Shown here piece after piece: positions 1 to 64,000 of a stretch of DNA of 64,000 bases. This DNA is from Dorea sp. AM10-31 (lineage in GTDB: Bacteria > Bacillota > Clostridia > Lachnospirales > Lachnospiraceae): assembly GCF_003435815.1 (NCBI RefSeq), contig NZ_QTUV01000007.1, forward strand, positions 99,844 through 163,843, read 5' to 3'. The stretch's first letter is position 1, and each line of letters starts with the position of its first letter. Under the pieces are notes generated by a model, which did not search any database, was not told where the DNA came from, and worked only from the letters and a program-made list of their open reading frames with translations. Made by a program: the position numbers and the translations under genes.

Positions 1-1
1 G

Positions 2-1225
2 ATGAATTCTTATTTTATGATACAGAATCAGCATTGGAAAACCCGCCGTTATGTGCAGGAAGCGATGACTTTAAAGGGTAAATTCAAGCGTTTGAATATG
101 TATACTGCGATTGTTCTGATGCGGGCATTTTACGTTGTATGGTCGCATATCTTTCCAAAGCGTGGAAAAAATATTCTGTTGATGAGTGAAACGAAAGATT
201 ATTTGTGGGGCAACCTGAAGTCAATAGATGAAAGGCTGCATGCAAGAGGACTGGATAAGCAATTTCATATTTCGTATTCATTCAGAAGAGCTGTTGGATC
301 CCATATGAGCATACTTAGCTGGGCAGGGCTGATATTCAAGATTGCAAAGCAGGATTATATTTTTGTTGATGATTATGTACCGGTATTCGGATTCTTGGAA
401 TTGTGTAAGAAGACGAAGCTGATTCAGGTATGGCATGCTGGAGTAGGTTTCAAATCAGTCGGATACAGCCGTTTTGGAAAGAGCGGTACGCCGTTTCCGG
501 CAGGTTCCTGCCATAAGCAATATGATTATGTACTGGTAGGTGCTCCAAAACTGGTTGAGGTATATGCGGAGGTATTTGGACTTCCGGAAAATCGTTTTCT
601 TCCGGTTGGAATGCCGAGGCTGGACGGATTTTTAGATGAAAATAAAATCCAGAATTTCAAAAATGAATTTTATAAAGAATATCCAAATCTGCAGAGTAAG
701 AAAATTATTCTGTTTGCACCGACATATCGTGGCGACGGACAGAAAACAGCAAATTATAATTATGACTGGCTGGATTTGAAAGAGATTTATGATTTTTGTG
801 GAGAAGAATATGTATTTTTAGTAAAGATGCACCCGTTTGTAGATGATCCGATTCAGATTCCGCAGGAATATCAGAACCGAATCATGGATTTTGCATCTTA
901 TCCGAATATTAACGATCTGTATTATGTGACGGAGATTCTGATCACAGATTATTCTTCGAACTATTTTGAATATTCTTTAATGGAGCGCCCGATTTTGTTT
1001 TACACACCGGACAGAGAAGTTTATGAATTGTCACGCGGTGTGCACAGAAGTGTAAAGGAATGCGCACCTGGAAAAGTGTGTGATACATTTGAAGAAATGA
1101 TGCGTGCACTTCGAAATAAGGATTATGAGATTGAAAAGGTACATCAGTTTGTAAAAGATAACTATGATGAATATGACGGTCATGCGGCAGATAAGGCAAT
1201 TGATGCTATCTTATTAAAAAAGTAG
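2..1225 (+). CDS. CDP-glycerol glycerophosphotransferase family protein (possibly 5'-truncated by the window edge)
   Basis: The protein belongs to the TagB/TagF family, which transfers glycerol phosphate from CDP-glycerol to a growing wall or surface polymer at the inner membrane face. Family signatures are visible in order: WHAG with His about 145, APTYRG about 240, KMHPF about 276 and TDYSS with Asp about 316. An aromatic, basic N-terminal stretch is compatible with membrane association. The first ATG is the second base of the window and no ribosome site can be seen, so the true start may lie upstream. At about 407 residues it matches the catalytic module alone. It heads an envelope-polymer locus and is followed by a clear terminator. 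The exact acceptor polymer cannot be read from sequence. Confidence 0.85.
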   Translation: MNSYFMIQNQHWKTRRYVQEAMTLKGKFKRLNMYTAIVLMRAFYVVWSHIFPKRGKNILLMSETKDYLWGNLKSIDERLHARGLDKQFHISYSFRRAVGSHMSILSWAGLIFKIAKQDYIFVDDYVPVFGFLELCKKTKLIQVWHAGVGFKSVGYSRFGKSGTPFPAGSCHKQYDYVLVGAPKLVEVYAEVFGLPENRFLPVGMPRLDGFLDENKIQNFKNEFYKEYPNLQSKKIILFAPTYRGDGQKTANYNYDWLDLKEIYDFCGEEYVFLVKMHPFVDDPIQIPQEYQNRIMDFASYPNINDLYYVTEILITDYSSNYFEYSLMERPILFYTPDREVYELSRGVHRSVKECAPGKVCDTFEEMMRALRNKDYEIEKVHQFVKDNYDEYDGHAADKAIDAILLKK

Positions 1226-1245
1226 AAAAAGAAAAGTAGAAAAAG

Positions 1246-1293
1246 AAATGACAGAGGACTGAAACCAAAAATCCTTTGTCATTTTTGATTTTC
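1246..1293 (+). terminator. Rho-independent terminator
   Basis: AAATGACAGAGGA pairs with TCCTTTGTCATTT across an A-rich loop and is followed by a T-rich run. It separates the glycerophosphotransferase gene from the L,D-transpeptidase gene. Confidence 0.8.
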
Positions 1294-1347
1294 TAATGTA
1301 TCTTAATATATAATTCATAAAGTTGGTGTGGAATACAGATGAGATTA

Positions 1348-1356
1348 TGGTATAAT
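1348..1356 (+). promoter_or_regulatory. Extended -10 promoter for the L,D-transpeptidase gene
   Basis: TGG followed directly by a perfect TATAAT gives an extended -10 element about 40 bases upstream of the start codon. No good -35 box is visible at the expected spacing, which is common for extended -10 promoters. Confidence 0.55.
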
Positions 1357-1396
1357 TATAGTAATGTGCATAAATTATTAAAAAGGAGAAGAAAAG

Positions 1397-3421
1397 ATGC
1401 AGATGAAAAAACAATTAAAACGTATTTTAGCGTTTGTTATGGTGTTCACTTTCATAGTGTCTACACAGGTACACGCCGCAGATGGCGAAAGTAGCGCACT
1501 GATGGATATCAAATCTGATGGATATGAGATTCAGATTGCTGATTCCGCCAGTATCACATATACTGGTAAAGAAGTCACACCGGCGATTAAAGTTGTGAGA
1601 ACAGATGAATCAAAAGAAGAAACAGTTCTTGATGAGAACAAATATGAGACTACATATTCTGATAATGTGAATGCAGGAACTGCCAAAGTTACTGTAAAGG
1701 GAAAGGAAAATGAAGGCGTTACCGGAGAATTAACAAAAGAATTTACAATTTCTCCGGCATCTTTGAAAGATGCAGCGGTTACAGTGGCAAACAAGTCAGC
1801 TACATACACAGGAACAGCCGTGAAGCCTGCAGTTACAGTAGAACTTGGTGGTAAAGTGTTAAAAGAAAATACCGATTATAAAGTGTCTTATGCGAATAAT
1901 AAGAATGTCGGAACTGCGGAGATAACCGTAACCGGAATCGGTAATTATACAGATACTGCCAAAGCGACATTTTCGATTGTAGTTGGAACTTCTGATATCA
2001 AGACAAGTTCTGTATACAATAAGGTTAGTCTTTCGTGGGGAAAGGTTACAGGAGCTTCCGGATACAAAATCTACCGCAGTACATCAAAAGACAGTGGATA
2101 TAAAGCAATAAAAACAGTTAAATCCGGAGCAACAGTAAATTATAATGATACGAAGGTTACTTTTAATCAGACGTATTATTATAAAGTGCGTGCATATCGT
2201 AGAGTTGGAGATAAAGCAGTATTTGGAGAGTATTCACCAGTTTCGAAGCAGAAAGTAAAAGTAGGAACTTCTTCAGTAAAGCGTACTGCATCTGCATCTA
2301 CGACATCTTACAATGCAGTTACTGTAAAGTGGAGTAAAGTCAATGGTGCAAATGGCTATAAAGTATATAGAAGTACATCTGTAAATGGAACTTACAAGGC
2401 ATTAAAAGTTATAGCAAATGCAACCTCATATACAGATAAGACAACAACATGTGGAACTACTTATTACTATAAGGTGCGTGCATATCGTCTTTCAGGCAAG
2501 ACAAAATGTTACGGTGATTTATCAAAAGCAAAATCCGGTCGTGCACTTCCGGGAACAACAACGATTAAGGCAAGTTCTGAGTGCTTTCAGACAAAGGTTA
2601 ATTTAAAGTGGGTAAAAGTATATGGCGCGAGTGGATATGAGATTTACAGATCTACGTCAAAATCAGGGAAATATACACTTGTAAAGAATATTAAAAGTGG
2701 ACGTACTGTAAAATGGACTAATTCGGGCCTGAAAAAAGGACAGTATTATTACTATAAGATTCGTGCATATCGTACAGTAGATGGCAAGAAATTATATGGC
2801 GGATATTCTAATCGTTTCCGTAAAGGAACGGCAGGATGGAAATATATAAACGGATTAAAATTATATTATGATGCGCAGGGAAAACTTGTAAAAGATGTCA
2901 GCAAGATTATCGGAAAGCAGTCCTCTTATGTGATCAAAGTTAATAAAAAGATGAATGTTGTTACTGTTTATGCAAAAGACGGAGATAACGGCTATATTAT
3001 TCCGGTAAAATCATTTGTATGTTCAGGCGGTGCGGCAACACCGGTAGGTACATTCTATACACCGGCAAAATATCGCTGGCAGACATTGATGGGACCATGC
3101 TATGGACAGTGGTGTACAAGAATTCATGGCGGTGTATTATTCCATTCTGTGTTCTACAGTACAAGAAGCAATTCTACATTAAGTGTGAATGCTTATAATA
3201 AACTGGGAACAACCTGTTCGCATGGATGTGTAAGATTAAGAGCGGGAGATGCAAAATGGATTTATGATAACTGCCGGTTGAGAACAAAGGTAATTATTTA
3301 TAACAGCTCTTCGGTTGGTCCGTTTGGAAAACCGAAAGCAGCAAAACTTGCATCATGGCATACATGGGATCCGACAGATCCGACAGCAAGAAGCAAATGT
3401 AAAGCTCGTGGATGCCACTAA
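1397..3421 (+). CDS. Secreted L,D-transpeptidase (YkuD) with MBG-like and Fn3-like repeats
   Basis: This exported enzyme probably forms 3-3 crosslinks in peptidoglycan or anchors wall components. Residues 1-28 form a signal peptide (basic start, hydrophobic core, HAA cleavage motif). Two beta-rich repeats of the MBG/bacterial Ig type follow at about 48-118 and 133-195, then three Fn3-like modules at about 200-285, 295-385 and 395-475, each with a YYYKVRAY-like strand. The YkuD domain occupies about 515-640, with His577 in HGG and the catalytic SHGC motif ending at Cys611. The ATG is preceded by AAAGGAG at a normal distance. The same Fn3 module recurs in the two GH25 lysozymes of this locus. 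A monocistronic unit is suggested by flanking terminators. Confidence 0.92.
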   Translation: MQMKKQLKRILAFVMVFTFIVSTQVHAADGESSALMDIKSDGYEIQIADSASITYTGKEVTPAIKVVRTDESKEETVLDENKYETTYSDNVNAGTAKVTVKGKENEGVTGELTKEFTISPASLKDAAVTVANKSATYTGTAVKPAVTVELGGKVLKENTDYKVSYANNKNVGTAEITVTGIGNYTDTAKATFSIVVGTSDIKTSSVYNKVSLSWGKVTGASGYKIYRSTSKDSGYKAIKTVKSGATVNYNDTKVTFNQTYYYKVRAYRRVGDKAVFGEYSPVSKQKVKVGTSSVKRTASASTTSYNAVTVKWSKVNGANGYKVYRSTSVNGTYKALKVIANATSYTDKTTTCGTTYYYKVRAYRLSGKTKCYGDLSKAKSGRALPGTTTIKASSECFQTKVNLKWVKVYGASGYEIYRSTSKSGKYTLVKNIKSGRTVKWTNSGLKKGQYYYYKIRAYRTVDGKKLYGGYSNRFRKGTAGWKYINGLKLYYDAQGKLVKDVSKIIGKQSSYVIKVNKKMNVVTVYAKDGDNGYIIPVKSFVCSGGAATPVGTFYTPAKYRWQTLMGPCYGQWCTRIHGGVLFHSVFYSTRSNSTLSVNAYNKLGTTCSHGCVRLRAGDAKWIYDNCRLRTKVIIYNSSSVGPFGKPKAAKLASWHTWDPTDPTARSKCKARGCH

Positions 3422-3442
3422 AAGAATCAAAGAAGAATATGA

Positions 3443-3483
3443 AAATGGCTACAGACTATTGAAAGTTTGTAGCCATTTATATT
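3443..3483 (+). terminator. Rho-independent terminator after the L,D-transpeptidase
   Basis: AAATGGCTACA pairs perfectly with TGTAGCCATTT, followed by TATATTATA. It lies between the stop codon and the ribosome site of the next gene. Confidence 0.7.
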
Positions 3484-3551
3484 ATAATACAAAAGTATGT
3501 GCAGAATCATTTCTAATGAGAAATAATTATAGAAATAACAGGAGATGCTTT

Positions 3552-6392
3552 ATGAACGAAATAAGATATGAAATAATTATCACATTTCTTGAAAATGCAG
3601 ATAAATTAAAGAAAACGGTACAAAGCTGTGAAAATCAGATATTAGAGAATGACAGAATTATAATTGTTGGAATCGGTAATCTGGAACAGATAAAATCATT
3701 AAAAGAGATTAAGAAATATAAAAAACAGATTACATTCAAACAGGCAGCCACCGTTGCGGATGCTTATAATGAATGTGTGAGAGAAAGTGAGTCACAGTAT
3801 ACAATTTTTATGAAAGAAGGAGACTGGCTGGGTGAAGGGTTTCTGAAACATGCAGCCAGTGTGATGGAAGATGAAAAAGAACAGCAGATAGAAGAACCGG
3901 AAGCGGAATCAGAGTCACAAATTGAATCAGAGGATGAACATGAGGAAGAACATAAGACGAAAGGTGTAGTATTACAGAGCGAAATCATGAATCCGGGAGA
4001 AGTATCTGTTCTGCTCCCTGTACAGTATTGTGATAATCTGCTGGTTTCTGAAAAGCCTAAAAAACATATTTTAAGTAAAAAAGTAATTAAAGGAACTTAT
4101 GGAGTAGATATTACAAAGAATTACTGGGCACTGCAAACTGCTTTGCCAGGTGCGGTAATACGGACAGCATGTTTAAAAACATATACCTTTAATACTGAAA
4201 TCATGTTTGAATATGACACGGATGTGTTGCTGCGCATTTTGAATAATGAAAAAAAATATCTGGTAACAGACAGGGCAGAGTATTATTATTTTGATCCGAA
4301 GGAAAATCAGGTATTATATCACATCCCTGCGCATTATTCACAGTGGTATGAAGAATCCGCAGAAAAATATTTATTGCCACTATTAAGGGATTCGGAAGAT
4401 AGCCTGTTTATACAAAATTATGCGGTATATTATGTTCTGAACCGTTTCTTATGTAATCTTGATAATCGCAATAAAAAACAGCTTCTTGGAAAGAAGTTTG
4501 ATAAATACTTAGAGGTAGTAAAAGAAATTTTCGGATTTGTTGATGATTATTATCTTACGAATCAGGACCTGCATAAGTATTTATCGAAGAATCCGCAGAT
4601 TTTATGTATGTTCCTTCGAATCAAATATGGAATTGATAATGTGAAATATGAGTATCGACAGGAGATTGATCCGGAGACAGAGGAAAAGGATCTTGTGATG
4701 TACTTTAATGGAAATCGTATTTCTTCTGTGAACAGTCATTATTTTTCAATCGGAATGATGAATTATGTAGATGGAAAAGTCTGGCTGGATGGTTCTCTGA
4801 TCAGCATATTTGCGCAGGGTGGAATTGATTTTTATGCTGAATTTAACGGAAAGATGATAAAGGTAGAGGATACAGATTCTTATTCTCTTACAAAATATTT
4901 TGGAGTTCCGGCATACAGAAGAATTACATATCATCTGGAACTGCCGTTAGATCCAAAGAAGAAAAATCAGGCAGTACGGTTTTATGCAAAAGATAAAAAT
5001 GACAAATATCAGTTGAGAATTACATTTTCGGATCACTGGGCGAAATTAAGTAAAATACCAAGATATTCCTACTGGCATTTTAATAAATATTTATGTCATC
5101 ATGCAGAAAATTCGATTGTATTTAAAAAAGCAAATATTGCTAATGTTTTGAAAAGAGAGATACAGTTCCAGTTGAATCTGCTGAAGATCAATTCTAAATA
5201 CAGCCGTCATGCACTGGCACTCCGGTGGTTATACTGGATTACAAGACCATATTTTAAAAAGAAAAAAATCTGGTTGATGTTAGACAAATTATACAAAGGA
5301 GGAGACAGTTGCGAATATCTGTACCGCTATTCGGCAAAATTAGAAGATGGTGTTACAAGATATTATGTAATTGATAAGAAAACGCCAGATTATAAAAAAT
5401 TGAAAAAAGACGGATATAAGCCATTGGCAACAAATTCGCTGATGCATCAGCTTGCATTTTTAAATGCAGATCTTGTATTGATCACAAATTCACATTTGTT
5501 CCCGTTTAATGGATTCCGTAAAGAAAAGTCCAAATATTTCAGAGGACTTTGCAATTTTTCATCTATGTGTCTGCAGCACGGATTATCTGTGCAGAAGTGT
5601 GCAATGGCACAGAGAAGGATTATTGATAATACGACAGGATATTTCCTGGCATCGAAATATGAATATGAAAATCTCTCCAAACATGCATATGGATATCAGA
5701 ATTTTGATGTGTTGAAATTAACAGGAATCGGACGATATGATGGATTGATCAGTAATGATCAGAAACAGATTTTGCTTTCACCAACCTGGAGAATGTACAA
5801 TGCACTTCCGGTAACAACGAGTGAAGGTGATCAGAGGGGATATAATCCGGAGTTTAAAAACTCTACATATTATCAGGTGTATAATAATCTGATCAATCAT
5901 AAACGATTGATTGACTGTGCAAAGAAGACTGGATATAAGATTAAATTCTTACTGCATCCGATTTTGAGTTCACAGGCAGATGATTTTACACCGAATGAAG
6001 AAGTAGAAGTAATTCCATCTGTTGGAGATTTAAGCTATGAAAAGATATTGACAGAATCTAGTTTGATGGTTACGGATTATTCAGGAGTTCAGTTTGATTT
6101 CGCTTACATGAGAAAGCCGATTGTTTATTTCCACCCGGAAGAACTGCCACCACATTACGAAGATGGAATCTTCTTCTACGATACAATGGGATTCGGTGAG
6201 ATTTGCACGAAGACAGAACAGCTTGTGGATCTGCTGTGTGAATATATGCAAAACAATTGTGTTATGAAAGAAAAGTATGTAAAGCGCGCAGATGATTTCT
6301 TTGTATATAAAGATCATAATAACTGTAAGAGAATTTACAAAGAGATAATGAAGAGTCAGAAACAGATTGATATAGACAAAATGCGAAAGTAA
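3552..6392 (+). CDS. Large CDP-glycerol glycerophosphotransferase (TagF-like) with N-terminal glycosyltransferase-like domain
   Basis: The C-terminal half (about 630-930) is a TagB/TagF catalytic domain, with QHGL (His676), SPTWR, LLHP and VTDYSGVQ (Asp842). It probably polymerises or primes a glycerol-phosphate chain. The first 100 residues resemble a degenerate GT-A fold (a YEIIITFLENADKL start and an AYNEC region) without a convincing DxD. An acidic, low-complexity insert rich in Glu and Ser follows at about 110-150. The frame is open upstream to 3315, but the ATG at 3552 has AGGAG seven bases ahead and the upstream part runs through a terminator, so 3552 is chosen (946 residues). The next gene starts 12 bases downstream, suggesting co-transcription. 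Confidence 0.85.
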   Translation: MNEIRYEIIITFLENADKLKKTVQSCENQILENDRIIIVGIGNLEQIKSLKEIKKYKKQITFKQAATVADAYNECVRESESQYTIFMKEGDWLGEGFLKHAASVMEDEKEQQIEEPEAESESQIESEDEHEEEHKTKGVVLQSEIMNPGEVSVLLPVQYCDNLLVSEKPKKHILSKKVIKGTYGVDITKNYWALQTALPGAVIRTACLKTYTFNTEIMFEYDTDVLLRILNNEKKYLVTDRAEYYYFDPKENQVLYHIPAHYSQWYEESAEKYLLPLLRDSEDSLFIQNYAVYYVLNRFLCNLDNRNKKQLLGKKFDKYLEVVKEIFGFVDDYYLTNQDLHKYLSKNPQILCMFLRIKYGIDNVKYEYRQEIDPETEEKDLVMYFNGNRISSVNSHYFSIGMMNYVDGKVWLDGSLISIFAQGGIDFYAEFNGKMIKVEDTDSYSLTKYFGVPAYRRITYHLELPLDPKKKNQAVRFYAKDKNDKYQLRITFSDHWAKLSKIPRYSYWHFNKYLCHHAENSIVFKKANIANVLKREIQFQLNLLKINSKYSRHALALRWLYWITRPYFKKKKIWLMLDKLYKGGDSCEYLYRYSAKLEDGVTRYYVIDKKTPDYKKLKKDGYKPLATNSLMHQLAFLNADLVLITNSHLFPFNGFRKEKSKYFRGLCNFSSMCLQHGLSVQKCAMAQRRIIDNTTGYFLASKYEYENLSKHAYGYQNFDVLKLTGIGRYDGLISNDQKQILLSPTWRMYNALPVTTSEGDQRGYNPEFKNSTYYQVYNNLINHKRLIDCAKKTGYKIKFLLHPILSSQADDFTPNEEVEVIPSVGDLSYEKILTESSLMVTDYSGVQFDFAYMRKPIVYFHPEELPPHYEDGIFFYDTMGFGEICTKTEQLVDLLCEYMQNNCVMKEKYVKRADDFFVYKDHNNCKRIYKEIMKSQKQIDIDKMRK

Positions 6393-6404
6393 CAGGTGTG
6401 TATT

Positions 6405-7463
6405 ATGAAAAAACATTATTTTGCATATGAAATGTTCTCGAAATACAGGGGAGCAATTATGGGAATACAGATTTTATTGATTGTGTTTTTCCATTTTACA
6501 GAAGATTGCAAGGGATATAACGTCAGATATTCTGGTATAGTTTACTGGTTTTATAATTATGTTAAAAGTTCCGGAGTAGATATATTTCTTCTGGTATCAG
6601 GTTTAGGACTTTATTATTCCTGGAAGAAGAGGGCAGAGCTGAAATCGTTTTATCAGAGGAGATTTGTAAAAATACTGATTCCATATTTTCTGGTTGCGGT
6701 ACCGGCATGGATATGGCTGGATCTGATTGAAGAACATAATGGATTAGTACAGATGTTTTCGGATCTATTTTTTCTTACATTCTTTGTTGGAGAAAATAAA
6801 TGGTTCTGGTATATATTATTATGTGGTTTTTGTTACCTTATTTTTCCATATATATTCGATGTGATTGAGAAAGTCCGGGATCATACAGAAGCAAAGATGC
6901 GTGTACTTGTATTGTGCCTGACAGCTACAATTGTTACAATGATGCTGCAATTGTATGCAAAAGATCTGTATATGAATATCAGTATTGCAACAAAGAGGGT
7001 TCCGGCATTTATAATCGGTGTATATATTGGAAAATTAGCCTGGGAAAAGAAGGGAAAACCCATATGGAGCGTCTGGTTACAGCTGATACTTTTATGTTGG
7101 ATGATGATTCCATTGCAGCTATATAACAAAAAGATAATGGGAGTATATTTACTTGCATTGATGAATTTGACAATCTGCGAGATTCTAATGTTGCTCTTTG
7201 AATGGACAGAGAATAAATCTTCTGTGATTTTAAAGTTGAGAAATGGTATTTTGGCAATATTAAACTGGTTTGGTAAATATACGATAGAGATTTATTTGAT
7301 ACATGTTGCATTCAGAAAAGTATTTAAGACTTTGGATTATCCTACATATCGATTAAAATATGAAGGAAGTATGCTTTTAATTTCATTTGTTCTTGCAGTT
7401 GCCTTGAAGTATTTGGATCTTTTCATGGAGAAAAGAGTACTTCTGAGTTTACAAAAAAAATAG
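6405..7463 (+). CDS. Acyltransferase 3 family membrane protein
   Basis: This polytopic membrane protein has about ten hydrophobic segments and is typical of Acyltransferase_3 (OafA-like) enzymes that O-acetylate or otherwise acylate surface glycans. A conserved His lies in the first membrane segment (FFHFTED), followed by SGVDIFLLVSG, both family hallmarks. A GTG nine bases upstream is a possible alternative start; the ATG is preferred, although the ribosome site (ACAGGTG) is weak. It follows the TagF-like gene by 12 bases and ends at a strong terminator, so the two probably form a polymer-synthesis and polymer-modification unit. The acyl donor and glycan substrate cannot be determined here. 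Confidence 0.82.
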   Translation: MKKHYFAYEMFSKYRGAIMGIQILLIVFFHFTEDCKGYNVRYSGIVYWFYNYVKSSGVDIFLLVSGLGLYYSWKKRAELKSFYQRRFVKILIPYFLVAVPAWIWLDLIEEHNGLVQMFSDLFFLTFFVGENKWFWYILLCGFCYLIFPYIFDVIEKVRDHTEAKMRVLVLCLTATIVTMMLQLYAKDLYMNISIATKRVPAFIIGVYIGKLAWEKKGKPIWSVWLQLILLCWMMIPLQLYNKKIMGVYLLALMNLTICEILMLLFEWTENKSSVILKLRNGILAILNWFGKYTIEIYLIHVAFRKVFKTLDYPTYRLKYEGSMLLISFVLAVALKYLDLFMEKRVLLSLQKK

Positions 7464-7476
7464 CTTGAGAATTACG

Positions 7477-7519
7477 AAAGACTTTTTGACGAAAATTAAT
7501 TGTCCAAAAAGTCTTTTTT
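7477..7519 (+). terminator. Rho-independent terminator after the acyltransferase gene
   Basis: GAAAGACTTTTTG pairs with CAAAAAGTCTTT, with one bulged base, and is followed by a T run. It ends the TagF-acyltransferase unit. Confidence 0.85.
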
Positions 7520-7522
7520 GTC

Positions 7523-7563
7523 ATAGCATCCGGAGGAAGCTGCCATTGGCAGGTTCTGTAGGT
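7523..7563 (+). repeat. Copy 1 of a 41-42 nt intergenic repeat
   Basis: This non-coding stretch closely matches 35346-35387. Shared blocks are ATAGCA, CCGGAGGAA, CTG, TGGC and GTT-TG-AGGT. Almost all differences are transitions. It contains a CTGCC-ATT-GGCAG hairpin. It lies directly after a terminator. The rest of the gap to the next gene holds a perfect AAAATATT-type hairpin (7608-7633) and the promoter. Confidence 0.6.
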
Positions 7564-7669
7564 TATAACCACAAAATGAGAATAAAAATATGTTAGAATA
7601 TACTAACAGAAAATATTATTCTTAATATTTTCTGAAAATCAAAAAATATATAGAGGGTTTGTGTTAAAA

Positions 7670-7678
7670 TGCTACAAT
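7670..7678 (+). promoter_or_regulatory. Extended -10 promoter of the first GT-C-like gene
   Basis: TGC followed by TACAAT gives an extended -10 box. Transcription from it would begin near 7685, which lies downstream of an in-frame ATG at 7677 and therefore supports the later start at 7707. Confidence 0.5.
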
Positions 7679-7706
7679 GGATGTTTTAGGAGAAAGGAAA
7701 AGTGGA

Positions 7707-9917
7707 ATGAGTAATTATAAAAAAATATTTTGTATGAGTGTTTATAAAATAATTACGATTATAACATTTTGCGTGTTGTTGATGATAGGGAGTGGAACGA
7801 TTTTTCATGCTCATAACAGTGTGTTTATGTCTGTTTTACAGCCAGCGGTAAGGATAGCATTTTTAATAATATTAATTTTGACGGTTATAGGCAGTTATGT
7901 TTTATTGTTTCGTTTTTTTCAAAATGCTTCAAAAAAGTCAATTATAATAGCTACGCTGGTAATTGTATTCATGATGTTACTTGTGTATGGAATAATTCTG
8001 TATAATATTCAGCCATTTGCTTCATCGGATGCTTATAATGTACAGGATCTTGCACTTTATTTGGCGAAGACCGGGAAACACCGAGTGTCTGCGGATGCGC
8101 CTCATGCAATGGAATATTTTGGATATTATGCTAATAATTATTTTTTAACAATTTTATTAGCAAAATATTTCAGGATTTTGTTGTGGCTTGGAATTCAGGA
8201 TATATATATTCCATTATATATATTAACAATTGGAGGGATGCTTGTTGGAACAATGTTCTTGTATTTGACAGGAGTATATGTGAAGGGAATTCGTGGTGGA
8301 GCAGAGATTTTGGCACTTTGTGCAGGTAATCCACTATATTATATATTGCCGCTGTGGGCATATACAAATGCACTTTCAGTACCATTTACTGCTGCTACAG
8401 TATACTTTGCTATTCGTCTGTTGCATGAAAAGGGAAGAAAGGGCAGAGGTATATCTGCAGCTTTATTTGCAGGAAGTCTTGCAGTTGGATATTATATACG
8501 ACCGACCGTTGTGATACCGGCTATTGCTTTTTTAATATGCCTTATTGTAGAGCTGATTGCAGGAAAACGTCAGTGGAAAGAGGTAGGAGAATGTGTTGGA
8601 ATTGTAATCGTGGTTTCAGCGATTACAATAGGTGGAATTTCAAAGATAAATCACAGATATTTTTCGGAGGTATCTGATCAGAATATTCCAATTACACACT
8701 GGATGATGATGGCATCTCATGGAACTGGTGAACTTGATATTGCAGATTATAAATATACGATACAGTTTCCGTCAAAAGAGGAGAAACAGAAGGCTGATTT
8801 AAAGCGGTTAAAAGAGAATTATGAAGCATATTCGCTATCGGAGCTGTTTGATTTTATAAATAAAAAATTAGATATTTCCTGGTGCTATGCTGATGGAAAT
8901 GATCTTTTGGAAAAGGTTTCACAGAACCGGAAAAATACAGTTATTTACAACTGGATTCTTGGAAGTAAATCGGATTTATTCCGAACATATTGTTATGCTT
9001 TTCGTATTGCGAATATAGGGATGGTTCTGCTTGTATTATGGAAGATGCTGAAAAAAAGAAATCAGGATGTAAATCAGGTGTTTTATACATTATCATTTTT
9101 AGGTGGCGTATGTTTTTACAGTATATGGGAAATAAAAGCGTCTTATGGAATGCCATTTCTTATGTTTCTTTTGCTCCTTGGAAGTTATGGAATGGAATAT
9201 TTAGCAGAGCAGATGAAAGAAAAAAAGAAAAAATGTATTTGTATAAATGAGGGAGGCAAAAACTTCTGGCAGAAAACAACAATAATTATATTTATCGTGA
9301 GTGTTTCAGTAATGATGTATGCAGAAATCAGTCAGTCTGTAACGGTACATAAAGAATGGGAAGTCCATTGTGCAGATATAGGATCTGTAAGAAAAATAAA
9401 AGGATATCAGAAACGATTTCGTCTGGAGCAGATTTTTTATGCGGACAGACCATATAACAGAATCGTTCTCATGGCTGGCGCAAAGGGAAAAGCCAAAGAG
9501 AATAATGCAAGTATATATGTGAAATTGACGGACACTTCCGGAAAATTGTTATATCGTGGAGAAATTGCAGCAAAAAATCTTTCCAGGCAGCAGGAAGTTG
9601 TATTAAAAATTCCGAAAGTTTTACCAGAAGGTAAAAGAAAATATAAATTAACAATATGGAAGAAAAGTGAGTACGCAGGAAATTTAAATATCTGGAAACG
9701 GAAAGAAGGTGTGCTCCATAGCTATAAAGGAGTAATGAAAATTTCCGGCGATAAAATGAAGTCAAAGCTGTATCTGGGTGTTTATCTGGAAAAGCAGGAA
9801 GCATGGTGTTCTGGAAGAACGGCTTTTGTTATATGCTTATGTTTTTGCGTGCTTGCATCTATGGTATTTTTGTGTTGCCCGGAAGCATGCCTGAATAAAG
9901 TGAAAGAAAACGGATAA
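7707..9917 (+). CDS. Polytopic GT-C-like membrane glycosyltransferase (paralogue 1)
   Basis: This 736-residue protein has about eleven membrane segments, a large extracytoplasmic tail (about 540-715) and a final membrane helix. The first external loop holds SSDAYNVQDLALYLAKTG, where the acidic residue may correspond to the catalytic Asp of GT-C enzymes that use polyprenyl-phosphate sugars. It shares this motif, the membrane layout and the THWMMMASHG loop with the protein at 10208-12412. A nearby GtrB-like transferase and GtrA-like flippase suggest it adds sugars to a surface polymer outside the membrane. The ATG at 7707 follows AAAGG; an upstream ATG precedes the predicted transcript start. 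The specific sugar and acceptor are unknown. Confidence 0.72.
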   Translation: MSNYKKIFCMSVYKIITIITFCVLLMIGSGTIFHAHNSVFMSVLQPAVRIAFLIILILTVIGSYVLLFRFFQNASKKSIIIATLVIVFMMLLVYGIILYNIQPFASSDAYNVQDLALYLAKTGKHRVSADAPHAMEYFGYYANNYFLTILLAKYFRILLWLGIQDIYIPLYILTIGGMLVGTMFLYLTGVYVKGIRGGAEILALCAGNPLYYILPLWAYTNALSVPFTAATVYFAIRLLHEKGRKGRGISAALFAGSLAVGYYIRPTVVIPAIAFLICLIVELIAGKRQWKEVGECVGIVIVVSAITIGGISKINHRYFSEVSDQNIPITHWMMMASHGTGELDIADYKYTIQFPSKEEKQKADLKRLKENYEAYSLSELFDFINKKLDISWCYADGNDLLEKVSQNRKNTVIYNWILGSKSDLFRTYCYAFRIANIGMVLLVLWKMLKKRNQDVNQVFYTLSFLGGVCFYSIWEIKASYGMPFLMFLLLLGSYGMEYLAEQMKEKKKKCICINEGGKNFWQKTTIIIFIVSVSVMMYAEISQSVTVHKEWEVHCADIGSVRKIKGYQKRFRLEQIFYADRPYNRIVLMAGAKGKAKENNASIYVKLTDTSGKLLYRGEIAAKNLSRQQEVVLKIPKVLPEGKRKYKLTIWKKSEYAGNLNIWKRKEGVLHSYKGVMKISGDKMKSKLYLGVYLEKQEAWCSGRTAFVICLCFCVLASMVFLCCPEACLNKVKENG

Positions 9918-10066
9918 TGTTAAATGATTTGGGAGAAAAAGATTATGTCTGGAAACCGACATATAAATTAGAAAAATCTGAACATCCAAATGGATTGAGT
10001 TATTATAATTCATATATTTATTTAGATATTACTATTAATGTAATAAAAAGGGAACGGAACGATTAA
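9917..10066 (+). CDS. Small 49-residue open frame, possible remnant or small protein
   Basis: The frame starts with an ATG overlapping the upstream stop codon (TAATG) and runs 49 codons to a TAA inside a terminator stem. The product is mixed and Tyr-rich, with no signal peptide or membrane helix, and I do not recognise it. Stop-start overlap is a common translational coupling arrangement, but there is no separate ribosome site and the 3' end overlaps the terminator. It could equally be a decayed gene fragment. The remaining sequence up to 10207 holds only the terminator and a likely promoter. Confidence 0.25.
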   Translation: MLNDLGEKDYVWKPTYKLEKSEHPNGLSYYNSYIYLDITINVIKRERND

Positions 10067-10080
10067 GTCGCTCCCTTTTC
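10046..10080 (+). terminator. Terminator-like hairpin after paralogue 1
   Basis: AAAAGGGA pairs with TCCCTTTT. The loop is about 18 bases and the T run is short. Confidence 0.55.
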
Positions 10081-10207
10081 CACAATTTCTGAAGATAATA
10101 TTAAGAATTGTTGAAGCTTTACAGAAGATGGACATATAAATGGAAAAAGTGTGCTAGACTACGAAAAGAACAAATCATAGAGGTATAAAATACGAGAGTA
10201 GAAAGAT

Positions 10208-12412
10208 ATGCATACTTTTAGAATGAAATTACAATTGAATCTATATAAAGCCGTTATGGCATTGACTTTATTTTTTATTGTATTTATAGAAGCAGGGACA
10301 ATCGTGACAGCACAAAGCCAGGTGTTTGCAGATATTTTGTCACCGGTAATGCGGTTGCTGCTTCCAATTCTTATTGCATTGTTGCTTGGCAGTTCTCTGC
10401 TCATCCTTTTCAGATGTTTGGACAAGATGGGAAAAAAGGGACTCTGGATATACACGGGTATATTATTTGTGATATTATTAGCTGGTTTCGGAGTTATTCT
10501 TAGTAATTTTCTTCCATTTTCGTCTACAGATGCATATAACATGCAGGATATGGCAATGTATCTCGCAAAGACAGGAGAAAAGCCGATTTCTGATACAGCA
10601 CCGCATGCATCTTATTTCGGAATGTTTTCCAATAATTATTTCCTGACTGTTATATTTGCAAAATTTATCAATATGTTGTCCCGTGCCGGTATCACAGAAG
10701 TACAGTTTGCTCTGTTAGCTTTATCTGTGGCAGGAATGATTATTGCGACAATATTTTTATATTTGACAGGAATTCGTATCGGAGGTTTAAAAGGCGGAGC
10801 GAAAATTCTGACATTATGTGTGTTGAATCCGATTTATTATATTTTGCCAATGTGGATATATACCTGCTCATTTTCCATCCCTTTTACGGCGGCAGTAATC
10901 TATTTCGGAGTCAGACTTTTGAAAGAAGAGTCATGGAAAGACAGAGTTATTTCTGCAATATTGTTTGCTGTATTCGGAATAACCGGTTATTATATCCGTC
11001 CAACGGTAGTGATCCCGATGATTGCATTTGTTTTCTGTTATATTTTGGATCAGCTTATTGGAAAAAAGAAAATAAAAGAAAGTATACAGAGCTTTGGAAT
11101 CGTACTGCTTATAGGAATTGTAGTTTCGCATGGCATATCGGGATTAAACCAGTCGTATTTTGAAACAGTCTCAGCACAGAATTATCCAATTACACATTGG
11201 TTAATGATGGCGTCACATGGAGACGGAGAGCACAATAAAGAAGATTATGCTTATACACATCAGTTCAGGACAAAAGAAGAGAAAACACAGGCGACAGTTG
11301 ACCGGATGATAAAAAATTATAAAAGTTACAGTTTCAGTGAACTGATGGCTTTTGAACAGAAGAAACTTATGGTTTCGTGGTGTTATGCGGATGGAGGAGA
11401 CCTGATAGAAAAAATTTCGCAGGATCAGAAGAATACACCGCTGTACACATGGATATTAGGAAGCAGATTCGATCTGTTCCGGGCATACTGCTATGGATTC
11501 AGGATCTCTAATATGGCTTTTCTGTGTCTGGCATTATGGAGACTGCTGAAAAGGAAAAAAGAAGATATCCTTCAGGTATTCTGGGCAGTATCTATATTAG
11601 GTGGAATTCTTTTTTATTGTATCTGGGAAATAAAAAGCTCTTACGGTATGCCATTTGTGATGCTGTTTCTATTATTGGGAATGGCAGGGATTGATGAGAG
11701 TAAGGAAAAGTTATTTCAGAAAAGGAATGAGAAATATGCATATAAATGTGGCTGGACAGAACTGGTGCTTCTTGTGTGTGTGATCTGTATCTGCCTTGTA
11801 AGTGGAGAACAGATGAGAAAATCTAAAATTCCTGTGTATCAGTGGAGTGTGCACTGTATTAATGGAACATCTGCAAAGAAGATGGAAGATGTAGGAAAAA
11901 CAGTCCATATAAATCAGAAGTTTGAGGCATTACATTCATTTAACAGAATTGGATTGATCGTAAGTGCCGGAGACCGTGCAAAAGAGTTTAATGATATTTT
12001 GCAGGTACAATTAACAGATGAGAAGGGAAACCGGATTTACCGAGGAAAAATACAGGCTGATAAGGTGGGAGAGCATGGAAGTGTCATACTTAAATTTCCA
12101 AAAGTAACACCAACAAAAGAGAATAAGGATTATCATTTACGAATCTGGAATAAAAAACCTCATAAAGGCAAATTACGGGTGTGGTATAGAAAAGAGTTTT
12201 ATATGCACAGTTATAAAGGAAAATTGGAAGTAGATGGAAGGAATCATTTTGAAAATTTGTATCTGCAAGTGTATAAAGAGACAAAAGAGCCGTGGTGTGA
12301 CAAAAAACAGATGCTGGTAATAGCAGGAATCTTTTTACTGTGGACAGCAATTGTTCTGGTAATAATACCAAAAAAACGCTGCAATGAAAATGTTGAGAGA
12401 GGAGAGCGATAG
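10208..12412 (+). CDS. Polytopic GT-C-like membrane glycosyltransferase (paralogue 2)
   Basis: This 734-residue paralogue of the preceding membrane protein shares collinear membrane segments, the loop motif SSTDAYNMQDMAMYLAKTG, THWLMMASHG, CYADGGDL and an extracytoplasmic C-terminal domain ending in a membrane helix. It probably uses a polyprenyl-linked sugar delivered by the GtrB/GtrA-like proteins downstream. The start at 10208 has only a weak purine-rich site, and an ATG five codons later is an alternative. The next gene begins four bases after the stop, so this gene heads a three-gene unit (GT-C, GtrB-like, GtrA-like). Duplication followed by divergence suggests two different sugar or acceptor specificities. 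Confidence 0.75.
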   Translation: MHTFRMKLQLNLYKAVMALTLFFIVFIEAGTIVTAQSQVFADILSPVMRLLLPILIALLLGSSLLILFRCLDKMGKKGLWIYTGILFVILLAGFGVILSNFLPFSSTDAYNMQDMAMYLAKTGEKPISDTAPHASYFGMFSNNYFLTVIFAKFINMLSRAGITEVQFALLALSVAGMIIATIFLYLTGIRIGGLKGGAKILTLCVLNPIYYILPMWIYTCSFSIPFTAAVIYFGVRLLKEESWKDRVISAILFAVFGITGYYIRPTVVIPMIAFVFCYILDQLIGKKKIKESIQSFGIVLLIGIVVSHGISGLNQSYFETVSAQNYPITHWLMMASHGDGEHNKEDYAYTHQFRTKEEKTQATVDRMIKNYKSYSFSELMAFEQKKLMVSWCYADGGDLIEKISQDQKNTPLYTWILGSRFDLFRAYCYGFRISNMAFLCLALWRLLKRKKEDILQVFWAVSILGGILFYCIWEIKSSYGMPFVMLFLLLGMAGIDESKEKLFQKRNEKYAYKCGWTELVLLVCVICICLVSGEQMRKSKIPVYQWSVHCINGTSAKKMEDVGKTVHINQKFEALHSFNRIGLIVSAGDRAKEFNDILQVQLTDEKGNRIYRGKIQADKVGEHGSVILKFPKVTPTKENKDYHLRIWNKKPHKGKLRVWYRKEFYMHSYKGKLEVDGRNHFENLYLQVYKETKEPWCDKKQMLVIAGIFLLWTAIVLVIIPKKRCNENVERGER

Positions 12413-12415
12413 CAG

Positions 12416-13456
12416 ATGAAGGCAGAAACAAATATGGAGAACAATATAGAAATAAAGAATATCAGAGAGAAAACACCAACTCTTTATATTGTAATTCCGT
12501 GTTACAATGAAGAGGAAGTACTGCCGATTACCAGTAAGCAGTTTCTGGCAAAGATTCAGCAGTTAGTAACAGAAGAAAAGATTACAGATGACAGCCGGAT
12601 ATTATTTGTAAATGATGGATCAAAAGATTCAACATGGGATATTATCCGGAAACTCTCAGCAGAAGATCTGCATTATATTGGAATCTGCCAGAGCCGGAAC
12701 CGAGGACATCAGAATGCTGTACTGGCAGGTCTTATGGAAGCAAAAGACCAGTGTGATATTACAATTTCGATTGATTGCGACGGACAAGATGATATTAACG
12801 CCATGGATCGTATGGTAGATGCGTATCTGGATGGCTGTGAAGTTGTGTATGGCGTACGTTCAAAACGAGATACGGATACAGTTTTTAAGCGGTTTACGGC
12901 AGAAGGGTTTTATAAGTTATTAAACTGGATGGGAGCGGAGGTTGTTTATAATCATGCAGATTATCGCCTGATTTCCAGTCGTGTATTACAGGAATTTGCG
13001 AATTATAAAGAAGTAAACATTTTCCTTCGTGGCATGGTTCCACTTGTTGGTTTTAAAAGTACGTCTGTATATTATGAAAGAGCAGAGCGTATCGCCGGAG
13101 AAAGCCATTATCCGTTAAAGAAAATGCTTGCGCTTGCCTTTGATGGAATTACCAGTCTGTCAGTAAAACCGATTCGTTTGATTACTTCCTTTGGGTTGCT
13201 TGTTGCAAGTCTGAGCTTTATCGGAATCCTTTGGGCAGTGATCGGTGCGCTGGTTGGAGAGACGGCACCGGGATGGGCGAGTGTAACCTGTATTGTATGT
13301 TTTATCGGAGGAATCCAGATGTTATTTCTTGGTGTGATTGGAGAATATATTGGAAAGATTTATCTGGAGACTAAGCATCGCCCACGTTATATTATCAGTG
13401 AGCGTACTTACAAAGATACAGATGCCAAGCAGGATATGGGAACTGATAAAAAGTAA
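12416..13456 (+). CDS. GtrB-like family 2 glycosyltransferase (polyprenyl-phosphate sugar synthase)
   Basis: The N-terminal GT2 domain carries IVIPCYNEEE, FVNDGSKDST, SRNRGHQNAV and the metal-binding SIDCDGQDD region. Two membrane helices near 250-320 follow the pattern of GtrB/DPM-type enzymes that attach a sugar from a nucleotide donor to undecaprenyl phosphate. AGGAG lies 11 bases before the start. It begins four bases after the GT-C gene and is followed by a GtrA-like protein, the classical three-component arrangement for decorating surface polymers with sugar side chains. Confidence 0.88.
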   Translation: MKAETNMENNIEIKNIREKTPTLYIVIPCYNEEEVLPITSKQFLAKIQQLVTEEKITDDSRILFVNDGSKDSTWDIIRKLSAEDLHYIGICQSRNRGHQNAVLAGLMEAKDQCDITISIDCDGQDDINAMDRMVDAYLDGCEVVYGVRSKRDTDTVFKRFTAEGFYKLLNWMGAEVVYNHADYRLISSRVLQEFANYKEVNIFLRGMVPLVGFKSTSVYYERAERIAGESHYPLKKMLALAFDGITSLSVKPIRLITSFGLLVASLSFIGILWAVIGALVGETAPGWASVTCIVCFIGGIQMLFLGVIGEYIGKIYLETKHRPRYIISERTYKDTDAKQDMGTDKK

Positions 13457-13516
13457 AATGAGAGAAAATAAAAGGCAATAGAAAAAGAAAACAAAAGAGG
13501 GAAGAACGAAAATAAG

Positions 13517-13927
13517 ATGAAGAAAGTAATTGATTGGGTAACAATAAAATTTTTGATCGTTGGAGTGATCAATACACTGGTGGGATCAGCGGTAATGTTT
13601 TTGCTGTATAATGGATTCCATACCGGATACTGGATTGCTTCCGCGTGCAATTATATTATAGGAAGTATTGTAAGTTATTTTCTGAATAAACATTTTACGT
13701 TCCGGAGTAAAGAAAAATCACTTCGCGAAGTGATAACATTTGCTGTAAATATTGTAATCTGTTATGTTCTGGCATATGGTATCGCAAAGCCATGTGTATA
13801 TCAGATCTTCAGCGGGTATGGCACAAAGATACAAGATAATATTGCCATGTTTGCAGGAATGTGTCTGTTTGTGGGACTGAATTATTTTGGACAGAGATTT
13901 GTAGTTTTTAAAGGTGGAAAAGAATAA
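13517..13927 (+). CDS. GtrA family membrane protein
   Basis: This 136-residue protein has four hydrophobic segments and the GtrA hallmarks FLIVGVINTLVG near the N-terminus, YFLNKHFTF in the middle and NYFGQRFVVF at the end. GtrA-like proteins are thought to flip polyprenyl-phosphate sugars across the membrane. It lies 60 bases after the GtrB-like gene in the same direction and ends the unit, with its stop codon inside a terminator stem. Confidence 0.88.
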   Translation: MKKVIDWVTIKFLIVGVINTLVGSAVMFLLYNGFHTGYWIASACNYIIGSIVSYFLNKHFTFRSKEKSLREVITFAVNIVICYVLAYGIAKPCVYQIFSGYGTKIQDNIAMFAGMCLFVGLNYFGQRFVVFKGGKE

Positions 13928-13941
13928 ATTCCACCTTTTTC
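13910..13941 (+). terminator. Terminator overlapping the gtrA-like stop codon
   Basis: AAAGGTGGAA pairs with TTCCACCTTT and a T run follows. The TAA stop is within the loop. Confidence 0.8.
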
Positions 13942-14110
13942 CTATAATTAAAATATTTTATAGAAAATGCCAATACAGCTTCCTGAAATTTGACAATAAC
14001 CGCATTGTTACGGTATTCTGTTTTAGTAAAGCTATTATCTGAAAGAAATTGTTAGAAATAGTTTCTGCAGATGATTTGGGTGTAGGGAAATAGAACAGGA
14101 GATAATAAAT

Positions 14111-15718
14111 ATGAAGAAACGGAATATACTTGTAGCAATGATGACAGCACTGGCACTTTGTGTGGCCGCAGTTCCGGCATCTGTATATGCGCAGGATGCG
14201 ACGGCAGAAACAACAGTAACACAGGAAACGGAAAATACAGAAGCTTCTAATGTGAACGGAGCAGACGATCCGGGAGCCGGAAGATTAGCCGGACATATTG
14301 CACCGGAATTTTTTGGTGGACAGTCAATGACAAGAACAACGGCGAACTATAAGCATGCAGATAAGTTCAAGAGCGGTTATACAATCCAGACCGGAGTCGA
14401 TGTATCCAAATGGAATGGAAAGATTGACTGGGGCAGAGCGAAAAAAGCCGGTGTTCAGTTTGCGCTGGTGCGTATGGCTTACCGCGGATATGGCTCTGCC
14501 GGATCCATGGGAATCGATGAAACAGGTGTGACAAATCTGAAAAACGCGCTTGCAGCAGGAATTCCTGTAGGGGCATACATATTTTCACAGGCAACGACGG
14601 AAGCAGAGGCAAAAGCAGAAGCAGATCTTCTGATTTCCCAGGTAAAAGGATATAAGATTACACTGCCACTGGTGATGGATTTTGAATATTACAGTGATAG
14701 CGGAAAGAATGAAGGACGTCTCTATGATGCCAAATTAAGCAAATCAAAGGCAACTGCCATATGCAATGCATTTTGCGCGAGAGTGGCATCTAAAGGCTAC
14801 ACACCGATGGTATATGCAAATGCTGATATGTTGAAAAATAAGTTAAATGCATCCGATATCGGCAAAAACTATATGATCTGGCTTGCCAATTATACATCTA
14901 AAACGACGTATACCGGAGATTATAATTTCTGGCAATATTCTGCGGCCGGAGCTGTGGATGGAATCAGCGGAAGGGTGGATATGAACTTCCGCTACATAAA
15001 AAAAGATACTTCAGACACAACAGCATCCGGAACATTGAAGACTCCGGCTCTTAAAGCATCCGGAAAGAATTTTTATACGGTAAAATTATCCTGGAGTAAA
15101 GTGAACGGAGCAAGCGGTTATAAGATTCAAAAATACAATAGCTCAAAAAAAGCCTACGAGACAATAAAGACGATTAGCAATGGTTCTACAGTGTCCTACA
15201 ATCATACAGGTTTAAATGCAGCAACGACATACAAATATCGTGTCCGTGCATATAAGAAAGCAAACGGAACAACAGTGTACAGTTCCTATACTTCGGCTGT
15301 GAAAGCGACTACGAAAAAAGCGGTTTCCGGAAAAATCAAAGGCAGTAATGTAAATTTCCGTAAAGGCGCATCAATTTCTAAAGCAAAGATCGCGCAGTTG
15401 AAAAAAGGAAAAAATGTTACTCTGACTGGGAAGAGTGGAAGCTGGTATAAAGTAAAAGCAAGTATAAACGGAAAGAGTAAAACAGGCTATATTTTAGATG
15501 ATTATGTGAAGATCACATCGCGTCAGGCAAAAGTAAATGCAATGAATGTCAATGTGCGTAAAGGTCCGGGAACTTCTTATAAAAAAGTGACAACTCTTAC
15601 AAAAGGAACAAAGATTTCGGTGACAGGAACAAAGGGAAGCTGGTATAAAATCTCATTTTCTGTAAAAGGCAAGAAAAAGACAGGCTATATGTTGACAAGT
15701 TATGTAAGTATATTGTAA
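14111..15718 (+). CDS. Secreted GH25 lysozyme with Fn3 and two SH3b domains
   Basis: A signal peptide (about 1-27) precedes a linker containing a GxxAPEFF motif that is also present in the next protein. The GH25 muramidase domain spans about 90-295, with catalytic acids in GVDVSKW (Asp97) and MDFEY (Asp190, Glu192). An Fn3-like module follows at about 308-400, then two SH3b wall-binding repeats (about 410-470 and 477-535), both with a VNxRKG signature. It probably cleaves the N-acetylmuramic acid to N-acetylglucosamine bond during wall remodelling or against other bacteria. The ATG is preceded by AGGAG. It forms a tandem pair with the following gene. Confidence 0.93.
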   Translation: MKKRNILVAMMTALALCVAAVPASVYAQDATAETTVTQETENTEASNVNGADDPGAGRLAGHIAPEFFGGQSMTRTTANYKHADKFKSGYTIQTGVDVSKWNGKIDWGRAKKAGVQFALVRMAYRGYGSAGSMGIDETGVTNLKNALAAGIPVGAYIFSQATTEAEAKAEADLLISQVKGYKITLPLVMDFEYYSDSGKNEGRLYDAKLSKSKATAICNAFCARVASKGYTPMVYANADMLKNKLNASDIGKNYMIWLANYTSKTTYTGDYNFWQYSAAGAVDGISGRVDMNFRYIKKDTSDTTASGTLKTPALKASGKNFYTVKLSWSKVNGASGYKIQKYNSSKKAYETIKTISNGSTVSYNHTGLNAATTYKYRVRAYKKANGTTVYSSYTSAVKATTKKAVSGKIKGSNVNFRKGASISKAKIAQLKKGKNVTLTGKSGSWYKVKASINGKSKTGYILDDYVKITSRQAKVNAMNVNVRKGPGTSYKKVTTLTKGTKISVTGTKGSWYKISFSVKGKKKTGYMLTSYVSIL

Positions 15719-15787
15719 ATTAAAAATTAGTTTAACTTTCATGGAATGACAGGCAATACCAGAATATGAGGAGATTATAAAAGCAGA

Positions 15788-17683
15788 ATGAAAAAGAGAA
15801 CAAGAATACTGGCGGCGCTTCTGACAATGTGTGTAAGTATTTCCATGCTTCCGTTTTGTACAAAAGCCGCAGAGATACCTGAAGATGGTGACCCGGGAGA
15901 TTACCGTCTGAACGGAAAGATTGCACCGGAATTTTATGATACACCTGCTTCGGCAAAAGCAAGAGCAGTGATCAACAATTCGAAATATCAGCATGCGTCT
16001 AAGTTTAAAGACGGATATGAGATCCAGACCGGAATTGATGTATCTTATCATCAGGGGAATATTGATTGGAAGAAAGTAAAGGCTGCCGGTGTGCAGTTTG
16101 CGATCATCCGTGCGGGATACCGCTCTTACGGAGAAGGAAAATTATATCCGGACAAGCAGGTAGATAATTATATTCCGGCAGCGATCAATGCGGGCATCCC
16201 GGTTGGCGCTTATATTTTCTCACAGGCGATCACAGAGAAAGAAGCGAGAGAAGAAGCGGATTATATTATTTCAAAAGTCAGCAAATACAAATTAAAGCTT
16301 CCGATTGTCCTGGATTACGAATATGTAACGCCGACGCTGGGAAGACTGGCAACTGCGAAACTCAGCAGAGCGAAGAAGACGAAGATCTGCAATGCGTTTT
16401 GCGCAAGAGTTGCATCCAAAGGCTACACACCGATGGTTTATGCGAATCGTTCGATGCTGACAAATGATATGTATGCAGATCAGATCGATGGTAAATATAA
16501 GATCTGGCTGGCACAGTATAATACGAAAGTTACTTATGGAAGAACATACGAATACTGGCAGTATAGCCCGACTGGAAGAATAAGCGGAATCAATGATAAG
16601 AATGTAGATATGAATTTCCGTTATGTAAAACAGCAGGAAACTTTGAAGATAAAAAAGACAACACAGGACAGTATTACGATGCAGTGGGATCCGATCGAGC
16701 ATGCATCCGGCTATGAAGTTTTCAAGAAAAATACAGCAGATAAATACGTAAAGATTGCAACGATCGAAGATGCGGATGCAACAACTTATACAGATACCGG
16801 ACTTGGAAAAGGCGAAGCGGGAACTTATAAAGTGCGTGCATTTTTAGAGGAAGATGCAGGGGAAGATTACAGTCCTTTCACACCGGCAGCTACAGGTGTA
16901 ACCGGAATTGACGGCACCGCACTTTCAGCAAAAGGAACAGCACTGAATCGGATTTCACTTGGCTGGGAACAGGCAGCAGACGCAAGCGGATATATTATAC
17001 AGCGTTATGATTCTGTGAAGAAGTCTTATACTACGATAAAGACCGTTACAAGTCCGAAGACGTTATCTTATACAGATGCGGATCTGGATGCTTCTAAGAC
17101 CTATACATACCGGATTCGTGCATATAAATCGGTAAGTGGCGTAAAAGGATACAGCGGGTATACAGAAGCAAAAGCGGTAACGAAGAAAGCAGAGACAGGA
17201 AGAGTCAGCGTTTCAAGTGTGAATTTCCGCAAAGGACCATCTACTTCTTATAAGAGCCAGGGAACTCTTACAAGAGGAAAAACAGTATCGGTAACAGGAG
17301 CACGCGGCGGTTGGTATAAAGTTACAGCGAAGCTGAACGGAACGAAGAAGACGGGATATGTAATGAAAAGCTACATAAAGACCGGTGCGGGAGCACGCAT
17401 TGGTTTTCCATCTCTTAAGACACAGGCTGTTTCAAAAAGTAAAATAAAACTAAGCTGGAAACAGATTATCGGTGTGGATGGGTATGAGATTGTCCGCTAT
17501 AATACGAAGAAGAAAGCGTATAAAAAGATAAAAACGCTCACGAATCCAAAAACTGTTTCTTATACGGATAAAGGACTGAAAAAGCGTACAAAGTACAAGT
17601 ATAAAATACGTGCATATCAGAAGAACGGGACGAAAAAGGTTTATGGATTTTACTCGAATCCGAAGAATGGCATGACAAGATAA
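15788..17683 (+). CDS. Secreted GH25 lysozyme with three Fn3-like domains and one SH3b domain
   Basis: A signal peptide (1-26) leads into a short region with a GDPGDYRLNGKIAPEFY motif matching the upstream lysozyme. The GH25 domain spans about 78-283, with Asp84 in GIDVSY and the VLDYEY pair Asp176/Glu178. Fn3-like modules lie at about 290-375, 385-470 and 545-630, with one SH3b domain (about 475-535) inserted between the second and third. AGGAG precedes the start. The high similarity and adjacency of the two lysozymes suggest tandem duplication with later shuffling of binding modules. It is 12 to 24 bases upstream of the LCP gene, depending on the LCP start, and may share its transcript. Confidence 0.93.
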   Translation: MKKRTRILAALLTMCVSISMLPFCTKAAEIPEDGDPGDYRLNGKIAPEFYDTPASAKARAVINNSKYQHASKFKDGYEIQTGIDVSYHQGNIDWKKVKAAGVQFAIIRAGYRSYGEGKLYPDKQVDNYIPAAINAGIPVGAYIFSQAITEKEAREEADYIISKVSKYKLKLPIVLDYEYVTPTLGRLATAKLSRAKKTKICNAFCARVASKGYTPMVYANRSMLTNDMYADQIDGKYKIWLAQYNTKVTYGRTYEYWQYSPTGRISGINDKNVDMNFRYVKQQETLKIKKTTQDSITMQWDPIEHASGYEVFKKNTADKYVKIATIEDADATTYTDTGLGKGEAGTYKVRAFLEEDAGEDYSPFTPAATGVTGIDGTALSAKGTALNRISLGWEQAADASGYIIQRYDSVKKSYTTIKTVTSPKTLSYTDADLDASKTYTYRIRAYKSVSGVKGYSGYTEAKAVTKKAETGRVSVSSVNFRKGPSTSYKSQGTLTRGKTVSVTGARGGWYKVTAKLNGTKKTGYVMKSYIKTGAGARIGFPSLKTQAVSKSKIKLSWKQIIGVDGYEIVRYNTKKKAYKKIKTLTNPKTVSYTDKGLKKRTKYKYKIRAYQKNGTKKVYGFYSNPKNGMTR

Positions 17684-17707
17684 ATTTAAGAAGAAATGGG
17701 GTACAAC

Positions 17708-19174
17708 ATGGCAGGAAAGAGGCGCAGAAGACGCAGAAGAAGAGCAGGAAACTGGTTCTCGCGTCTAAGCATAGGAAAGAAGATTGCACTCTGTATGGGA
17801 AGTTTGGTGCTTTGTCTTGCGGCAAGCGGCGTGATATTTGTGGCAGCCAAGCTTGGCAAACTTGACACGGAGGAAATCGATGCGGCAGATATTCAGGTGA
17901 ACAAAGAAGCAGAAGAGACCGGGGAAGGTTATACGAATGTAGCACTTTTCGGAATCGATTCCAGAAGCGGTGAGCTGGAAAAAGGAACCAGAACAGACTG
18001 TATTATTGTAGCAAGTCTGAATAATAAGACAAAAGAAGTACGTATGTCCAGTGTTTACAGAGATACTCTTCTGGACATCAAAGACGGACACCTGCAAAAA
18101 TGTAATGCAGCATATAGTTTCGGTGGTCCGACACAGGCAATCAATATGCTGAATAAGAATCTGGATCTGGATATTGAAAAGTTTGCAACTGTGGATTTTG
18201 CAGCTATTTCAGAAACGATAGACTTACTTGGTGGTCTGGATATAAATGTGAAAAAAGAAGAGATCCAGTATCTGAATAAGTTTGTTGGTGAGACAGCCAG
18301 AGTTGCAAAGAAAAAGGCAAAGAAAGTTACCAAGCCTGGAAAACAGCATCTCAATGGCGTGCAGGCGACAACCTATGCACGTATCCGTTCAACAGCGGGC
18401 GGGGATTTCACACGAACGGAGAGACAGCGTCTCGTTATCCAGAAGATCGTTGAGAAGGCACAGAAATCAGATTTTGCTACGATCAACAAGATCATTGATA
18501 AATTACTTCCGACAATTAAGACAAACTTTTCAGCAGCAGAGATCCTCTCTTATGCGAAAGATTTTACAAAGTATAAGATCGGTGCCTCATCCGGATTCCC
18601 GTTTGAAAAAACGACAGATACGATTTCCGGACTGGGAAGTATCGTTATTCCGGTAAAACTGGACAACAATGTAAAAGAACTGCATAAGTTTCTGTATGAT
18701 GATGAAAATTACAAAACATCCAGTGAAGTGAAGACAATCAGCAATGCAGTTGTTGCAAGAGTCGGACAGAGACAGGCAGAAAGCAGTTCGACGTTGAACA
18801 GTAAGACATATAAGACAGCGCCGGAAGATAAGGCACAGGAGTCGAATAAGTATACACCGACAAGGTCTTATAAGAATAACAACAGCAGTTACCATAATAA
18901 TACGAACAGTAATCGTAACAACGGAAACAGCGGTACAAACAGTAATAAAAATAACAACAGCAATAAGAATAACAATTCGGGAAATCATTCTGGAAATACC
19001 GGAGGCAGCACAGGTGGAAATACCGGAGGCAGCACAGGTGGAAATACCGGAGGCAGTACAGGTGGAAACTCTGGAAGTAATACCGGAGATGGAAGCAGTG
19101 AATCCGGAGGCGGAAGCAGTGAATCCGGAGATGGCAATACCGGAGGCGGAAGCAGTGAAAACGAAGCAGAATAA
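17708..19174 (+). CDS. LytR-CpsA-Psr (LCP) wall-polymer ligase with Asn/Gly/Ser-rich tail
   Basis: LCP enzymes move lipid-linked polymers such as teichoic acids onto peptidoglycan at the outer membrane face. A very Arg-rich cytoplasmic start is followed by one membrane helix (about 20-45). The LCP domain holds FGIDSR, GTRTD, SVYRDT, NAAYSFGG and the ARIRSTAGGDFTRTERQR basic motif. The tail from about 380 is low complexity, ending in NTGGSTGG repeats encoded by an exact 24-base tandem repeat. The start is uncertain: an ATG at 17696 is in frame, but beginning at 17708 gives MAGKR, matching the MAKKR start of the paralogue at 20438. Ribosome sites for both are weak. Confidence 0.9.
   Translation: MAGKRRRRRRRRAGNWFSRLSIGKKIALCMGSLVLCLAASGVIFVAAKLGKLDTEEIDAADIQVNKEAEETGEGYTNVALFGIDSRSGELEKGTRTDCIIVASLNNKTKEVRMSSVYRDTLLDIKDGHLQKCNAAYSFGGPTQAINMLNKNLDLDIEKFATVDFAAISETIDLLGGLDINVKKEEIQYLNKFVGETARVAKKKAKKVTKPGKQHLNGVQATTYARIRSTAGGDFTRTERQRLVIQKIVEKAQKSDFATINKIIDKLLPTIKTNFSAAEILSYAKDFTKYKIGASSGFPFEKTTDTISGLGSIVIPVKLDNNVKELHKFLYDDENYKTSSEVKTISNAVVARVGQRQAESSSTLNSKTYKTAPEDKAQESNKYTPTRSYKNNNSSYHNNTNSNRNNGNSGTNSNKNNNSNKNNNSGNHSGNTGGSTGGNTGGSTGGNTGGSTGGNSGSNTGDGSSESGGGSSESGDGNTGGGSSENEAE
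18992..19063 (+). repeat. 24-bp tandem repeat, three units, within the LCP gene
   Basis: Three consecutive 24-base units encode NTGGSTGG; the third differs by one base. They lie in frame inside the low-complexity tail and are followed by further imperfect GGAAGCAGTGAATCC repeats. Unit number could vary by slippage without breaking the frame. Confidence 0.9.
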
Positions 19175-19189
19175 GTAAAATAATAAGGA

Positions 19190-19226
19190 AAGGGTGTACA
19201 TAATTGACATGTACATCCTTTTTTTG
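19190..19226 (+). terminator. Terminator after the first LCP gene
   Basis: GGGTGTACAT pairs with ATGTACATCC around a seven-base loop and is followed by seven T. The loop overlaps the -35 box of the glf promoter. Confidence 0.8.
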
Positions 19227-19233
19227 TTAGAAT
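19204..19233 (+). promoter_or_regulatory. Promoter of glf, overlapping the upstream terminator
   Basis: A perfect TTGACA is followed after 18 bases by TAGAAT with a TGT extension. The -35 box sits in the terminator loop and the spacer contains the T run. Confidence 0.7.
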
Positions 19234-19267
19234 AAACACAAAAAAGTGTAGAAAAACGGGTGGAAAA

Positions 19268-20368
19268 ATGATGTATGATTATTTAATTGTCGGATCTGGT
19301 TTATTCGGATCTATTTTCGCGTATGAAGCGGGAAAAAAAGGAAAACAATGTCTGGTAGTGGAGAAAAGAGATCATATTGGTGGAAATATTTATACAAAAG
19401 AAGTTGAAGGAATTCAGGTTCACCAGTATGGAGCACACATTTTCCATACAAGCAACAGAGAAGTCTGGGAGTATGTACAGCAGTTTGCAGAGTTCAACCG
19501 TTATACGAACAGTCCGGTAGCGAATTATAAAGGAGAAATCTATAATCTTCCATTTAATATGAACACATTCAATAAACTGTGGGGTGTTGTGACACCGGCA
19601 GAGGCAAAAGCGAAGATTGAAGAACAGGCAGCAGCTTATCGCACAGAGCATCCGGCGAATTTGGAAGAACAGGCACTCAACCTGGTCGGAAAAGATATTT
19701 ATGAGAAACTGATCAAAGGATATACAGAGAAGCAGTGGGGGCATCGCGCAACAGAGCTTCCACCGGAGATTATTAAACGTCTGCCGGTGCGGTATATTTA
19801 TGATAATAATTATTTTAATGATATTTATCAGGGAATCCCGATTGGTGGATATACAGCTATGATCGAGAAGATGCTTGCAAAGGCAGAAGTAAGACTTGGT
19901 GTGGATTACCTGGAACACAAAGACGAACTGGATGCACTTGCAGAGAAAGTAGTATATACCGGCCCGATCGATGCATATTATGGATATCAGTTCGGAGAAC
20001 TGGAGTACCGCAGTGTTTCTTTTGAAACGGAAGTACTGGATCAGCCGAATTATCAGGGAAATGCAGTTGTAAATTATACGGAATACGAAGTACCGTACAC
20101 AAGAATCATTGAACACAAGCATTTCGAGTTTGGCACACAGGATAAGACGGTCATCTCTAGAGAATATCCTGCAGCATGGAAGAAAGGTGATGAGCCTTAC
20201 TATCCGGTAAATAATGAGAAGAATAATATGCTGTATCATTCTTATGAGAAACTTGCAAAGGAAGAAAAGAAAGTCATTTTTGGAGGAAGACTTGGAACAT
20301 ATAAATACATGGATATGCACCATGTCGTAGCAGAAGCTCTTCGGGTTACGAAAGAAGAGTTAATTTAG
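19268..20368 (+). CDS. glf: UDP-galactopyranose mutase
   Basis: The enzyme converts UDP-galactopyranose to UDP-galactofuranose, the donor for galactofuranose in surface glycans. The N-terminus has the FAD dinucleotide motif VGSGLFGS (about 8-15) and an acidic end of strand two (VVEKRDHIGGN). GAHIFHT, FNMNTF, KQWG and the C-terminal FGGRLGTYKY segment are family hallmarks. The 366-residue length is normal. A GGGTGGA site precedes two adjacent ATG codons; either may be used. It has its own promoter between two LCP genes, which suggests the polymer attached by the LCP ligases contains galactofuranose. Confidence 0.96.
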   Translation: MMYDYLIVGSGLFGSIFAYEAGKKGKQCLVVEKRDHIGGNIYTKEVEGIQVHQYGAHIFHTSNREVWEYVQQFAEFNRYTNSPVANYKGEIYNLPFNMNTFNKLWGVVTPAEAKAKIEEQAAAYRTEHPANLEEQALNLVGKDIYEKLIKGYTEKQWGHRATELPPEIIKRLPVRYIYDNNYFNDIYQGIPIGGYTAMIEKMLAKAEVRLGVDYLEHKDELDALAEKVVYTGPIDAYYGYQFGELEYRSVSFETEVLDQPNYQGNAVVNYTEYEVPYTRIIEHKHFEFGTQDKTVISREYPAAWKKGDEPYYPVNNEKNNMLYHSYEKLAKEEKKVIFGGRLGTYKYMDMHHVVAEALRVTKEELI

Positions 20369-20369
20369 G

Positions 20370-20398
20370 TTGCACTTTTTGCAAAAATATAGTAATAT
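20370..20398 (+). promoter_or_regulatory. Promoter of the second LCP gene
   Basis: TTGCAC and TAATAT are separated by 17 bases, directly after the glf stop codon. The sequence downstream is AT-rich. Confidence 0.5.
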
Positions 20399-20437
20399 AT
20401 TGTAGTATTTTGTATAAAAAGAAAAGTGAGGCTTGAT

Positions 20438-21676
20438 ATGGCAAAGAAGAGGAATCAGAGAAACCTTAAAGCAGTGCAGGCTGCCAAGGCCAGAAAAAAG
20501 CGAAGGAACAGAAGAAGAAGGCGTGCAATCGTACTGGCAATCGAAGTGATCATATTGCTGGCATTGTCCGCAACAGCTTTTGTCATGGCGAAGTATGACA
20601 AGTTCCAGCGTGTAGAGATTAACTCAGATGATATTAAAATCAATTCCGGAGTGAAGAAGGAAGGATATACAACAGTAGCGTTATTCGGAGGCGACTCCAG
20701 AGAAGGAGAACTGGAAGCCGGTACGCGCACGGATACGATCATAGTTGTAGCGCTTGACCACAAAGAAGGTGTGATCCGTATGGCGTCCATTTACCGAGAT
20801 ACGCTTCTGCAGCAGGATGATAATACCTATAATAAAGCGAATCATGCATATTTTTCAGGCGGTCCGAAAGCAGCAATCAACATGCTGAACAAGAATCTGG
20901 ACCTGGATATTCAGGATTATGCAACCGTCGATTTCAAAGCAATGTCTGATGTGGTAGATATGCTTGGCGGAATTAAGATACAGGTAACCGATCCGGAAGC
21001 GAAGATGCTGAATAAGTATGTCGGTGAGACAGCAAAAGCATCCAAGAAGAAGGCGCATAAGTTAAATGGCGGTGGTGTCTATACACTGGATGGACCGCAG
21101 GCTGTAACATATGCAAGACTTCGTAAGCTGGAAGGCGGAGATTACAAGCGTACAGAGAGACAGCGTCTTGTGATTAAGAAGTTGTACGAGAAAGGTATTA
21201 AAGCAGACATTGGTACACTTAATAAGATTGTGGATAAGATATTTCCGCAGGTATCTACGAGTTTTTCGCTGAAAGAAGTACTTTCGCTTGCGGCGAGTGC
21301 CTCAAGTTATAAGCTGGGTGACAGTCAGGGCTTCCCGTTTGAGAAGACGGATGGAATTATCTACAGGACTGCAGGAGATGTTGTTGTACCGCTTGGACTG
21401 GCTGAGAATGTAGAAGAATTGCATAAGTTCCTGTACCCGAACGAGACAAAAACGGTATCTTCTACAGTGCAGATGATTTCAACAGAGATTTCCAATCTGA
21501 CGAATGTTGTACGTCCGGCGAATATGAATACAGAAGAAGAGACGAATACAGATAATAACAGTAATAGTAACAATAACAATAACAATAACAGTAATAAACC
21601 GGTGATTACAAACTCAACCAGTGACTCCGGAAATAGTAAAAGTAATAATAATACAACTGGTGGCGGGACAGAATAA
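20438..21676 (+). CDS. LytR-CpsA-Psr (LCP) wall-polymer ligase, second copy
   Basis: A Lys/Arg-rich cytoplasmic start and one membrane helix (about 30-52) lead into an LCP domain with ALFGGDSREG, GTRTD, SIYRDT, NHAYFSGG and ARLRKLEGGDYKRTERQR. The conserved Asp and Arg residues that bind lipid-linked substrate are present. The C-terminus is Asn/Ser/Gly-rich, shorter than in the first LCP protein. The ATG at 20438 is preceded by AGTGAGG seven bases upstream; an in-frame GTG at 20426 overlaps that site and is rejected. Two LCP enzymes flanking glf suggest either redundancy or two target polymers. Confidence 0.92.
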   Translation: MAKKRNQRNLKAVQAAKARKKRRNRRRRRAIVLAIEVIILLALSATAFVMAKYDKFQRVEINSDDIKINSGVKKEGYTTVALFGGDSREGELEAGTRTDTIIVVALDHKEGVIRMASIYRDTLLQQDDNTYNKANHAYFSGGPKAAINMLNKNLDLDIQDYATVDFKAMSDVVDMLGGIKIQVTDPEAKMLNKYVGETAKASKKKAHKLNGGGVYTLDGPQAVTYARLRKLEGGDYKRTERQRLVIKKLYEKGIKADIGTLNKIVDKIFPQVSTSFSLKEVLSLAASASSYKLGDSQGFPFEKTDGIIYRTAGDVVVPLGLAENVEELHKFLYPNETKTVSSTVQMISTEISNLTNVVRPANMNTEEETNTDNNSNSNNNNNNNSNKPVITNSTSDSGNSKSNNNTTGGGTE

Positions 21677-21704
21677 AAGTTGATTTAGGAGGAATAGAAA
21701 GAAC

Positions 21705-23303
21705 ATGAAAGCATTTAAGAAACTCAGTGCAGCTTTATTGACTCTCTGTCTGTGCGTGTCTTGTTTTTCTTTCGTTGCACATGCAGCAGATGGAAGAATC
21801 TCTTTTACAGATCCAAGCACAGCAGTTGGTGATGAAGTAGAAGTGAAATGTGTAGTACGCTCCACAAGTTCAAGCCTTGGAAATATGGAAGTGAAGTTGA
21901 GCTATGATACGGCTTCATTGAAATTTGAATCTGGAGATGGTGTGAAGGAAAATGGCGGAGCACTGACTTATACAGGAACCGGCGGCTCTACAGAAACTTC
22001 TTTTACAATGAAGTTTCAGGCGTTAAAAGAAGGAAGCACCAAGGTTGAAGTTTCCGGCGCAACGATTGCGTCCGATGTCGGTACGACACTGACACTGGAT
22101 CAGGGAAATTCAACAGTTAAGATTGCAGCGGGTGATCCATCCAAGATAAAAAGTGATTCCAAGAGCAGCAAAGCTGGAAATGCAGCAGATAAGACTGTAA
22201 AAGTAAATGGAAAGTCTTATACGCTGACAGATGAATTTTCAGATAATGATGTTCCGACGGGATATTCCAGAGTGACTGTTTCACTGGACGGAGAAGACCG
22301 TCAGATGGTGAAGAATGAAGACAGTGGCATTACACTTGGTTATTTGATGGACAGTGATAAAAAAGGTGACTTTTTCATGTATAATGAAGAAGATGCAACT
22401 TTTTCTCCATATGAGGAAGTCAGTATTTCTGACAGTACATCTATTGTTGTGCTGAGCGATACGTCCAAAGTAAAGCTTCCATCGAATTATCAGGAAGCAA
22501 AGCTGACTTTAAATGATAAAGAATTTCCGGTATGGCAGAATAGTGACAGTACAGATTATTATGTCCTGTATGCAATGAATAACAAAGGCGAGACCGGATA
22601 TTATCAGTATGATTCCCAGGAGAATACTTACCAGAGAATGGATGATCCGTCTGAGACTTCTAAGACAGATACATCCAGTAAAACTACTTCCAACAAGCTT
22701 CCGGCATTTGTAAATGATCATTTACAGATGATTATTCTTGCAGGAGGAATCGGAGCAATTGTTCTTTTACTGATCCTTATTATTCTTGGTATCAAACTGC
22801 ATAACCGTAACGCAGAGTTAGATGAGCTTTATGATGAGTACGGTATTGATGTGGAAGAAGAGCCGGTACCGGTAAAAAACAAAAAAGAAAAGAAGAATAA
22901 AAAAGAATCTCGTTTTGGTAAGAAAAAACAATCAGATGAAGATGATTTTGAAACTTACGACGGAGAAGATTTTGATAATGTAGATGATGGAGATGCATTT
23001 GAAGAAGCATATGTAGAAGATGATTATGATGCATATGATGCAGAAGACGCGTATGAAGATGCTTATGACGAAGATGATTTTGAAGACGAATACGATGCTT
23101 ATGACGAAGACGAATTCGGAGAGATTACTTATGAAGAGGATGATTACGGCAATCTGGATAAAAATGTATTTGCCGGATATACTCCAAGAGAAGAACTTAC
23201 GATTGATGATTTAGATGATCTTCTCGGAGAGACACCGAAAAAGAAGAGAGGGCATATGGAAGATGATGATACCTTTAAGGTGGATTTCATTGACCTTGAT
23301 TAA
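21705..23303 (+). CDS. Cohesin-like exported membrane protein with acidic cytoplasmic tail
   Basis: A signal peptide (1-27) is followed by a cohesin-like beta domain (about 30-145; GRISFTDPS start, LSYDTASLKF core). A second soluble domain (about 160-310) has internally repeated SYTL and TLNDKEF strands. One membrane helix lies at about 344-366. The cytoplasmic tail (about 370-532) begins Lys-rich, then becomes extremely rich in Asp, Glu and Tyr with DAYDE-type repeats, and ends FKVDFIDLD. Cohesin folds bind protein ligands; no dockerin is seen in this window. The ATG has AGGAGG upstream, 28 bases after the LCP gene, so they may be co-transcribed. Function is unknown. Confidence 0.75.
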   Translation: MKAFKKLSAALLTLCLCVSCFSFVAHAADGRISFTDPSTAVGDEVEVKCVVRSTSSSLGNMEVKLSYDTASLKFESGDGVKENGGALTYTGTGGSTETSFTMKFQALKEGSTKVEVSGATIASDVGTTLTLDQGNSTVKIAAGDPSKIKSDSKSSKAGNAADKTVKVNGKSYTLTDEFSDNDVPTGYSRVTVSLDGEDRQMVKNEDSGITLGYLMDSDKKGDFFMYNEEDATFSPYEEVSISDSTSIVVLSDTSKVKLPSNYQEAKLTLNDKEFPVWQNSDSTDYYVLYAMNNKGETGYYQYDSQENTYQRMDDPSETSKTDTSSKTTSNKLPAFVNDHLQMIILAGGIGAIVLLLILIILGIKLHNRNAELDELYDEYGIDVEEEPVPVKNKKEKKNKKESRFGKKKQSDEDDFETYDGEDFDNVDDGDAFEEAYVEDDYDAYDAEDAYEDAYDEDDFEDEYDAYDEDEFGEITYEEDDYGNLDKNVFAGYTPREELTIDDLDDLLGETPKKKRGHMEDDDTFKVDFIDLD

Positions 23304-23398
23304 TTGTGAAGCTCTGGCTGTTCCTGGGTTTGGAAGAGCTGGAGCTTTTGAGCAATGTTAATATAACGGATGATATATTGTATGAAGGAGAGAAAATC

Positions 23399-24355
23399 AT
23401 GAAATGGAATCAATTCCGATTAAAAACAACAACTGAAGCAGAAGATATTGTTAGCAGCATGCTGGCGGATCTTGGAATCGAAGGCGTGCAGATTGAAGAT
23501 AAGATCCCGCTTACACAGCAGGACAAAGAGCAGATGTTTGTGGATATATTACCAGATATTCCGGAAGATGACGGAGTTGCCTATCTCACATTTTATCTTG
23601 ACCCGGATCTGGATGCAGGAACGATCCTTGCACAGGTAAGGGAAGAAATGGAACAGATGCGTGCATATGTAGATGTAGGAGATGCAACGATTGAGGAATC
23701 CGAGACAGAAGATGTGGACTGGGTAAATAACTGGAAACAGTATTTCCATCAGTTCTATATTGATGATATCCTTGTAATTCCATCCTGGGAAGATGTAAAA
23801 GCAGAAGACAGTGATAAACTGGTGATCCACATTGATCCGGGTACAGCTTTTGGTACAGGAATGCATGAAACAACACAACTTTGTATCCGTGCGCTGAGAA
23901 AATATGTAAAAAATGGAGATCTTGTTCTGGATGTAGGATGCGGAAGTGGTATCCTGGGTATGCTTGCACTGAAGTTTGGTGCAGGACATTCCATCGGAAC
24001 AGATCTTGATCCGTGTGCGCTTGATGCCACCCATGAAAATATGGAAGTAAACGGTATAGCAAAAGATCAATATGAAGTTATGATCGGTAATATTATTGAT
24101 GATAAAGACGTGCAGGATGCTGTCGGATATGAAAAATACGACATTGTACTTGCTAACATCCTTGCGGATGTTCTGGAGCCACTGACTCCGGTAATCGTAC
24201 ACCAGATGAAACCGGGAGCTGTATATATTACAAGTGGTATCATTGAGGATAAAGAAACAGTTGTAACAGAGGCTGTAAAGGCGGCAGGACTGGAAGTCCT
24301 GGAAGTGAACCACCAGGGGGAATGGGTTTCTGTTGTCGCACGTAAAAATGCATAA
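23399..24355 (+). CDS. prmA: Ribosomal protein L11 methyltransferase
   Basis: PrmA trimethylates ribosomal protein L11 using S-adenosylmethionine. The C-terminal half shows the binding loop VLDVGCGSGILG, an acidic TDLDP pair and the NILADVL motif that replaces NPPY in this family. HIDPGTAFGTGMHETT upstream of the loop is diagnostic. The ATG at 23399 has AAGGAG eight bases ahead, giving 318 residues, the usual length; an upstream in-frame start at 23306 is rejected because it has no ribosome site. It is followed by rsmE, the same order as yqeT-yqeU in Bacillus. Confidence 0.96.
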   Translation: MKWNQFRLKTTTEAEDIVSSMLADLGIEGVQIEDKIPLTQQDKEQMFVDILPDIPEDDGVAYLTFYLDPDLDAGTILAQVREEMEQMRAYVDVGDATIEESETEDVDWVNNWKQYFHQFYIDDILVIPSWEDVKAEDSDKLVIHIDPGTAFGTGMHETTQLCIRALRKYVKNGDLVLDVGCGSGILGMLALKFGAGHSIGTDLDPCALDATHENMEVNGIAKDQYEVMIGNIIDDKDVQDAVGYEKYDIVLANILADVLEPLTPVIVHQMKPGAVYITSGIIEDKETVVTEAVKAAGLEVLEVNHQGEWVSVVARKNA

Positions 24356-24389
24356 ATAAAAACAGGCAGCTCAGACAGGAGAAAAAAAG

Positions 24390-25127
24390 ATGCAGCATTT
24401 TTTTATTGAACCGTCCCAGGCAGAAGGTGAGTGGATACGTCTGAATGGTTCGGATGTGAATCATATGAAGAACGTTCTGCGTATGCATGTGGGGGAACGT
24501 GTGACAGTCAGTGACGGAGCCGGAAAGACATACCAGTGTGTGATTGATTCTTATGAAGATAAGGAGGCCGTACTTAAAATAGAATCGCAGGAAGAGAGCA
24601 GTACAGAACTTCCATCCAGAATTTATCTGTTCCAGGGACTGCCAAAGCAGGAAAAGATGGAGTGGATCGTGCAGAAGTCGGTAGAACTTGGAGCTTATCA
24701 GATTGTTCCGGTTTCCATGAAGCGCTGCGTTGTAAAATTGGATGCGAAAAAGGCAGCAAAGAAGCAGGAACGATGGCAGGAAATTTCCAGAAGTGCGGCA
24801 AAGCAGTCCGGCCGGAGTGTAATCCCGGAAGTTATACCGGTGTGTACGTTTAAAGAAGCACTGGAACAGGCAAAGCAGCTGGATATCATTCTCGTACCGT
24901 ATGAATGTGCAGAAGGTATGAAAGAAACAAAAACACTTCTTGAGAAAATATGGCCGGGGCAGAGCGTTGGGATATTTATCGGACCGGAAGGCGGATTTGA
25001 AGAAGCAGAGATCGAACAGGCACTGGCGGCAGGCGCACATACGATCACACTGGGAAAGAGGATTTTAAGAACGGAGACAGCGGGACTTACAACGTTGTCG
25101 GTACTTATGTTCCATTTGGAAGAATGA
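24390..25127 (+). CDS. rsmE: 16S rRNA (uracil-1498-N3)-methyltransferase
   Basis: A SPOUT-class methyltransferase acting on U1498 of 16S rRNA. The N-terminal PUA-like region (HFFIEP, DVNHMKNVLRM) and the C-terminal knot motifs GPEGGFEEAE and LGKRILRTETA are clear. The 245-residue length is typical. ACAGGAG precedes the start and the gene lies 34 bases after prmA, so both probably share a transcript. Confidence 0.96.
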   Translation: MQHFFIEPSQAEGEWIRLNGSDVNHMKNVLRMHVGERVTVSDGAGKTYQCVIDSYEDKEAVLKIESQEESSTELPSRIYLFQGLPKQEKMEWIVQKSVELGAYQIVPVSMKRCVVKLDAKKAAKKQERWQEISRSAAKQSGRSVIPEVIPVCTFKEALEQAKQLDIILVPYECAEGMKETKTLLEKIWPGQSVGIFIGPEGGFEEAEIEQALAAGAHTITLGKRILRTETAGLTTLSVLMFHLEE

Positions 25128-25166
25128 TACATAAGCTAATAGTGAAAATAAGCAGGAGAGAAGAAC

Positions 25167-26324
25167 ATGAAAGAAGTTTATCTGGACAATTCAGCAACAA
25201 CCAGAGCTTACGACAGTGTCGGAAAACTGGTTGCGCATGTGATGTGCGAAGATTATGGCAATCCATCTTCTCTGCACAGAAAAGGCGTTGAAGCAGAACA
25301 ATATATAAAAGATGCAAAAGAGACATTTGCCAGACTTTTAAAAGTACAGGAAAAAGAAATATTTTTCACATCTGGAGGAACAGAGAGTGATAATCTAGCG
25401 CTGATCGGAACAGCAATGGCAAACAGACGCGCAGGTAATCATCTGATCACGACAGGAATTGAACATCCTGCGATCATCAATACGATGCGCTATCTGGAAG
25501 AACAGGGATTCCGGGTTACATTTCTTCCGGTTGACCGTTATGGAAGAGTGCAGTTAGAGGCATTGAAGGAGGCACTCTGTGATGAAACGATACTGGTGTC
25601 TGTGATGTATGTAAATAATGAAGTTGGTTCTGTACAGCCGGTCGCAGAAGCGGCAAGTATTGTGAAAGCATATAATAAAAATATTCTGTTTCATGTAGAT
25701 GCAGTACAGGGATTTGGCAAATACAGGATCCATCCGAAGAAACTGGGTGTAGATCTCTGCTCCATCAGCGGTCATAAGATTCATGGACCGAAAGGAACGG
25801 GAGTGCTGTATATTGACAGCAAAGTGAAGATCAAACCAATTCTGTTTGGAGGAGAACAGCAGAAGAATATCCGCTCCGGTACGGAAAACGTTCCGGGTAT
25901 TGCAGGACTGTCTCTTGCAGCGAAGACAATTTACGAGGATCTGGATGAAAAAGTGCAGAAGATGCGTAAGCTGAAAGAGCATTTCATCGAAGGAATTGCC
26001 AGGATTGAAAATACGACGATCCATGGGCTCTATGATGAGACGAGTGCGCCGCATATTATCAGTGTCGGATTTGCAGGTATCCGAAGCGAAGTGCTCCTGC
26101 ATGCACTGGAGGAAAAGGGAATCTATGTATCCTCCGGATCTGCCTGCGCTTCCAACCATCCGCAGGTGAGCGGCGTGTTAAAAGGAATCGGAGCAGGGCA
26201 GGAATTTTTAGATGCCACACTTCGCTTCAGTATGTCGGAATTTACTACATCAGAAGAGATTGACTATACTTTGGATACCCTTTATAATATAGTACCGGTG
26301 CTTAGAAAATATACCAGACACTAA
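25167..26324 (+). CDS. Cysteine desulfurase (NifS/NifZ type)
   Basis: This PLP enzyme removes sulfur from cysteine and passes it as a persulfide. Visible features are YLDNSATT at the start, TSGGTESDN, the PLP lysine in SGHKIHGPKG and the active-site cysteine in SSGSACASNHP. It sits directly upstream of thiI (29-base gap), like nifZ-thiI in Bacillus, so it is probably the dedicated sulfur donor for tRNA 4-thiouridine. The gene starts with ATG after GGAGAG. General iron-sulfur assembly is a less likely main role because no scaffold gene is adjacent. Confidence 0.93.
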   Translation: MKEVYLDNSATTRAYDSVGKLVAHVMCEDYGNPSSLHRKGVEAEQYIKDAKETFARLLKVQEKEIFFTSGGTESDNLALIGTAMANRRAGNHLITTGIEHPAIINTMRYLEEQGFRVTFLPVDRYGRVQLEALKEALCDETILVSVMYVNNEVGSVQPVAEAASIVKAYNKNILFHVDAVQGFGKYRIHPKKLGVDLCSISGHKIHGPKGTGVLYIDSKVKIKPILFGGEQQKNIRSGTENVPGIAGLSLAAKTIYEDLDEKVQKMRKLKEHFIEGIARIENTTIHGLYDETSAPHIISVGFAGIRSEVLLHALEEKGIYVSSGSACASNHPQVSGVLKGIGAGQEFLDATLRFSMSEFTTSEEIDYTLDTLYNIVPVLRKYTRH

Positions 26325-26353
26325 CCGGTCCGGAAGCGAAAAGGAGACATAAG

Positions 26354-27538
26354 ATGAGATTTCATACTTTTTTGTTAAAATATGGAGAGATTGGAATTAA
26401 AGGAAAGAACCGTTATCTTTTTGAAGATGCACTTGTAAGACAGGTGCGTTACGCTTTAAAAGATGTAGAAGGAACTTTCACTGTTTATAAATCACAGGCA
26501 CGTATTTATGTGGACTGTGAAGGTGAATATGATTATGACGATACAGTAGAGCATTTAAAAAGAGTGTTCGGACTGGTAGGTATCTGTCCGGTTGTCCGGA
26601 TGGAAGATCAGGGCTTTGACCAGTTGAAAAAAGATGTCGTTGCATATATGGATGAAGTATATCCGGATAAGAAGCTTTCTTTCAAAGTGGAAGCAAGAAG
26701 AGCGAGAAAATCTTACCCGAAGACTTCCATGGAGATCAACTGTGATCTGGGAGAGGCAATTCTGGATGCATTCCCGGAGACACATGTAGATGTGCACAAA
26801 CCAGATGTGATGCTGCATGTTGAAGTACGTAATGAGATTTATGTGTATTCACAGATCATTCCGGGAGCAGGCGGAATGCCGGTTGGAACAAATGGAAGTG
26901 CCATGCTTCTTCTGTCAGGCGGCATTGACAGCCCGGTTGCCGGTTATATGATCTCCAAACGTGGAGTTGGACTGGAAGCAACTTATTTCCATGCACCACC
27001 GTATACAAGTGAACGTGCAAAGCAGAAGGTTGTAGACCTTGCAAAGATTGTAGCAAGATATTCCGGACCGATCAAGCTTCATGTGGTAAACTTTACAGAT
27101 ATCCAGCTCTATATTTATGATCAGTGTCCGCATGATGAGCTGACGATCATTATGCGTCGTTATATGATGCGGATCGCAGAACATTTTGCAAAAGCAGACG
27201 GATGTCTTGGAATGATCACAGGAGAGAGCATTGGTCAGGTCGCAAGTCAGACAATGCATAGCCTTGCAGCGACAAATGATGTATGCACACTTCCGGTATA
27301 TCGTCCGGTCATTGGATTTGACAAACAGGAGATTGTAGATATTTCAGAGAAGATCGAAACTTATGAGACATCGATTCAGCCGTACGAAGACTGCTGTACG
27401 ATTTTTGTGGCTAAACATCCGGTTACAAAGCCGAATATAGAAGTGATTCGCAGATCAGAGGAGAAACTGGCTGAGAAGATCGATGCTATGGTTCAGGAAG
27501 CAATCGATACAGTAGAAGTGATTGAAGTAACACCGTAA
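26354..27538 (+). CDS. thiI: tRNA 4-thiouridine synthetase
   Basis: ThiI adenylates U8 of tRNA and inserts sulfur. The N-terminal ferredoxin-like/THUMP region (about 1-170) is followed by the PP-loop SGGIDSPVAGYM and the GESIGQVASQT motif. The 394-residue protein lacks the C-terminal rhodanese domain of the enterobacterial form, as is normal in Firmicutes, so sulfur is probably supplied by the desulfurase encoded immediately upstream. AAGGAG precedes the ATG. Confidence 0.96.
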   Translation: MRFHTFLLKYGEIGIKGKNRYLFEDALVRQVRYALKDVEGTFTVYKSQARIYVDCEGEYDYDDTVEHLKRVFGLVGICPVVRMEDQGFDQLKKDVVAYMDEVYPDKKLSFKVEARRARKSYPKTSMEINCDLGEAILDAFPETHVDVHKPDVMLHVEVRNEIYVYSQIIPGAGGMPVGTNGSAMLLLSGGIDSPVAGYMISKRGVGLEATYFHAPPYTSERAKQKVVDLAKIVARYSGPIKLHVVNFTDIQLYIYDQCPHDELTIIMRRYMMRIAEHFAKADGCLGMITGESIGQVASQTMHSLAATNDVCTLPVYRPVIGFDKQEIVDISEKIETYETSIQPYEDCCTIFVAKHPVTKPNIEVIRRSEEKLAEKIDAMVQEAIDTVEVIEVTP

Positions 27539-27543
27539 AACAA

Positions 27544-27574
27544 AAAAGAATGTGCTCCGGCACATTCTTTTAAA
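27544..27574. terminator. Bidirectional terminator between thiI and the HPr-like gene
   Basis: AAAGAATGTGC pairs with GCACATTCTTT around a three-base loop, with A-rich and T-rich flanks. It lies between two convergent genes and can serve both. Confidence 0.85.
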
Positions 27575-27586
27575 GGTTAAAAATAA

Positions 27587-27823
27587 TTACTCTACGATGT
27601 ATGGTTTTAATGTTTCGAGGATCTTGTCAATCTCGCTGTCATCAGCATGGATGTTGAGGTCAATGCTCTTAGATAAATCCAGACTGAAGATACCCATGAT
27701 GGATTTGGCATCGATCACGTATCTGCCGGATACTAAATCAAAATCATAATCATATTTTGTGATTTCATTTACGAAAGATTTTACTTTGTCAATGGAATTC
27801 AAAGAAATTTTAACTGTTTTCAT
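27587..27823 (-). CDS. HPr-like protein without the phosphorylatable histidine
   Basis: The 78-residue protein has the HPr fold pattern, and AKSIMGIFSLDLS corresponds to the Ser46 region of HPr. The position of the phosphoenolpyruvate-dependent His15 (usually in a GLHARPA-like motif) reads ISLNSIDKVKSF, with no histidine. It therefore cannot act as a standard phosphotransferase carrier and is more likely regulatory, Crh-like or structural. The ATG is preceded by AAGGAGGT. It is convergent with thiI and divergent from mtaB. Confidence 0.75.
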   Translation of the reverse strand: MKTVKISLNSIDKVKSFVNEITKYDYDFDLVSGRYVIDAKSIMGIFSLDLSKSIDLNIHADDSEIDKILETLKPYIVE

Positions 27824-27925
27824 TGAATATACCTCCTTGGTTTCATTTTTTTCTACACGTTTATCTTAGTTTTTTGTAGTCAAAAAGTCAAGGAATAATT
27901 TGTAAAGAGAGGAAAAAAGAAAATT

Positions 27926-29206
27926 ATGAAGAAAGCAGCATTGCATAATCTTGGATGTAAAGTAAATGCATATGAAACAGAAGCCATGCAGGAGCTTCTG
28001 GAAAAAAACGGTTATGAGATCGTGCCGTTCAAAGAAGGTGCAGATGTTTATGTAGTCAATACATGTACAGTTACAAACATTGCGGACCGTAAGTCCAGAC
28101 AGATGCTGCACAAGGCAAGAAAGATGAATCCGGATGCAATCGTAGTGGCAACCGGCTGTTATGTGCAGACTGAGAATCAGGAAGTGGACGATTGCATTGA
28201 TATTGTGATTGGTAATAATAAAAAGAAAGATATTGTGGAGATCCTCAAACAGTACGAAGAGGAGAGAGAAAGAACAACCGATCTTATTGATATCGGACAT
28301 ACAAAGGAGTATGAGAATCTTCATCTGAGCCGTACAGGAGAGCATACAAGAGCGTATATCAAAGTACAGGACGGATGTAATCAGTTCTGCTCTTACTGTA
28401 TTATTCCGTATGCAAGAGGAAGAGTGCGAAGCCGTGCCAAAGAAGATGTGATCGAGGAAGTAAAGACACTTGCTACAAATGGTTATAAGGAAGTCGTACT
28501 GACCGGAATCCATCTGAGCTCTTACGGAGTAGATATAGAGGATAGCCTGCTTTCTCTTATTCTGGCTGTACACGAAGTGGATGGAATCCACCGTATCCGT
28601 CTTGGCTCACTGGAACCGGGGATTATCACGGAAGAGTTTGTCCGGACGATTTCCGCACTGCCGAAGGTGTGCCCACATTTTCACCTGTCTCTGCAAAGCG
28701 GATGTAATGCGACACTTCGCAGAATGAATCGTAGATATACGGCAGAAGAATATGCTGCAAAATGTCAGCTCCTGCGCAAATATTTTGCACATCCGGCACT
28801 TACAACCGATGTGATCACTGGATTTCCGGGAGAGACACCGGAAGAATTTGAAGAGTCCAGGGCGTTTGTAGACAGCATGGATTTCTATGAGACACATATT
28901 TTTAAATATTCTAGAAGAGAAGGTACAAAAGCTGCCGTTATGCCGAATCAGGTACCGGAGCAGATCAAGGCAGAGCGAAGCAAAGTACTGATTGCATTAA
29001 GTGAAGAGAAACAGAGCCGCTTTGAGGAAGAACTGATCGGAACTACACAGGAAGTGCTGATGGAAGAAGCTATAGAGAGAGAAGACGGAATCTGGCAGAT
29101 CGGGCATACGAAGGAATATGTAAAAATTGGATATAAAACAGAAAAAAATCTGGCAAATCAGCTCATAAATGTAGAAATTGAGAGCCGTTTGCAAATAATA
29201 CATTGA
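27926..29206 (+). CDS. mtaB: tRNA t6A37 methylthiotransferase
   Basis: A radical SAM enzyme that converts t6A37 of tRNA to ms2t6A. The N-terminal UPF0004 domain contains LGCKVNAYE and VVNTCTVT cysteines for an auxiliary iron-sulfur cluster. The radical SAM CxxxCxxC motif is in CNQFCSYC, followed by IIPYARGRVRS. A C-terminal TRAM-like region completes the 426 residues. In Bacillus the homologue yqeV follows prmA and rsmE, so the local order is largely conserved, with the desulfurase, thiI and the HPr-like gene in between. Confidence 0.94.
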   Translation: MKKAALHNLGCKVNAYETEAMQELLEKNGYEIVPFKEGADVYVVNTCTVTNIADRKSRQMLHKARKMNPDAIVVATGCYVQTENQEVDDCIDIVIGNNKKKDIVEILKQYEEERERTTDLIDIGHTKEYENLHLSRTGEHTRAYIKVQDGCNQFCSYCIIPYARGRVRSRAKEDVIEEVKTLATNGYKEVVLTGIHLSSYGVDIEDSLLSLILAVHEVDGIHRIRLGSLEPGIITEEFVRTISALPKVCPHFHLSLQSGCNATLRRMNRRYTAEEYAAKCQLLRKYFAHPALTTDVITGFPGETPEEFEESRAFVDSMDFYETHIFKYSRREGTKAAVMPNQVPEQIKAERSKVLIALSEEKQSRFEEELIGTTQEVLMEEAIEREDGIWQIGHTKEYVKIGYKTEKNLANQLINVEIESRLQIIH

Positions 29207-29264
29207 ATTTTCGGTGTTAATAAGTTAGAATAAAATGAAAAGTATTTTTGAAGGACGTGAGTAT

Positions 29265-29528
29265 ATGAAAGATTTAAGCAGTACACAGTTTTTCCAGGTA
29301 GAAAGCGGCCCGCAGATTCAGGCAAAAGATATTCTGGAAATTGTCTATCGGGCATTGGTTGAGAAGGGATACAATCCGGTCAACCAGATCGTTGGATATA
29401 TTATGTCAGGAGATCCGACTTATATTACAAGTTATAACGGAGCCAGAAGCCTGATCATGAAGATGGAGCGGGACGAACTGGTGGAAGAGATGCTCAAGAC
29501 GTATATTGAGCACAACAAGTGGGTATAA
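29265..29528 (+). CDS. IreB family regulatory phosphoprotein (UPF0297)
   Basis: This small soluble protein (87 residues) matches the IreB/YrzL family, with TQFF near the start, the [21 protein letters not shown] core and a C-terminal helix. In Enterococcus IreB is phosphorylated by the PASTA kinase IreK and affects cephalosporin resistance. The ATG at 29265 follows GAAGGACGTGAG; an earlier in-frame ATG at 29235 overlaps no ribosome site and adds a non-conserved stretch. It heads the conserved run ireB-ruvX-DUF1292-fur. Confidence 0.9.
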
Positions 29529-29533
29529 TATCT

Positions 29534-29956
29534 ATGAGAATAATGGGACTGGATTACGGCTCGAAGACGGTGGGCGTTGCAATCAGCGATCCACTTGGCA
29601 TTACTGCGCAGGGAATTGAGACAATTACACGCAAAGATGAGAACAAGCTGCGTAAGACCTGTGCAAGAATTGAGGCTCTGATCGAAGAGTATCAAGTGGA
29701 GAAGATCGTCATCGGGTTGCCAAAGCATATGAACAATGACATTGGAATCAGAGCTGAGAAGTCAATGGAATTCGCAGAGATGTTAAAAAGACGGACAGGT
29801 CTGGAAGTGCAGATGTGGGACGAAAGACTTACAACAATGGAAGCGGAACGTACCCTGATCGAAAGCAATATCAGACGAGAGGACCGCAAAAAATATATCG
29901 ATAAAATTGCTGCAGTATTTATTTTGCAGGGATACTTGGACTCGGTAAAGTCGTGA
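29534..29956 (+). CDS. ruvX: Holliday junction resolvase-like protein RuvX/YqgF
   Basis: An RNase H-fold protein implicated in pre-16S rRNA 5'-end processing and junction resolution. LGLDYG-type start (here [16 protein letters not shown]), [10 protein letters not shown] and [10 protein letters not shown] carry the conserved acidic residues. The ATG at 29534 lies five bases after the ireB stop and an in-frame GTG at 29519 overlaps ireB; the ATG gives the conserved N-terminus, although the ribosome site is weak and translational coupling is likely. Confidence 0.93.
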
Positions 29957-29968
29957 GGTGTTTTTTGT

Positions 29969-30229
29969 ATGGAAAAAATAAGATTTACATCGGATGAACT
30001 GCAGGAAGAGACAGAATTCTTTGTGCTGGAACAGACGAAATTAAATGGAGTGTCTTACATTCTTGTGACGGATTCAGAAGAAGACGATGCAGAGTGTTTA
30101 ATTTTAAAAGATACATCAGCGGAAGAAGAAAAAGAGAGCATTTATGAGATTGTAGAAGACGAGAAAGAATTGTCAGCAATTTTAAAAGTGTTCGAGGAGT
30201 TACTGGAAGATATTGAGATTGAAAGGTAA
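29969..30229 (+). CDS. DUF1292 family protein (YrzB type)
   Basis: An 86-residue, strongly acidic protein of the DUF1292 family. The pattern xFxVLEQTKLNGVSYILVTD and a Glu/Asp-rich C-terminus is characteristic. It always seems to accompany ruvX and ireB in Firmicutes, but its role is not established. It begins 12 bases after ruvX and is followed eight bases later by the fur gene. Confidence 0.88.
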   Translation: MEKIRFTSDELQEETEFFVLEQTKLNGVSYILVTDSEEDDAECLILKDTSAEEEKESIYEIVEDEKELSAILKVFEELLEDIEIER

Positions 30230-30236
30230 GAACTTT

Positions 30237-30692
30237 ATGTCTATCAGTCAGGAAAAGTTTAAACAAATGCTGAAAGAAAAAGGTTTGAAAGTTACAAACC
30301 AGAGATTGCTCGTTCTGGAAGTCCTTGCCGCACATCGGGACAGACACATGACTGCGGAGGATATCTATGAACTTGTAAAAGAAGACTATCCGGAGATTGG
30401 ACTGGCGACGATATACAGGACAGTGCAGCTTTTGCTCGAGATGCAGTTGGTGGATAAGATCAATCTGGATGACGGATGTGTGCGATATGAGATTGGTGAG
30501 GCAAATGACGGAGAGGGTGAGCCACACCATCATCACCATCATCTGATCTGTAAAACATGTGGAAAAGTGTTCCCTTTCAGGGACGATCTGCTGGACGGAC
30601 TAGAACGTCATATTGAGGAAGAGACAGGATTCCATGTGTTGGACCATGAGCTGAAATTCTACGGACAGTGTAAAAAATGCCGGAAAAAGTAG
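30237..30692 (+). CDS. Fur family metal-dependent transcriptional regulator
   Basis: A 151-residue Fur-superfamily repressor. The N-terminal winged helix contains TNQRLLVLEVL and IGLATIYRTVQLL. The C-terminal dimer domain has a run of six histidines before LICKTCGKV and a final CGQCKKC, giving the two CxxC pairs of the structural zinc site. The sequence alone does not separate Fur, Zur and PerR roles. The ATG at 30237 follows AAAGGTAAG near the DUF1292 stop. It is part of the ireB-ruvX-DUF1292 transcript. Confidence 0.9.
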   Translation: MSISQEKFKQMLKEKGLKVTNQRLLVLEVLAAHRDRHMTAEDIYELVKEDYPEIGLATIYRTVQLLLEMQLVDKINLDDGCVRYEIGEANDGEGEPHHHHHHLICKTCGKVFPFRDDLLDGLERHIEEETGFHVLDHELKFYGQCKKCRKK

Positions 30693-30719
30693 TACGGAGA
30701 GGCACATGGAGGTGTTAAA

Positions 30720-32387
30720 TTGAAAAGAGAAAACAACGGAAAATTGCGTATCATTCCGCTTGGAGGTCTGGAGAAGATCGGAATGAACATTACTGCCTTT
30801 GAGTTTGAAGACAGTATTATTGTTGTGGACTGCGGTCTTGCATTCCCAGAAGATGATATGCTCGGAATCGATCTCGTTATTCCGGATGTGACATATCTGA
30901 AAGAGAACATTCAGAAAGTAAAAGGATTTGTGATCACACACGGACACGAGGATCATATTGGAGCATTATCTTATGTACTTCGTGAGATGAATCTTCCGAT
31001 TTATGCAACGAAATTGACAATGGGAATTATTGAGAAGAAGCTCTCAGAGCATAATCTTCTCCGCAGTACGCGCAGAAAAGTAGTCAGACATGGACAGTCT
31101 ATTAATCTTGGCAAGTTCAGGATTGAATTTATTAAAACAAATCACAGCATTCAGGATGCAGCAGCGCTTGCAATTTACTCTCCGGCAGGTATTGTTGTGC
31201 ATACTGGAGACTTCAAAGTAGACTATACGCCTGTATTCGGAGATGCAATCGATTTGCAGCGTTTCGCAGAGATTGGCAAAAAAGGCGTTCTGGCGCTGAT
31301 GTCAGACAGTACGAATGCAGAGAGACCGGGATTTACTCAGTCAGAGCGTACAGTAGGAATTACATTTGACCATATTTTTGCAGAGCATCAGAATACGAGA
31401 ATTATTATTGCTACATTCGCTTCAAATGTAGATCGTGTTCAGCAGATCATTAACTCTGCATGCAAATACAACCGTAAGGTTGTTGTAGAAGGACGAAGTA
31501 TGGTAAATATCATTCAGGTTGCACAGGAATTAGGTTATCTGAATGTGCCGGACAAGACATTGATTGAGATTGATCAGCTGAAAAACTATCCACCGGAGAA
31601 GACGGTCCTGATCACGACAGGAAGTCAGGGAGAATCTATGGCAGCACTGTCGCGTATGGCGGCAGATGTGCATAAGAAGGTTACAATTATGCCGGGTGAT
31701 ACAGTTATTTTCAGTTCTAATCCGATTCCTGGAAATGAAAAATCTGTTTCCAAGGTTATTAATGAGCTTTCTTCCAAAGGTGCCAATGTTATTTTCCAGG
31801 ATGCACATGTATCCGGGCATGCCTGCCAGGAAGAACTGAAGCTTATTTATTCTCTTGTAAAACCGAAATATGCGATTCCGGTTCATGGAGAATACCGTCA
31901 TTTGAAGGCCAATGCGGGAGTAGCAAGATCCCTGGGTATTCCGAAGGAAAATATTTTCCTGTTACAGTCCGGAGATGTACTGGAAGTCAGTGAGAATGAA
32001 GCAAAAGTTGTGGATAAGGTTCACACAGGCGAGATCCTTGTAGACGGACTTGGCGTTGGAGATGTTGGGAATATTGTGTTGAGAGACCGTCAGCACCTTG
32101 CTGAAGACGGAATTTTGATCGTTGTACTGACGCTTGAGAAAGGAAGTAATCAGTTGCTTGCGGGACCGGATATTGTATCCAGAGGATTTGTATATGTGAG
32201 AGAATCTGAAGGATTGATGGAAGAGGCACGCAATGTTCTGACAAATGCCGTGGAAGATTGTCTGACACATCAGAGAAATGCGGACTGGAGCAAGATTAAG
32301 CTTGTGATCCGTGATACGATGAATGAGTTTATCTGGAAGAGAACAAAACGTAAACCGATGATCCTTCCGATCATTATGGACGTATAG
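30720..32387 (+). CDS. rnj: Ribonuclease J (TTG start)
   Basis: A metallo-beta-lactamase/beta-CASP nuclease with endo- and 5' exonuclease activity in mRNA decay and rRNA maturation. The HGHEDHIG motif (74-81), NHSIQD, HTGDFK and SDSTNAERPG are visible, and the C-terminal domain completes a normal 555 residues. The start is a TTG placed five bases after a strong GGAGGTG, and the encoded start KRENNGKLRIIPLGG matches the family. It follows fur by 27 bases. Confidence 0.95.
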   Translation: MKRENNGKLRIIPLGGLEKIGMNITAFEFEDSIIVVDCGLAFPEDDMLGIDLVIPDVTYLKENIQKVKGFVITHGHEDHIGALSYVLREMNLPIYATKLTMGIIEKKLSEHNLLRSTRRKVVRHGQSINLGKFRIEFIKTNHSIQDAAALAIYSPAGIVVHTGDFKVDYTPVFGDAIDLQRFAEIGKKGVLALMSDSTNAERPGFTQSERTVGITFDHIFAEHQNTRIIIATFASNVDRVQQIINSACKYNRKVVVEGRSMVNIIQVAQELGYLNVPDKTLIEIDQLKNYPPEKTVLITTGSQGESMAALSRMAADVHKKVTIMPGDTVIFSSNPIPGNEKSVSKVINELSSKGANVIFQDAHVSGHACQEELKLIYSLVKPKYAIPVHGEYRHLKANAGVARSLGIPKENIFLLQSGDVLEVSENEAKVVDKVHTGEILVDGLGVGDVGNIVLRDRQHLAEDGILIVVLTLEKGSNQLLAGPDIVSRGFVYVRESEGLMEEARNVLTNAVEDCLTHQRNADWSKIKLVIRDTMNEFIWKRTKRKPMILPIIMDV

Positions 32388-32394
32388 AAGAAAA

Positions 32395-32430
32395 AGGACG
32401 TAGTAGAGCAGTCTTTACTACGTCCTGTAT
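32395..32430 (+). terminator. Hairpin after the RNase J gene
   Basis: AGGACGTAGTA pairs perfectly with TACTACGTCCT (11 bp, 10-base loop), but no T run follows. It may stabilise the 3' end or cause partial termination before trmR. Confidence 0.5.
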
Positions 32431-32453
32431 TATGTCAGAAGGAGGAAGACTTT

Positions 32454-33107
32454 GTGATCGTAGATGACAGAATTACAACCTACCTACATTCTCTGGAAAT
32501 GCCGGATATTCCGGTGATCGAAGAGATTGAAAAAGAAGCGCTGGAAGCTTATGTGCCGATCATCCGAAAAGAGACACAGAGTTTCCTGAAAGTATTATTG
32601 ACGATACAGAAACCGAAAAGAATTCTGGAAGTAGGAACCGCAGTAGGTTTTTCGGCTGTCTTAATGAGCCATTATATGCCAAAGGACGGACATATTATCA
32701 CGATTGAGAATTATGAAAAAAGAATCCCGGTTGCCAGAGCAAATTTTGCCAGGGCGGAGAAAGAAGATAAGATCACACTGCTGGAGGGAGATGCTCTTGA
32801 AGTGATGAAAACGCTGGAAGGACCGTATGATTTTATTTTTATGGACGCAGCGAAAGGACAGTATATTCATTATATGCCGGAAGTACTGCGTCTGTTGGCG
32901 CCGGAAGGAGTACTGATGTCAGACAATGTACTTCAAGACGGCGATATTACACAGTCAAGATTTGCTGTTGAAAGAAGGAATCGTACAATTCACAGTCGCA
33001 TGCGGGAATACTTGTATGAACTGAAACACCACGAAGGACTTCGGACATCCATTCTTCCACTGGGAGACGGGGTGGCACTGAGTGTGAAAAAGGAGGAAGA
33101 AAAGTAA
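32454..33107 (+). CDS. trmR: tRNA 5-hydroxyuridine methyltransferase (TrmR-like O-methyltransferase)
   Basis: A class I SAM-dependent O-methyltransferase with ILEVGTAVGFSAVLM, the acidic TIENYE and FIFMDAAKGQY motifs. In Bacillus, TrmR (YrrM) methylates 5-hydroxyuridine at wobble position 34 of tRNA, and is encoded beside the U32-type TrhP proteins that make this nucleotide. The same adjacency is seen here (one-base gap to trhP). The start is GTG after GGAGGAAG. Confidence 0.85.
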   Translation: MIVDDRITTYLHSLEMPDIPVIEEIEKEALEAYVPIIRKETQSFLKVLLTIQKPKRILEVGTAVGFSAVLMSHYMPKDGHIITIENYEKRIPVARANFARAEKEDKITLLEGDALEVMKTLEGPYDFIFMDAAKGQYIHYMPEVLRLLAPEGVLMSDNVLQDGDITQSRFAVERRNRTIHSRMREYLYELKHHEGLRTSILPLGDGVALSVKKEEEK

Positions 33108-33108
33108 G

Positions 33109-34347
33109 ATGAATGGTAGACGACCGGAATTATTAATTCCAGCAAGTAATCTGGAAGTACTCAAAGTGGCGGTTATGTTTGGAGCCGATGCTGTTTATAT
33201 CGGAGGAGAGGCATTCGGATTACGTGCAAAAGCAAAGAATTTTTCAAAAGATGATATGGCTGCCGGAATCCGTTTTGCGCATGAACATGGTGTACGTGTG
33301 CATGTTACCGTAAATATTCTGGCACATAATGATGATCTGGAAGGCGTGCGGGAATATCTCTGCGAATTGAAGGAATTAAAACCAGATGCGCTGATCATTG
33401 CAGATCCGGCAATCTTTGAAATGGCAAAAGAAATCTGCCCGGACATTGAACGCCATGTCAGTACACAGGCGAATAATACAAATTATGGTACTTACAATTT
33501 CTGGTGGAAACAGGGAGCAAAAAGAGTAGTTTCGGCAAGAGAACTGTCCTTGAAAGAGATTTCTGAGATTCGTAAGCATATTCCGGAGGAGATGGAGATT
33601 GAAAGTTTTATTCACGGTGCAATGTGCATTTCTTATTCCGGAAGATGTCTGCTCAGCAATTTCTTTACCGGAAGAGATGCGAATCAGGGAGCCTGTACAC
33701 ACCCGTGCCGTTGGAAATATGCAGTTGTAGAGGAAAAAAGGCCGGGACAGTATATGCCGGTATATGAAAATGAAAGAGGAACTTACATTTTCAATTCCAA
33801 GGATCTTTGTATGATCGAGCACATTCCGGAGATGGTCGAAGCAGGAATTGACAGTTTCAAGATTGAAGGACGTATGAAGACGGCGCTGTATGTCGCAACA
33901 GTTGCAAGAACATACCGCCTTGCGATTGATGACTATCTGAAAGATCCGAAGCTGTATGAAGAACATATGCTGTGGTATCTGGATCAGATTTCAAATTGCA
34001 CATACCGGCAGTTTACAACCGGATTTTACTTTGGAAAACCGGATGAGACAAGTCAGATTTATGACAGCAACACTTATGTAAGAGAATACACATATCTTGG
34101 AATTATTGGCAAAGAGTCAGACGGAAGATATCGCATTGAGCAGAGAAATAAATTCTCGGTTGGCGAGACGATTGAGATTATGAAGCCGGATGGACAAAAC
34201 ATAGAGACGGTTGTCCGGGCGATTATCAATGAAGACGGGGAAACACAGGAGAGTGCCCCGCATTCCAAACAGGTTCTCTATGTCGAACTGGATAAAAAAG
34301 CAGAGAAGTATGATATTTTAAGAAGAGCGGAAGACATAGAGGCTTAA
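33109..34347 (+). CDS. trhP: U32 family tRNA hydroxylation protein (TrhP-like)
   Basis: A peptidase U32-family protein with PELLIPASNLE, GADAVYIGGE and the cysteine-rich region SGRCLLSNFF with ACTHPCRWKY, which probably holds an iron-sulfur cluster. TrhP-type members use prephenate to hydroxylate U34 in tRNA. Although the family was named as peptidases, proteolysis is not the likely role here given the neighbouring trmR. The start lies one base after the trmR stop, so translation is coupled. The 412-residue length is usual. Confidence 0.88.
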   Translation: MNGRRPELLIPASNLEVLKVAVMFGADAVYIGGEAFGLRAKAKNFSKDDMAAGIRFAHEHGVRVHVTVNILAHNDDLEGVREYLCELKELKPDALIIADPAIFEMAKEICPDIERHVSTQANNTNYGTYNFWWKQGAKRVVSARELSLKEISEIRKHIPEEMEIESFIHGAMCISYSGRCLLSNFFTGRDANQGACTHPCRWKYAVVEEKRPGQYMPVYENERGTYIFNSKDLCMIEHIPEMVEAGIDSFKIEGRMKTALYVATVARTYRLAIDDYLKDPKLYEEHMLWYLDQISNCTYRQFTTGFYFGKPDETSQIYDSNTYVREYTYLGIIGKESDGRYRIEQRNKFSVGETIEIMKPDGQNIETVVRAIINEDGETQESAPHSKQVLYVELDKKAEKYDILRRAEDIEA

Positions 34348-34372
34348 AAACAGATGATTTGAGAATATAGGA

Positions 34373-34421
34373 TGTCAGACAGAGAAACCTATTATATGTG
34401 GACGCTGTCTGGCATTCTTTT
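34373..34421 (+). terminator. Terminator after trhP
   Basis: TGTCAGACAG pairs with CTGTCTGGCA (one wobble) and a TTCTTTT run follows. It ends the ireB to trhP block. Confidence 0.7.
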
Positions 34422-34465
34422 CTATGCCAGAAAACTTCGTCCTAAAGCGCTTTTATAAAAAATGA

Positions 34466-34494
34466 TTGTATTTTCGGCAGAGATACAGTATACT
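34466..34494 (+). promoter_or_regulatory. Promoter upstream of the sigma-K-type gene
   Basis: TTGTAT and TATACT are separated by exactly 17 bases. The 5' leader is about 220 bases, AT-rich, with no open frame and no known riboswitch pattern that I recognise. A sporulation-type promoter could also exist but is not evident. Confidence 0.5.
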
Positions 34495-34722
34495 ATTAGC
34501 CACATAAGAAAGAGAGTCCGGCAGATCTTAACCGGAACATCTATAATCTGAAATTGTCACATATGCGTGATGGTTTTCATAAACAGATCTTATAATTTTT
34601 CAACAAAGACATAAACAGATACGATCCAACAAAATACCAGAAAAAGATCATAACAGATGGAAAAGCACAAAAAAGAATACTCTTACATAAACTATAAGCA
34701 AATACCCTGAGAGGTGCGTTCC

Positions 34723-35340
34723 TTGAAATCATTTCCGAAACCCCTCACTGCAGCAGAAGAAGCTTATTATATGCAAAAGTATACAGAGGGCGACCTGAAA
34801 GCAAAACATATTCTGATCGAACGGAATTTGCGCCTTGTTGCACATATTGTGAAAAAATATCCATCCAGAGAGGAGGATGTGGAAGATCTTTTGTCGATCG
34901 GGACAATCGGGCTTATTAAAGCAGTTGTAAGTTTTGATCCGGAAAAACGTGTGCGTCTGGGAACATATGCGGCGCGGTGCATTGAAAATGAGATATTGAT
35001 GCATCTGCGTGCGAAGAAAAAAATGTCCCGGGAAATTTCACTGTACGAGCCGATCGGGACAGACAGGGAAGGCAATGAAATCCAGCTTTTTGATGTGATC
35101 GAAACAAAAGAAGAAGATGCGCACAGACATGCGGAATTAAAAGAATCGGTCCGGATTTTGTATGCAAAAATGGAGTCGGAATTATCTCAGAGAGAACGGC
35201 TGGTTCTGAAAATGCGATACGGACTTTATGGGGAAGAGGAGTATACGCAGAGGGAGATTGCCGGACAGCTTGGAATTTCTCGTTCTTATGTATCACGGAT
35301 TGAGAAAAGTGCGATCGAAAAACTGCGTACATTTTTTTAG
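34723..35340 (+). CDS. sigK: Sporulation RNA polymerase sigma factor, SigK type, without pro-sequence
   Basis: A sigma-70 family factor: region 2 reads NLRLVAHIVKKY, EDLLSIGTIGLIKAV and YAARCIENEILMHLR, and region 4 reads TQREIAGQLGISRSYVSRIEK. These segments match SigK of the late mother-cell programme best. Bacillus SigK carries a hydrophobic pro-sequence of about 20 residues, but here an in-frame TGA lies just upstream of the earliest start, so no pro-sequence is encoded. TTG at 34723 lies six bases after AGAGGTG and is preferred over the GTG at 34714. The gene is intact. SigE or another sigma-70 member is possible but less likely. Confidence 0.82.
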   Translation: MKSFPKPLTAAEEAYYMQKYTEGDLKAKHILIERNLRLVAHIVKKYPSREEDVEDLLSIGTIGLIKAVVSFDPEKRVRLGTYAARCIENEILMHLRAKKKMSREISLYEPIGTDREGNEIQLFDVIETKEEDAHRHAELKESVRILYAKMESELSQRERLVLKMRYGLYGEEEYTQREIAGQLGISRSYVSRIEKSAIEKLRTFF

Positions 35341-35345
35341 CTGTT

Positions 35346-35387
35346 ATAGCAGCCGGAGGAAACTGTCGCTGGCGGAGTTTTGCAGGT
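35346..35387 (+). repeat. Copy 2 of a 41-42 nt intergenic repeat
   Basis: Matches 7523-7563 in ATAGCA, CCGGAGGAA, CTG, TGGC and GTT-TG-AGGT blocks. The CTGTC-GCT-GGCGG hairpin keeps pairing through G-U changes. Flanking GCTGT and ACAGC can close it as an outer stem. It lies between the sigma factor and comM. Confidence 0.6.
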
Positions 35388-35432
35388 ACAGCAGTAAACG
35401 CATGGAATAAGCAGGAAGAAAGAGGTGGATAC

Positions 35433-36974
35433 ATGGGAGTTTGTATAGTAAATTCAGCAGTGATTCAGGGTGTTGAAGCGAAGATGATACAGGTGGAGGC
35501 AGATGTCAGCAATGGTCTGCCTGTGTTTCATATGGTGGGATATCTGTCCGGTGAGGTACGGGAGGCAGCAGAACGTGTGCGGACAGCGATCCGTAACAGT
35601 GGTATTGTGCTGCCTCCGAAGAAAATCATTGTAAATCTGGCGCCCGGCTCAATAAGGAAAAAAGGAACAGCGTTTGACCTTCCTATTGCATTAAGTATTA
35701 TGGCAGCACTTGAAATATTTCCAGAAGAACGATTGCGAGATGTAATGGTTGCCGGTGAACTGGGGCTGGACGGAAGTGTACAAAAGGTCTCCGGAATTTT
35801 ACCAATCGTACAGAAAGCAGGAAGAGAAGGCTTTAAATGCTGCATTGTACCGGAGCAGAATGCGGCGGAAGGTGCACTGGTAGAAAAGATCACGGTATAT
35901 GGTGTGAATTCACTGGAGGAAGTGTGCAGTTATCTGAAAGGAGAAAAAAAGCTGGAACCGGCGATGTGCAAAGATGCCAGAGAATGTGGGAGACTGTTGG
36001 ATTCGGAACTTTTGGATTACAGTGAGATACAGGGACAAGAAATTGTAAAAAGAGCTGCGACAGTGGCGGTTGCCGGTGGACATAATCTGCTGTTAGTTGG
36101 GCCACCGGGAAGTGGAAAGACGATGGCTGCAAAGAGAATTCCAACCATTTTACCGAAGCCTTCATTGGAAGAATCGATGGAAGTTACAAGTCTCTACAGT
36201 GTCGTTGGAAAAGTGGAGGAAACCCATCCGTTGATGTTAGGAAGACCGTTCCGGGAGGTGCATCATACGGTTACAAAAGCGGCATTGATCGGTGGCGGGA
36301 ATTACCCGGTTCCGGGAGAGATCAGTCTGGCACATGGAGGTGTCCTCTTCCTGGACGAGCTTGCGGAGTTTAAAAAGTCTGTTCTGGAAGTGCTCCGCCA
36401 GCCTTTGGAAGAGCAGAAGATCCATCTCGCCAGGAATCAGGCAAATTATACATTTCCGGCAGATTTCATGCTTGTTGCGGCAATGAACCCATGTCCCTGC
36501 GGAAATTATCCGGCTCAGACGTGTACATGCACACCACAGCAGATCCAGAATTATCTGGCAAGGATCAGTCAGCCGTTTTTAGACCGGTTGGATATCTGCA
36601 TCGAAACACCGCGCGTGGATTATGCGGCCCTCCATACACAACAGAAGCAGGAACGCTCAGTAGATATACGTGCACGCGTGTGTGCAGCGAGAGAAATACA
36701 GAAAAAGAGATATGAAGGATTGCCGTTTTCGGTAAATGCAAGGCTGGGAGCAAAGGAAATCCGAAAACACTGTGTGCTAGACGCTGTGACGGAACAGATT
36801 ATGGAGCAGGCATTCTGTACACTTGGTCTGACAGCGCGGACATATCATAAGATTCTGCGTGTGGCACGGACGATCGCAGATCTTGCCGGAAGTGAGGTGA
36901 TCACTCCGGCGCATATTAAAGAGGCAATCGGATACCGTACGGTAGATAAAAAATACTGGGGGAAAGGCTTATGA
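35433..36974 (+). CDS. comM: YifB/ComM family Mg-chelatase-like AAA ATPase
   Basis: ComM is a branch-migration helicase that helps integrate single-stranded DNA during transformation. The N-terminal Lon-S5-like domain starts IVNSAVIQGVEA. The ATPase core has Walker A GPPGSGKTMAAK and Walker B LFLDELAEF, followed by the cysteine-rich NPCPCGNYP and CTCTPQQ insert typical of the family. It overlaps dprA by four bases (ATGA), so the two competence-type proteins are translationally coupled. An AGAGGTGG site precedes the start. Confidence 0.93.
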   Translation: MGVCIVNSAVIQGVEAKMIQVEADVSNGLPVFHMVGYLSGEVREAAERVRTAIRNSGIVLPPKKIIVNLAPGSIRKKGTAFDLPIALSIMAALEIFPEERLRDVMVAGELGLDGSVQKVSGILPIVQKAGREGFKCCIVPEQNAAEGALVEKITVYGVNSLEEVCSYLKGEKKLEPAMCKDARECGRLLDSELLDYSEIQGQEIVKRAATVAVAGGHNLLLVGPPGSGKTMAAKRIPTILPKPSLEESMEVTSLYSVVGKVEETHPLMLGRPFREVHHTVTKAALIGGGNYPVPGEISLAHGGVLFLDELAEFKKSVLEVLRQPLEEQKIHLARNQANYTFPADFMLVAAMNPCPCGNYPAQTCTCTPQQIQNYLARISQPFLDRLDICIETPRVDYAALHTQQKQERSVDIRARVCAAREIQKKRYEGLPFSVNARLGAKEIRKHCVLDAVTEQIMEQAFCTLGLTARTYHKILRVARTIADLAGSEVITPAHIKEAIGYRTVDKKYWGKGL

Positions 36975-38050
36975 TTTATGAATATTGGTATGCTGGGATT
37001 TCCGGGCTTAACTGTATGAAAAAGAAAAAACTGCGTGAAATTTTAAAGACAGCAGAAATGATTTATTATATAGAAGAAATAAAATTAACAGAACTGGGGA
37101 TACTGACGGACAGAGAAATCCAGGCACTTATAAAAGCAAAAAAACAGCAGGATATAAAAGAAAAATGGGAGATGCTGGAAGAGAAAAATATCCGTTTTAT
37201 TCCGTATTTTTCGGAAGAATATCCAGTGCGCCTTAAGAATATTCCGGCGCCTCCATATGCACTCTATGTGAGAGGCAGGCTGCCGGACAGTGACAGACCT
37301 GCGGCTGCTTTGGTGGGTGCAAGAAACTGTACGCATTATGGCGAGAGAATGGCATTAGAATATGGAGAAAAGCTGGCAGAAAACGGGATTAGTATTATCA
37401 GCGGGATGGCAAGAGGAATTGATGGCGCCGGACAAAGAGGTGCATTAAATGCCGGGGGAATGACATATGGTATATTAGGATGTGGCGTGGATATCTGTTA
37501 TCCGGGAGAACATCGCGGACTATATCAGGATCTGATCAAAAAAGGCGGTGTGATTTCAGAACAGAGTCCGGGAAGCCCGCCTCTTGCCAGGTACTTTCCT
37601 GCGCGTAACCGTATCATCAGCGGGATGGCAGATATCGTACTTGTAATAGAAGCAAAAGAAAAAAGCGGCTCTCTTATTACGGCAGACCAGGCGCTGGAAC
37701 AGGGGAAGGAAGTTTATGCACTTCCGGGACCTGTAACAAGCCTTTTAAGTCAGGGGTGTCACCGGCTGATCGCGCAAGGTGCAGGGATTTTGCTAAGTCC
37801 GGAAGACCTGATGGAAACGATGGGAATTTGTTTGTCAAAAAGCAGACAAAATAAATCATCGGAGAAAAAAGTACTTGAAAGTCCAGAAAATATGGTGTAT
37901 AGTTGTGTCGGTTTGTTTCCAAAGGGACTTCAGGAGCTTGCGCAGGAGACAAAACTGGCTCCGGAGATACTTATGGAAGAGTTAATAACGCTTGAACTGC
38001 AAGGGTTTGTCAAAGAAATATCGAAGAATTATTATGTGAAAATGCGCTAA
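36971..38050 (+). CDS. dprA: DNA processing protein DprA
   Basis: DprA loads RecA onto incoming single-stranded DNA. The Rossmann-like domain shows VGARNCTHYGERMA, ISGMARGIDGAGQRGAL, GCGVDICYP and RNRIISG, all conserved. N-terminal HhH-like and C-terminal winged-helix regions bring it to 359 residues. Its start overlaps the comM stop. No DNA-uptake genes are visible in the window, so natural competence is not shown. Confidence 0.95.
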   Translation: MIYEYWYAGISGLNCMKKKKLREILKTAEMIYYIEEIKLTELGILTDREIQALIKAKKQQDIKEKWEMLEEKNIRFIPYFSEEYPVRLKNIPAPPYALYVRGRLPDSDRPAAALVGARNCTHYGERMALEYGEKLAENGISIISGMARGIDGAGQRGALNAGGMTYGILGCGVDICYPGEHRGLYQDLIKKGGVISEQSPGSPPLARYFPARNRIISGMADIVLVIEAKEKSGSLITADQALEQGKEVYALPGPVTSLLSQGCHRLIAQGAGILLSPEDLMETMGICLSKSRQNKSSEKKVLESPENMVYSCVGLFPKGLQELAQETKLAPEILMEELITLELQGFVKEISKNYYVKMR

Positions 38051-38083
38051 AAAGCGGGGCGGATTTTATGGAGGAAATCATAT

Positions 38084-40165
38084 ATGGCACGTTATCTTGT
38101 GATCGTGGAGTCACCGACGAAGGTGAAGACAATTAAAAAATTTTTAGGAAGTAATTATGTAGTCGTAGCGTCTAACGGACATGTGCGCGATCTGCCGAAG
38201 AGCCAGCTTGGTGTCGGACCTGAGAATGACTATGAACCAAAGTATATAACAATCCGTGGCAAGGGAGAGATTCTTGCAAATCTTCGAAAAGAAGTGAAAA
38301 AAGCAGATAAAGTATATCTTGCAACTGACCCGGACCGCGAAGGAGAAGCGATTTCCTGGCATTTATGCAAAGCACTGAAACTGGAAAACAAGAAAACGTA
38401 CCGAATCAGTTTTAATGAGATTACGAAAAACGCAGTCAAAGCATCTCTGAAAAATGCCAGAGAGATTGATATGGATCTGGTAGATGCCCAGCAGGCGAGA
38501 CGTGTCCTTGACCGCGTGGTTGGATATAAAATCAGCCCGGTACTCTGGGCGAAAGTAAAAAGAGGTTTAAGTGCGGGACGCGTACAGTCTGTAGCACTTC
38601 GTATCATTGCTGACCGTGAAGAAGAGATCAATGCATTTATTCCGGAAGAATACTGGAGCCTGGATGCGAATCTGAAAGTCAAAGGCGAGAGAAAACTCCT
38701 GAATGCCAAGTTTTACGGAACAGATAAGAAAAAGATGACGATTTCATCCAAAGAGGAACTGGATAAGATCTTAAAAGAATTAGAAGGTGCATCTTATGAA
38801 GTCGCTGAGATTAAAAAAGGGGAACGTACAAAGAAAGCACCGGTTCCATTTACAACCAGTACATTACAGCAGGAAGCATCCAAAGCATTGAATTTTGCTA
38901 CAGGAAAAACGATGCAGATCGCACAGCAGTTGTATGAAGGTGTCGATATCAAAGGAAATGGAACCGTCGGTCTGATCACGTATCTGCGTACCGATTCTAC
39001 TCGTATTTCAGATGAAGCAGATGCAAATGTACGTGCTTATATCGGAGAACAGTACGGAGAAGAGTATGTTGCAGTTGGAGAAACAAAAGCAAAGACAGGC
39101 GGCAAGATCATCCAGGATGCGCATGAGGCGATCCGTCCGACAGATCCGGCAAGAACACCGGCGGCAATCAAAGAATCTCTGACAAGAGATCAGTTCCGTC
39201 TGTATCAGCTTATCTGGAAGCGTTTCCTTGCCAGCAGAATGCAACCGGCAAAATATGAGACAACATCTGTGAAGATCAGTGCAGGAAAATATCGTTTTAC
39301 AGTAGCTGCTTCCAAGATTGTATTCCAGGGATTCAGACTGGTTTATACAGAAGCAGGAGAAGAGAAAGAAGAAAAATCTGTATTGATGAAAGGGCTGGAT
39401 ATGGATTCAAAGCTCACAAAAGAAAGTTTTGATACGAAGCAGCACTTTACACAGCCACCGGCACATTATACAGAAGCAACACTTGTAAAAGCTCTTGAAG
39501 AACTGGGCATTGGACGTCCAAGCACGTATGCACCGACAATTTCAACGATTATTGCCAGAAGATATGTTGCAAAAGAGAACAAGAATCTGTATCTGACAGA
39601 ACTGGGAGAAGTTGTAGATAATATCATGTTACAGTCCTTCCCAAGTATTGTAGATGTGAATTTTACAGCCAACATGGAAAGCCTGCTTGATGGTGTGGCA
39701 GAAGGCAAGGTAAAATGGAAGACGATTATCGAGAACTTCTATCCGGATATTGAAGCCGCAGTGGAAAAGGCACAGAAAGAACTAGAGACAGTCAAGATCG
39801 AAGATGAAGTGACTGACGTTGTCTGTGAACAGTGCGGACGCAACATGGTCATCAAATACGGTCCACACGGAAAATTCCTCGCATGTCCGGGATTCCCGGA
39901 GTGTAGAAATACAAAGCCTTATCTGGAAAAAATCGGTGTTTCCTGCCCGCTTTGTGGAAAAGATGTTGTGCTCCGTAAGACAAAGAAAGGCAGAAAATAT
40001 TACGGATGTGAAGACAATCCGGACTGTGAATTTATGTCATGGCAGAAACCGGTTCAGAAAAAGTGTCCGAGATGTGGAAATTATATGGTCGAAAAGGGAA
40101 ATAAGATCTGTTGTAGTGACGCTCAGTGCGGATATGTAGAAAATAAGGAAAATTCTGATAAATAA
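38084..40165 (+). CDS. topA: DNA topoisomerase I
   Basis: A type IA topoisomerase that relaxes negative supercoils. The Toprim domain starts LVIVESPTKVKTI and contains ATDPDREGEAISWH. The active-site tyrosine lies in YLRTDSTRIS. The C-terminus carries three four-cysteine zinc ribbons (CEQCG, CPLCG and CPRCG starts). The 693 residues are normal. It starts 33 bases after dprA, with GGAGG upstream, matching the dprA-topA order of Bacillus. Confidence 0.97.
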   Translation: MARYLVIVESPTKVKTIKKFLGSNYVVVASNGHVRDLPKSQLGVGPENDYEPKYITIRGKGEILANLRKEVKKADKVYLATDPDREGEAISWHLCKALKLENKKTYRISFNEITKNAVKASLKNAREIDMDLVDAQQARRVLDRVVGYKISPVLWAKVKRGLSAGRVQSVALRIIADREEEINAFIPEEYWSLDANLKVKGERKLLNAKFYGTDKKKMTISSKEELDKILKELEGASYEVAEIKKGERTKKAPVPFTTSTLQQEASKALNFATGKTMQIAQQLYEGVDIKGNGTVGLITYLRTDSTRISDEADANVRAYIGEQYGEEYVAVGETKAKTGGKIIQDAHEAIRPTDPARTPAAIKESLTRDQFRLYQLIWKRFLASRMQPAKYETTSVKISAGKYRFTVAASKIVFQGFRLVYTEAGEEKEEKSVLMKGLDMDSKLTKESFDTKQHFTQPPAHYTEATLVKALEELGIGRPSTYAPTISTIIARRYVAKENKNLYLTELGEVVDNIMLQSFPSIVDVNFTANMESLLDGVAEGKVKWKTIIENFYPDIEAAVEKAQKELETVKIEDEVTDVVCEQCGRNMVIKYGPHGKFLACPGFPECRNTKPYLEKIGVSCPLCGKDVVLRKTKKGRKYYGCEDNPDCEFMSWQKPVQKKCPRCGNYMVEKGNKICCSDAQCGYVENKENSDK

Positions 40166-40231
40166 CAATAATATTCGTTGAATTATAGTGAATTGTATGA
40201 TAATATAACTTCATAGGATGGAGGAGTGCAA

Positions 40232-41014
40232 ATGAGTGTACAATTATTAGACAAAACTAGAAAAATCAACAAGTTACTTCACAACAATAATTCAAGTAAA
40301 GTGGTCTTTAATGATATTTGTGAAGTTCTGACAGAGATTCTGTCATCGAATGTACTGGTGGTCAGCAAAAAAGGAAAAGTTCTCGGAGGAAGCAAATGTA
40401 CAGGTGTTCCGTATATAGAAGAACTGATCCAGAAGGAAGTAGGCAGACATATTGATGATATGTTAAATGAACGTCTGCTCAGCATTCTTTCGACAAAGGA
40501 AAATGTGAATCTTGAGACTCTTGGATTTTCGGAAGAAGCCTCAAAAGGTTATCAGGCTATTATAACTCCAATCGATATCGCAGGAGAGAGACTCGGCACA
40601 TTATTCATCTATAAGAAAGACGAAGTATATGAGATTGATGATATCATTTTAAGTGAATATGGAACAACAGTTGTTGGTCTTGAGATGCTTCGTTCTGTAA
40701 ATGAAGAAAGTGCGGAGGAAACAAGAAAAGAACACATTGTACAGTCAGCCATCAGCACACTTTCTTATTCTGAACTGGAAGCGATCATTCATATTTTTGA
40801 TGAACTGGATGGTACAGAAGGAATCCTGGTTGCAAGCAAGATTGCAGACCGTGTAGGAATTACTCGTTCTGTGATCGTGAATGCGCTTCGCAAGTTTGAG
40901 AGTGCCGGAGTTATTGAATCCAGATCTTCCGGTATGAAGGGAACTTATATCAAAGTTGTGAATGATTATGTATTTACGGAACTGGATAAGATCAAAGCAG
41001 AGCGCAACAATTAA
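40232..41014 (+). CDS. codY: GTP- and branched-chain amino acid-sensing repressor CodY
   Basis: CodY represses nutrient-limitation genes when GTP and branched-chain amino acids are abundant. The N-terminal GAF domain starts SVQLLDKTRKIN. The C-terminal winged helix contains ASKIADRVGITRSVIVNALRK, nearly identical to the family consensus. The ATG at 40232 lies seven bases after GGAGG; an in-frame GTG at 40226 overlaps the ribosome site. A branched-chain amino acid exporter pair (azlCD) lies further along the window. Confidence 0.97.
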   Translation: MSVQLLDKTRKINKLLHNNNSSKVVFNDICEVLTEILSSNVLVVSKKGKVLGGSKCTGVPYIEELIQKEVGRHIDDMLNERLLSILSTKENVNLETLGFSEEASKGYQAIITPIDIAGERLGTLFIYKKDEVYEIDDIILSEYGTTVVGLEMLRSVNEESAEETRKEHIVQSAISTLSYSELEAIIHIFDELDGTEGILVASKIADRVGITRSVIVNALRKFESAGVIESRSSGMKGTYIKVVNDYVFTELDKIKAERNN

Positions 41015-41024
41015 GATGAAGTAT

Positions 41025-41056
41025 AAGGGTATCGGGAGACTGGTACCCTTTTCTTT
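41025..41056 (+). terminator. Terminator after codY
   Basis: AAGGGTA pairs with TACCCTT and TTCTTT follows. Confidence 0.65.
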
Positions 41057-41091
41057 GATTGAAGATGAGATGAATTTTACTGGAGGATATA

Positions 41092-41403
41092 ATGGAAAAA
41101 TTTCAGGACGATACGGTGAAACTCGAGATGATAAAAACGATTCTTGACGGGGGATATTTTAACGATAATATCTATCTGTGTAAGATGATTAAGTATAATG
41201 AAGAAGAGGAATGCATATATCTGTTAACGGGGAAGACGGAACTGTCAGAATTTTCTTTGGACAGTATCTATGAGTGCACGATGACGGATGAGGAAGAAGA
41301 GGTCAAATGCAGAGGAAAGATTGTCGAACGGTACTGGGATAAGAGAGGAAAAGTACTTGTTTTCCATGTGGAAAATGGATTTTATAAAAATACTGTAAAC
41401 TAA
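41092..41403 (+). CDS. Uncharacterised 103-residue acidic protein
   Basis: A soluble, Glu-rich protein starting MEKFQDDTVKLEMIK with alternating beta-strand patterns (KIVERYWDKRGKVLVFHVENG) in its second half. I do not recognise the family. TGGAGGATATA precedes the ATG. It lies between the codY terminator and the groESL promoter, and its transcript probably ends at the hairpin whose right arm is shared with the CIRCE element. No signal peptide or membrane helix is visible. Confidence 0.7.
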   Translation: MEKFQDDTVKLEMIKTILDGGYFNDNIYLCKMIKYNEEEECIYLLTGKTELSEFSLDSIYECTMTDEEEEVKCRGKIVERYWDKRGKVLVFHVENGFYKNTVN

Positions 41404-41413
41404 ACAAAGGCGG

Positions 41414-41442
41414 TTGACAAAATATTAAGAGAGTGCTATTTT
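41414..41442 (+). promoter_or_regulatory. groESL promoter
   Basis: A perfect TTGACA is followed after 17 bases by TATTTT. A GAGTGCTA half-site overlaps the region just before and within the -10 box. Confidence 0.7.
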
Positions 41443-41470
41443 ATATCTAGAGTTTCTTAGCACTCTCTTT
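41429..41470 (+). terminator. Hairpin sharing an arm with CIRCE, terminator-like
   Basis: GAGAGTGCTA at about 41429-41438 pairs perfectly with TAGCACTCTC at 41458-41467 and is followed by TTTTTG. Only transcripts reading in from upstream would contain both arms, because groESL transcription should start after the left arm. Confidence 0.55.
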
Positions 41471-41483
41471 TTGTGAGTGCTAA
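41457..41483 (+). promoter_or_regulatory. CIRCE operator (HrcA binding site)
   Basis: TTAGCACTC and GAGTGCTAA are separated by exactly nine bases, the canonical CIRCE inverted repeat. It lies between the promoter and groES, where HrcA represses in the absence of heat stress. Confidence 0.97.
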
Positions 41484-41520
41484 CAAAATAAATAAGTATA
41501 TCATTTAAGGAGGAATAAAT

Positions 41521-43478
<1,958 letters not shown>

Positions 43479-43487
43479 GAAAAAGTT

Positions 43488-43522
43488 AAGAAAACTCCCT
43501 GTATGGGGAGTTTTCTTTTTTC
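43488..43522 (+). terminator. Terminator of groESL
   Basis: AAGAAAACTCCC pairs with GGGAGTTTTCTT around a six-base loop and a T run follows. Confidence 0.92.
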
Positions 43523-43572
43523 TTGTTTTTGTGCTACAATAGACACATTGAGAAAAGCGGAGGATGTAAGAC

Positions 43573-44073
43573 ATGAATGACATATGTACAGAACAGCTTA
43601 TTAAAAGGAAGAAAAGCAAAGGTCAGTGGTTTCTGGAAGGAATGGTGCTTGCAGCGACTTTACTGAGTGTATATGGTGTCGTACATTGTCTTTTTTTTAT
43701 AGTGCTTACAGTTATATTACTTGTAATGGATATATATTTGTATCTGGAATTTGATGCAGAATATGAATATTTATTTGTGAATGGGGAACTGGATGTTGAC
43801 AAGATCATACATAAGTCGAGAAGAAGACGAATCTGTACAATAAAGTTAGAAGAAATAGAGGTCCTGGCTCCATTTGGAACAGGTGAACTCAGACAGTACC
43901 AGCGGGCAAAGAAAAGCGATTATAGCTCGGGCAGACGCAATGATCAGACTTATGTGCTAGTTGTTTCCAGGGCAGGAGAATTAAGAAAAATTATTTTTGA
44001 ACCGAATCAGACGATTGTAGACGGGTATGCCGGAATGATTCCGGGAAAAGTTACATACAAATCTGCAAAATAG
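43573..44073 (+). CDS. Uncharacterised membrane protein (DUF6106-like)
   Basis: This 166-residue protein has two closely spaced membrane helices (about 22-55), followed by a basic and beta-rich cytoplasmic part with YEYLFVNGELDVDKI and a final VDGYAGMIPGKV. It resembles the uncharacterised DUF6106 proteins of Lachnospiraceae; the family call is from memory of the pattern, not a search. GCGGAGG precedes the start. It stands alone between groESL and guaB. Confidence 0.65.
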   Translation: MNDICTEQLIKRKKSKGQWFLEGMVLAATLLSVYGVVHCLFFIVLTVILLVMDIYLYLEFDAEYEYLFVNGELDVDKIIHKSRRRRICTIKLEEIEVLAPFGTGELRQYQRAKKSDYSSGRRNDQTYVLVVSRAGELRKIIFEPNQTIVDGYAGMIPGKVTYKSAK

Positions 44074-44109
44074 TCAGAAAAATGTATTTTGTATGTATAA
44101 AAAAACAAG

Positions 44110-44139
44110 TTGACAAACGATAGCAAAGTTCGTTATGAT
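44110..44139 (+). promoter_or_regulatory. guaB promoter
   Basis: TTGACA and TATGAT are separated by 18 bases. The roughly 75-base leader contains no purine riboswitch pattern that I can recognise. Confidence 0.75.
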
Positions 44140-44209
44140 ACCAGTTAATTATAGGAAAGAGCAAAACGGAGTTTTTACCCCGATAAGCTATAAATAAGGA
44201 TAAGAGTGA

Positions 44210-45676
<1,467 letters not shown>

Positions 45677-45735
45677 AAGAGAATAATACCAGAGAAATTT
45701 GGCGTTATAATAGACATTACAGCAGGAGGCAAGAT

Positions 45736-46767
45736 ATGAAGCGGGCATTTGGAACATTGAAAACAAAAGAAAAGGCAGAATTGTATCTGTTGAAGAATGA
45801 AAAAGGGATGGAAGTTGCTATTTCCGATTATGGCGCAACGATTGTAAATGTGATCGTACCGGATAAGGAAGGACATCCGACGGATGTTGTTCTCGGATAT
45901 GACGATGTCAGTGGTTATGAAAAAGGCGACCGTGTATTTGGCGCATTTGTAGGACGTGTGGCAAACCGTATTGCAGGAGGTTCATTTACATTAAATGGTA
46001 AGACTTATGAACTGACAAAGAATGATGGGGATAATACACTACACGGTGGTAGAGATATGATGAATAAGCGTATGTGGAAAGTTGAAGAATCTACAGATAA
46101 CAGCGTGACTTTATCACTTGACAGCCCAGATGGAGACCAGGGATTTCCAGGAAATCTTAAGCTGACAGTAACTTATACGGTTACACCGGAGAATGAACTG
46201 GAAATTGTTTATGGATCAACAGCAGATGCAGATACACTGCTGAATCTTACAAATCACAGTTATTTTAATCTCGCCGGACAGGGAAGTGGCGATGTACTGG
46301 ATCAGAAAGTAACGATCAGTGCAGATTATTTTACTCTTGCAGATGCCCAGAGTATTCCGACAGGTGAACTGACACCTGTAAAGGGAACACCGATGGATTT
46401 TAATGAAGCAAAAGCGATCGGACAGGATATAGAAGCGGATTACCAGCCGTTGATCGATGGAAAAGGTTACGATCATAACTGGGTGATCAGAGGTGAAGGA
46501 TTCCGCAAAGCTGCCTCCATGTATTCTGATAAGACAGGAATCCATATGGATGTATATACAGATCTTCCGGGTATGCAGTTGTATACAGCAAACTATGTTG
46601 ATTATGAGAAAGGCAAAGGCGGAGCTGAATACCGTATCCGCAATGCTGCCTGCTTTGAAACACAGTTTTTCCCGGATGCCATTCATCATTCGGAGTTTGC
46701 GCAGCCGGTTATCAAGGCGAATGAACTATTTACATCCAAAACGGTATATCAGTTTTCTATTCAATAA
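45736..46767 (+). CDS. galM: Galactose mutarotase (aldose 1-epimerase)
   Basis: GalM interconverts alpha and beta anomers of galactose and glucose. Visible motifs include YGATIVNVIVPD, the substrate-binding FVGRVANRIAGG, NHSYFNLAG and the C-terminal FETQFFPDA, which holds the catalytic glutamate. The 343-residue length is normal. GCAGGAGG precedes the start. No other Leloir pathway gene is adjacent. Confidence 0.94.
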   Translation: MKRAFGTLKTKEKAELYLLKNEKGMEVAISDYGATIVNVIVPDKEGHPTDVVLGYDDVSGYEKGDRVFGAFVGRVANRIAGGSFTLNGKTYELTKNDGDNTLHGGRDMMNKRMWKVEESTDNSVTLSLDSPDGDQGFPGNLKLTVTYTVTPENELEIVYGSTADADTLLNLTNHSYFNLAGQGSGDVLDQKVTISADYFTLADAQSIPTGELTPVKGTPMDFNEAKAIGQDIEADYQPLIDGKGYDHNWVIRGEGFRKAASMYSDKTGIHMDVYTDLPGMQLYTANYVDYEKGKGGAEYRIRNAACFETQFFPDAIHHSEFAQPVIKANELFTSKTVYQFSIQ

Positions 46768-46805
46768 GAATTTACAAAAGGCATAGAATATATGCCATAT
46801 GAATA

Positions 46806-47516
46806 ATGTGTAGTATGAAGAGAACAAAAAAGATTAAAAACAGAAAAAAATCATTCACAACTATACAACAGAAAAAACAGGCTCAGCGCAGGATGCGGCT
46901 GGGCCTGCTTTTATTGGTGATTGTTATGGTTCTGGCAGCAGGAATCAGGATTTTACATCCGGAATGGCTGTCTGGAAAATACAGTGAAATAGACAATGCA
47001 CAGGTTGATGCATCTAAACCTGATATTACAGTGAAACTTCTGACGCCGAATCCGTATTCCAGACCGGGGATAAAAACCGGTAAGATTAAGGGAATTGTTG
47101 TGCATTATACAGCAAATCCGGGTGCAACAGCAATGGGAAACCGAAACTACTTTGAGGGGCTCAAAGACAGTCATGTGACAAAAACGAGCAGTAATTTCAT
47201 TGTAGGGCTGGATGGAGAAATCGTGCAGTGCGTGCCGACATGGGAAGTGGCGTATGCTTCCAATAACCGGAATAAAGATACGGTATCGATTGAGTGTTGC
47301 CATCCGGATAAGACGGGGGAATTTAATAAAGCGACTTATCGCTCAGTGATACATTTGTGTGCCTGGCTTTGCCTGAAGTTTGCTCTGTCACCGGATGATA
47401 TTATTCGGCATTATGATGTCACAGGAAAGAACTGTCCGAAATATTTTGTAGAACATGAAAATGCCTGGAAACAGTTCCGGAAAGATGTAAAAAAAGCACT
47501 GGAAAAATCAAAGTGA
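46806..47516 (+). CDS. Membrane-anchored N-acetylmuramoyl-L-alanine amidase (Amidase_2)
   Basis: A Lys/Arg-rich N-terminus with one membrane helix (about 33-50) anchors an Amidase_2/PGRP domain (about 90-230). Zinc ligands can be assigned to IVVHYTANPG, the IIRHYDVTGK histidine and the following KNCPKYF cysteine; SNFIVGLDGEIVQCVP is the typical central strand. It cleaves the bond between muramic acid and the stem peptide. The start is uncertain because neither ATG 46806 nor 46815 has a good ribosome site. Confidence 0.85.
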   Translation: MCSMKRTKKIKNRKKSFTTIQQKKQAQRRMRLGLLLLVIVMVLAAGIRILHPEWLSGKYSEIDNAQVDASKPDITVKLLTPNPYSRPGIKTGKIKGIVVHYTANPGATAMGNRNYFEGLKDSHVTKTSSNFIVGLDGEIVQCVPTWEVAYASNNRNKDTVSIECCHPDKTGEFNKATYRSVIHLCAWLCLKFALSPDDIIRHYDVTGKNCPKYFVEHENAWKQFRKDVKKALEKSK

Positions 47517-47594
47517 TATTGCTATAATATATAAGCGTATGTATATTTATACATAATTAAGAAAGAAATCGTAAGGAAAACAGGAGAGGCAAGC

Positions 47595-48377
47595 ATGAAC
47601 GACTTGGAACTGTACAGAGAGCAGTTAGCTCTGTGTGATGATAAAATTATTGATGCCCTTGTGGAAAGAAGCATGATCATAGAGAAAATCATGGCATACA
47701 AAGAAGAATATGGTATGCCGATCCTTCAGCCGGGGCAGGAAGCAAAGCAGAAAAGAAGACTGGAAGAAAAGCTTTCGGATAATCGTTACAAGGATGAGAT
47801 CTGTGACATTTTCCATTGTATCCGCAAGAACAGCAAGCGGATTCAAGCAAGAAAACTGTTTGATTACAATATTGTACTCATTGGTTTTATGGGCGCAGGC
47901 AAATCTACGATCTCAGATTATTTAAGTACGATGTTTGCGATGGAAATCGTTGAGATGGATCAGGTTATCGCAGAGAGAGAAGAGATGAGTATTCCGGATA
48001 TCTTTGAAACGTATGGAGAAGAATATTTCCGTAATCTGGAAACCAATCTTCTTGTGGAAATGCAGGAGAAGAAGAATACAGTTATTTCCTGCGGAGGAGG
48101 AGCTGCCCTTCGCAAGAATAATGTGCAGGAGATGAAGAAGAATGGTAGAGTTGTACTTCTGACAGCAAGTCCACAGGTAATCTATGAACGTGTAAAGGAC
48201 AGCAATGACCGTCCGGTTCTGAACGGCCGCAAGAATGTCGAAGGCATTTCCGAACTGATGGAGCAGAGACGTGAGAAATATGAAGCGGCTGCAGATATTG
48301 TTATCCAGACAGATAATAAGACTGTTCTGCAGATCTGTGAGGAACTGGTACAACGATTAATGGAGATGGATGAATAG
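47595..48377 (+). CDS. Chorismate mutase-shikimate kinase fusion
   Basis: Residues 1-85 form an AroQ-type helical chorismate mutase (ELYREQLALCDDKIIDALVER). Residues 92-260 are a shikimate kinase with Walker A GFMGAGKST (97-105), substrate motif EMDQVIAE, SCGGGAALR and NDRPVL. One chain would thus act at two separate steps of aromatic amino acid synthesis, before and after chorismate. No other aro gene is present nearby. CAGGAGAGG precedes the start. The following HAD gene starts two bases after the stop. Confidence 0.9.
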   Translation: MNDLELYREQLALCDDKIIDALVERSMIIEKIMAYKEEYGMPILQPGQEAKQKRRLEEKLSDNRYKDEICDIFHCIRKNSKRIQARKLFDYNIVLIGFMGAGKSTISDYLSTMFAMEIVEMDQVIAEREEMSIPDIFETYGEEYFRNLETNLLVEMQEKKNTVISCGGGAALRKNNVQEMKKNGRVVLLTASPQVIYERVKDSNDRPVLNGRKNVEGISELMEQRREKYEAAADIVIQTDNKTVLQICEELVQRLMEMDE

Positions 48378-48379
48378 AC

Positions 48380-48883
48380 ATGTTTGACAGATTTTTCCCG
48401 GATGCATATGTTGCATCTACTTATGTAATAGATTTTGAGAAACTGTATGAAGAAGGAATACGTGCCGTAATTTTTGATATTGACAATACGCTTGTTCCGC
48501 ATGGTGCACCGGCAGATGACCGTGCGAAAGCACTTTTTGCGAGACTTAAAAAGATTGGTTATCAGTGCTGTCTGATCTCCAACAATCAGGAGCCACGTGT
48601 GAAGATGTTCAATCAGGATATCCAGGTGAATTATATCTGTGATGCGCATAAGCCTTCAACGAAAAATTACAAAAAAGCAATGGAGATTATGGGAACGGAT
48701 GTTTCCAATACAGTATTTGTGGGAGATCAGCTTTTTACGGATGTCTGGGGAGCAAAAAGAGCCGGAATCAGAAATATTCTTGTGAAGCCGATCCATCCAA
48801 AAGAAGAGATACAGATTGTATTAAAACGTTACCTGGAGAAAATCGTTCTTTATTTTTATCAAAAAGAGCGAAAAGGACGGTAA
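48380..48883 (+). CDS. YqeG family HAD phosphatase (subfamily IIIA)
   Basis: A 167-residue HAD hydrolase with the nucleophile motif FDIDNTLV, SNNQEPR and the metal-binding FVGDQLFTDVWGA. YqeG-type proteins are conserved in Firmicutes; their substrate is not settled. It begins two bases after the mutase-kinase gene, so they are coupled. In Bacillus, yqeG is followed by yqeH and aroE, so the link to shikimate genes is an echo of that order. Confidence 0.9.
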   Translation: MFDRFFPDAYVASTYVIDFEKLYEEGIRAVIFDIDNTLVPHGAPADDRAKALFARLKKIGYQCCLISNNQEPRVKMFNQDIQVNYICDAHKPSTKNYKKAMEIMGTDVSNTVFVGDQLFTDVWGAKRAGIRNILVKPIHPKEEIQIVLKRYLEKIVLYFYQKERKGR

Positions 48884-48909
48884 AATGGGGCTGTACAGAT
48901 AAAAAATAG

Positions 48910-48938
48910 TTGAAAAAAACGCTCAGATATTATAGAAT
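48910..48938 (+). promoter_or_regulatory. efp promoter
   Basis: TTGAAA and TAGAAT are separated by exactly 17 bases, about 60 bases upstream of the start. Confidence 0.7.
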
Positions 48939-48997
48939 GGAACAAGTGAGTAGAATTGATAAAGTGTGAAAACACATAATTTAAGGAGGATAAAAGT

Positions 48998-49564
48998 ATG
49001 GCAACAAAGTCAGCAGGTGAATTTAGAAATGGTATGACACTGGAGATTGATGGTAAAGTATGTCAGGTTATTGATTTCATGCACGTTAAACCAGGAAAAG
49101 GTGCAGCATTCGTTCGTGTTAAATTAAAAGATATCATCAACGGTGGTGTAGTAGAGACAACATTCCGTCCTACAGAGTCTTTCCAGGAAGCATATATTGA
49201 GAGAAAGAAAATGCAGTATCTGTACAATGATGGAGATCTGTATTATTTCATGGATAATGAGACATTTGACCAGATCGCTGTAGGAACAGAAGATGTTGGT
49301 GATTCTCTGAAATTCGTAAAAGAGAACGAAGAAGTTACTGTAAGTTTATATCAGGAGAAACCTTTCGCAATCGAGCCACCGCTTACTGTTGAACTGGTTG
49401 TTACAGAGACGGAGCCTGGATTCAAAGGTAACACAGCTCAGGGAGCAAACAAACCGGCTATTGTTGAGACCGGTGCACAGGTTGCAGTTCCGTTATTTGT
49501 TGAGCAGGGAGAGAAGATTAAGATCGATACACGTTCCGGAGAGTACTTATCCAGAGCAAACTAA
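48998..49564 (+). CDS. efp: Elongation factor P
   Basis: EF-P relieves ribosome stalling at polyproline stretches. The three-domain, 188-residue protein has the tip loop VKPGKGAAF, with Lys34 at the position that is modified in many bacteria, and the conserved GEYLSRAN end. TAAGGAGG precedes the ATG. Flanking promoter and terminator make it a single-gene unit. Confidence 0.97.
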
Positions 49565-49587
49565 TCTTTTCGAGTTAAAAGAATATT

Positions 49588-49622
49588 AAAAAAGCCTTGC
49601 ATTTTCTGCAAGGCTTTTTTAT
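49588..49622 (+). terminator. Terminator of efp
   Basis: AAAAAGCCTTGCA pairs with TGCAAGGCTTTTT around a four-base loop, with a T run. Confidence 0.93.
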
Positions 49623-49730
49623 AATAATAAAACCATAATATTTATTCTAAATTTCTACAAGATGTAAAAAGCGGATTTTCCCGCATCAATTTCCGGAAGA
49701 TAACTACAACAATGGCCAAAGAGGAGAAAT

Positions 49731-50603
49731 ATGACTTATCATCAATTTACTGAGGCATTGGAAAAAAGTGTGAAAGAAATGGCAGGGTGTCTTTTGTCTG
49801 TCGAATTATGCAACAATAAAAAGAATAATGGAATCATCCGGAGCGGTCTGGTGATTTCAGAACAGCGTGTGAATGTTTCGCCGACGATTTATCTGGAAGG
49901 TTATTATGAACAGTACCAGTCTGGAAGCCAGGTAGATGAGCTGGCAAAAGAAGTTCTAAATGTATATGAAAAAGTGAAATTTGATCAGTCATGGGAAGAG
50001 CCGGAGATTTTTAATTATGAAAAGATAAAGAATAAGATCGTATTCAGGCTTGTCCAGAGAAGTAGGAATGAAGAATTTTTGAAAGAAATTCCACATGTGC
50101 CGATTCTGGATCTGGAGATTATTTTCTACATACTTTTAGAGATAACCAAAGACGGTATGGCTTCCATGCAGATCAGCAATGAAACAATGGAAAAATGGAA
50201 CGTAGATGAAAAGGAACTTCTTGCAATTGCAATGATGAATATGAAAAAACACCTTCCAGCAAGATTTCATTCAATACAGAATGTGCTTTCCGAAGAAGGA
50301 ATTGCTGTAGATAAAGCTGCAAGAATGTATATACTGACGAATGAAAAGAAAAGTTTCGGGGCAGCAACTATGATATATCCAGGATGTTTAAATCAGATTG
50401 GTACATATCTGAAGGAAAACTTTTACGTCTTGCCAAGCAGTGTGCATGAAGTGATCATTGTTCCCGAAAAGGAGACCGATGACTGCATGAATCTGAACGA
50501 AATGGTTGCAAGCATTAATGCAGCCTGTGTACTGCCGGAAGAAATTCTTGAAAATCATGCCTATTATTATGACAGAATAGAGGATCGGCTTGCAATATGC
50601 TGA
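49731..50603 (+). CDS. DUF5688 family protein
   Basis: This 290-residue soluble protein has the pattern of DUF5688 proteins that are frequent in Lachnospiraceae: an N-terminal part with VNVSPTIYLEGYYEQY, a central FRLVQRSRNEEFL and a C-terminal FGAATMIYPG with EVIIVPE. No catalytic motif is evident and the function is unknown. AGAGGAG precedes the start. Members are often present in many copies per genome; only one is seen here. Confidence 0.75.
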   Translation: MTYHQFTEALEKSVKEMAGCLLSVELCNNKKNNGIIRSGLVISEQRVNVSPTIYLEGYYEQYQSGSQVDELAKEVLNVYEKVKFDQSWEEPEIFNYEKIKNKIVFRLVQRSRNEEFLKEIPHVPILDLEIIFYILLEITKDGMASMQISNETMEKWNVDEKELLAIAMMNMKKHLPARFHSIQNVLSEEGIAVDKAARMYILTNEKKSFGAATMIYPGCLNQIGTYLKENFYVLPSSVHEVIIVPEKETDDCMNLNEMVASINAACVLPEEILENHAYYYDRIEDRLAIC

Positions 50604-50700
50604 TATGAAGGCATAAAAGAATCCAATGTATAAATTGGCTGTAAAAAAACATTTATTAGTTGTTGAGATTGTAAAAAGAATCAGGAAAAGTAGAAATGAT

Positions 50701-50746
50701 AAAGTAAAGGAAATGTACGAAATGTCTATAGCATTTCCTTTACTTT
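50701..50746 (+). terminator. Perfect 15-bp inverted repeat after the DUF5688 gene
   Basis: AAAGTAAAGGAAATG pairs perfectly with CATTTCCTTTACTTT across a 16-base loop. The following tract is A-rich rather than T-rich. It is a probable terminator. The sequence between the gene and this repeat contains nothing else I can identify. Confidence 0.6.
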
Positions 50747-50796
50747 AAAAGAAAAATATGGTAGTATAAATAATGCAGTTTGAAGAAAATTGTCAT

Positions 50797-50868
50797 GCAC
50801 CCGTAGCTCAGGGGATAGAGCACCGCCCTCCGGAGGCGGGAGCGGCGGTTCGAATCCGCCCGGGTGTG
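50797..50868 (+). tRNA. tRNA-Arg (anticodon CCG)
   Basis: A complete cloverleaf is visible: acceptor GCACCCG/CGGGTGT, D stem GCTC/GAGC, anticodon stem CCGCC/GGCGG with loop CTCCGGA (anticodon CCG at 50830-50832), and T stem GGCGG/CCGCC with loop TTCGAAT. The variable loop is four bases and CCA is not encoded. It reads the arginine codon CGG. Confidence 0.95.
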
Positions 50869-50903
50869 TATTTTAAAAGTGCATAGTATGTGGAGGTACT
50901 CTT

Positions 50904-51530
50904 ATGAAAGGTGCGTTAGGAGCGGGCTTCACAGACAGGAATATTCAGAAGAGAAAAAGCAGAAGATGCCTGCTTTTCTTATTTTTTATCCTGATCTTGT
51001 TGAGCACCGGAATCGGACTTACGGGAGATAACACACAGAAGAAAGCACAAAAGATAGTAAGAGAAAAGCGCAGAACAAGAAATATGGGATGTAAAGTTGA
51101 ACAACTGAATCCTCTGCGTAAGAATAGATCGCCGGAATTAAGACAGGCGGTAAGAGATTATTACAGATGTATAGCAGAGAAGACGGACTTTGTAGAAACA
51201 TACAATCATCTCCAGATTTATATAAAAGATGGAGAATATGCAGATACATATGTAGCATTTGTAATGTATCGGATGAAGATTAAGCAGGTCTATACAGAGC
51301 TTCCGGGAGTAGGAACCTTGTATATTACGGAAAAGGATGGAAAGAATTTCCAGGTCAGGGTGAAACAACTGGATAGGCAGGAGATTGACCATATAAAATT
51401 GCTTGCCGGACAACATGATGTGAAAGCACTGCTTGAAAAGAGCCGCCGACAGTATCAGACGGCATTGAAGTCGGATGCATTACTTGAGGAATCGGTAAAG
51501 GAGTTACAGAAAGCACTGAATCATTCTTGA
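50904..51530 (+). CDS. Uncharacterised membrane-anchored protein
   Basis: The 208-residue protein has a basic N-terminus and one membrane helix (about 22-40), then an exported basic, helical domain. A central part (about 95-150) with VETYNHLQIYIKDG and YVAFVMYRMKIK suggests a small alpha-beta fold related to the NTF2-like type, but I cannot assign a family. TGGAGG precedes the ATG. The gene directly follows the tRNA and ends at its own terminator. Confidence 0.65.
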   Translation: MKGALGAGFTDRNIQKRKSRRCLLFLFFILILLSTGIGLTGDNTQKKAQKIVREKRRTRNMGCKVEQLNPLRKNRSPELRQAVRDYYRCIAEKTDFVETYNHLQIYIKDGEYADTYVAFVMYRMKIKQVYTELPGVGTLYITEKDGKNFQVRVKQLDRQEIDHIKLLAGQHDVKALLEKSRRQYQTALKSDALLEESVKELQKALNHS

Positions 51531-51541
51531 TAGAGAGCGAG

Positions 51542-51573
51542 AAGCCAGATCTTTGCAAAAGGATCTGGCTTTA
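51542..51573 (+). terminator. Terminator before azlC
   Basis: AAGCCAGATC pairs with GATCTGGCTT around a 10-base loop. It overlaps an in-frame upstream ATG of the azlC frame and so argues against that start. Confidence 0.75.
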
Positions 51574-51668
51574 TGTATAGCATTACAGTGCCGGAAGTTT
51601 ACCTGTGTCTATACGACGAAGAAAACGGCATTTGGATACATAAGATGAAAAAAGGAGCGAGCAATAAG

Positions 51669-52376
51669 ATGAAAGGATACAGAGAGGCATACAAAAAAGC
51701 ATTCCCATATACGATTCCGGTTTTGACCGGATATATATTTATCGGAGTAGCATTCGGAGTTATGTTTGCAGAAAAGGGATATTCATTTTTATGGGCTGCG
51801 CTTATGAGTATTCTTGTATATGCAGGTTCCGGACAGTATCTTGCTGTGAATTTTTTTGTTCCCGGAATATCAATTTTCCAGGTTGTCTTTATGACATTAA
51901 TGGTTAACATCCGTCATGTTTTTTACGGAATTTCCTTATTGGAACGATTTAATGGTATGGGAAAGAAAAAATGGTATATGATTTTCAGCCTGACAGATGA
52001 AACATATTCCCTTTTGTGTACGACGAAGATTCCGGAAGGCATTGATGAAGGAAAATTCCTGTTTGCGATTGCTTCACTGGATCAGATGTACTGGGTAGCT
52101 GGTTCAATCATTGGTGCAGTGGCGGGAAGTGTACTGCCATTTAATTCAGAGGGAATTGATTTTGCAATGACGGCATTGTTTGTTGTCATTTTTATTGAAC
52201 AGTGGCTGGATAAAAAGAACCGGATTCCGGAAATTATCGGAGTGGCAGCAGCATTTATTGGATTGCAGATTTTCGGGGCATCCAGATTTGTACTGCCATC
52301 CATGTTATTAATTGTAATGATTTTATTTGTATCGAAAAAACAGCTTCAGAAGGAGGTGAACCTGTCATGCCAGTAA
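51669..52376 (+). CDS. azlC: AzlC family branched-chain amino acid exporter subunit
   Basis: The large membrane subunit of the AzlCD exporter family. It begins with YREAYKKAFPYTIPV and GVAFGVMFAEKGYS, then VYAGSGQYLAVNF and NIRHVFYGISL, all typical, with about six membrane helices in 235 residues. The frame is open upstream to 51573, but that start lies within a terminator; the ATG at 51669 follows AAGGAG and gives the conserved N-terminus. It overlaps azlD by 10 bases. CodY and other regulators of branched-chain amino acids often control such pairs. Confidence 0.9.
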   Translation: MKGYREAYKKAFPYTIPVLTGYIFIGVAFGVMFAEKGYSFLWAALMSILVYAGSGQYLAVNFFVPGISIFQVVFMTLMVNIRHVFYGISLLERFNGMGKKKWYMIFSLTDETYSLLCTTKIPEGIDEGKFLFAIASLDQMYWVAGSIIGAVAGSVLPFNSEGIDFAMTALFVVIFIEQWLDKKNRIPEIIGVAAAFIGLQIFGASRFVLPSMLLIVMILFVSKKQLQKEVNLSCQ

Positions 52377-52699
52377 ATGCAGCGTTATCAGTAATTATTA
52401 TTCTGGCAGTTGCATTGACAACTTTTGGAACAAGGGTATTTCCGTTTCTCTTGTTTCCAGAAGGAAAAGCAATACCGCCAGTGATCCAGTATCTGGGAAA
52501 AGTACTGACTCCGGCAGTGATCGGGATGTTAGTAGTTTACTGCCTAAAGAATACACCAGTTTTTGTATCGCCACATGGCATACCAGAATTTCTTGCTGTG
52601 GCAGTGACGGCAGGACTTCATGTATGGAAACGTAATAACCTGTTAAGTATTGGTGTTGGTACGGCATTATATATGTTTTTGATCCAGGTTGTTTTTTAA
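52367..52699 (+). CDS. azlD: AzlD family branched-chain amino acid exporter subunit
   Basis: A 110-residue protein with four hydrophobic segments, starting with a TFGTRVFPFLLFP motif and containing LGKVLTPAVIGMLVVYCLK, typical of AzlD. GAAGGAGG inside the azlC end serves as its ribosome site. It overlaps azlC, so the two subunits are made together. Confidence 0.9.
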   Translation: MPVNAALSVIIILAVALTTFGTRVFPFLLFPEGKAIPPVIQYLGKVLTPAVIGMLVVYCLKNTPVFVSPHGIPEFLAVAVTAGLHVWKRNNLLSIGVGTALYMFLIQVVF

Positions 52700-52700
52700 G

Positions 52701-52731
52701 GTTTAAACATAGTTTTATCACAGTTTAAACA
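52701..52731 (+). promoter_or_regulatory. Direct repeat of GTTTAAACA upstream of the HtrA-like gene
   Basis: Two copies of GTTTAAACA begin 22 bases apart (52701 and 52723), each containing the palindrome GTTTAAAC. They lie about 60-85 bases upstream of the protease start, and the region between also has an ACTACTT/AAGTAGT inverted repeat (52747-52770). The spacing of two helical turns suggests a regulator-binding site; the regulator is unknown. Confidence 0.45.
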
Positions 52732-52786
52732 CAATTATAGATTAGACTACTTAGTATAAACGAAGTAGTGAAAGGAGTAATGATTT

Positions 52787-54061
52787 ATGGAAAATCAATA
52801 TACTTATTATACACCGGATCAGGATGATCAGAATCAAAATGGACAGGGAGGTTATCAGTATCAGCCGCAGGATGAGAAACCACCGAAAAAGAAAACATCA
52901 CATTGGGTAAAAGCAGTATGTTTCGGACTGGCATTTGGTGTGGCAGCAAGTGCGGCTTTTCAGACAAGTAATCTTGTGGGTGGCAAGGTTTTCGGCACAT
53001 CAGGCAGTAAGACAAAAGAAGTTGCAACTGTAAACAGTGCAAAGATTACAACAAGTTCAGACAGTAGTTCAACAAGCTCAGATATTTCCAAAGTTGCAAG
53101 TAATGTAATGCCATCGGTTGTATCAATTACCAATTTAAGTGTACAGCAGGTTCAGAATTTCTTTGGTGGAGTGCAGGAGCAGGAAAGCAAGAGTGTAGGC
53201 TCTGGTATTATTATTTCCCAGACAGATTCAGAACTTCTAATTGCAACGAACAACCATGTAGTGGAAAGTAATAAAACGCTGACAGTTTCTTTTGTTGACA
53301 ATAAGAGTGTGGAAGCACAGGTAAAGGGAACAGATTCTTCCAGAGACCTTGCAGTTATCGCTGTAAAGCTCAGTGATATCAAAGATTCTACATTAAATAA
53401 AATTAAAGTTGCAACGCTTGCAGATTCAGAAAAAGTGCAGGTCGGAGAGACGGCTATTGCAATTGGTAACGCACTTGGTTACGGTCAGTCTGTGACAACA
53501 GGTATTGTATCAGCAACCGGACGTACACTGGATGGAGTTAGTGGCAAACTAATCCAGACAGATGCAGCAATTAATCCGGGTAACAGTGGTGGCGCACTTC
53601 TGAATGCAAAGGGTGAAGTGATTGGTATTAATACTGCTAAGGTCGCGACAGATGCAGTAGAAGGTATGGGATATGCGATCCCAATTTCCAGCGCAAGTGA
53701 TGTAATTAAAAATCTGATGAATCAGAAGACAAAAACAAAAGTAGCAGAAGGCAAACAGGGATATCTGGGAATTGAAGGCGTGGATGTGACTTCCGACAGT
53801 TCGCAGATGTATAATATGCCAACAGGTGTGTATGTATCTAATGTTATCTCTGGCGGAGGAGCAAAAAATGCAGGGATCACAAAGGGATGCGTAATCACAG
53901 AACTGGAAGGAACAACAGTGGACAGTATGTCTGCATTAAAAGAAGAACTGCAGTATTACAAAGTTGGCGAGAAAGTTAAAGTGACGATCCAGGTTCCAAA
54001 TTCAAATGGAAGTTATAAAGAGCGTACCGTGAAAGTTACACTTGGAAAAAGCACACAATAA
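52787..54061 (+). CDS. HtrA/DegP-like membrane-anchored serine protease
   Basis: An S1C-family protease for quality control of exported proteins. A hydrophilic, Gln/Asp-rich cytoplasmic start (1-38) precedes one membrane helix (about 42-60). The trypsin-like domain contains the triad in NNHVVE (His157), RDLAV (Asp187) and NPGNSGGAL (Ser267). One PDZ domain lies at about 325-420. AAAGGAG precedes the start. Paired GTTTAAACA repeats upstream suggest stress control. Confidence 0.95.
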   Translation: MENQYTYYTPDQDDQNQNGQGGYQYQPQDEKPPKKKTSHWVKAVCFGLAFGVAASAAFQTSNLVGGKVFGTSGSKTKEVATVNSAKITTSSDSSSTSSDISKVASNVMPSVVSITNLSVQQVQNFFGGVQEQESKSVGSGIIISQTDSELLIATNNHVVESNKTLTVSFVDNKSVEAQVKGTDSSRDLAVIAVKLSDIKDSTLNKIKVATLADSEKVQVGETAIAIGNALGYGQSVTTGIVSATGRTLDGVSGKLIQTDAAINPGNSGGALLNAKGEVIGINTAKVATDAVEGMGYAIPISSASDVIKNLMNQKTKTKVAEGKQGYLGIEGVDVTSDSSQMYNMPTGVYVSNVISGGGAKNAGITKGCVITELEGTTVDSMSALKEELQYYKVGEKVKVTIQVPNSNGSYKERTVKVTLGKSTQ

Positions 54062-54155
54062 GTAAAATACACAGTAAGAGAAATGTTTTTGCCATTTTCT
54101 GTGATTTGTAGTATAATGCTAAGTAGATTACGATATGAGGAGGCAAAATATACCA

Positions 54156-54620
54156 ATGAAGTGTCCGATTTGCGGCCAACAGCTCCGGCCGGGTAAAAAA
54201 GATCCAAATTACCTGTTATGTTATAATTGCAAGAAGAAGTTCAAAGTACCACAGAACAGGAAAGAACAGAAGCATGCTCCGGAAAGAAGAGAACCGGCAA
54301 CGCAGGAAACATTGCACAGATCTATTAAGGAAGCATCTATGCAGCGTCAGGAAGAGGAAGAGCAGGAACAGAAGTATTCGAATATTCCACCAAAGAGCGT
54401 TCGTAAGAAACGTGAAGATGAGATGCGCAAAGCATATGATGAACTGTTAGCAGTAGAAGATGGCAGAAAGAAAAAGAAAAAAACTGCAAGAGTAGAAGAA
54501 GATTATGATTACGATGATGTTTATGAGGAAGAAGAGAAGCTTTCCAAAGCGCCTGTAATCATTCTTGGAATTGCAATCGTAGTTGTAGCAGCAGTAATTG
54601 TATATATGCTATTGAAATAA
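54156..54620 (+). CDS. Zinc-ribbon protein with C-terminal membrane anchor
   Basis: The N-terminus has two CxxC pairs (CPICG and CYNCKKKF), forming a zinc ribbon. A charged, helical middle rich in Glu, Lys and Arg follows (about 35-125), and a single C-terminal membrane helix (about 132-153) makes it a tail-anchored protein facing the cytoplasm. The ATG at 54156 has GAGGAGG ahead; an earlier ATG at 54135 lies before that site and is rejected. Function is not known. It ends at a terminator shared with the convergent cotJC fragment. Confidence 0.75.
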   Translation: MKCPICGQQLRPGKKDPNYLLCYNCKKKFKVPQNRKEQKHAPERREPATQETLHRSIKEASMQRQEEEEQEQKYSNIPPKSVRKKREDEMRKAYDELLAVEDGRKKKKKTARVEEDYDYDDVYEEEEKLSKAPVIILGIAIVVVAAVIVYMLLK

Positions 54621-54621
54621 T

Positions 54622-54660
54622 AAAAAGGATTTCCGGAATTTTTCCGGGAATCCTTTTTCT
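54622..54660. terminator. Bidirectional terminator
   Basis: AAAAAGGATTTCCGG pairs with CCGGGAATCCTTTTT, with A-rich and T-rich flanks on both sides. It serves two convergent genes. Confidence 0.9.
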
Positions 54661-54662
54661 GT

Positions 54663-55112
54663 TTAGTTTTTGTTTTTGAAACATGCCCGGAGGTCAAATT
54701 CCGGGTTAAACGCATAGAAGTTTTTACTGTCCAGATGATCCTGTACGATGCGCAGACTTTCACCGAAACGTTGATAGTGTACGATTTCGCGTTCACGCAG
54801 GAAACGGATTGGTTCGCAGACTTCCGGATCTTTGACAAGGCGCAGAATGTTATCGTAGGTTGTACGTGCTTTTTGCTCCGCAGCCATATTTTCGCTTAAA
54901 TCGGTGATGGGATCACCTTTGGACTGGAAAGTAGTGGCGCTCCAAGGAACACCGCCGGCAGACTGTGGCCAGAGTGCAAGCGTATGATCTATATAATATT
55001 TATCAAAACCGGATTTCTCTAATTCTTCCATTGTCATATTTTTTGTAAGTTGATAAACAATAGCACAGACGATTTCTAAGTGAGCCAGTTCTTGCGCCCA
55101 TAAATGTTGTCG
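54663..55112 (-). pseudogene. cotJC: CotJC-type manganese catalase, 3' part only (5' end displaced by the integrated element)
   Basis: The reading frame matches the C-terminal two thirds of CotJC/Mn-catalase spore-coat proteins: ELAHLEIVCAIVYQLTKN (metal-ligand Glu and His), DPITDLSENMAAEQKARTTY and FLREREIVHYQRFGE. The open frame continues upstream of the first ATG (55037) to 55112, where it meets a TAG, and no ribosome site or start is present. CotJC is usually about 190 residues, so some 40-60 N-terminal residues are missing. A serine recombinase gene begins 16 bases beyond. The missing 5' part is expected at the far end of the element, outside this window. Excision could restore the gene. 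Confidence 0.85.
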
Positions 55113-55118
55113 CTAATG
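55088..55118. other. Probable attachment-site junction (host cotJC / integrated element)
   Basis: Conserved CotJC coding sequence gives way within this stretch to sequence ending in the recombinase terminator. The exact crossover bases cannot be fixed without the other end of the element or an uninterrupted relative. Confidence 0.6.
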
Positions 55119-55152
55119 AAAAAGCCCCTAAATACGCGGGATTCGGGGCTTT
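55116..55152 (-). terminator. Terminator of the recombinase gene
   Basis: On the minus strand AAAGCCCC and GGGGCTTT pair, followed by TTTC. It overlaps the last codons and stop of the recombinase. Confidence 0.75.
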
Positions 55153-56690
55153 AAATTCAGTGTAAAAGTAGGATTATCCTTATCTCCCTTACGATTTCGC
55201 TTCGTTTTCGTGTATTCGACACTTTCCAGGAGCATTTTCAGAGCTTTGTTCCGGTCCTGGGCGGATAAGTCCCAGTAACAGGAGAGAAGTTCCTTGCAGG
55301 AAGGGATGAAGTTCTCTATGTTTGCTATTTTCTCTTTTTCATATTCCAGATCTTTTTTCAGAATTTCTATGTGTTCTTCCGATTCTTTGATACGTTTCTG
55401 TAATTCGTGGGAACGTTCCAGAAAGATCTCGGTGGTGTAGACTCCCTGTTCCAACAGATCGTATAAGTTTCCATTTTGTTTTAGTAATAAATCGTGATTG
55501 CTGACAGCGGAAGAGAGAAGCTGTTCTTTTTCCGGAACTTTGTTCTCAACTTCCAGAGTCGGATCTAACTGGTATCCAGCTACCCAGTCGGATAGTGCCT
55601 GTATGAGTTCACGCTCTACCAGCTCAAGCGTTGAGCCGATGGTGGGACAGCCTCTGGTATTGCACATTAAAACGTCATATGGACATCTTCCGGAAGAGCC
55701 GTCCCTGGAAGCCGGTCTTCTCTGCATTTTCTTTCCGCAGCAGGAGCAGACCAGGATTCCGGCGAGTGGGTTTTTAATTCCATAGGATTCCGGCAGCTTA
55801 TGAGAGTTTTTGGCGAGATATTCCTGCGCTTCGAGGAATACATCATGATCAATCAATCGTGGCTGCAGTCCTGGAGCAGTGAAATCATAATCACTATGAG
55901 GACGTACTTTGCTGACGGAGCCGTTCTGGACTTGCTTTACAACCTTTCTTCGCCCAATGCCGACTCGCTGATCATTAACAACGTTCCTCAAGATTCCCAT
56001 AACGCTGCATTCCAGCCAGGTATCTCCGTTCCTTGGCTTGATTCCCCGGTTATCCAGATATCTGCAGATGTGGGTAATTCCGATGCGATCGGGACCGGTA
56101 TAGAGCCGGAAGATAAGTTTCACGACCGGAGCTTCGTCCGGATCCGGAGCGAGAACCCATCCACGCCCATGTTCGAGCTTCACGCGTTGCCAGCCGTAGG
56201 GTGCCTGATTGAACGGCCATTTTCCTTCCTTCACGGCAGCAGTCACACCGGCGCGCATCCGGCGGCGGATTGTCTTGTATTCCCTCCGGCTCATGAAGAG
56301 TCCGAACTCAAAGTATTCTTCGTCAAATTCATTATTTGGATTATAGGTCTTTGTTGGAGTGATGATCTTCGTTCCGGAATATTGGAAAGCTCTTTGAACA
56401 ATTCCCTGATCGACCGTATCACCTCTTGCCAGACGTTCCACTTCCATTACGAGTACACCTTCCCAACGTCCGGATTCTACTTCGGATAAAAGCTTCTGCA
56501 TTTCCGGACGCGCGGATATAGACTCTCCGGAAACGACTTCACGGTAGATCCCGCCAATGGATAAGTTCATTCGTTTGGCAAGATCAAGTAAGATCTGCTC
56601 ATGCCGTTCCAGGACATCCACGCCCATAGCTTCCAGAGAAGCATCACTTCGGGACTTCCGGAGATAGATAAGATATTCTTCATATTGCAT
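55128..56690 (-). CDS. Large serine recombinase (integrase/excisionase)
   Basis: The 520-residue protein starts with the resolvase-type catalytic domain; the nucleophile is Ser13 in YLRKSRSD. Conserved arginines follow in MEVERLARGD. The recombinase DNA-binding domain (about 165-290) is followed by a zinc beta-ribbon with CSCCGKKM and CNTRGC, then a coiled-coil (about 400-470). This layout is that of phage and ICE integrases which need a directionality factor for excision. The ATG at 56690 lies eight bases after AAAGG; a GTG three codons earlier is possible. It is the outermost gene of the element, directly beside the interrupted cotJC-type gene. Confidence 0.95.
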   Translation of the reverse strand: MQYEEYLIYLRKSRSDASLEAMGVDVLERHEQILLDLAKRMNLSIGGIYREVVSGESISARPEMQKLLSEVESGRWEGVLVMEVERLARGDTVDQGIVQRAFQYSGTKIITPTKTYNPNNEFDEEYFEFGLFMSRREYKTIRRRMRAGVTAAVKEGKWPFNQAPYGWQRVKLEHGRGWVLAPDPDEAPVVKLIFRLYTGPDRIGITHICRYLDNRGIKPRNGDTWLECSVMGILRNVVNDQRVGIGRRKVVKQVQNGSVSKVRPHSDYDFTAPGLQPRLIDHDVFLEAQEYLAKNSHKLPESYGIKNPLAGILVCSCCGKKMQRRPASRDGSSGRCPYDVLMCNTRGCPTIGSTLELVERELIQALSDWVAGYQLDPTLEVENKVPEKEQLLSSAVSNHDLLLKQNGNLYDLLEQGVYTTEIFLERSHELQKRIKESEEHIEILKKDLEYEKEKIANIENFIPSCKELLSCYWDLSAQDRNKALKMLLESVEYTKTKRNRKGDKDNPTFTLNLKPRIPRI

Positions 56691-56714
56691 ATGTATCACC
56701 TTTCCTTAGTATAT

Positions 56715-56728
56715 GTGCGACGTCGCAC
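56715..56728. promoter_or_regulatory. Perfect 14-bp palindrome upstream of the recombinase
   Basis: GTGCGACGTCGCAC is a perfect palindrome and much more GC-rich than its surroundings. It lies about 25 bases upstream of the recombinase start, where a repressor could control integrase expression. Confidence 0.5.
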
Positions 56729-56747
56729 TAAAAATGAGTATAAAAAT

Positions 56748-56837
56748 AACAGCCAGCAGAGAACTAGCGTTCTGCTTGCGATAGCTGTTCGAAGATGATA
56801 CAATATGTAGGTCAAAAGTTTGGTTGATACCATCTTC
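56748..56837. repeat. Two consecutive hairpins between the recombinase and fic
   Basis: AACAGC with an inner GCAGA pairs with TCTGC and GCTGTT (56748-56789). GAAGATG pairs with CATCTTC (56791-56837). No open frame of note is present. It could be a leader RNA, a regulator site or part of the recombination region. Confidence 0.4.
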
Positions 56838-56850
56838 GGTATTGCCTATG

Positions 56851-56887
56851 AAAAGCCGTTCCTGTTGGTAGCAGGGGCGGTTTTCTT
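56851..56887. terminator. Terminator downstream of fic
   Basis: AAAAGCCGTTCCTG pairs imperfectly with CAGGGGCGGTTTT, flanked by T on either strand. It follows the minus-strand fic stop codon. Confidence 0.6.
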
Positions 56888-56898
56888 ATTTTGAACTA

Positions 56899-57636
56899 TT
56901 ATTCTTCCAAAAAGTACTGGCATCTTTGACGATAATAATCTTGTTCCTTTTCGAACAATGCTACCAGTTCTTTGGTCGAGTTGTTTTGACGGAATGCTTT
57001 CAATGCTTCTAAATATTCAGGACGATTGCTGTCTTCAATAATGAAAGGAGCAATATCATGACGCAAGCATTCACGGAATAAGATCAGACGCCCTGTTCGT
57101 CCGTTTCCGTCCTGGAATGGGTGGATACTTTCATAGCGTGCATGGAATTCTGCAAGGGTATCAAGAGAAACATTCTGCGCATCGTACCAGGCAAAGAGCG
57201 AATCCATTTCATCATTTACCTGACTCGGCAAAGCAGTTTTGTATATCCCAACCATATTTGCTCGTTTCTTATATTCTCCGATAGCATATCCATTAGCGCG
57301 ATCTTCAAATACGCCGCTTTTTAATTCATAGTGAAACTGCTTGATCAGCTCCTGTGAGAGATCACGGTCTAAAGTTTCTAACATTTTATTAAACATCAGG
57401 AAGTGCCCGTTCATTTCTTCAACATCTTTTGCGCGATAGTAATCATCTGTCTTTGGCAAGATACCGGTGTCGAAGAGAGAAGCAGTCTGGTCTTCGGTTA
57501 AAGTGCTGCCTTCAATCTTGTTTGAATTATAAGCCATTAATCGTTGCGTCAGTCCATAAACTCCGGAACGATCACGCTTTTTATGCTCAATTTTAAAACG
57601 CTCCAATAGATATTGGATAAATAATGTCGTAGTCAT
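56899..57636 (-). CDS. Fic family protein (class II, with N-terminal inhibitory motif)
   Basis: Fic domains usually transfer AMP to a target protein hydroxyl. The active-site motif HPFQDGNGRTGR is intact. An SNKIEG sequence near residue 38 fits the class II inhibitory motif (S/T)xxxE(G/N), so the enzyme is probably auto-inhibited and needs release. It has 245 residues from the ATG at 57636, which follows AAAGGAG; an earlier start at 57672 overlaps that site. No separate small antitoxin gene is adjacent, as expected for class II. It could act as a toxin-like or regulatory cargo gene. Confidence 0.9.
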   Translation of the reverse strand: MTTTLFIQYLLERFKIEHKKRDRSGVYGLTQRLMAYNSNKIEGSTLTEDQTASLFDTGILPKTDDYYRAKDVEEMNGHFLMFNKMLETLDRDLSQELIKQFHYELKSGVFEDRANGYAIGEYKKRANMVGIYKTALPSQVNDEMDSLFAWYDAQNVSLDTLAEFHARYESIHPFQDGNGRTGRLILFRECLRHDIAPFIIEDSNRPEYLEALKAFRQNNSTKELVALFEKEQDYYRQRCQYFLEE

Positions 57637-57735
57637 AGGGACTCCTTTCTTTAAATATATAGTTATTTTCAATAAGTTTTCCTATTGTTGTATACAAAAA
57701 ATTCAGATATAATACGAAAAAGAGGAGGTAATGTT

Positions 57736-57978
57736 ATGAAAAAACAGTTTCTAAAAATTGTAGATTTATTAATTCTTATTTTTTCATTTGTCCTTCTTTT
57801 AAGTATCTTTTTTAAATTAATATCAATTGCTTTTGGAGGTAATGAAAATAACTATATTGTGTTGCTTTGGATGGTGGGACTTTGTTTTGCGGGTAAATTT
57901 ACTCATCCTCTATATCTTGAGATTCTTGCACTTCGTTTGCCACTGGAACATTGGCTGCAGATGCATCATCTAAAATGA
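57736..57978 (+). CDS. Small two-helix membrane protein
   Basis: An 80-residue protein with two hydrophobic helices (about 8-33 and 40-55). GAGGAGGT lies six bases before the ATG, a strong site. The last 27 codons overlap the 3' end of the convergent gene on the other strand. Family unknown. It stands alone between divergent fic and the EVE-like membrane gene, so it may be a moron-type cargo gene. Confidence 0.5.
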   Translation: MKKQFLKIVDLLILIFSFVLLLSIFFKLISIAFGGNENNYIVLLWMVGLCFAGKFTHPLYLEILALRLPLEHWLQMHHLK

Positions 57979-59062
57979 TTGGCTCTACTTCTAGAGTAGA
58001 GCAACCTGAAAGTAATGCATTAACTGGATCGTTTAAAGATTCTGGATCTATTCCAGAGTCTTTAATTTTTTGCAAAAGTTCTGCTTTCTTTTCCCATACT
58101 TCCAATTCAGCCTTTTCGGCTTCAGCGTGTTTGATGCGATAGTCGTCTTTAGCAAAAAGAATACTTTTTATAATATCAATTGCGCCAGGAACTTTAAAAG
58201 TAAGGGCACTACCACCACCTAGAAATACAAGCATGCCAAAAATAAATTGCCAGTTATTTACCAAAAGGTCTTTAACGTTAACTAGTGAAAATACAATATC
58301 CCCAGGTGAATTTAAAGATACTTGGGTTGATATGCATTCTTCAGGAGCAATGGAGGATAATAATTCGGTAGTTCCGTATAAAACATTGTTAATTGAACGA
58401 GGCCCGATAGGTGTTTGCTTTTGAACATTAAGAACAAAAGACATATCATTGCCAAACATATAATAATTGTATAAAGCATTAAGTATCTGTTTTGAGTATG
58501 AATCTAAATTTGAAAGTCCGTGATAGTTTGAAATTGCCCGACATAACGAATAATTTAATTCTTCATTCTTTACTGTTCGAAGCAAAGTTATGCGTCTGCG
58601 TTTTTTATAGGGACAAGAAACATCGTTTATATCAACATCATGATTGTCAATACGATATATAACATTCTGCTCAAGCTCTAAGGTTTTCGAATCATCTTCA
58701 TAATATTCACCAGCGAGGGCGAAAGTAATGTAACTGCTCTTAACACTAGGAATTACAAGTATATCATTGGTTTGAATTTCATTAATAAAAGAATAACATT
58801 TATTAATAACTGTTGAAGGACGATGAATTTCCTTAAATGTCATTAACACATCATCTTTTAATGAATCTCTATTGGACTCTGAAAAATCAGTTTTATGTGT
58901 GATATTATTCCATGCTAAAGCAACAAAACGTTTTGAAAGAAATTCATTATAAAAATAACCTTTTTTTGTACGAATCATCCAAAAATGTGTATTTTGTGGA
59001 ATAATTGGAACTTCAAATTTATCTAATAAATTGAGTAATGCCAATTCGTCTGTATATGTCAT
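57899..59062 (-). CDS. EVE/Mrr-N-like domain protein with membrane segment, candidate defence protein
   Basis: The N-terminal part (about 20-175) has the pattern of the PUA/EVE-like domain found at the front of Mrr-type restriction proteins: FWMIRTKKGYFYNEF, FVALAWNNI, NDILVIPSVKSSYITFALAGE and a basic YKKRRRITLLRTV strand. A helical region (about 180-255) leads to one membrane segment (about 268-292, NWQFIFGMLVFLGGG), then a short charged coiled-coil and an acidic tail. No nuclease motif is visible. The domain match is by pattern, not a search. Its place among Fic, HicAB and lysogeny genes suggests a phage-defence role. Confidence 0.55.
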   Translation of the reverse strand: MTYTDELALLNLLDKFEVPIIPQNTHFWMIRTKKGYFYNEFLSKRFVALAWNNITHKTDFSESNRDSLKDDVLMTFKEIHRPSTVINKCYSFINEIQTNDILVIPSVKSSYITFALAGEYYEDDSKTLELEQNVIYRIDNHDVDINDVSCPYKKRRRITLLRTVKNEELNYSLCRAISNYHGLSNLDSYSKQILNALYNYYMFGNDMSFVLNVQKQTPIGPRSINNVLYGTTELLSSIAPEECISTQVSLNSPGDIVFSLVNVKDLLVNNWQFIFGMLVFLGGGSALTFKVPGAIDIIKSILFAKDDYRIKHAEAEKAELEVWEKKAELLQKIKDSGIDPESLNDPVNALLSGCSTLEVEPIILDDASAANVPVANEVQESQDIEDE

Positions 59063-59088
59063 ACTCTAATTTCTCCTTTGTAAAATTA

Positions 59089-59484
59089 TTATTGTTTCTT
59101 CTGTACCTTTTGTAATAATGCTTCCTGAAGAACCTGAGAGAAATTAAGCCCCATAGCGGTAGCGGACTCATTCAACCATTCAGGAATAGTCAGAGTTTTC
59201 TTAACAGCCTTTGAACTGTGCTTTTTCAGATATGCGTATAAATCGAATTCCAAAACAACGAGAAAGCCATCATCGACTTTGAGTTCACTAATATCTGTAG
59301 GCTCTGGAATTGCTTCTTTTTCATCCTGTCTGCTTGTGATTGCAAGTCCTAAGGCATCAACGGCATTCTCATAAGCCTGCTGCATATCATCACCATCAGA
59401 AAAACATTCTGGAAAGTCCGGAAAAGAAATCCAAAAGCCTCCGTCTTCTTTATGGAAAATTGCTGGGTAAAATAATCTGTTCAT
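59089..59484 (-). CDS. hicB: HicB family antitoxin
   Basis: The N-terminus has the partial RNase H-like HicB fold (YPAIFHKEDGGFWISFPDFPECFSDGD, AYENAVDALGLAI). The C-terminal part with LTIPEWLNESATAMGLNFSQVLQEALL is a ribbon-helix-helix type DNA-binding segment. It neutralises HicA and probably represses the pair. It lies 40 bases after hicA on the same strand. A GGAGGT site precedes the start. Confidence 0.92.
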   Translation of the reverse strand: MNRLFYPAIFHKEDGGFWISFPDFPECFSDGDDMQQAYENAVDALGLAITSRQDEKEAIPEPTDISELKVDDGFLVVLEFDLYAYLKKHSSKAVKKTLTIPEWLNESATAMGLNFSQVLQEALLQKVQKKQ

Positions 59485-59524
59485 ACGTAATACCTCCGTG
59501 ATGTTTATTGTGGTACAGGTAGGA

Positions 59525-59713
59525 CTACTTTAGTCCTGCCTGCTTTAATATTGCCTGTTCCAAACCTTTTTTCAGGTCTTTTGAGTGATAAGGAACAATT
59601 ACCGTCCTACCAGTTTCCGGATTCATCAATTTGACGTGAGAACCATTCTGACTGACTATGATGAAACCGTTCTTCTTAAGAAGCTTAATCATCTCTTTTG
59701 GTGTTAATGGCAT
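59525..59713 (-). CDS. hicA: HicA family mRNA interferase toxin
   Basis: A 62-residue double-stranded RNA-binding fold toxin: MPLTPKEMIKLLKKNGF, the catalytic-histidine motif QNGSHVKL and IVPYHSKDLKKGL are conserved. It blocks translation by cutting mRNA. The order toxin then antitoxin is usual for hicAB. A strong promoter with repeats in its spacer lies upstream. Confidence 0.93.
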   Translation of the reverse strand: MPLTPKEMIKLLKKNGFIIVSQNGSHVKLMNPETGRTVIVPYHSKDLKKGLEQAILKQAGLK

Positions 59714-59744
59714 CTTTTGTATCTCCTTTCCTTATCATGGCTCC

Positions 59745-59773
59745 ATTATAACACGTATAAACACGTATGTCAA
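59745..59773 (-). promoter_or_regulatory. hicAB promoter with ATACGTGTT repeats
   Basis: On the minus strand a perfect TTGACA and a perfect TATAAT are 17 bases apart. The spacer contains ACGTGTTTATACGTGTT, a direct repeat, and further TATACGTATTTATACATAC lies just upstream. These are likely HicB operators. Confidence 0.8.
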
Positions 59774-59800
59774 TAAAAGTATGTATAAATACGTATAAAA

Positions 59801-60268
59801 TCATATCTTCTTCAACACTGCCAGATGCGGAATAAAAAATATGATGTAATGTTCAACTGTCTTGTATTCCCCGTATTTATCCCGATAAAATTCAATGCAT
59901 TCTTGCAGAGCTTCTTCTGTGACATCCAGATATTCTGCAATCTCATGGCTGGCAGTACAACCATGTTCGTATGCTCTGACCAGACCTTTGAGTCCGATCT
60001 GTTTATTATATGCCCATAATCTTGCCTGTCGCTCTTGTTTCCGATTGGAAGAACTATCCATATCAATGATGTTTCCAACGGAAGTGTAGTGGTGTCCAAG
60101 CTCCTCGGCAAGGACGCAGGCTTTTTCAGTTGTTGTATTGACAGATGTGTTAATGGCAATATTACCATCTATATAAAAACCTTTTAAATTGTCTTCGCCT
60201 AGATAATAATTGTGGACTTTTACATTATCGTCATAGGCTTCTTGTTCTAATGATTCTAATTTATTCAA
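59801..60268 (-). CDS. ImmA/IrrE family metallopeptidase
   Basis: A 155-residue zinc protease-like protein with the LAEELGHHYTSVG motif found in phage and ICE ImmA proteins, and a downstream WAYNKQIGLKGLVRA segment. In ICEBs1, ImmA cleaves the repressor ImmR after DNA damage or cell signalling. Here it lies directly downstream of a repressor gene on the same strand. The start is a TTG nine bases after GGGAGG. Confidence 0.85.
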   Translation of the reverse strand: MNKLESLEQEAYDDNVKVHNYYLGEDNLKGFYIDGNIAINTSVNTTTEKACVLAEELGHHYTSVGNIIDMDSSSNRKQERQARLWAYNKQIGLKGLVRAYEHGCTASHEIAEYLDVTEEALQECIEFYRDKYGEYKTVEHYIIFFIPHLAVLKKI

Positions 60269-60323
60269 AGTATAGTCCCTCCCAGCAATAAGTGTAGGAT
60301 AATAGTTGTCCTATATTGTGGAC

Positions 60324-60665
60324 TTACTTTTCATCTTCCTGCTTTACGAATTTTGCAAAAGATTCAATTCGACTCCACTGTTCTTCTGTAAAGTCTTTTC
60401 CATCAAGGTGAGCAGCCATAGTGGTAGGTTCTTCTATGTCCCAGCCCATAAGGTAAGCAGGTGATACCTGTAATGCATTTGCAATTTCTTCTAATTTATC
60501 TACGGGCATATTTTTTATATAGCCAGTTTCATATCTTTGGAGAGTTGATTTACTAATTCCTACCTTTTCAGAAAGAGTTTGGTATGACATATTAAGTTCT
60601 TCACGTCTGTTTCTCATTCGCTTCATTATATCTTGCATTTTTTCGCTTATTTCTTTTTCACTCAT
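60324..60665 (-). CDS. XRE/Cro-CI family repressor (ImmR-like)
   Basis: A helix-turn-helix domain (about 17-72; YQTLSEKVGISKSTLQRYETG) is followed by a short C-terminal part. It lacks the self-cleaving peptidase domain of CI, which fits control by the neighbouring ImmA-like protease. GGAGGT precedes the start. It is divergent from the Cro-like gene, with shared operators in between, and probably maintains the integrated state. Confidence 0.9.
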   Translation of the reverse strand: MSEKEISEKMQDIMKRMRNRREELNMSYQTLSEKVGISKSTLQRYETGYIKNMPVDKLEEIANALQVSPAYLMGWDIEEPTTMAAHLDGKDFTEEQWSRIESFAKFVKQEDEK

Positions 60666-60687
60666 ATCAATACCTCCGTATAAGGTA

Positions 60688-60715
60688 ATTATAAACTATT
60701 TTTTCATATTTGCAA
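60688..60715 (-). promoter_or_regulatory. Repressor promoter overlapping an operator
   Basis: On the minus strand TTGCAA and a perfect TATAAT are 16 bases apart. The -35 box is inside the CATATTTGCAACA operator, so the repressor probably controls its own gene. Confidence 0.7.
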
Positions 60716-60754
60716 CAAATAATTAAAGAAAATTAAAAAAATGTTGCAAATATG
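60705..60754. promoter_or_regulatory. Inverted operator pair of the lysogeny switch
   Basis: CATATTTGCAACA (60705-60717) and TGTTGCAAATATG (60742-60754) are exact reverse complements, 13 bases each. A third related site, CAAATATGCAAC (60796-60807), follows the divergent promoter, and a fourth (CCCAAAAATGCAACA) lies at 61024-61038 in the end of the Cro-like gene. Confidence 0.8.
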
Positions 60755-60756
60755 GG

Positions 60757-60785
60757 TTGACAATAAAATTTAGCGAGCGTATTAT
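60757..60785 (+). promoter_or_regulatory. Early rightward promoter of the element
   Basis: A perfect TTGACA and TATTAT are separated by 17 bases, placed between two operator sites. It should drive the Cro-like gene and the genes beyond. Confidence 0.85.
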
Positions 60786-60823
60786 ATAAATATCCCAAAT
60801 ATGCAACGAAAGGAAGTGAGATA

Positions 60824-61054
60824 ATGTCATTTGATAAATTGAAAGGGAAGATGACAGAGGCACATGTGTCACAAGCTAAAATGTCGGAATATTTAGGAAT
60901 TACAGTGCAATCTCTTAATGCTAAATTAAATGGAAGGACGCAATTTACTTTAGAAGAAGCGGTTAAAATTACTGACTTTCTAATGTTGAATGATCCTATC
61001 GATATTTTTTTTAGACCAAGCGTCCCAAAAATGCAACAAAAAGTGAGCAAGTAA
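60824..61054 (+). CDS. Cro-like DNA-binding protein (DUF739 type)
   Basis: A 76-residue helix-turn-helix protein (VSQAKMSEYLGITVQSLNAKLNGR) of the DUF739 type found next to phage repressors. It probably opposes the repressor at the shared operators. AAAGGAAGTGAG precedes the ATG. The last codons contain an operator-like sequence. A terminator-like hairpin follows. Confidence 0.85.
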   Translation: MSFDKLKGKMTEAHVSQAKMSEYLGITVQSLNAKLNGRTQFTLEEAVKITDFLMLNDPIDIFFRPSVPKMQQKVSK

Positions 61055-61061
61055 AATGAGT

Positions 61062-61446
61062 AGGAGCGAAAACAAAAATACTGATAGGAGCGCTATTCCT
61101 ACCAGTATTTTGCCAAATTTGTTTACTCTATGTACTTTGCAGGTTTTCACCACACTCGATAGCGCCAAGCGTTTCTATGAAATACTTTGTCACTTTCGCA
61201 GTTTTGGTTCTGCAGAATGCCTGATTGCTGACAAATGATAAGGAGTACTTAATACGGTGCGGCAAAAAACCAGATGCCGACTGAAGCATTTTTAACGTGG
61301 TGCGAACCACATAACGCCGTATCAGTAACTACATTATACCCAGTTTTAAGTGCATTGGTGCCACTATTGCGACCTTATCTTAAGAGAGCAGGCATATTCA
61401 AAAGTTTGGTCAAACAGACCACGCTCCTTTCAATGCCTAAGGGCAT
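61062..61446 (+). ncRNA. Candidate large structured RNA in the element
   Basis: About 500 bases here lack a convincing gene but hold many nested pairings. ATACGGTG (61252-61259) pairs with CGCCGTAT (61315-61322), enclosing CGGCA/TGCCG (61260-61279) and GTGGT-GCGA-ACCAC (61297-61310) with a GNRA loop. Further hairpins are AGTG/CACT (61349-61365), TGGTC/GACCA (61407-61421) and ATGCC/GGCAT (61433-61446). AGGAGCG (61062-61068) can close the whole unit with CGCTCCT (61422-61428). This is reminiscent of large phage RNAs such as ROOL or GOLLD, but no class match was made. The limits are approximate. Confidence 0.4.
61076..61112 (+). terminator. Hairpin after the Cro-like gene
   Basis: AAATACTG and TAGGA pair with TCCTA and CAGTATTT (13 bp, one mismatch) and TTTT overlaps the end. 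It may end the cro transcript or be the first stem of the structured RNA. Confidence 0.6.
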
Positions 61447-61559
61447 GAAAGAATTTTATCATAATATGAAAATATTTTCAATTTTAGAGTAGACAAATCA
61501 TTAGATTACTTATTCGCAACAGATGAAACAGAATCACAGTAGGAAGTGAGGTGAGAAGT

Positions 61560-61715
61560 GTGCTAGTGATAATAATTTGTATAGGTTGTTCAGTAATAAC
61601 TTCGGCATTAATTACAAAAATACTAGCCACCCACTATTTTAAAATAGTAGATGGCTATGTAGATGAAATGTGTGAAAAGACCAGAGAGTTCGTCAATGCT
61701 TTCCTATACAAATAG
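61560..61715 (+). CDS. Small single-helix membrane protein (51 residues, GTG start)
   Basis: GAGGTG lies six bases before a GTG start. The product begins with a hydrophobic helix (LVIIICIGCSVITSALI) and continues with a charged helix containing DGYVDEMCEKTREFVNAF. The arrangement is typical of small phage membrane proteins. Its 3' end overlaps the convergent Abi-alpha gene by 23 bases. Function unknown. Confidence 0.55.
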   Translation: MLVIIICIGCSVITSALITKILATHYFKIVDGYVDEMCEKTREFVNAFLYK

Positions 61716-62511
61716 AACAAAAAGTTTTGCCTAAAGAAGTTAGCTGTATAAGTTCTTTCTTGAAATAAGAAGTGGAGTTAGGATGATCAACGGAATAATC
61801 TATGGCGAACTCACTAACATTTGAATATTCAGGCGTTCTTTTTAAAGAATTATAAAAGTTATCACCGGAAATTTGTTTGTTGTAGTTAATAGAAATCAAA
61901 TTTGCTCGTTCCAATGAGTCAAGCGAAAGAGAAATTTGCTCTCTTTCGAGCGATATGCTCGGAGGAATAAAAACATTGTCATATAGAATTTGATAACTAT
62001 TACCTCTAATTTTAACACCCATTGAAGCAACTGGAAAAGAGCTCTGACTGGAAAGAAAAAGATCCTGTAACAACAAGGCGTCAGATGGACTTAATTGCTT
62101 CAATATTTCTGGGAACGAAGGATGTGCCAAAGAAGCGGTATCAGAGTTCATAGATCCACTGATAAGTTTTGTAAACATCTCTCTTAGGATTTCCGATGAA
62201 ACGCAGTACTTTGAGTTTTCCAAAGCCTGTGCAGTTGTTTGTAGGGATGGCTCCAGCTTTTTATCATCTGGGATTTCGTCGATGGATTGGTCTAATTGTT
62301 CGCGAAATTTTTCAAGGTCGTGCGCATATTGCAGACGCTTCTTTTCAGCTTTTTGACTGATTCCGCCAAAGACGAGATACCAAATATCAGCAAAGGTTTT
62401 TCCTATATTCTGAGTAGGAGCGTCGGTTAGATTTTTAACAGCGTTATCAGCGGATTCAGGCATATCAGGAAGGTTGATTAAAGCTATATTATTCGTAGTA
62501 TTCTCGGACAT
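61693..62511 (-). CDS. Abi-alpha (DUF4393) family protein
   Basis: The 272-residue protein fits the Abi-alpha/DUF4393 pattern: an early IWYLVFGGISQKAEKKR segment, the ELREMFxKLISGSMN-type motif (here ILREMFTKLISGSMNSD), HPSFPEILKQLSPSDALLL and a C-terminal winged-helix-like domain with LSLDSLERANLI and QLTSLGKTFC. Such proteins are linked to abortive infection, but mechanism is not established. The frame is open to 62688, but the ATG at 62511 follows AAAGGAA and begins the conserved part. It is the only leftward gene right of the switch, so it has its own promoter and is likely expressed in the lysogen. Confidence 0.8.
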   Translation of the reverse strand: MSENTTNNIALINLPDMPESADNAVKNLTDAPTQNIGKTFADIWYLVFGGISQKAEKKRLQYAHDLEKFREQLDQSIDEIPDDKKLEPSLQTTAQALENSKYCVSSEILREMFTKLISGSMNSDTASLAHPSFPEILKQLSPSDALLLQDLFLSSQSSFPVASMGVKIRGNSYQILYDNVFIPPSISLEREQISLSLDSLERANLISINYNKQISGDNFYNSLKRTPEYSNVSEFAIDYSVDHPNSTSYFKKELIQLTSLGKTFCSICIGKH

Positions 62512-62615
62512 GAAATCATTCCTTTCATCATTTGATAGGAAAATTATACCAGAGAACCGCAACAAGTACAAACTGTACCACATAACATGAAATAAGAACA
62601 CAGGAGGGCAGGAAG

Positions 62616-62771
62616 ATGATTGTAGAAACAATGAACAACAATGGCTGCACCTGCCATATCTCCGATGATGCATACCGGGATAAAACACCGGAAGAGGTGA
62701 ACCGGATTGTCCGGAGCTTTTCGGATTTCATCGTTGGAAGATTAAAGGACTTAAAAGAGAAAACCGCTTAG
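62616..62771 (+). CDS. Small soluble phage-type protein (51 residues)
   Basis: GGAGGGCAGGAAG directly precedes the ATG. The product starts MIVETMNNNGCTCHISDDAY and ends with a basic helix (FIVGRLKDLKEKTA). The family is not named, but such short proteins are frequent in early regions of Lachnospiraceae phages. The last codons form an ACCGC/GCGGT hairpin. Confidence 0.6.
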   Translation: MIVETMNNNGCTCHISDDAYRDKTPEEVNRIVRSFSDFIVGRLKDLKEKTA

Positions 62772-62863
62772 GCGGTTAAAGTAAGACAAGCTTTAAACAA
62801 GGTGATACAAGGTAAAACAAGCTTTTAAACAAGATCTACACAAGATCGGAAAGGGGATAGAGC

Positions 62864-62977
62864 ATGAGGAAGAAGAGAAAAATGAGCGAAGCAACACAGA
62901 GCGCACTGCTGATCTGTCTGTCCTGTTACGCGGCAGCAGTATTGATGTTTCTCCACTGGCTCTTTATTGGATATTGA
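62864..62977 (+). CDS. Small membrane protein (37 residues)
   Basis: AAAGGGG precedes the ATG. After a basic start (MRKKRKMSEATQ) there is one hydrophobic helix to the end. Its TGA overlaps the next ATG by one base (TGATG), showing coupled translation. Function unknown. Confidence 0.55.
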   Translation: MRKKRKMSEATQSALLICLSCYAAAVLMFLHWLFIGY

Positions 62978-63120
62978 TGAGAGAGCAGAGAATTAAAAGA
63001 TACAAAAGAAGAAAGCAGATGGCGTACAAAGTATTCTGCTGGATTCTCGGAATCCTGGTGGCGCTGATCGGCGTGTCAGTAGTTGGATTCTGGGTGGCGA
63101 TTTTTATGACATTTTGCTAG
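62977..63120 (+). CDS. Small membrane protein (47 residues)
   Basis: The start overlaps the upstream stop. The product has a very basic N-terminus (MREQRIKRYKRRKQ) and one long hydrophobic helix (about 18-45). It probably sits in the membrane with the N-terminus inside. Function unknown. Confidence 0.55.
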   Translation: MREQRIKRYKRRKQMAYKVFCWILGILVALIGVSVVGFWVAIFMTFC

Positions 63121-63134
63121 AAAGGGGTGAAAAA

Positions 63135-63374
63135 GTGCAGAACATGAAAGAAAAATGGCTTGGATTTGCTACAGATGAAAATGTAGTCCGGGCGCTGAAA
63201 GATATCCGGAGAGTGGCTGCGAAGCATGGCATCCGGCATGTGTCGGTGCAGATTCTGGACGGTGATGTGTATGGATATACCAATGATGCAGCAGCCGGTC
63301 CGTACAATCTGGAGATCGGAACTTCCGGATTAAGAGTCGAAGCCGGACAGGCACAGTATTTTAAAAGCATATAA
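63135..63374 (+). CDS. Uncharacterised phage protein (79 residues)
   Basis: AGGGGTG lies five bases before a GTG start, giving MQNMKEKWLGF; an ATG three codons later is possible. The mixed alpha-beta product contains IRRVAAKHGIRHVSVQILDG and a Gly-rich strand region. No family is recognised. It follows the two small membrane genes closely. Confidence 0.65.
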   Translation: MQNMKEKWLGFATDENVVRALKDIRRVAAKHGIRHVSVQILDGDVYGYTNDAAAGPYNLEIGTSGLRVEAGQAQYFKSI

Positions 63375-63460
63375 AAAGAGTGCCAGAAAGGGAAGAACCC
63401 GAATCCGGCACAAAAGAAATTAGTCAATTGTATTTTAAACGAAGAAAGGAAATTAGTCAA

Positions 63461-63640
63461 ATGGAGAATATTCCAGGATATGATTCGTGGAAGACAACAC
63501 CGCCAGATGATCCTGATCCAGTTGCATTTTGCGATAATTGTGACGCGCCTTTGTATAAAGGAGATTCAATTTATATGCATATCAATGAAGAAAATCTGTG
63601 TGAAGTGTGTATGAATGATATGTACAGGAGGATATTGTAA
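63461..63640 (+). CDS. Small zinc-ribbon-type protein (59 residues)
   Basis: CDNCDAPLYKGD and CEVCMNDMY provide two CxxC pairs for a zinc ribbon. AAAGGAAA precedes the ATG at 63461; the frame is open upstream without a ribosome site. Its stop overlaps the next start (TAATG). Such proteins are common in early phage regions; role unknown. Confidence 0.65.
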   Translation: MENIPGYDSWKTTPPDDPDPVAFCDNCDAPLYKGDSIYMHINEENLCEVCMNDMYRRIL

Positions 63641-63822
63641 TGTGGAATATAGAAGTTGTAAGGACGTATAAGGCTGTTGGTGTGTATGAGTGTGAAGATA
63701 AAGTGATCTTCGAAGTGAACAGTTTAGATGAAGCAAGTGAGATTGTTTCTATGTTTGATAAATATAGTATTGGAGAATACAGATATTCGATTAATCGGAA
63801 AAAAGAAAGTGAGGAAGAATAG
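63640..63822 (+). CDS. Small phage-type protein (60 residues)
   Basis: AGGAGG precedes the ATG, which overlaps the upstream stop. The product is beta-rich at the start (MWNIEVVRTYKAVGVYECED) and acidic at the end. No family is recognised. It is coupled on both sides with neighbours. Confidence 0.6.
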   Translation: MWNIEVVRTYKAVGVYECEDKVIFEVNSLDEASEIVSMFDKYSIGEYRYSINRKKESEEE

Positions 63823-64000
63823 ATGGCACTTAAAAGCTATGAAGAGCTGATAAAGATTGATGTAAGCCAATACTGCGAAGATAGAGATGGATTTACATAT
63901 CTAAACTGGGCAAAATGCATTGAGCTATTGAGGAAGAATGGTGCAACTGAAGTGTACTGGGAACCTATTCCTGATCCGCAGACTGGGAGTAGCTTAAGAA
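63823..64000 (+). CDS. DUF1071/Sak-type single-strand annealing protein (N-terminal part, cut by window end)
   Basis: The visible 59 residues start ALKSYEELIKIDVSQYC and contain GFTYLNWAKCIELLRKNG and a WEPIPD stretch, the pattern of DUF1071 (Sak-like) phage recombinases that anneal single-stranded DNA. AGTGAGGAAG lies just before the ATG. Its presence marks the start of the replication and recombination module of the phage-like element. The rest lies outside the window. Confidence 0.7.
   Translation, partial: MALKSYEELIKIDVSQYCEDRDGFTYLNWAKCIELLRKNGATEVYWEPIPDPQTGSSLR

Follow-up and report, generated by a model that had tools for sequence, protein, structure and literature searches.

A prophage related to Dorea phage DO134P1 lies inside cotJC, a gene repeatedly split by integrated elements

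Introduction

Why should a cotJC-type spore-coat gene stop short beside a large serine recombinase gene, and might the gene be rejoined when spores form? The question is raised by a 64,000-nt stretch of Dorea sp. AM10-31, here called the window. A first-pass annotation had proposed that a serine-recombinase element sits inside the gene and that its excision could be a developmental switch. We examined the junction, the element and the fate of cotJC in related genomes.

Results

A prophage junction within cotJC

The minus-strand frame at 54663–55100 matches PF05067 (Mn_catalase, E 1.6e-26, Pfam) over profile positions 64–197 of 284 only, and so belongs to the CotJC/Mn-catalase family by its C-terminal part, as the first-pass annotation had read it. 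The cotJC 3′ part proper, which is host DNA and includes the stop codon, spans 54663..55091 on the minus strand, its boundary at 55091 being set by a shared GAA codon. The annotation had extended the frame to about 55112; the frame is indeed open to about there, but cotJC similarity begins only near 55091–55094. It had also reported that the gene has no start, which holds for the native start, although an internal ATG at 55037 gives a 124-aa open reading frame. The full-length relative P0003 (206 aa) is 97% identical to the fragment, matching it with its C-terminal part, and continues upstream through GILTDIGTEELAHLE. On the other side of the fragment lie two host genes on the plus strand, convergent with cotJC: a 424-aa protease-like gene named from its sequence only (52787–54061) and a zinc-ribbon gene (54135–54620). 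Three related genomes (L301, L302, L303) have an intact cotJC next to this gene pair in the order and orientation of the window, which provides the comparison with an uninterrupted gene that the annotation had called for.

The recombinase gene, placed by the annotation a few tens of bases away, has its stop codon 36 nt from the cotJC part and encodes a full large serine integrase of 520 aa (55128..56690, minus strand; PHROG integrase, 1.3e-89) with Resolvase (4e-15), Recombinase (2.1e-12) and zinc-ribbon (1.8e-5) domains in Pfam. Its best phage relative is the integrase of Dorea phage DO134P1, a 38,320-bp record with municipal sewage as source and Dorea as host, at 98.9% identity over the whole protein; the next relative stands at 47%. 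The 40 nt after the integrase stop (55088..55127, minus strand), forming an attachment-site arm and core, are identical in the window and in the attP region of DO134P1 (L076), ending ATTTATGGGCGCAAGAAC at 55088. Past this point the phage runs on as ACGCCCAAAAACG, its own DNA, and the window as TGGCTCACTTAG, which is cotJC. Because the attP identity ends where cotJC starts and the integrase is 98.9% that of DO134P1, the adjacency of cotJC and integrase is not due to chance. In the phage, inverted arms GGGCG and CGCCC, read from the sequence, lie either side of CAAGAACA; since these short arms flank it, crossover probably occurred at the central GA of CAAGAAC (55094–55088), the exact pair being deduced from the arms. 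The attB codons in cotJC are TEELAH.

What the window contains is thus one end of a temperate, DO134P1-related prophage integrated at attB inside cotJC, with an element-encoded site-specific recombinase (55128–56690) next to a junction that matches the phage attP. The first-pass placement of the element within cotJC is borne out, the phage attP giving the switch point and P0003 the full-length gene, and integrase and 40-nt attP together allow it to be named more precisely than as a serine-recombinase element: a DO134P1-like temperate prophage.

The prophage backbone and its genes

Against DO134P1 the backbone is a mosaic, with common stretches of 97% identity at 55088–56751, 94% at 59799–60141 and 96% at 62518–63462 separated by stretches that differ; the last of these, matching DO134P1 22127–23082, carries the prophage on towards the window end, and the structural genes lie beyond it. 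The IMG/VR record L002 (40.8 kb, integrase 98%) has at its end the cotJC part found in the window, its first bases match the endolysin side of DO134P1, and it shares the cotJC–integrase arrangement with two further independent records (L004, L005). From the length and ends of L002 and the comparison with DO134P1, the missing cotJC 5′ half is expected about 38–40 kb further along from 55.1 kb, past the window end, where it would stop at DIGTEE beside GAACACGCCC. A search of IMG/VR with the 26-base attP string gave 0 matches for this far junction, and DO134P1 by name drew no paper in the open-licence PMC literature.

Beyond the integrase, the lysogeny genes (59801..61054; Pfam, PHROG) comprise an ImmA-like protease (59801–60268, minus strand), a repressor (60324–60665, minus strand) and a Cro-like gene (60824–61054, plus strand). 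The defence genes that the first-pass annotation had placed on the element are recognisable by Pfam and PADLOC as toxin–antitoxin and defence-like genes beside these, all on the minus strand: a Fic/DOC protein (56899..57672; Pfam 9e-17, PADLOC candidate PDC-S04 2.2e-92), a 387-aa phage protein (57899..59062; phrog_10226 6.6e-58, PDC-S02 2.3e-11), HicB (59089–59484) with HicA (59525–59713; pair at 59089..59713, Pfam 1.9e-12 and 5.9e-23) and an Abi_alpha protein (61693..62688; Pfam 8.4e-42, PDC-S47 1.8e-46). Across 56899–62688, the Fic, PDC-S02-like, HicBA and Abi_alpha genes are thus grouped around the repressor and ImmA genes.

cotJC is split at four positions in related genomes

Of 296 genomes drawn evenly from the Blautia parvula family, 187 had a PF05067 match, and cotJC was split in 51 of these 187 cotJC-bearing genomes, by hand count among the matches listed. 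Fifty-eight weak candidates were searched again: 48 proved split, six had a single part (G065, G076, G165, G262, G271, G325), one was ambiguous (G161) and three were not split (G062, G202, G295); the 51 are these 48 with G020, G022 and G013. All counts were made by hand among the rows listed, and the split count covers genomes without a full copy, a full-length copy being absent among the matches listed in 50 of the 51, with G013 as the exception. The cut falls at site 1 (GGPDG) in 14 genomes, site 2 (IGTEELAH) in 20, site 4 (DMAAEQ) in 11 and more than one site in six; site 3 (DHGVG) was seen in L110, L122, L151 and L154, outside the family count. Of the 48 re-searched genomes, 29 have the parts on one contig at distances of about 1.6 to 42 kb, and 19 have them on different contigs, with the insert itself unseen. 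Three parts occur on one contig in G031, G032 and G331, whereas G033 and G034 have four, spread across several contigs; the middle part is missing from G182 and the 5′ part from G013, and in G108 the gene begins at the edge of a contig. Class-wide, the hand count gave about 21 split genes in 90 genomes with a match, a figure that takes in G494, whose parts are separated by 157 kb, G518, in which a part is weak, and G486 and G568, each with one part unseen, and leaves out eight ambiguous genomes (G482, G505, G514, G519, G526, G551, G552, G584).

Two sporulation genes served as controls in a 130-genome subset of this family in which cotJC was split in 26 of 88. The forespore protease gene gpr, judged by open frames of 292 aa or more, was split in none of the best 93 matches, and the mother-cell coat gene spoIVA in none of the 92 over the cut-off, short frames in G067 and G113 lying outside this check. 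Since all 26 split genomes match both control genes, none of them is an obvious non-sporulator. YabG was useless as a control, being present in 1 of the 130 genomes. Full second copies of cotJC in G013, G021, G028 and G037 were considered as captured excised forms and rejected, as they are paralogues with 30–59% identity.

Junctions keep the reading frame and the parts stay open

We set up 42 pairs of ends, of which 40 could be aligned in codon register, and none of the 40 joined composites contains a stop. The exact run shared by the two ends averages 8.5 nt at site 1 and 8.4 nt at site 2, compared with 4.7 and 5.5 nt when ends are swapped between genomes, whereas site 4 shows no excess (6.2 nt vs 6.0 swapped), perhaps because the sequence there is so conserved. 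The pair in G035 is out of register, and those of G331b and G245 share only 2 nt. The short core that the first-pass annotation had anticipated next to the missing 5′ part is found in other species at both halves, with codon phase kept, at sites 1 and 2 but not above the swapped level at site 4. In these relatives both ends keep a gene part and the shared core in codon phase, and exact excision, as read from the joined sequences, would give an unbroken CotJC.

None of 63 unique split 3′ parts contains a stop. At 20 near-invariant columns, deviation in the 0.7–0.8 identity band was 0.11 for intact genes, 0 for site 1 and 0.05 for site 2; above 0.8 it was 0 in all groups, and in the 0.6–0.7 band split genes deviated slightly more (0.25 at site 1 and 0.38 at site 2, against 0.11 in intact genes; n 4, 8 and 9). 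Over all sequences the mean deviation of site 2 was 0.54 vs 0.05, driven by distant lineages. The set consists of matches reaching residue 175, which disfavours broken parts, and shorter matches end at another known cut or a contig end. In seven fetched loci (L246, L247, L248, L249, L288, L292, L297) the integrase is C-terminally truncated and the cotJC parts on either side are open nonetheless, so openness alone is no proof of excision; the open parts are consistent with regulated rejoining without proving it. When the age of the splits was assessed by synonymous divergence, the integrase and cotJC signals conflicted, disagreeing in several pairs (dS 0.034 vs 0.582 in L092/L093, for example), so the elements travel from host to host and may be recent arrivals where they now sit.

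Several integrase lineages, small elements and other target genes

Among 80 loci with integrase relatives drawn from genome_contigs, a cotJC part was present in 47, a contig end in three and neither in 30; of 75 viral loci, 63 were classed. The part lies at most 400 nt downstream of the integrase in 29 of the 47 and elsewhere in the locus in 18, in 13 of which an upstream cotJC part faces the integrase 3′ end within 700 nt. Integrases of the window's family that lie in the opposite orientation, with their 3′ end towards the upstream cotJC part, were noted in L078, L079, L083, L095, L098, L100, L108, L109, L113, L114, L129, L140 and L142. The integrases form four groups: site 1, site 2 of the window type, site 2 of a second type whose core lies about nine bases upstream, and site 4. 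Identity is about 35–63%, 43–55%, 47–53% and 68–72% within these groups, in that order, and about 19–33% between them, as compared in small elements. Since identity between groups is below that within them, at least four integrase lineages have, on these sequence comparisons, settled in cotJC.

Several elements in cotJC measure only about 1.6–8 kb, and the cargo of small elements is unlike that of a phage, including AbiL-like, HepT/MntA-like, S66 peptidase, sulphate permease, GGDEF-HD, alanine symporter and GH20 genes. Elements of ~2.7–7 kb in cotJC (L248, L251–L255, L289, L297) carry AbiL-like, HepT/MntA-like, permease, symporter, LRR or GH20 genes. Of the 59 stretches retrieved, 40 contain an integrase ORF; the other 19 comprise three intact loci, L304, which is without cotJC, and 15 others, mostly single element ends.

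Two other genes recur as targets. A LysM-GH18 gene, YaaH-like by domain make-up, holds the integrase in ten of the 80 loci (L097, L104, L106, L123, L132, L133, L138, L144, L146, L150) and an asparagine-synthase gene in five (L127, L135, L136, L149, L152); a V-type ATPase gene adjoins one further integrase, and other loci without cotJC number 14. In Bacillus, the genes for YaaH and for a sporulation-specific asparagine synthetase belong to the mother cell; our search of the open-licence PMC literature found no paper on yaaH or asnO as mother-cell genes.

Signals bearing on regulation

Upstream of cotJA or the cotJABC operon, a pattern search found CATACwATA-like sites in 26 of 68 stretches, a motif resembling, in sequence, the sigma-K −10 element. 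A motif-sampler result from the region upstream of cotJA was rejected as the ribosome site. The integrase leader (56691–56760) contains CATATACTA without a matching −35; we take CATATACTA to resemble the −10 element of sigma-K, as well as an ordinary −10, and the leader fits an ordinary promoter too. The leader is conserved in close relatives, with a palindrome GTGCGACGTCGCAC just before CATATACTA. Inspection by eye and by script identified no mother-cell promoter, and no candidate for a directionality factor emerged. In C. difficile, cotJC-type operons depend on sigma-K (PMC3789822); by analogy with the expression of those homologues, the gene in which the window element sits would belong to the mother-cell sporulation set.

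Discussion

We favour, with some reserve, a prophage that resides in cotJC and is excised in the mother cell of sporulating cells so that CotJC is made. The DO134P1-like phage has integrated through its own large serine integrase at attB in cotJC; together with a partner factor this integrase would then cut the element out in the mother cell, the site of cotJC-type gene expression, so that the coat catalase is made there and the prophage passes into the spore. Exact removal of an element by the integrase that inserted it is established for the large serine class. Excision in the mother cell we infer from the choice of target, from precedents of the skin, SPbeta, gin and yin kind and from sigma-K control in C. 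difficile. That mobile DNA cuts this one gene, at times in several places, in roughly a quarter of the related species surveyed suggests that cotJC is rejoined at sporulation. An insertion in a gene of a terminal cell costs the host little if it is undone there, which may be why cotJC would be a preferred home of many such elements. A wider proposal, to which we lend slightly less than even credence, is that cotJC is somatically assembled in much of the spore-forming Clostridia: roughly a quarter of species would store it as two to four pieces, between which lie unrelated serine-integrase elements that each bring their own integrase and site, so that up to three mother-cell excisions are required, and relatives of the same integrase would treat the LysM-GH18 and asparagine-synthase genes likewise.

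Plain lysogeny, which we regard as rather less probable but a serious competitor, would make cotJC a conserved, dispensable attB that is silenced by integrating phages and islands, which leave only on ordinary induction, sporulation playing no special part. It accords with an isolated phage as nearest relative, with horizontal movement of the elements, with truncated integrases and with the failure of promoter searches, by eye and script, to turn up a regulator; moreover, in C. difficile, mutants in cotJC homologues gave normal spore yields, so that these genes are dispensable for yield (PMC9542656). It fits less well with gene parts that, even without promoter or start, are open in 63 unique sequences and, in genomes with three or four, open throughout, nor would it lead one to expect elements of about 1.6–8 kb or further recurrent targets that look like spore genes too.

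A third reading, that the window holds a naturally short CotJC, a decayed pseudogene or an assembly error with the integrase as an unrelated neighbour, could appeal to the internal ATG and to P0013, a truncated 124-aa form catalogued on 176 contigs. We consider it very improbable: the phage attP gives an exact switch point, the full-length relative has the missing part, independent records repeat the arrangement, and no cotJC match was seen in DO134P1 itself.

Mother-cell excision of the kind proposed here has precedents in sigK, spsM, gerE, spoVFB, spoVR and yabG (PMC6957869, PMC5595907, PMC4191935, PMC10747680). Among the closest known systems, SPbeta in spsM of Bacillus subtilis is likewise a prophage that splits a mother-cell sporulation gene and has a large serine integrase next to an att site; the cotJC case differs in its target, in its host, a relative of gut Clostridia, in that excision is deduced here, and in that other cotJC species carry two or three elements in one gene (SPbeta: PMC4191935). 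As in gin of gerE in Bacillus cereus, a core lies at both halves beside a serine recombinase and, in the small cotJC elements, non-phage cargo, but gin has three recombinase genes in its element (PMC5595907), where we find a single integrase gene, or remnants, in each of the small cotJC elements examined. Yin in yabG of Clostridium botulinum resembles our case as a prophage-like insertion into a sporulation gene of a clostridium, with attB intact in related strains, but is reported from a single strain (PMC10747680), whereas cotJC splits occur in many genomes. Phage phi027 of C. difficile is a functional temperate phage adjoining the CotJC homologue cotG; however, the 678-bp cotG is described downstream of attR and not as split, and the published attP is not the same as the DO134P1 site (PMC11222575, PMC12122855).

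A search of the open-licence PMC literature found no paper on an element inside cotJC, and as far as these searches show the kind of system is known, with the cotJC target, the multiple sites and the frequency being new. Published sporulation rearrangements, in the accounts we draw on, are few, each gene being host to a single element; cotJC has been entered again and again, at four positions and by no fewer than four integrase lineages, across roughly a quarter of the surveyed species. Why phages and islands settle in mother-cell genes becomes testable with numbers, many pairs of integrase and attachment site are supplied, and the matter bears on the peroxide resistance of the spores of common gut bacteria. 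If excision should not be tied to sporulation, cotJC would still be a striking integration hotspot.

Other forms of cotJC

P0002 is a cotJC form cut a few codons earlier than the fragment in the window. Contig C68 of G079 carries two cotJC 3′ parts (14708–15085 and 18245–18625), 3.2 kb apart, and the single 5′ part of that genome is on another contig. On a 1,676-bp contig, P0001 joins an ImmA-like N-terminus in frame to CotJC at the shared motif EELAH, and represents either a phage with its attP in immA or a chimeric assembly.
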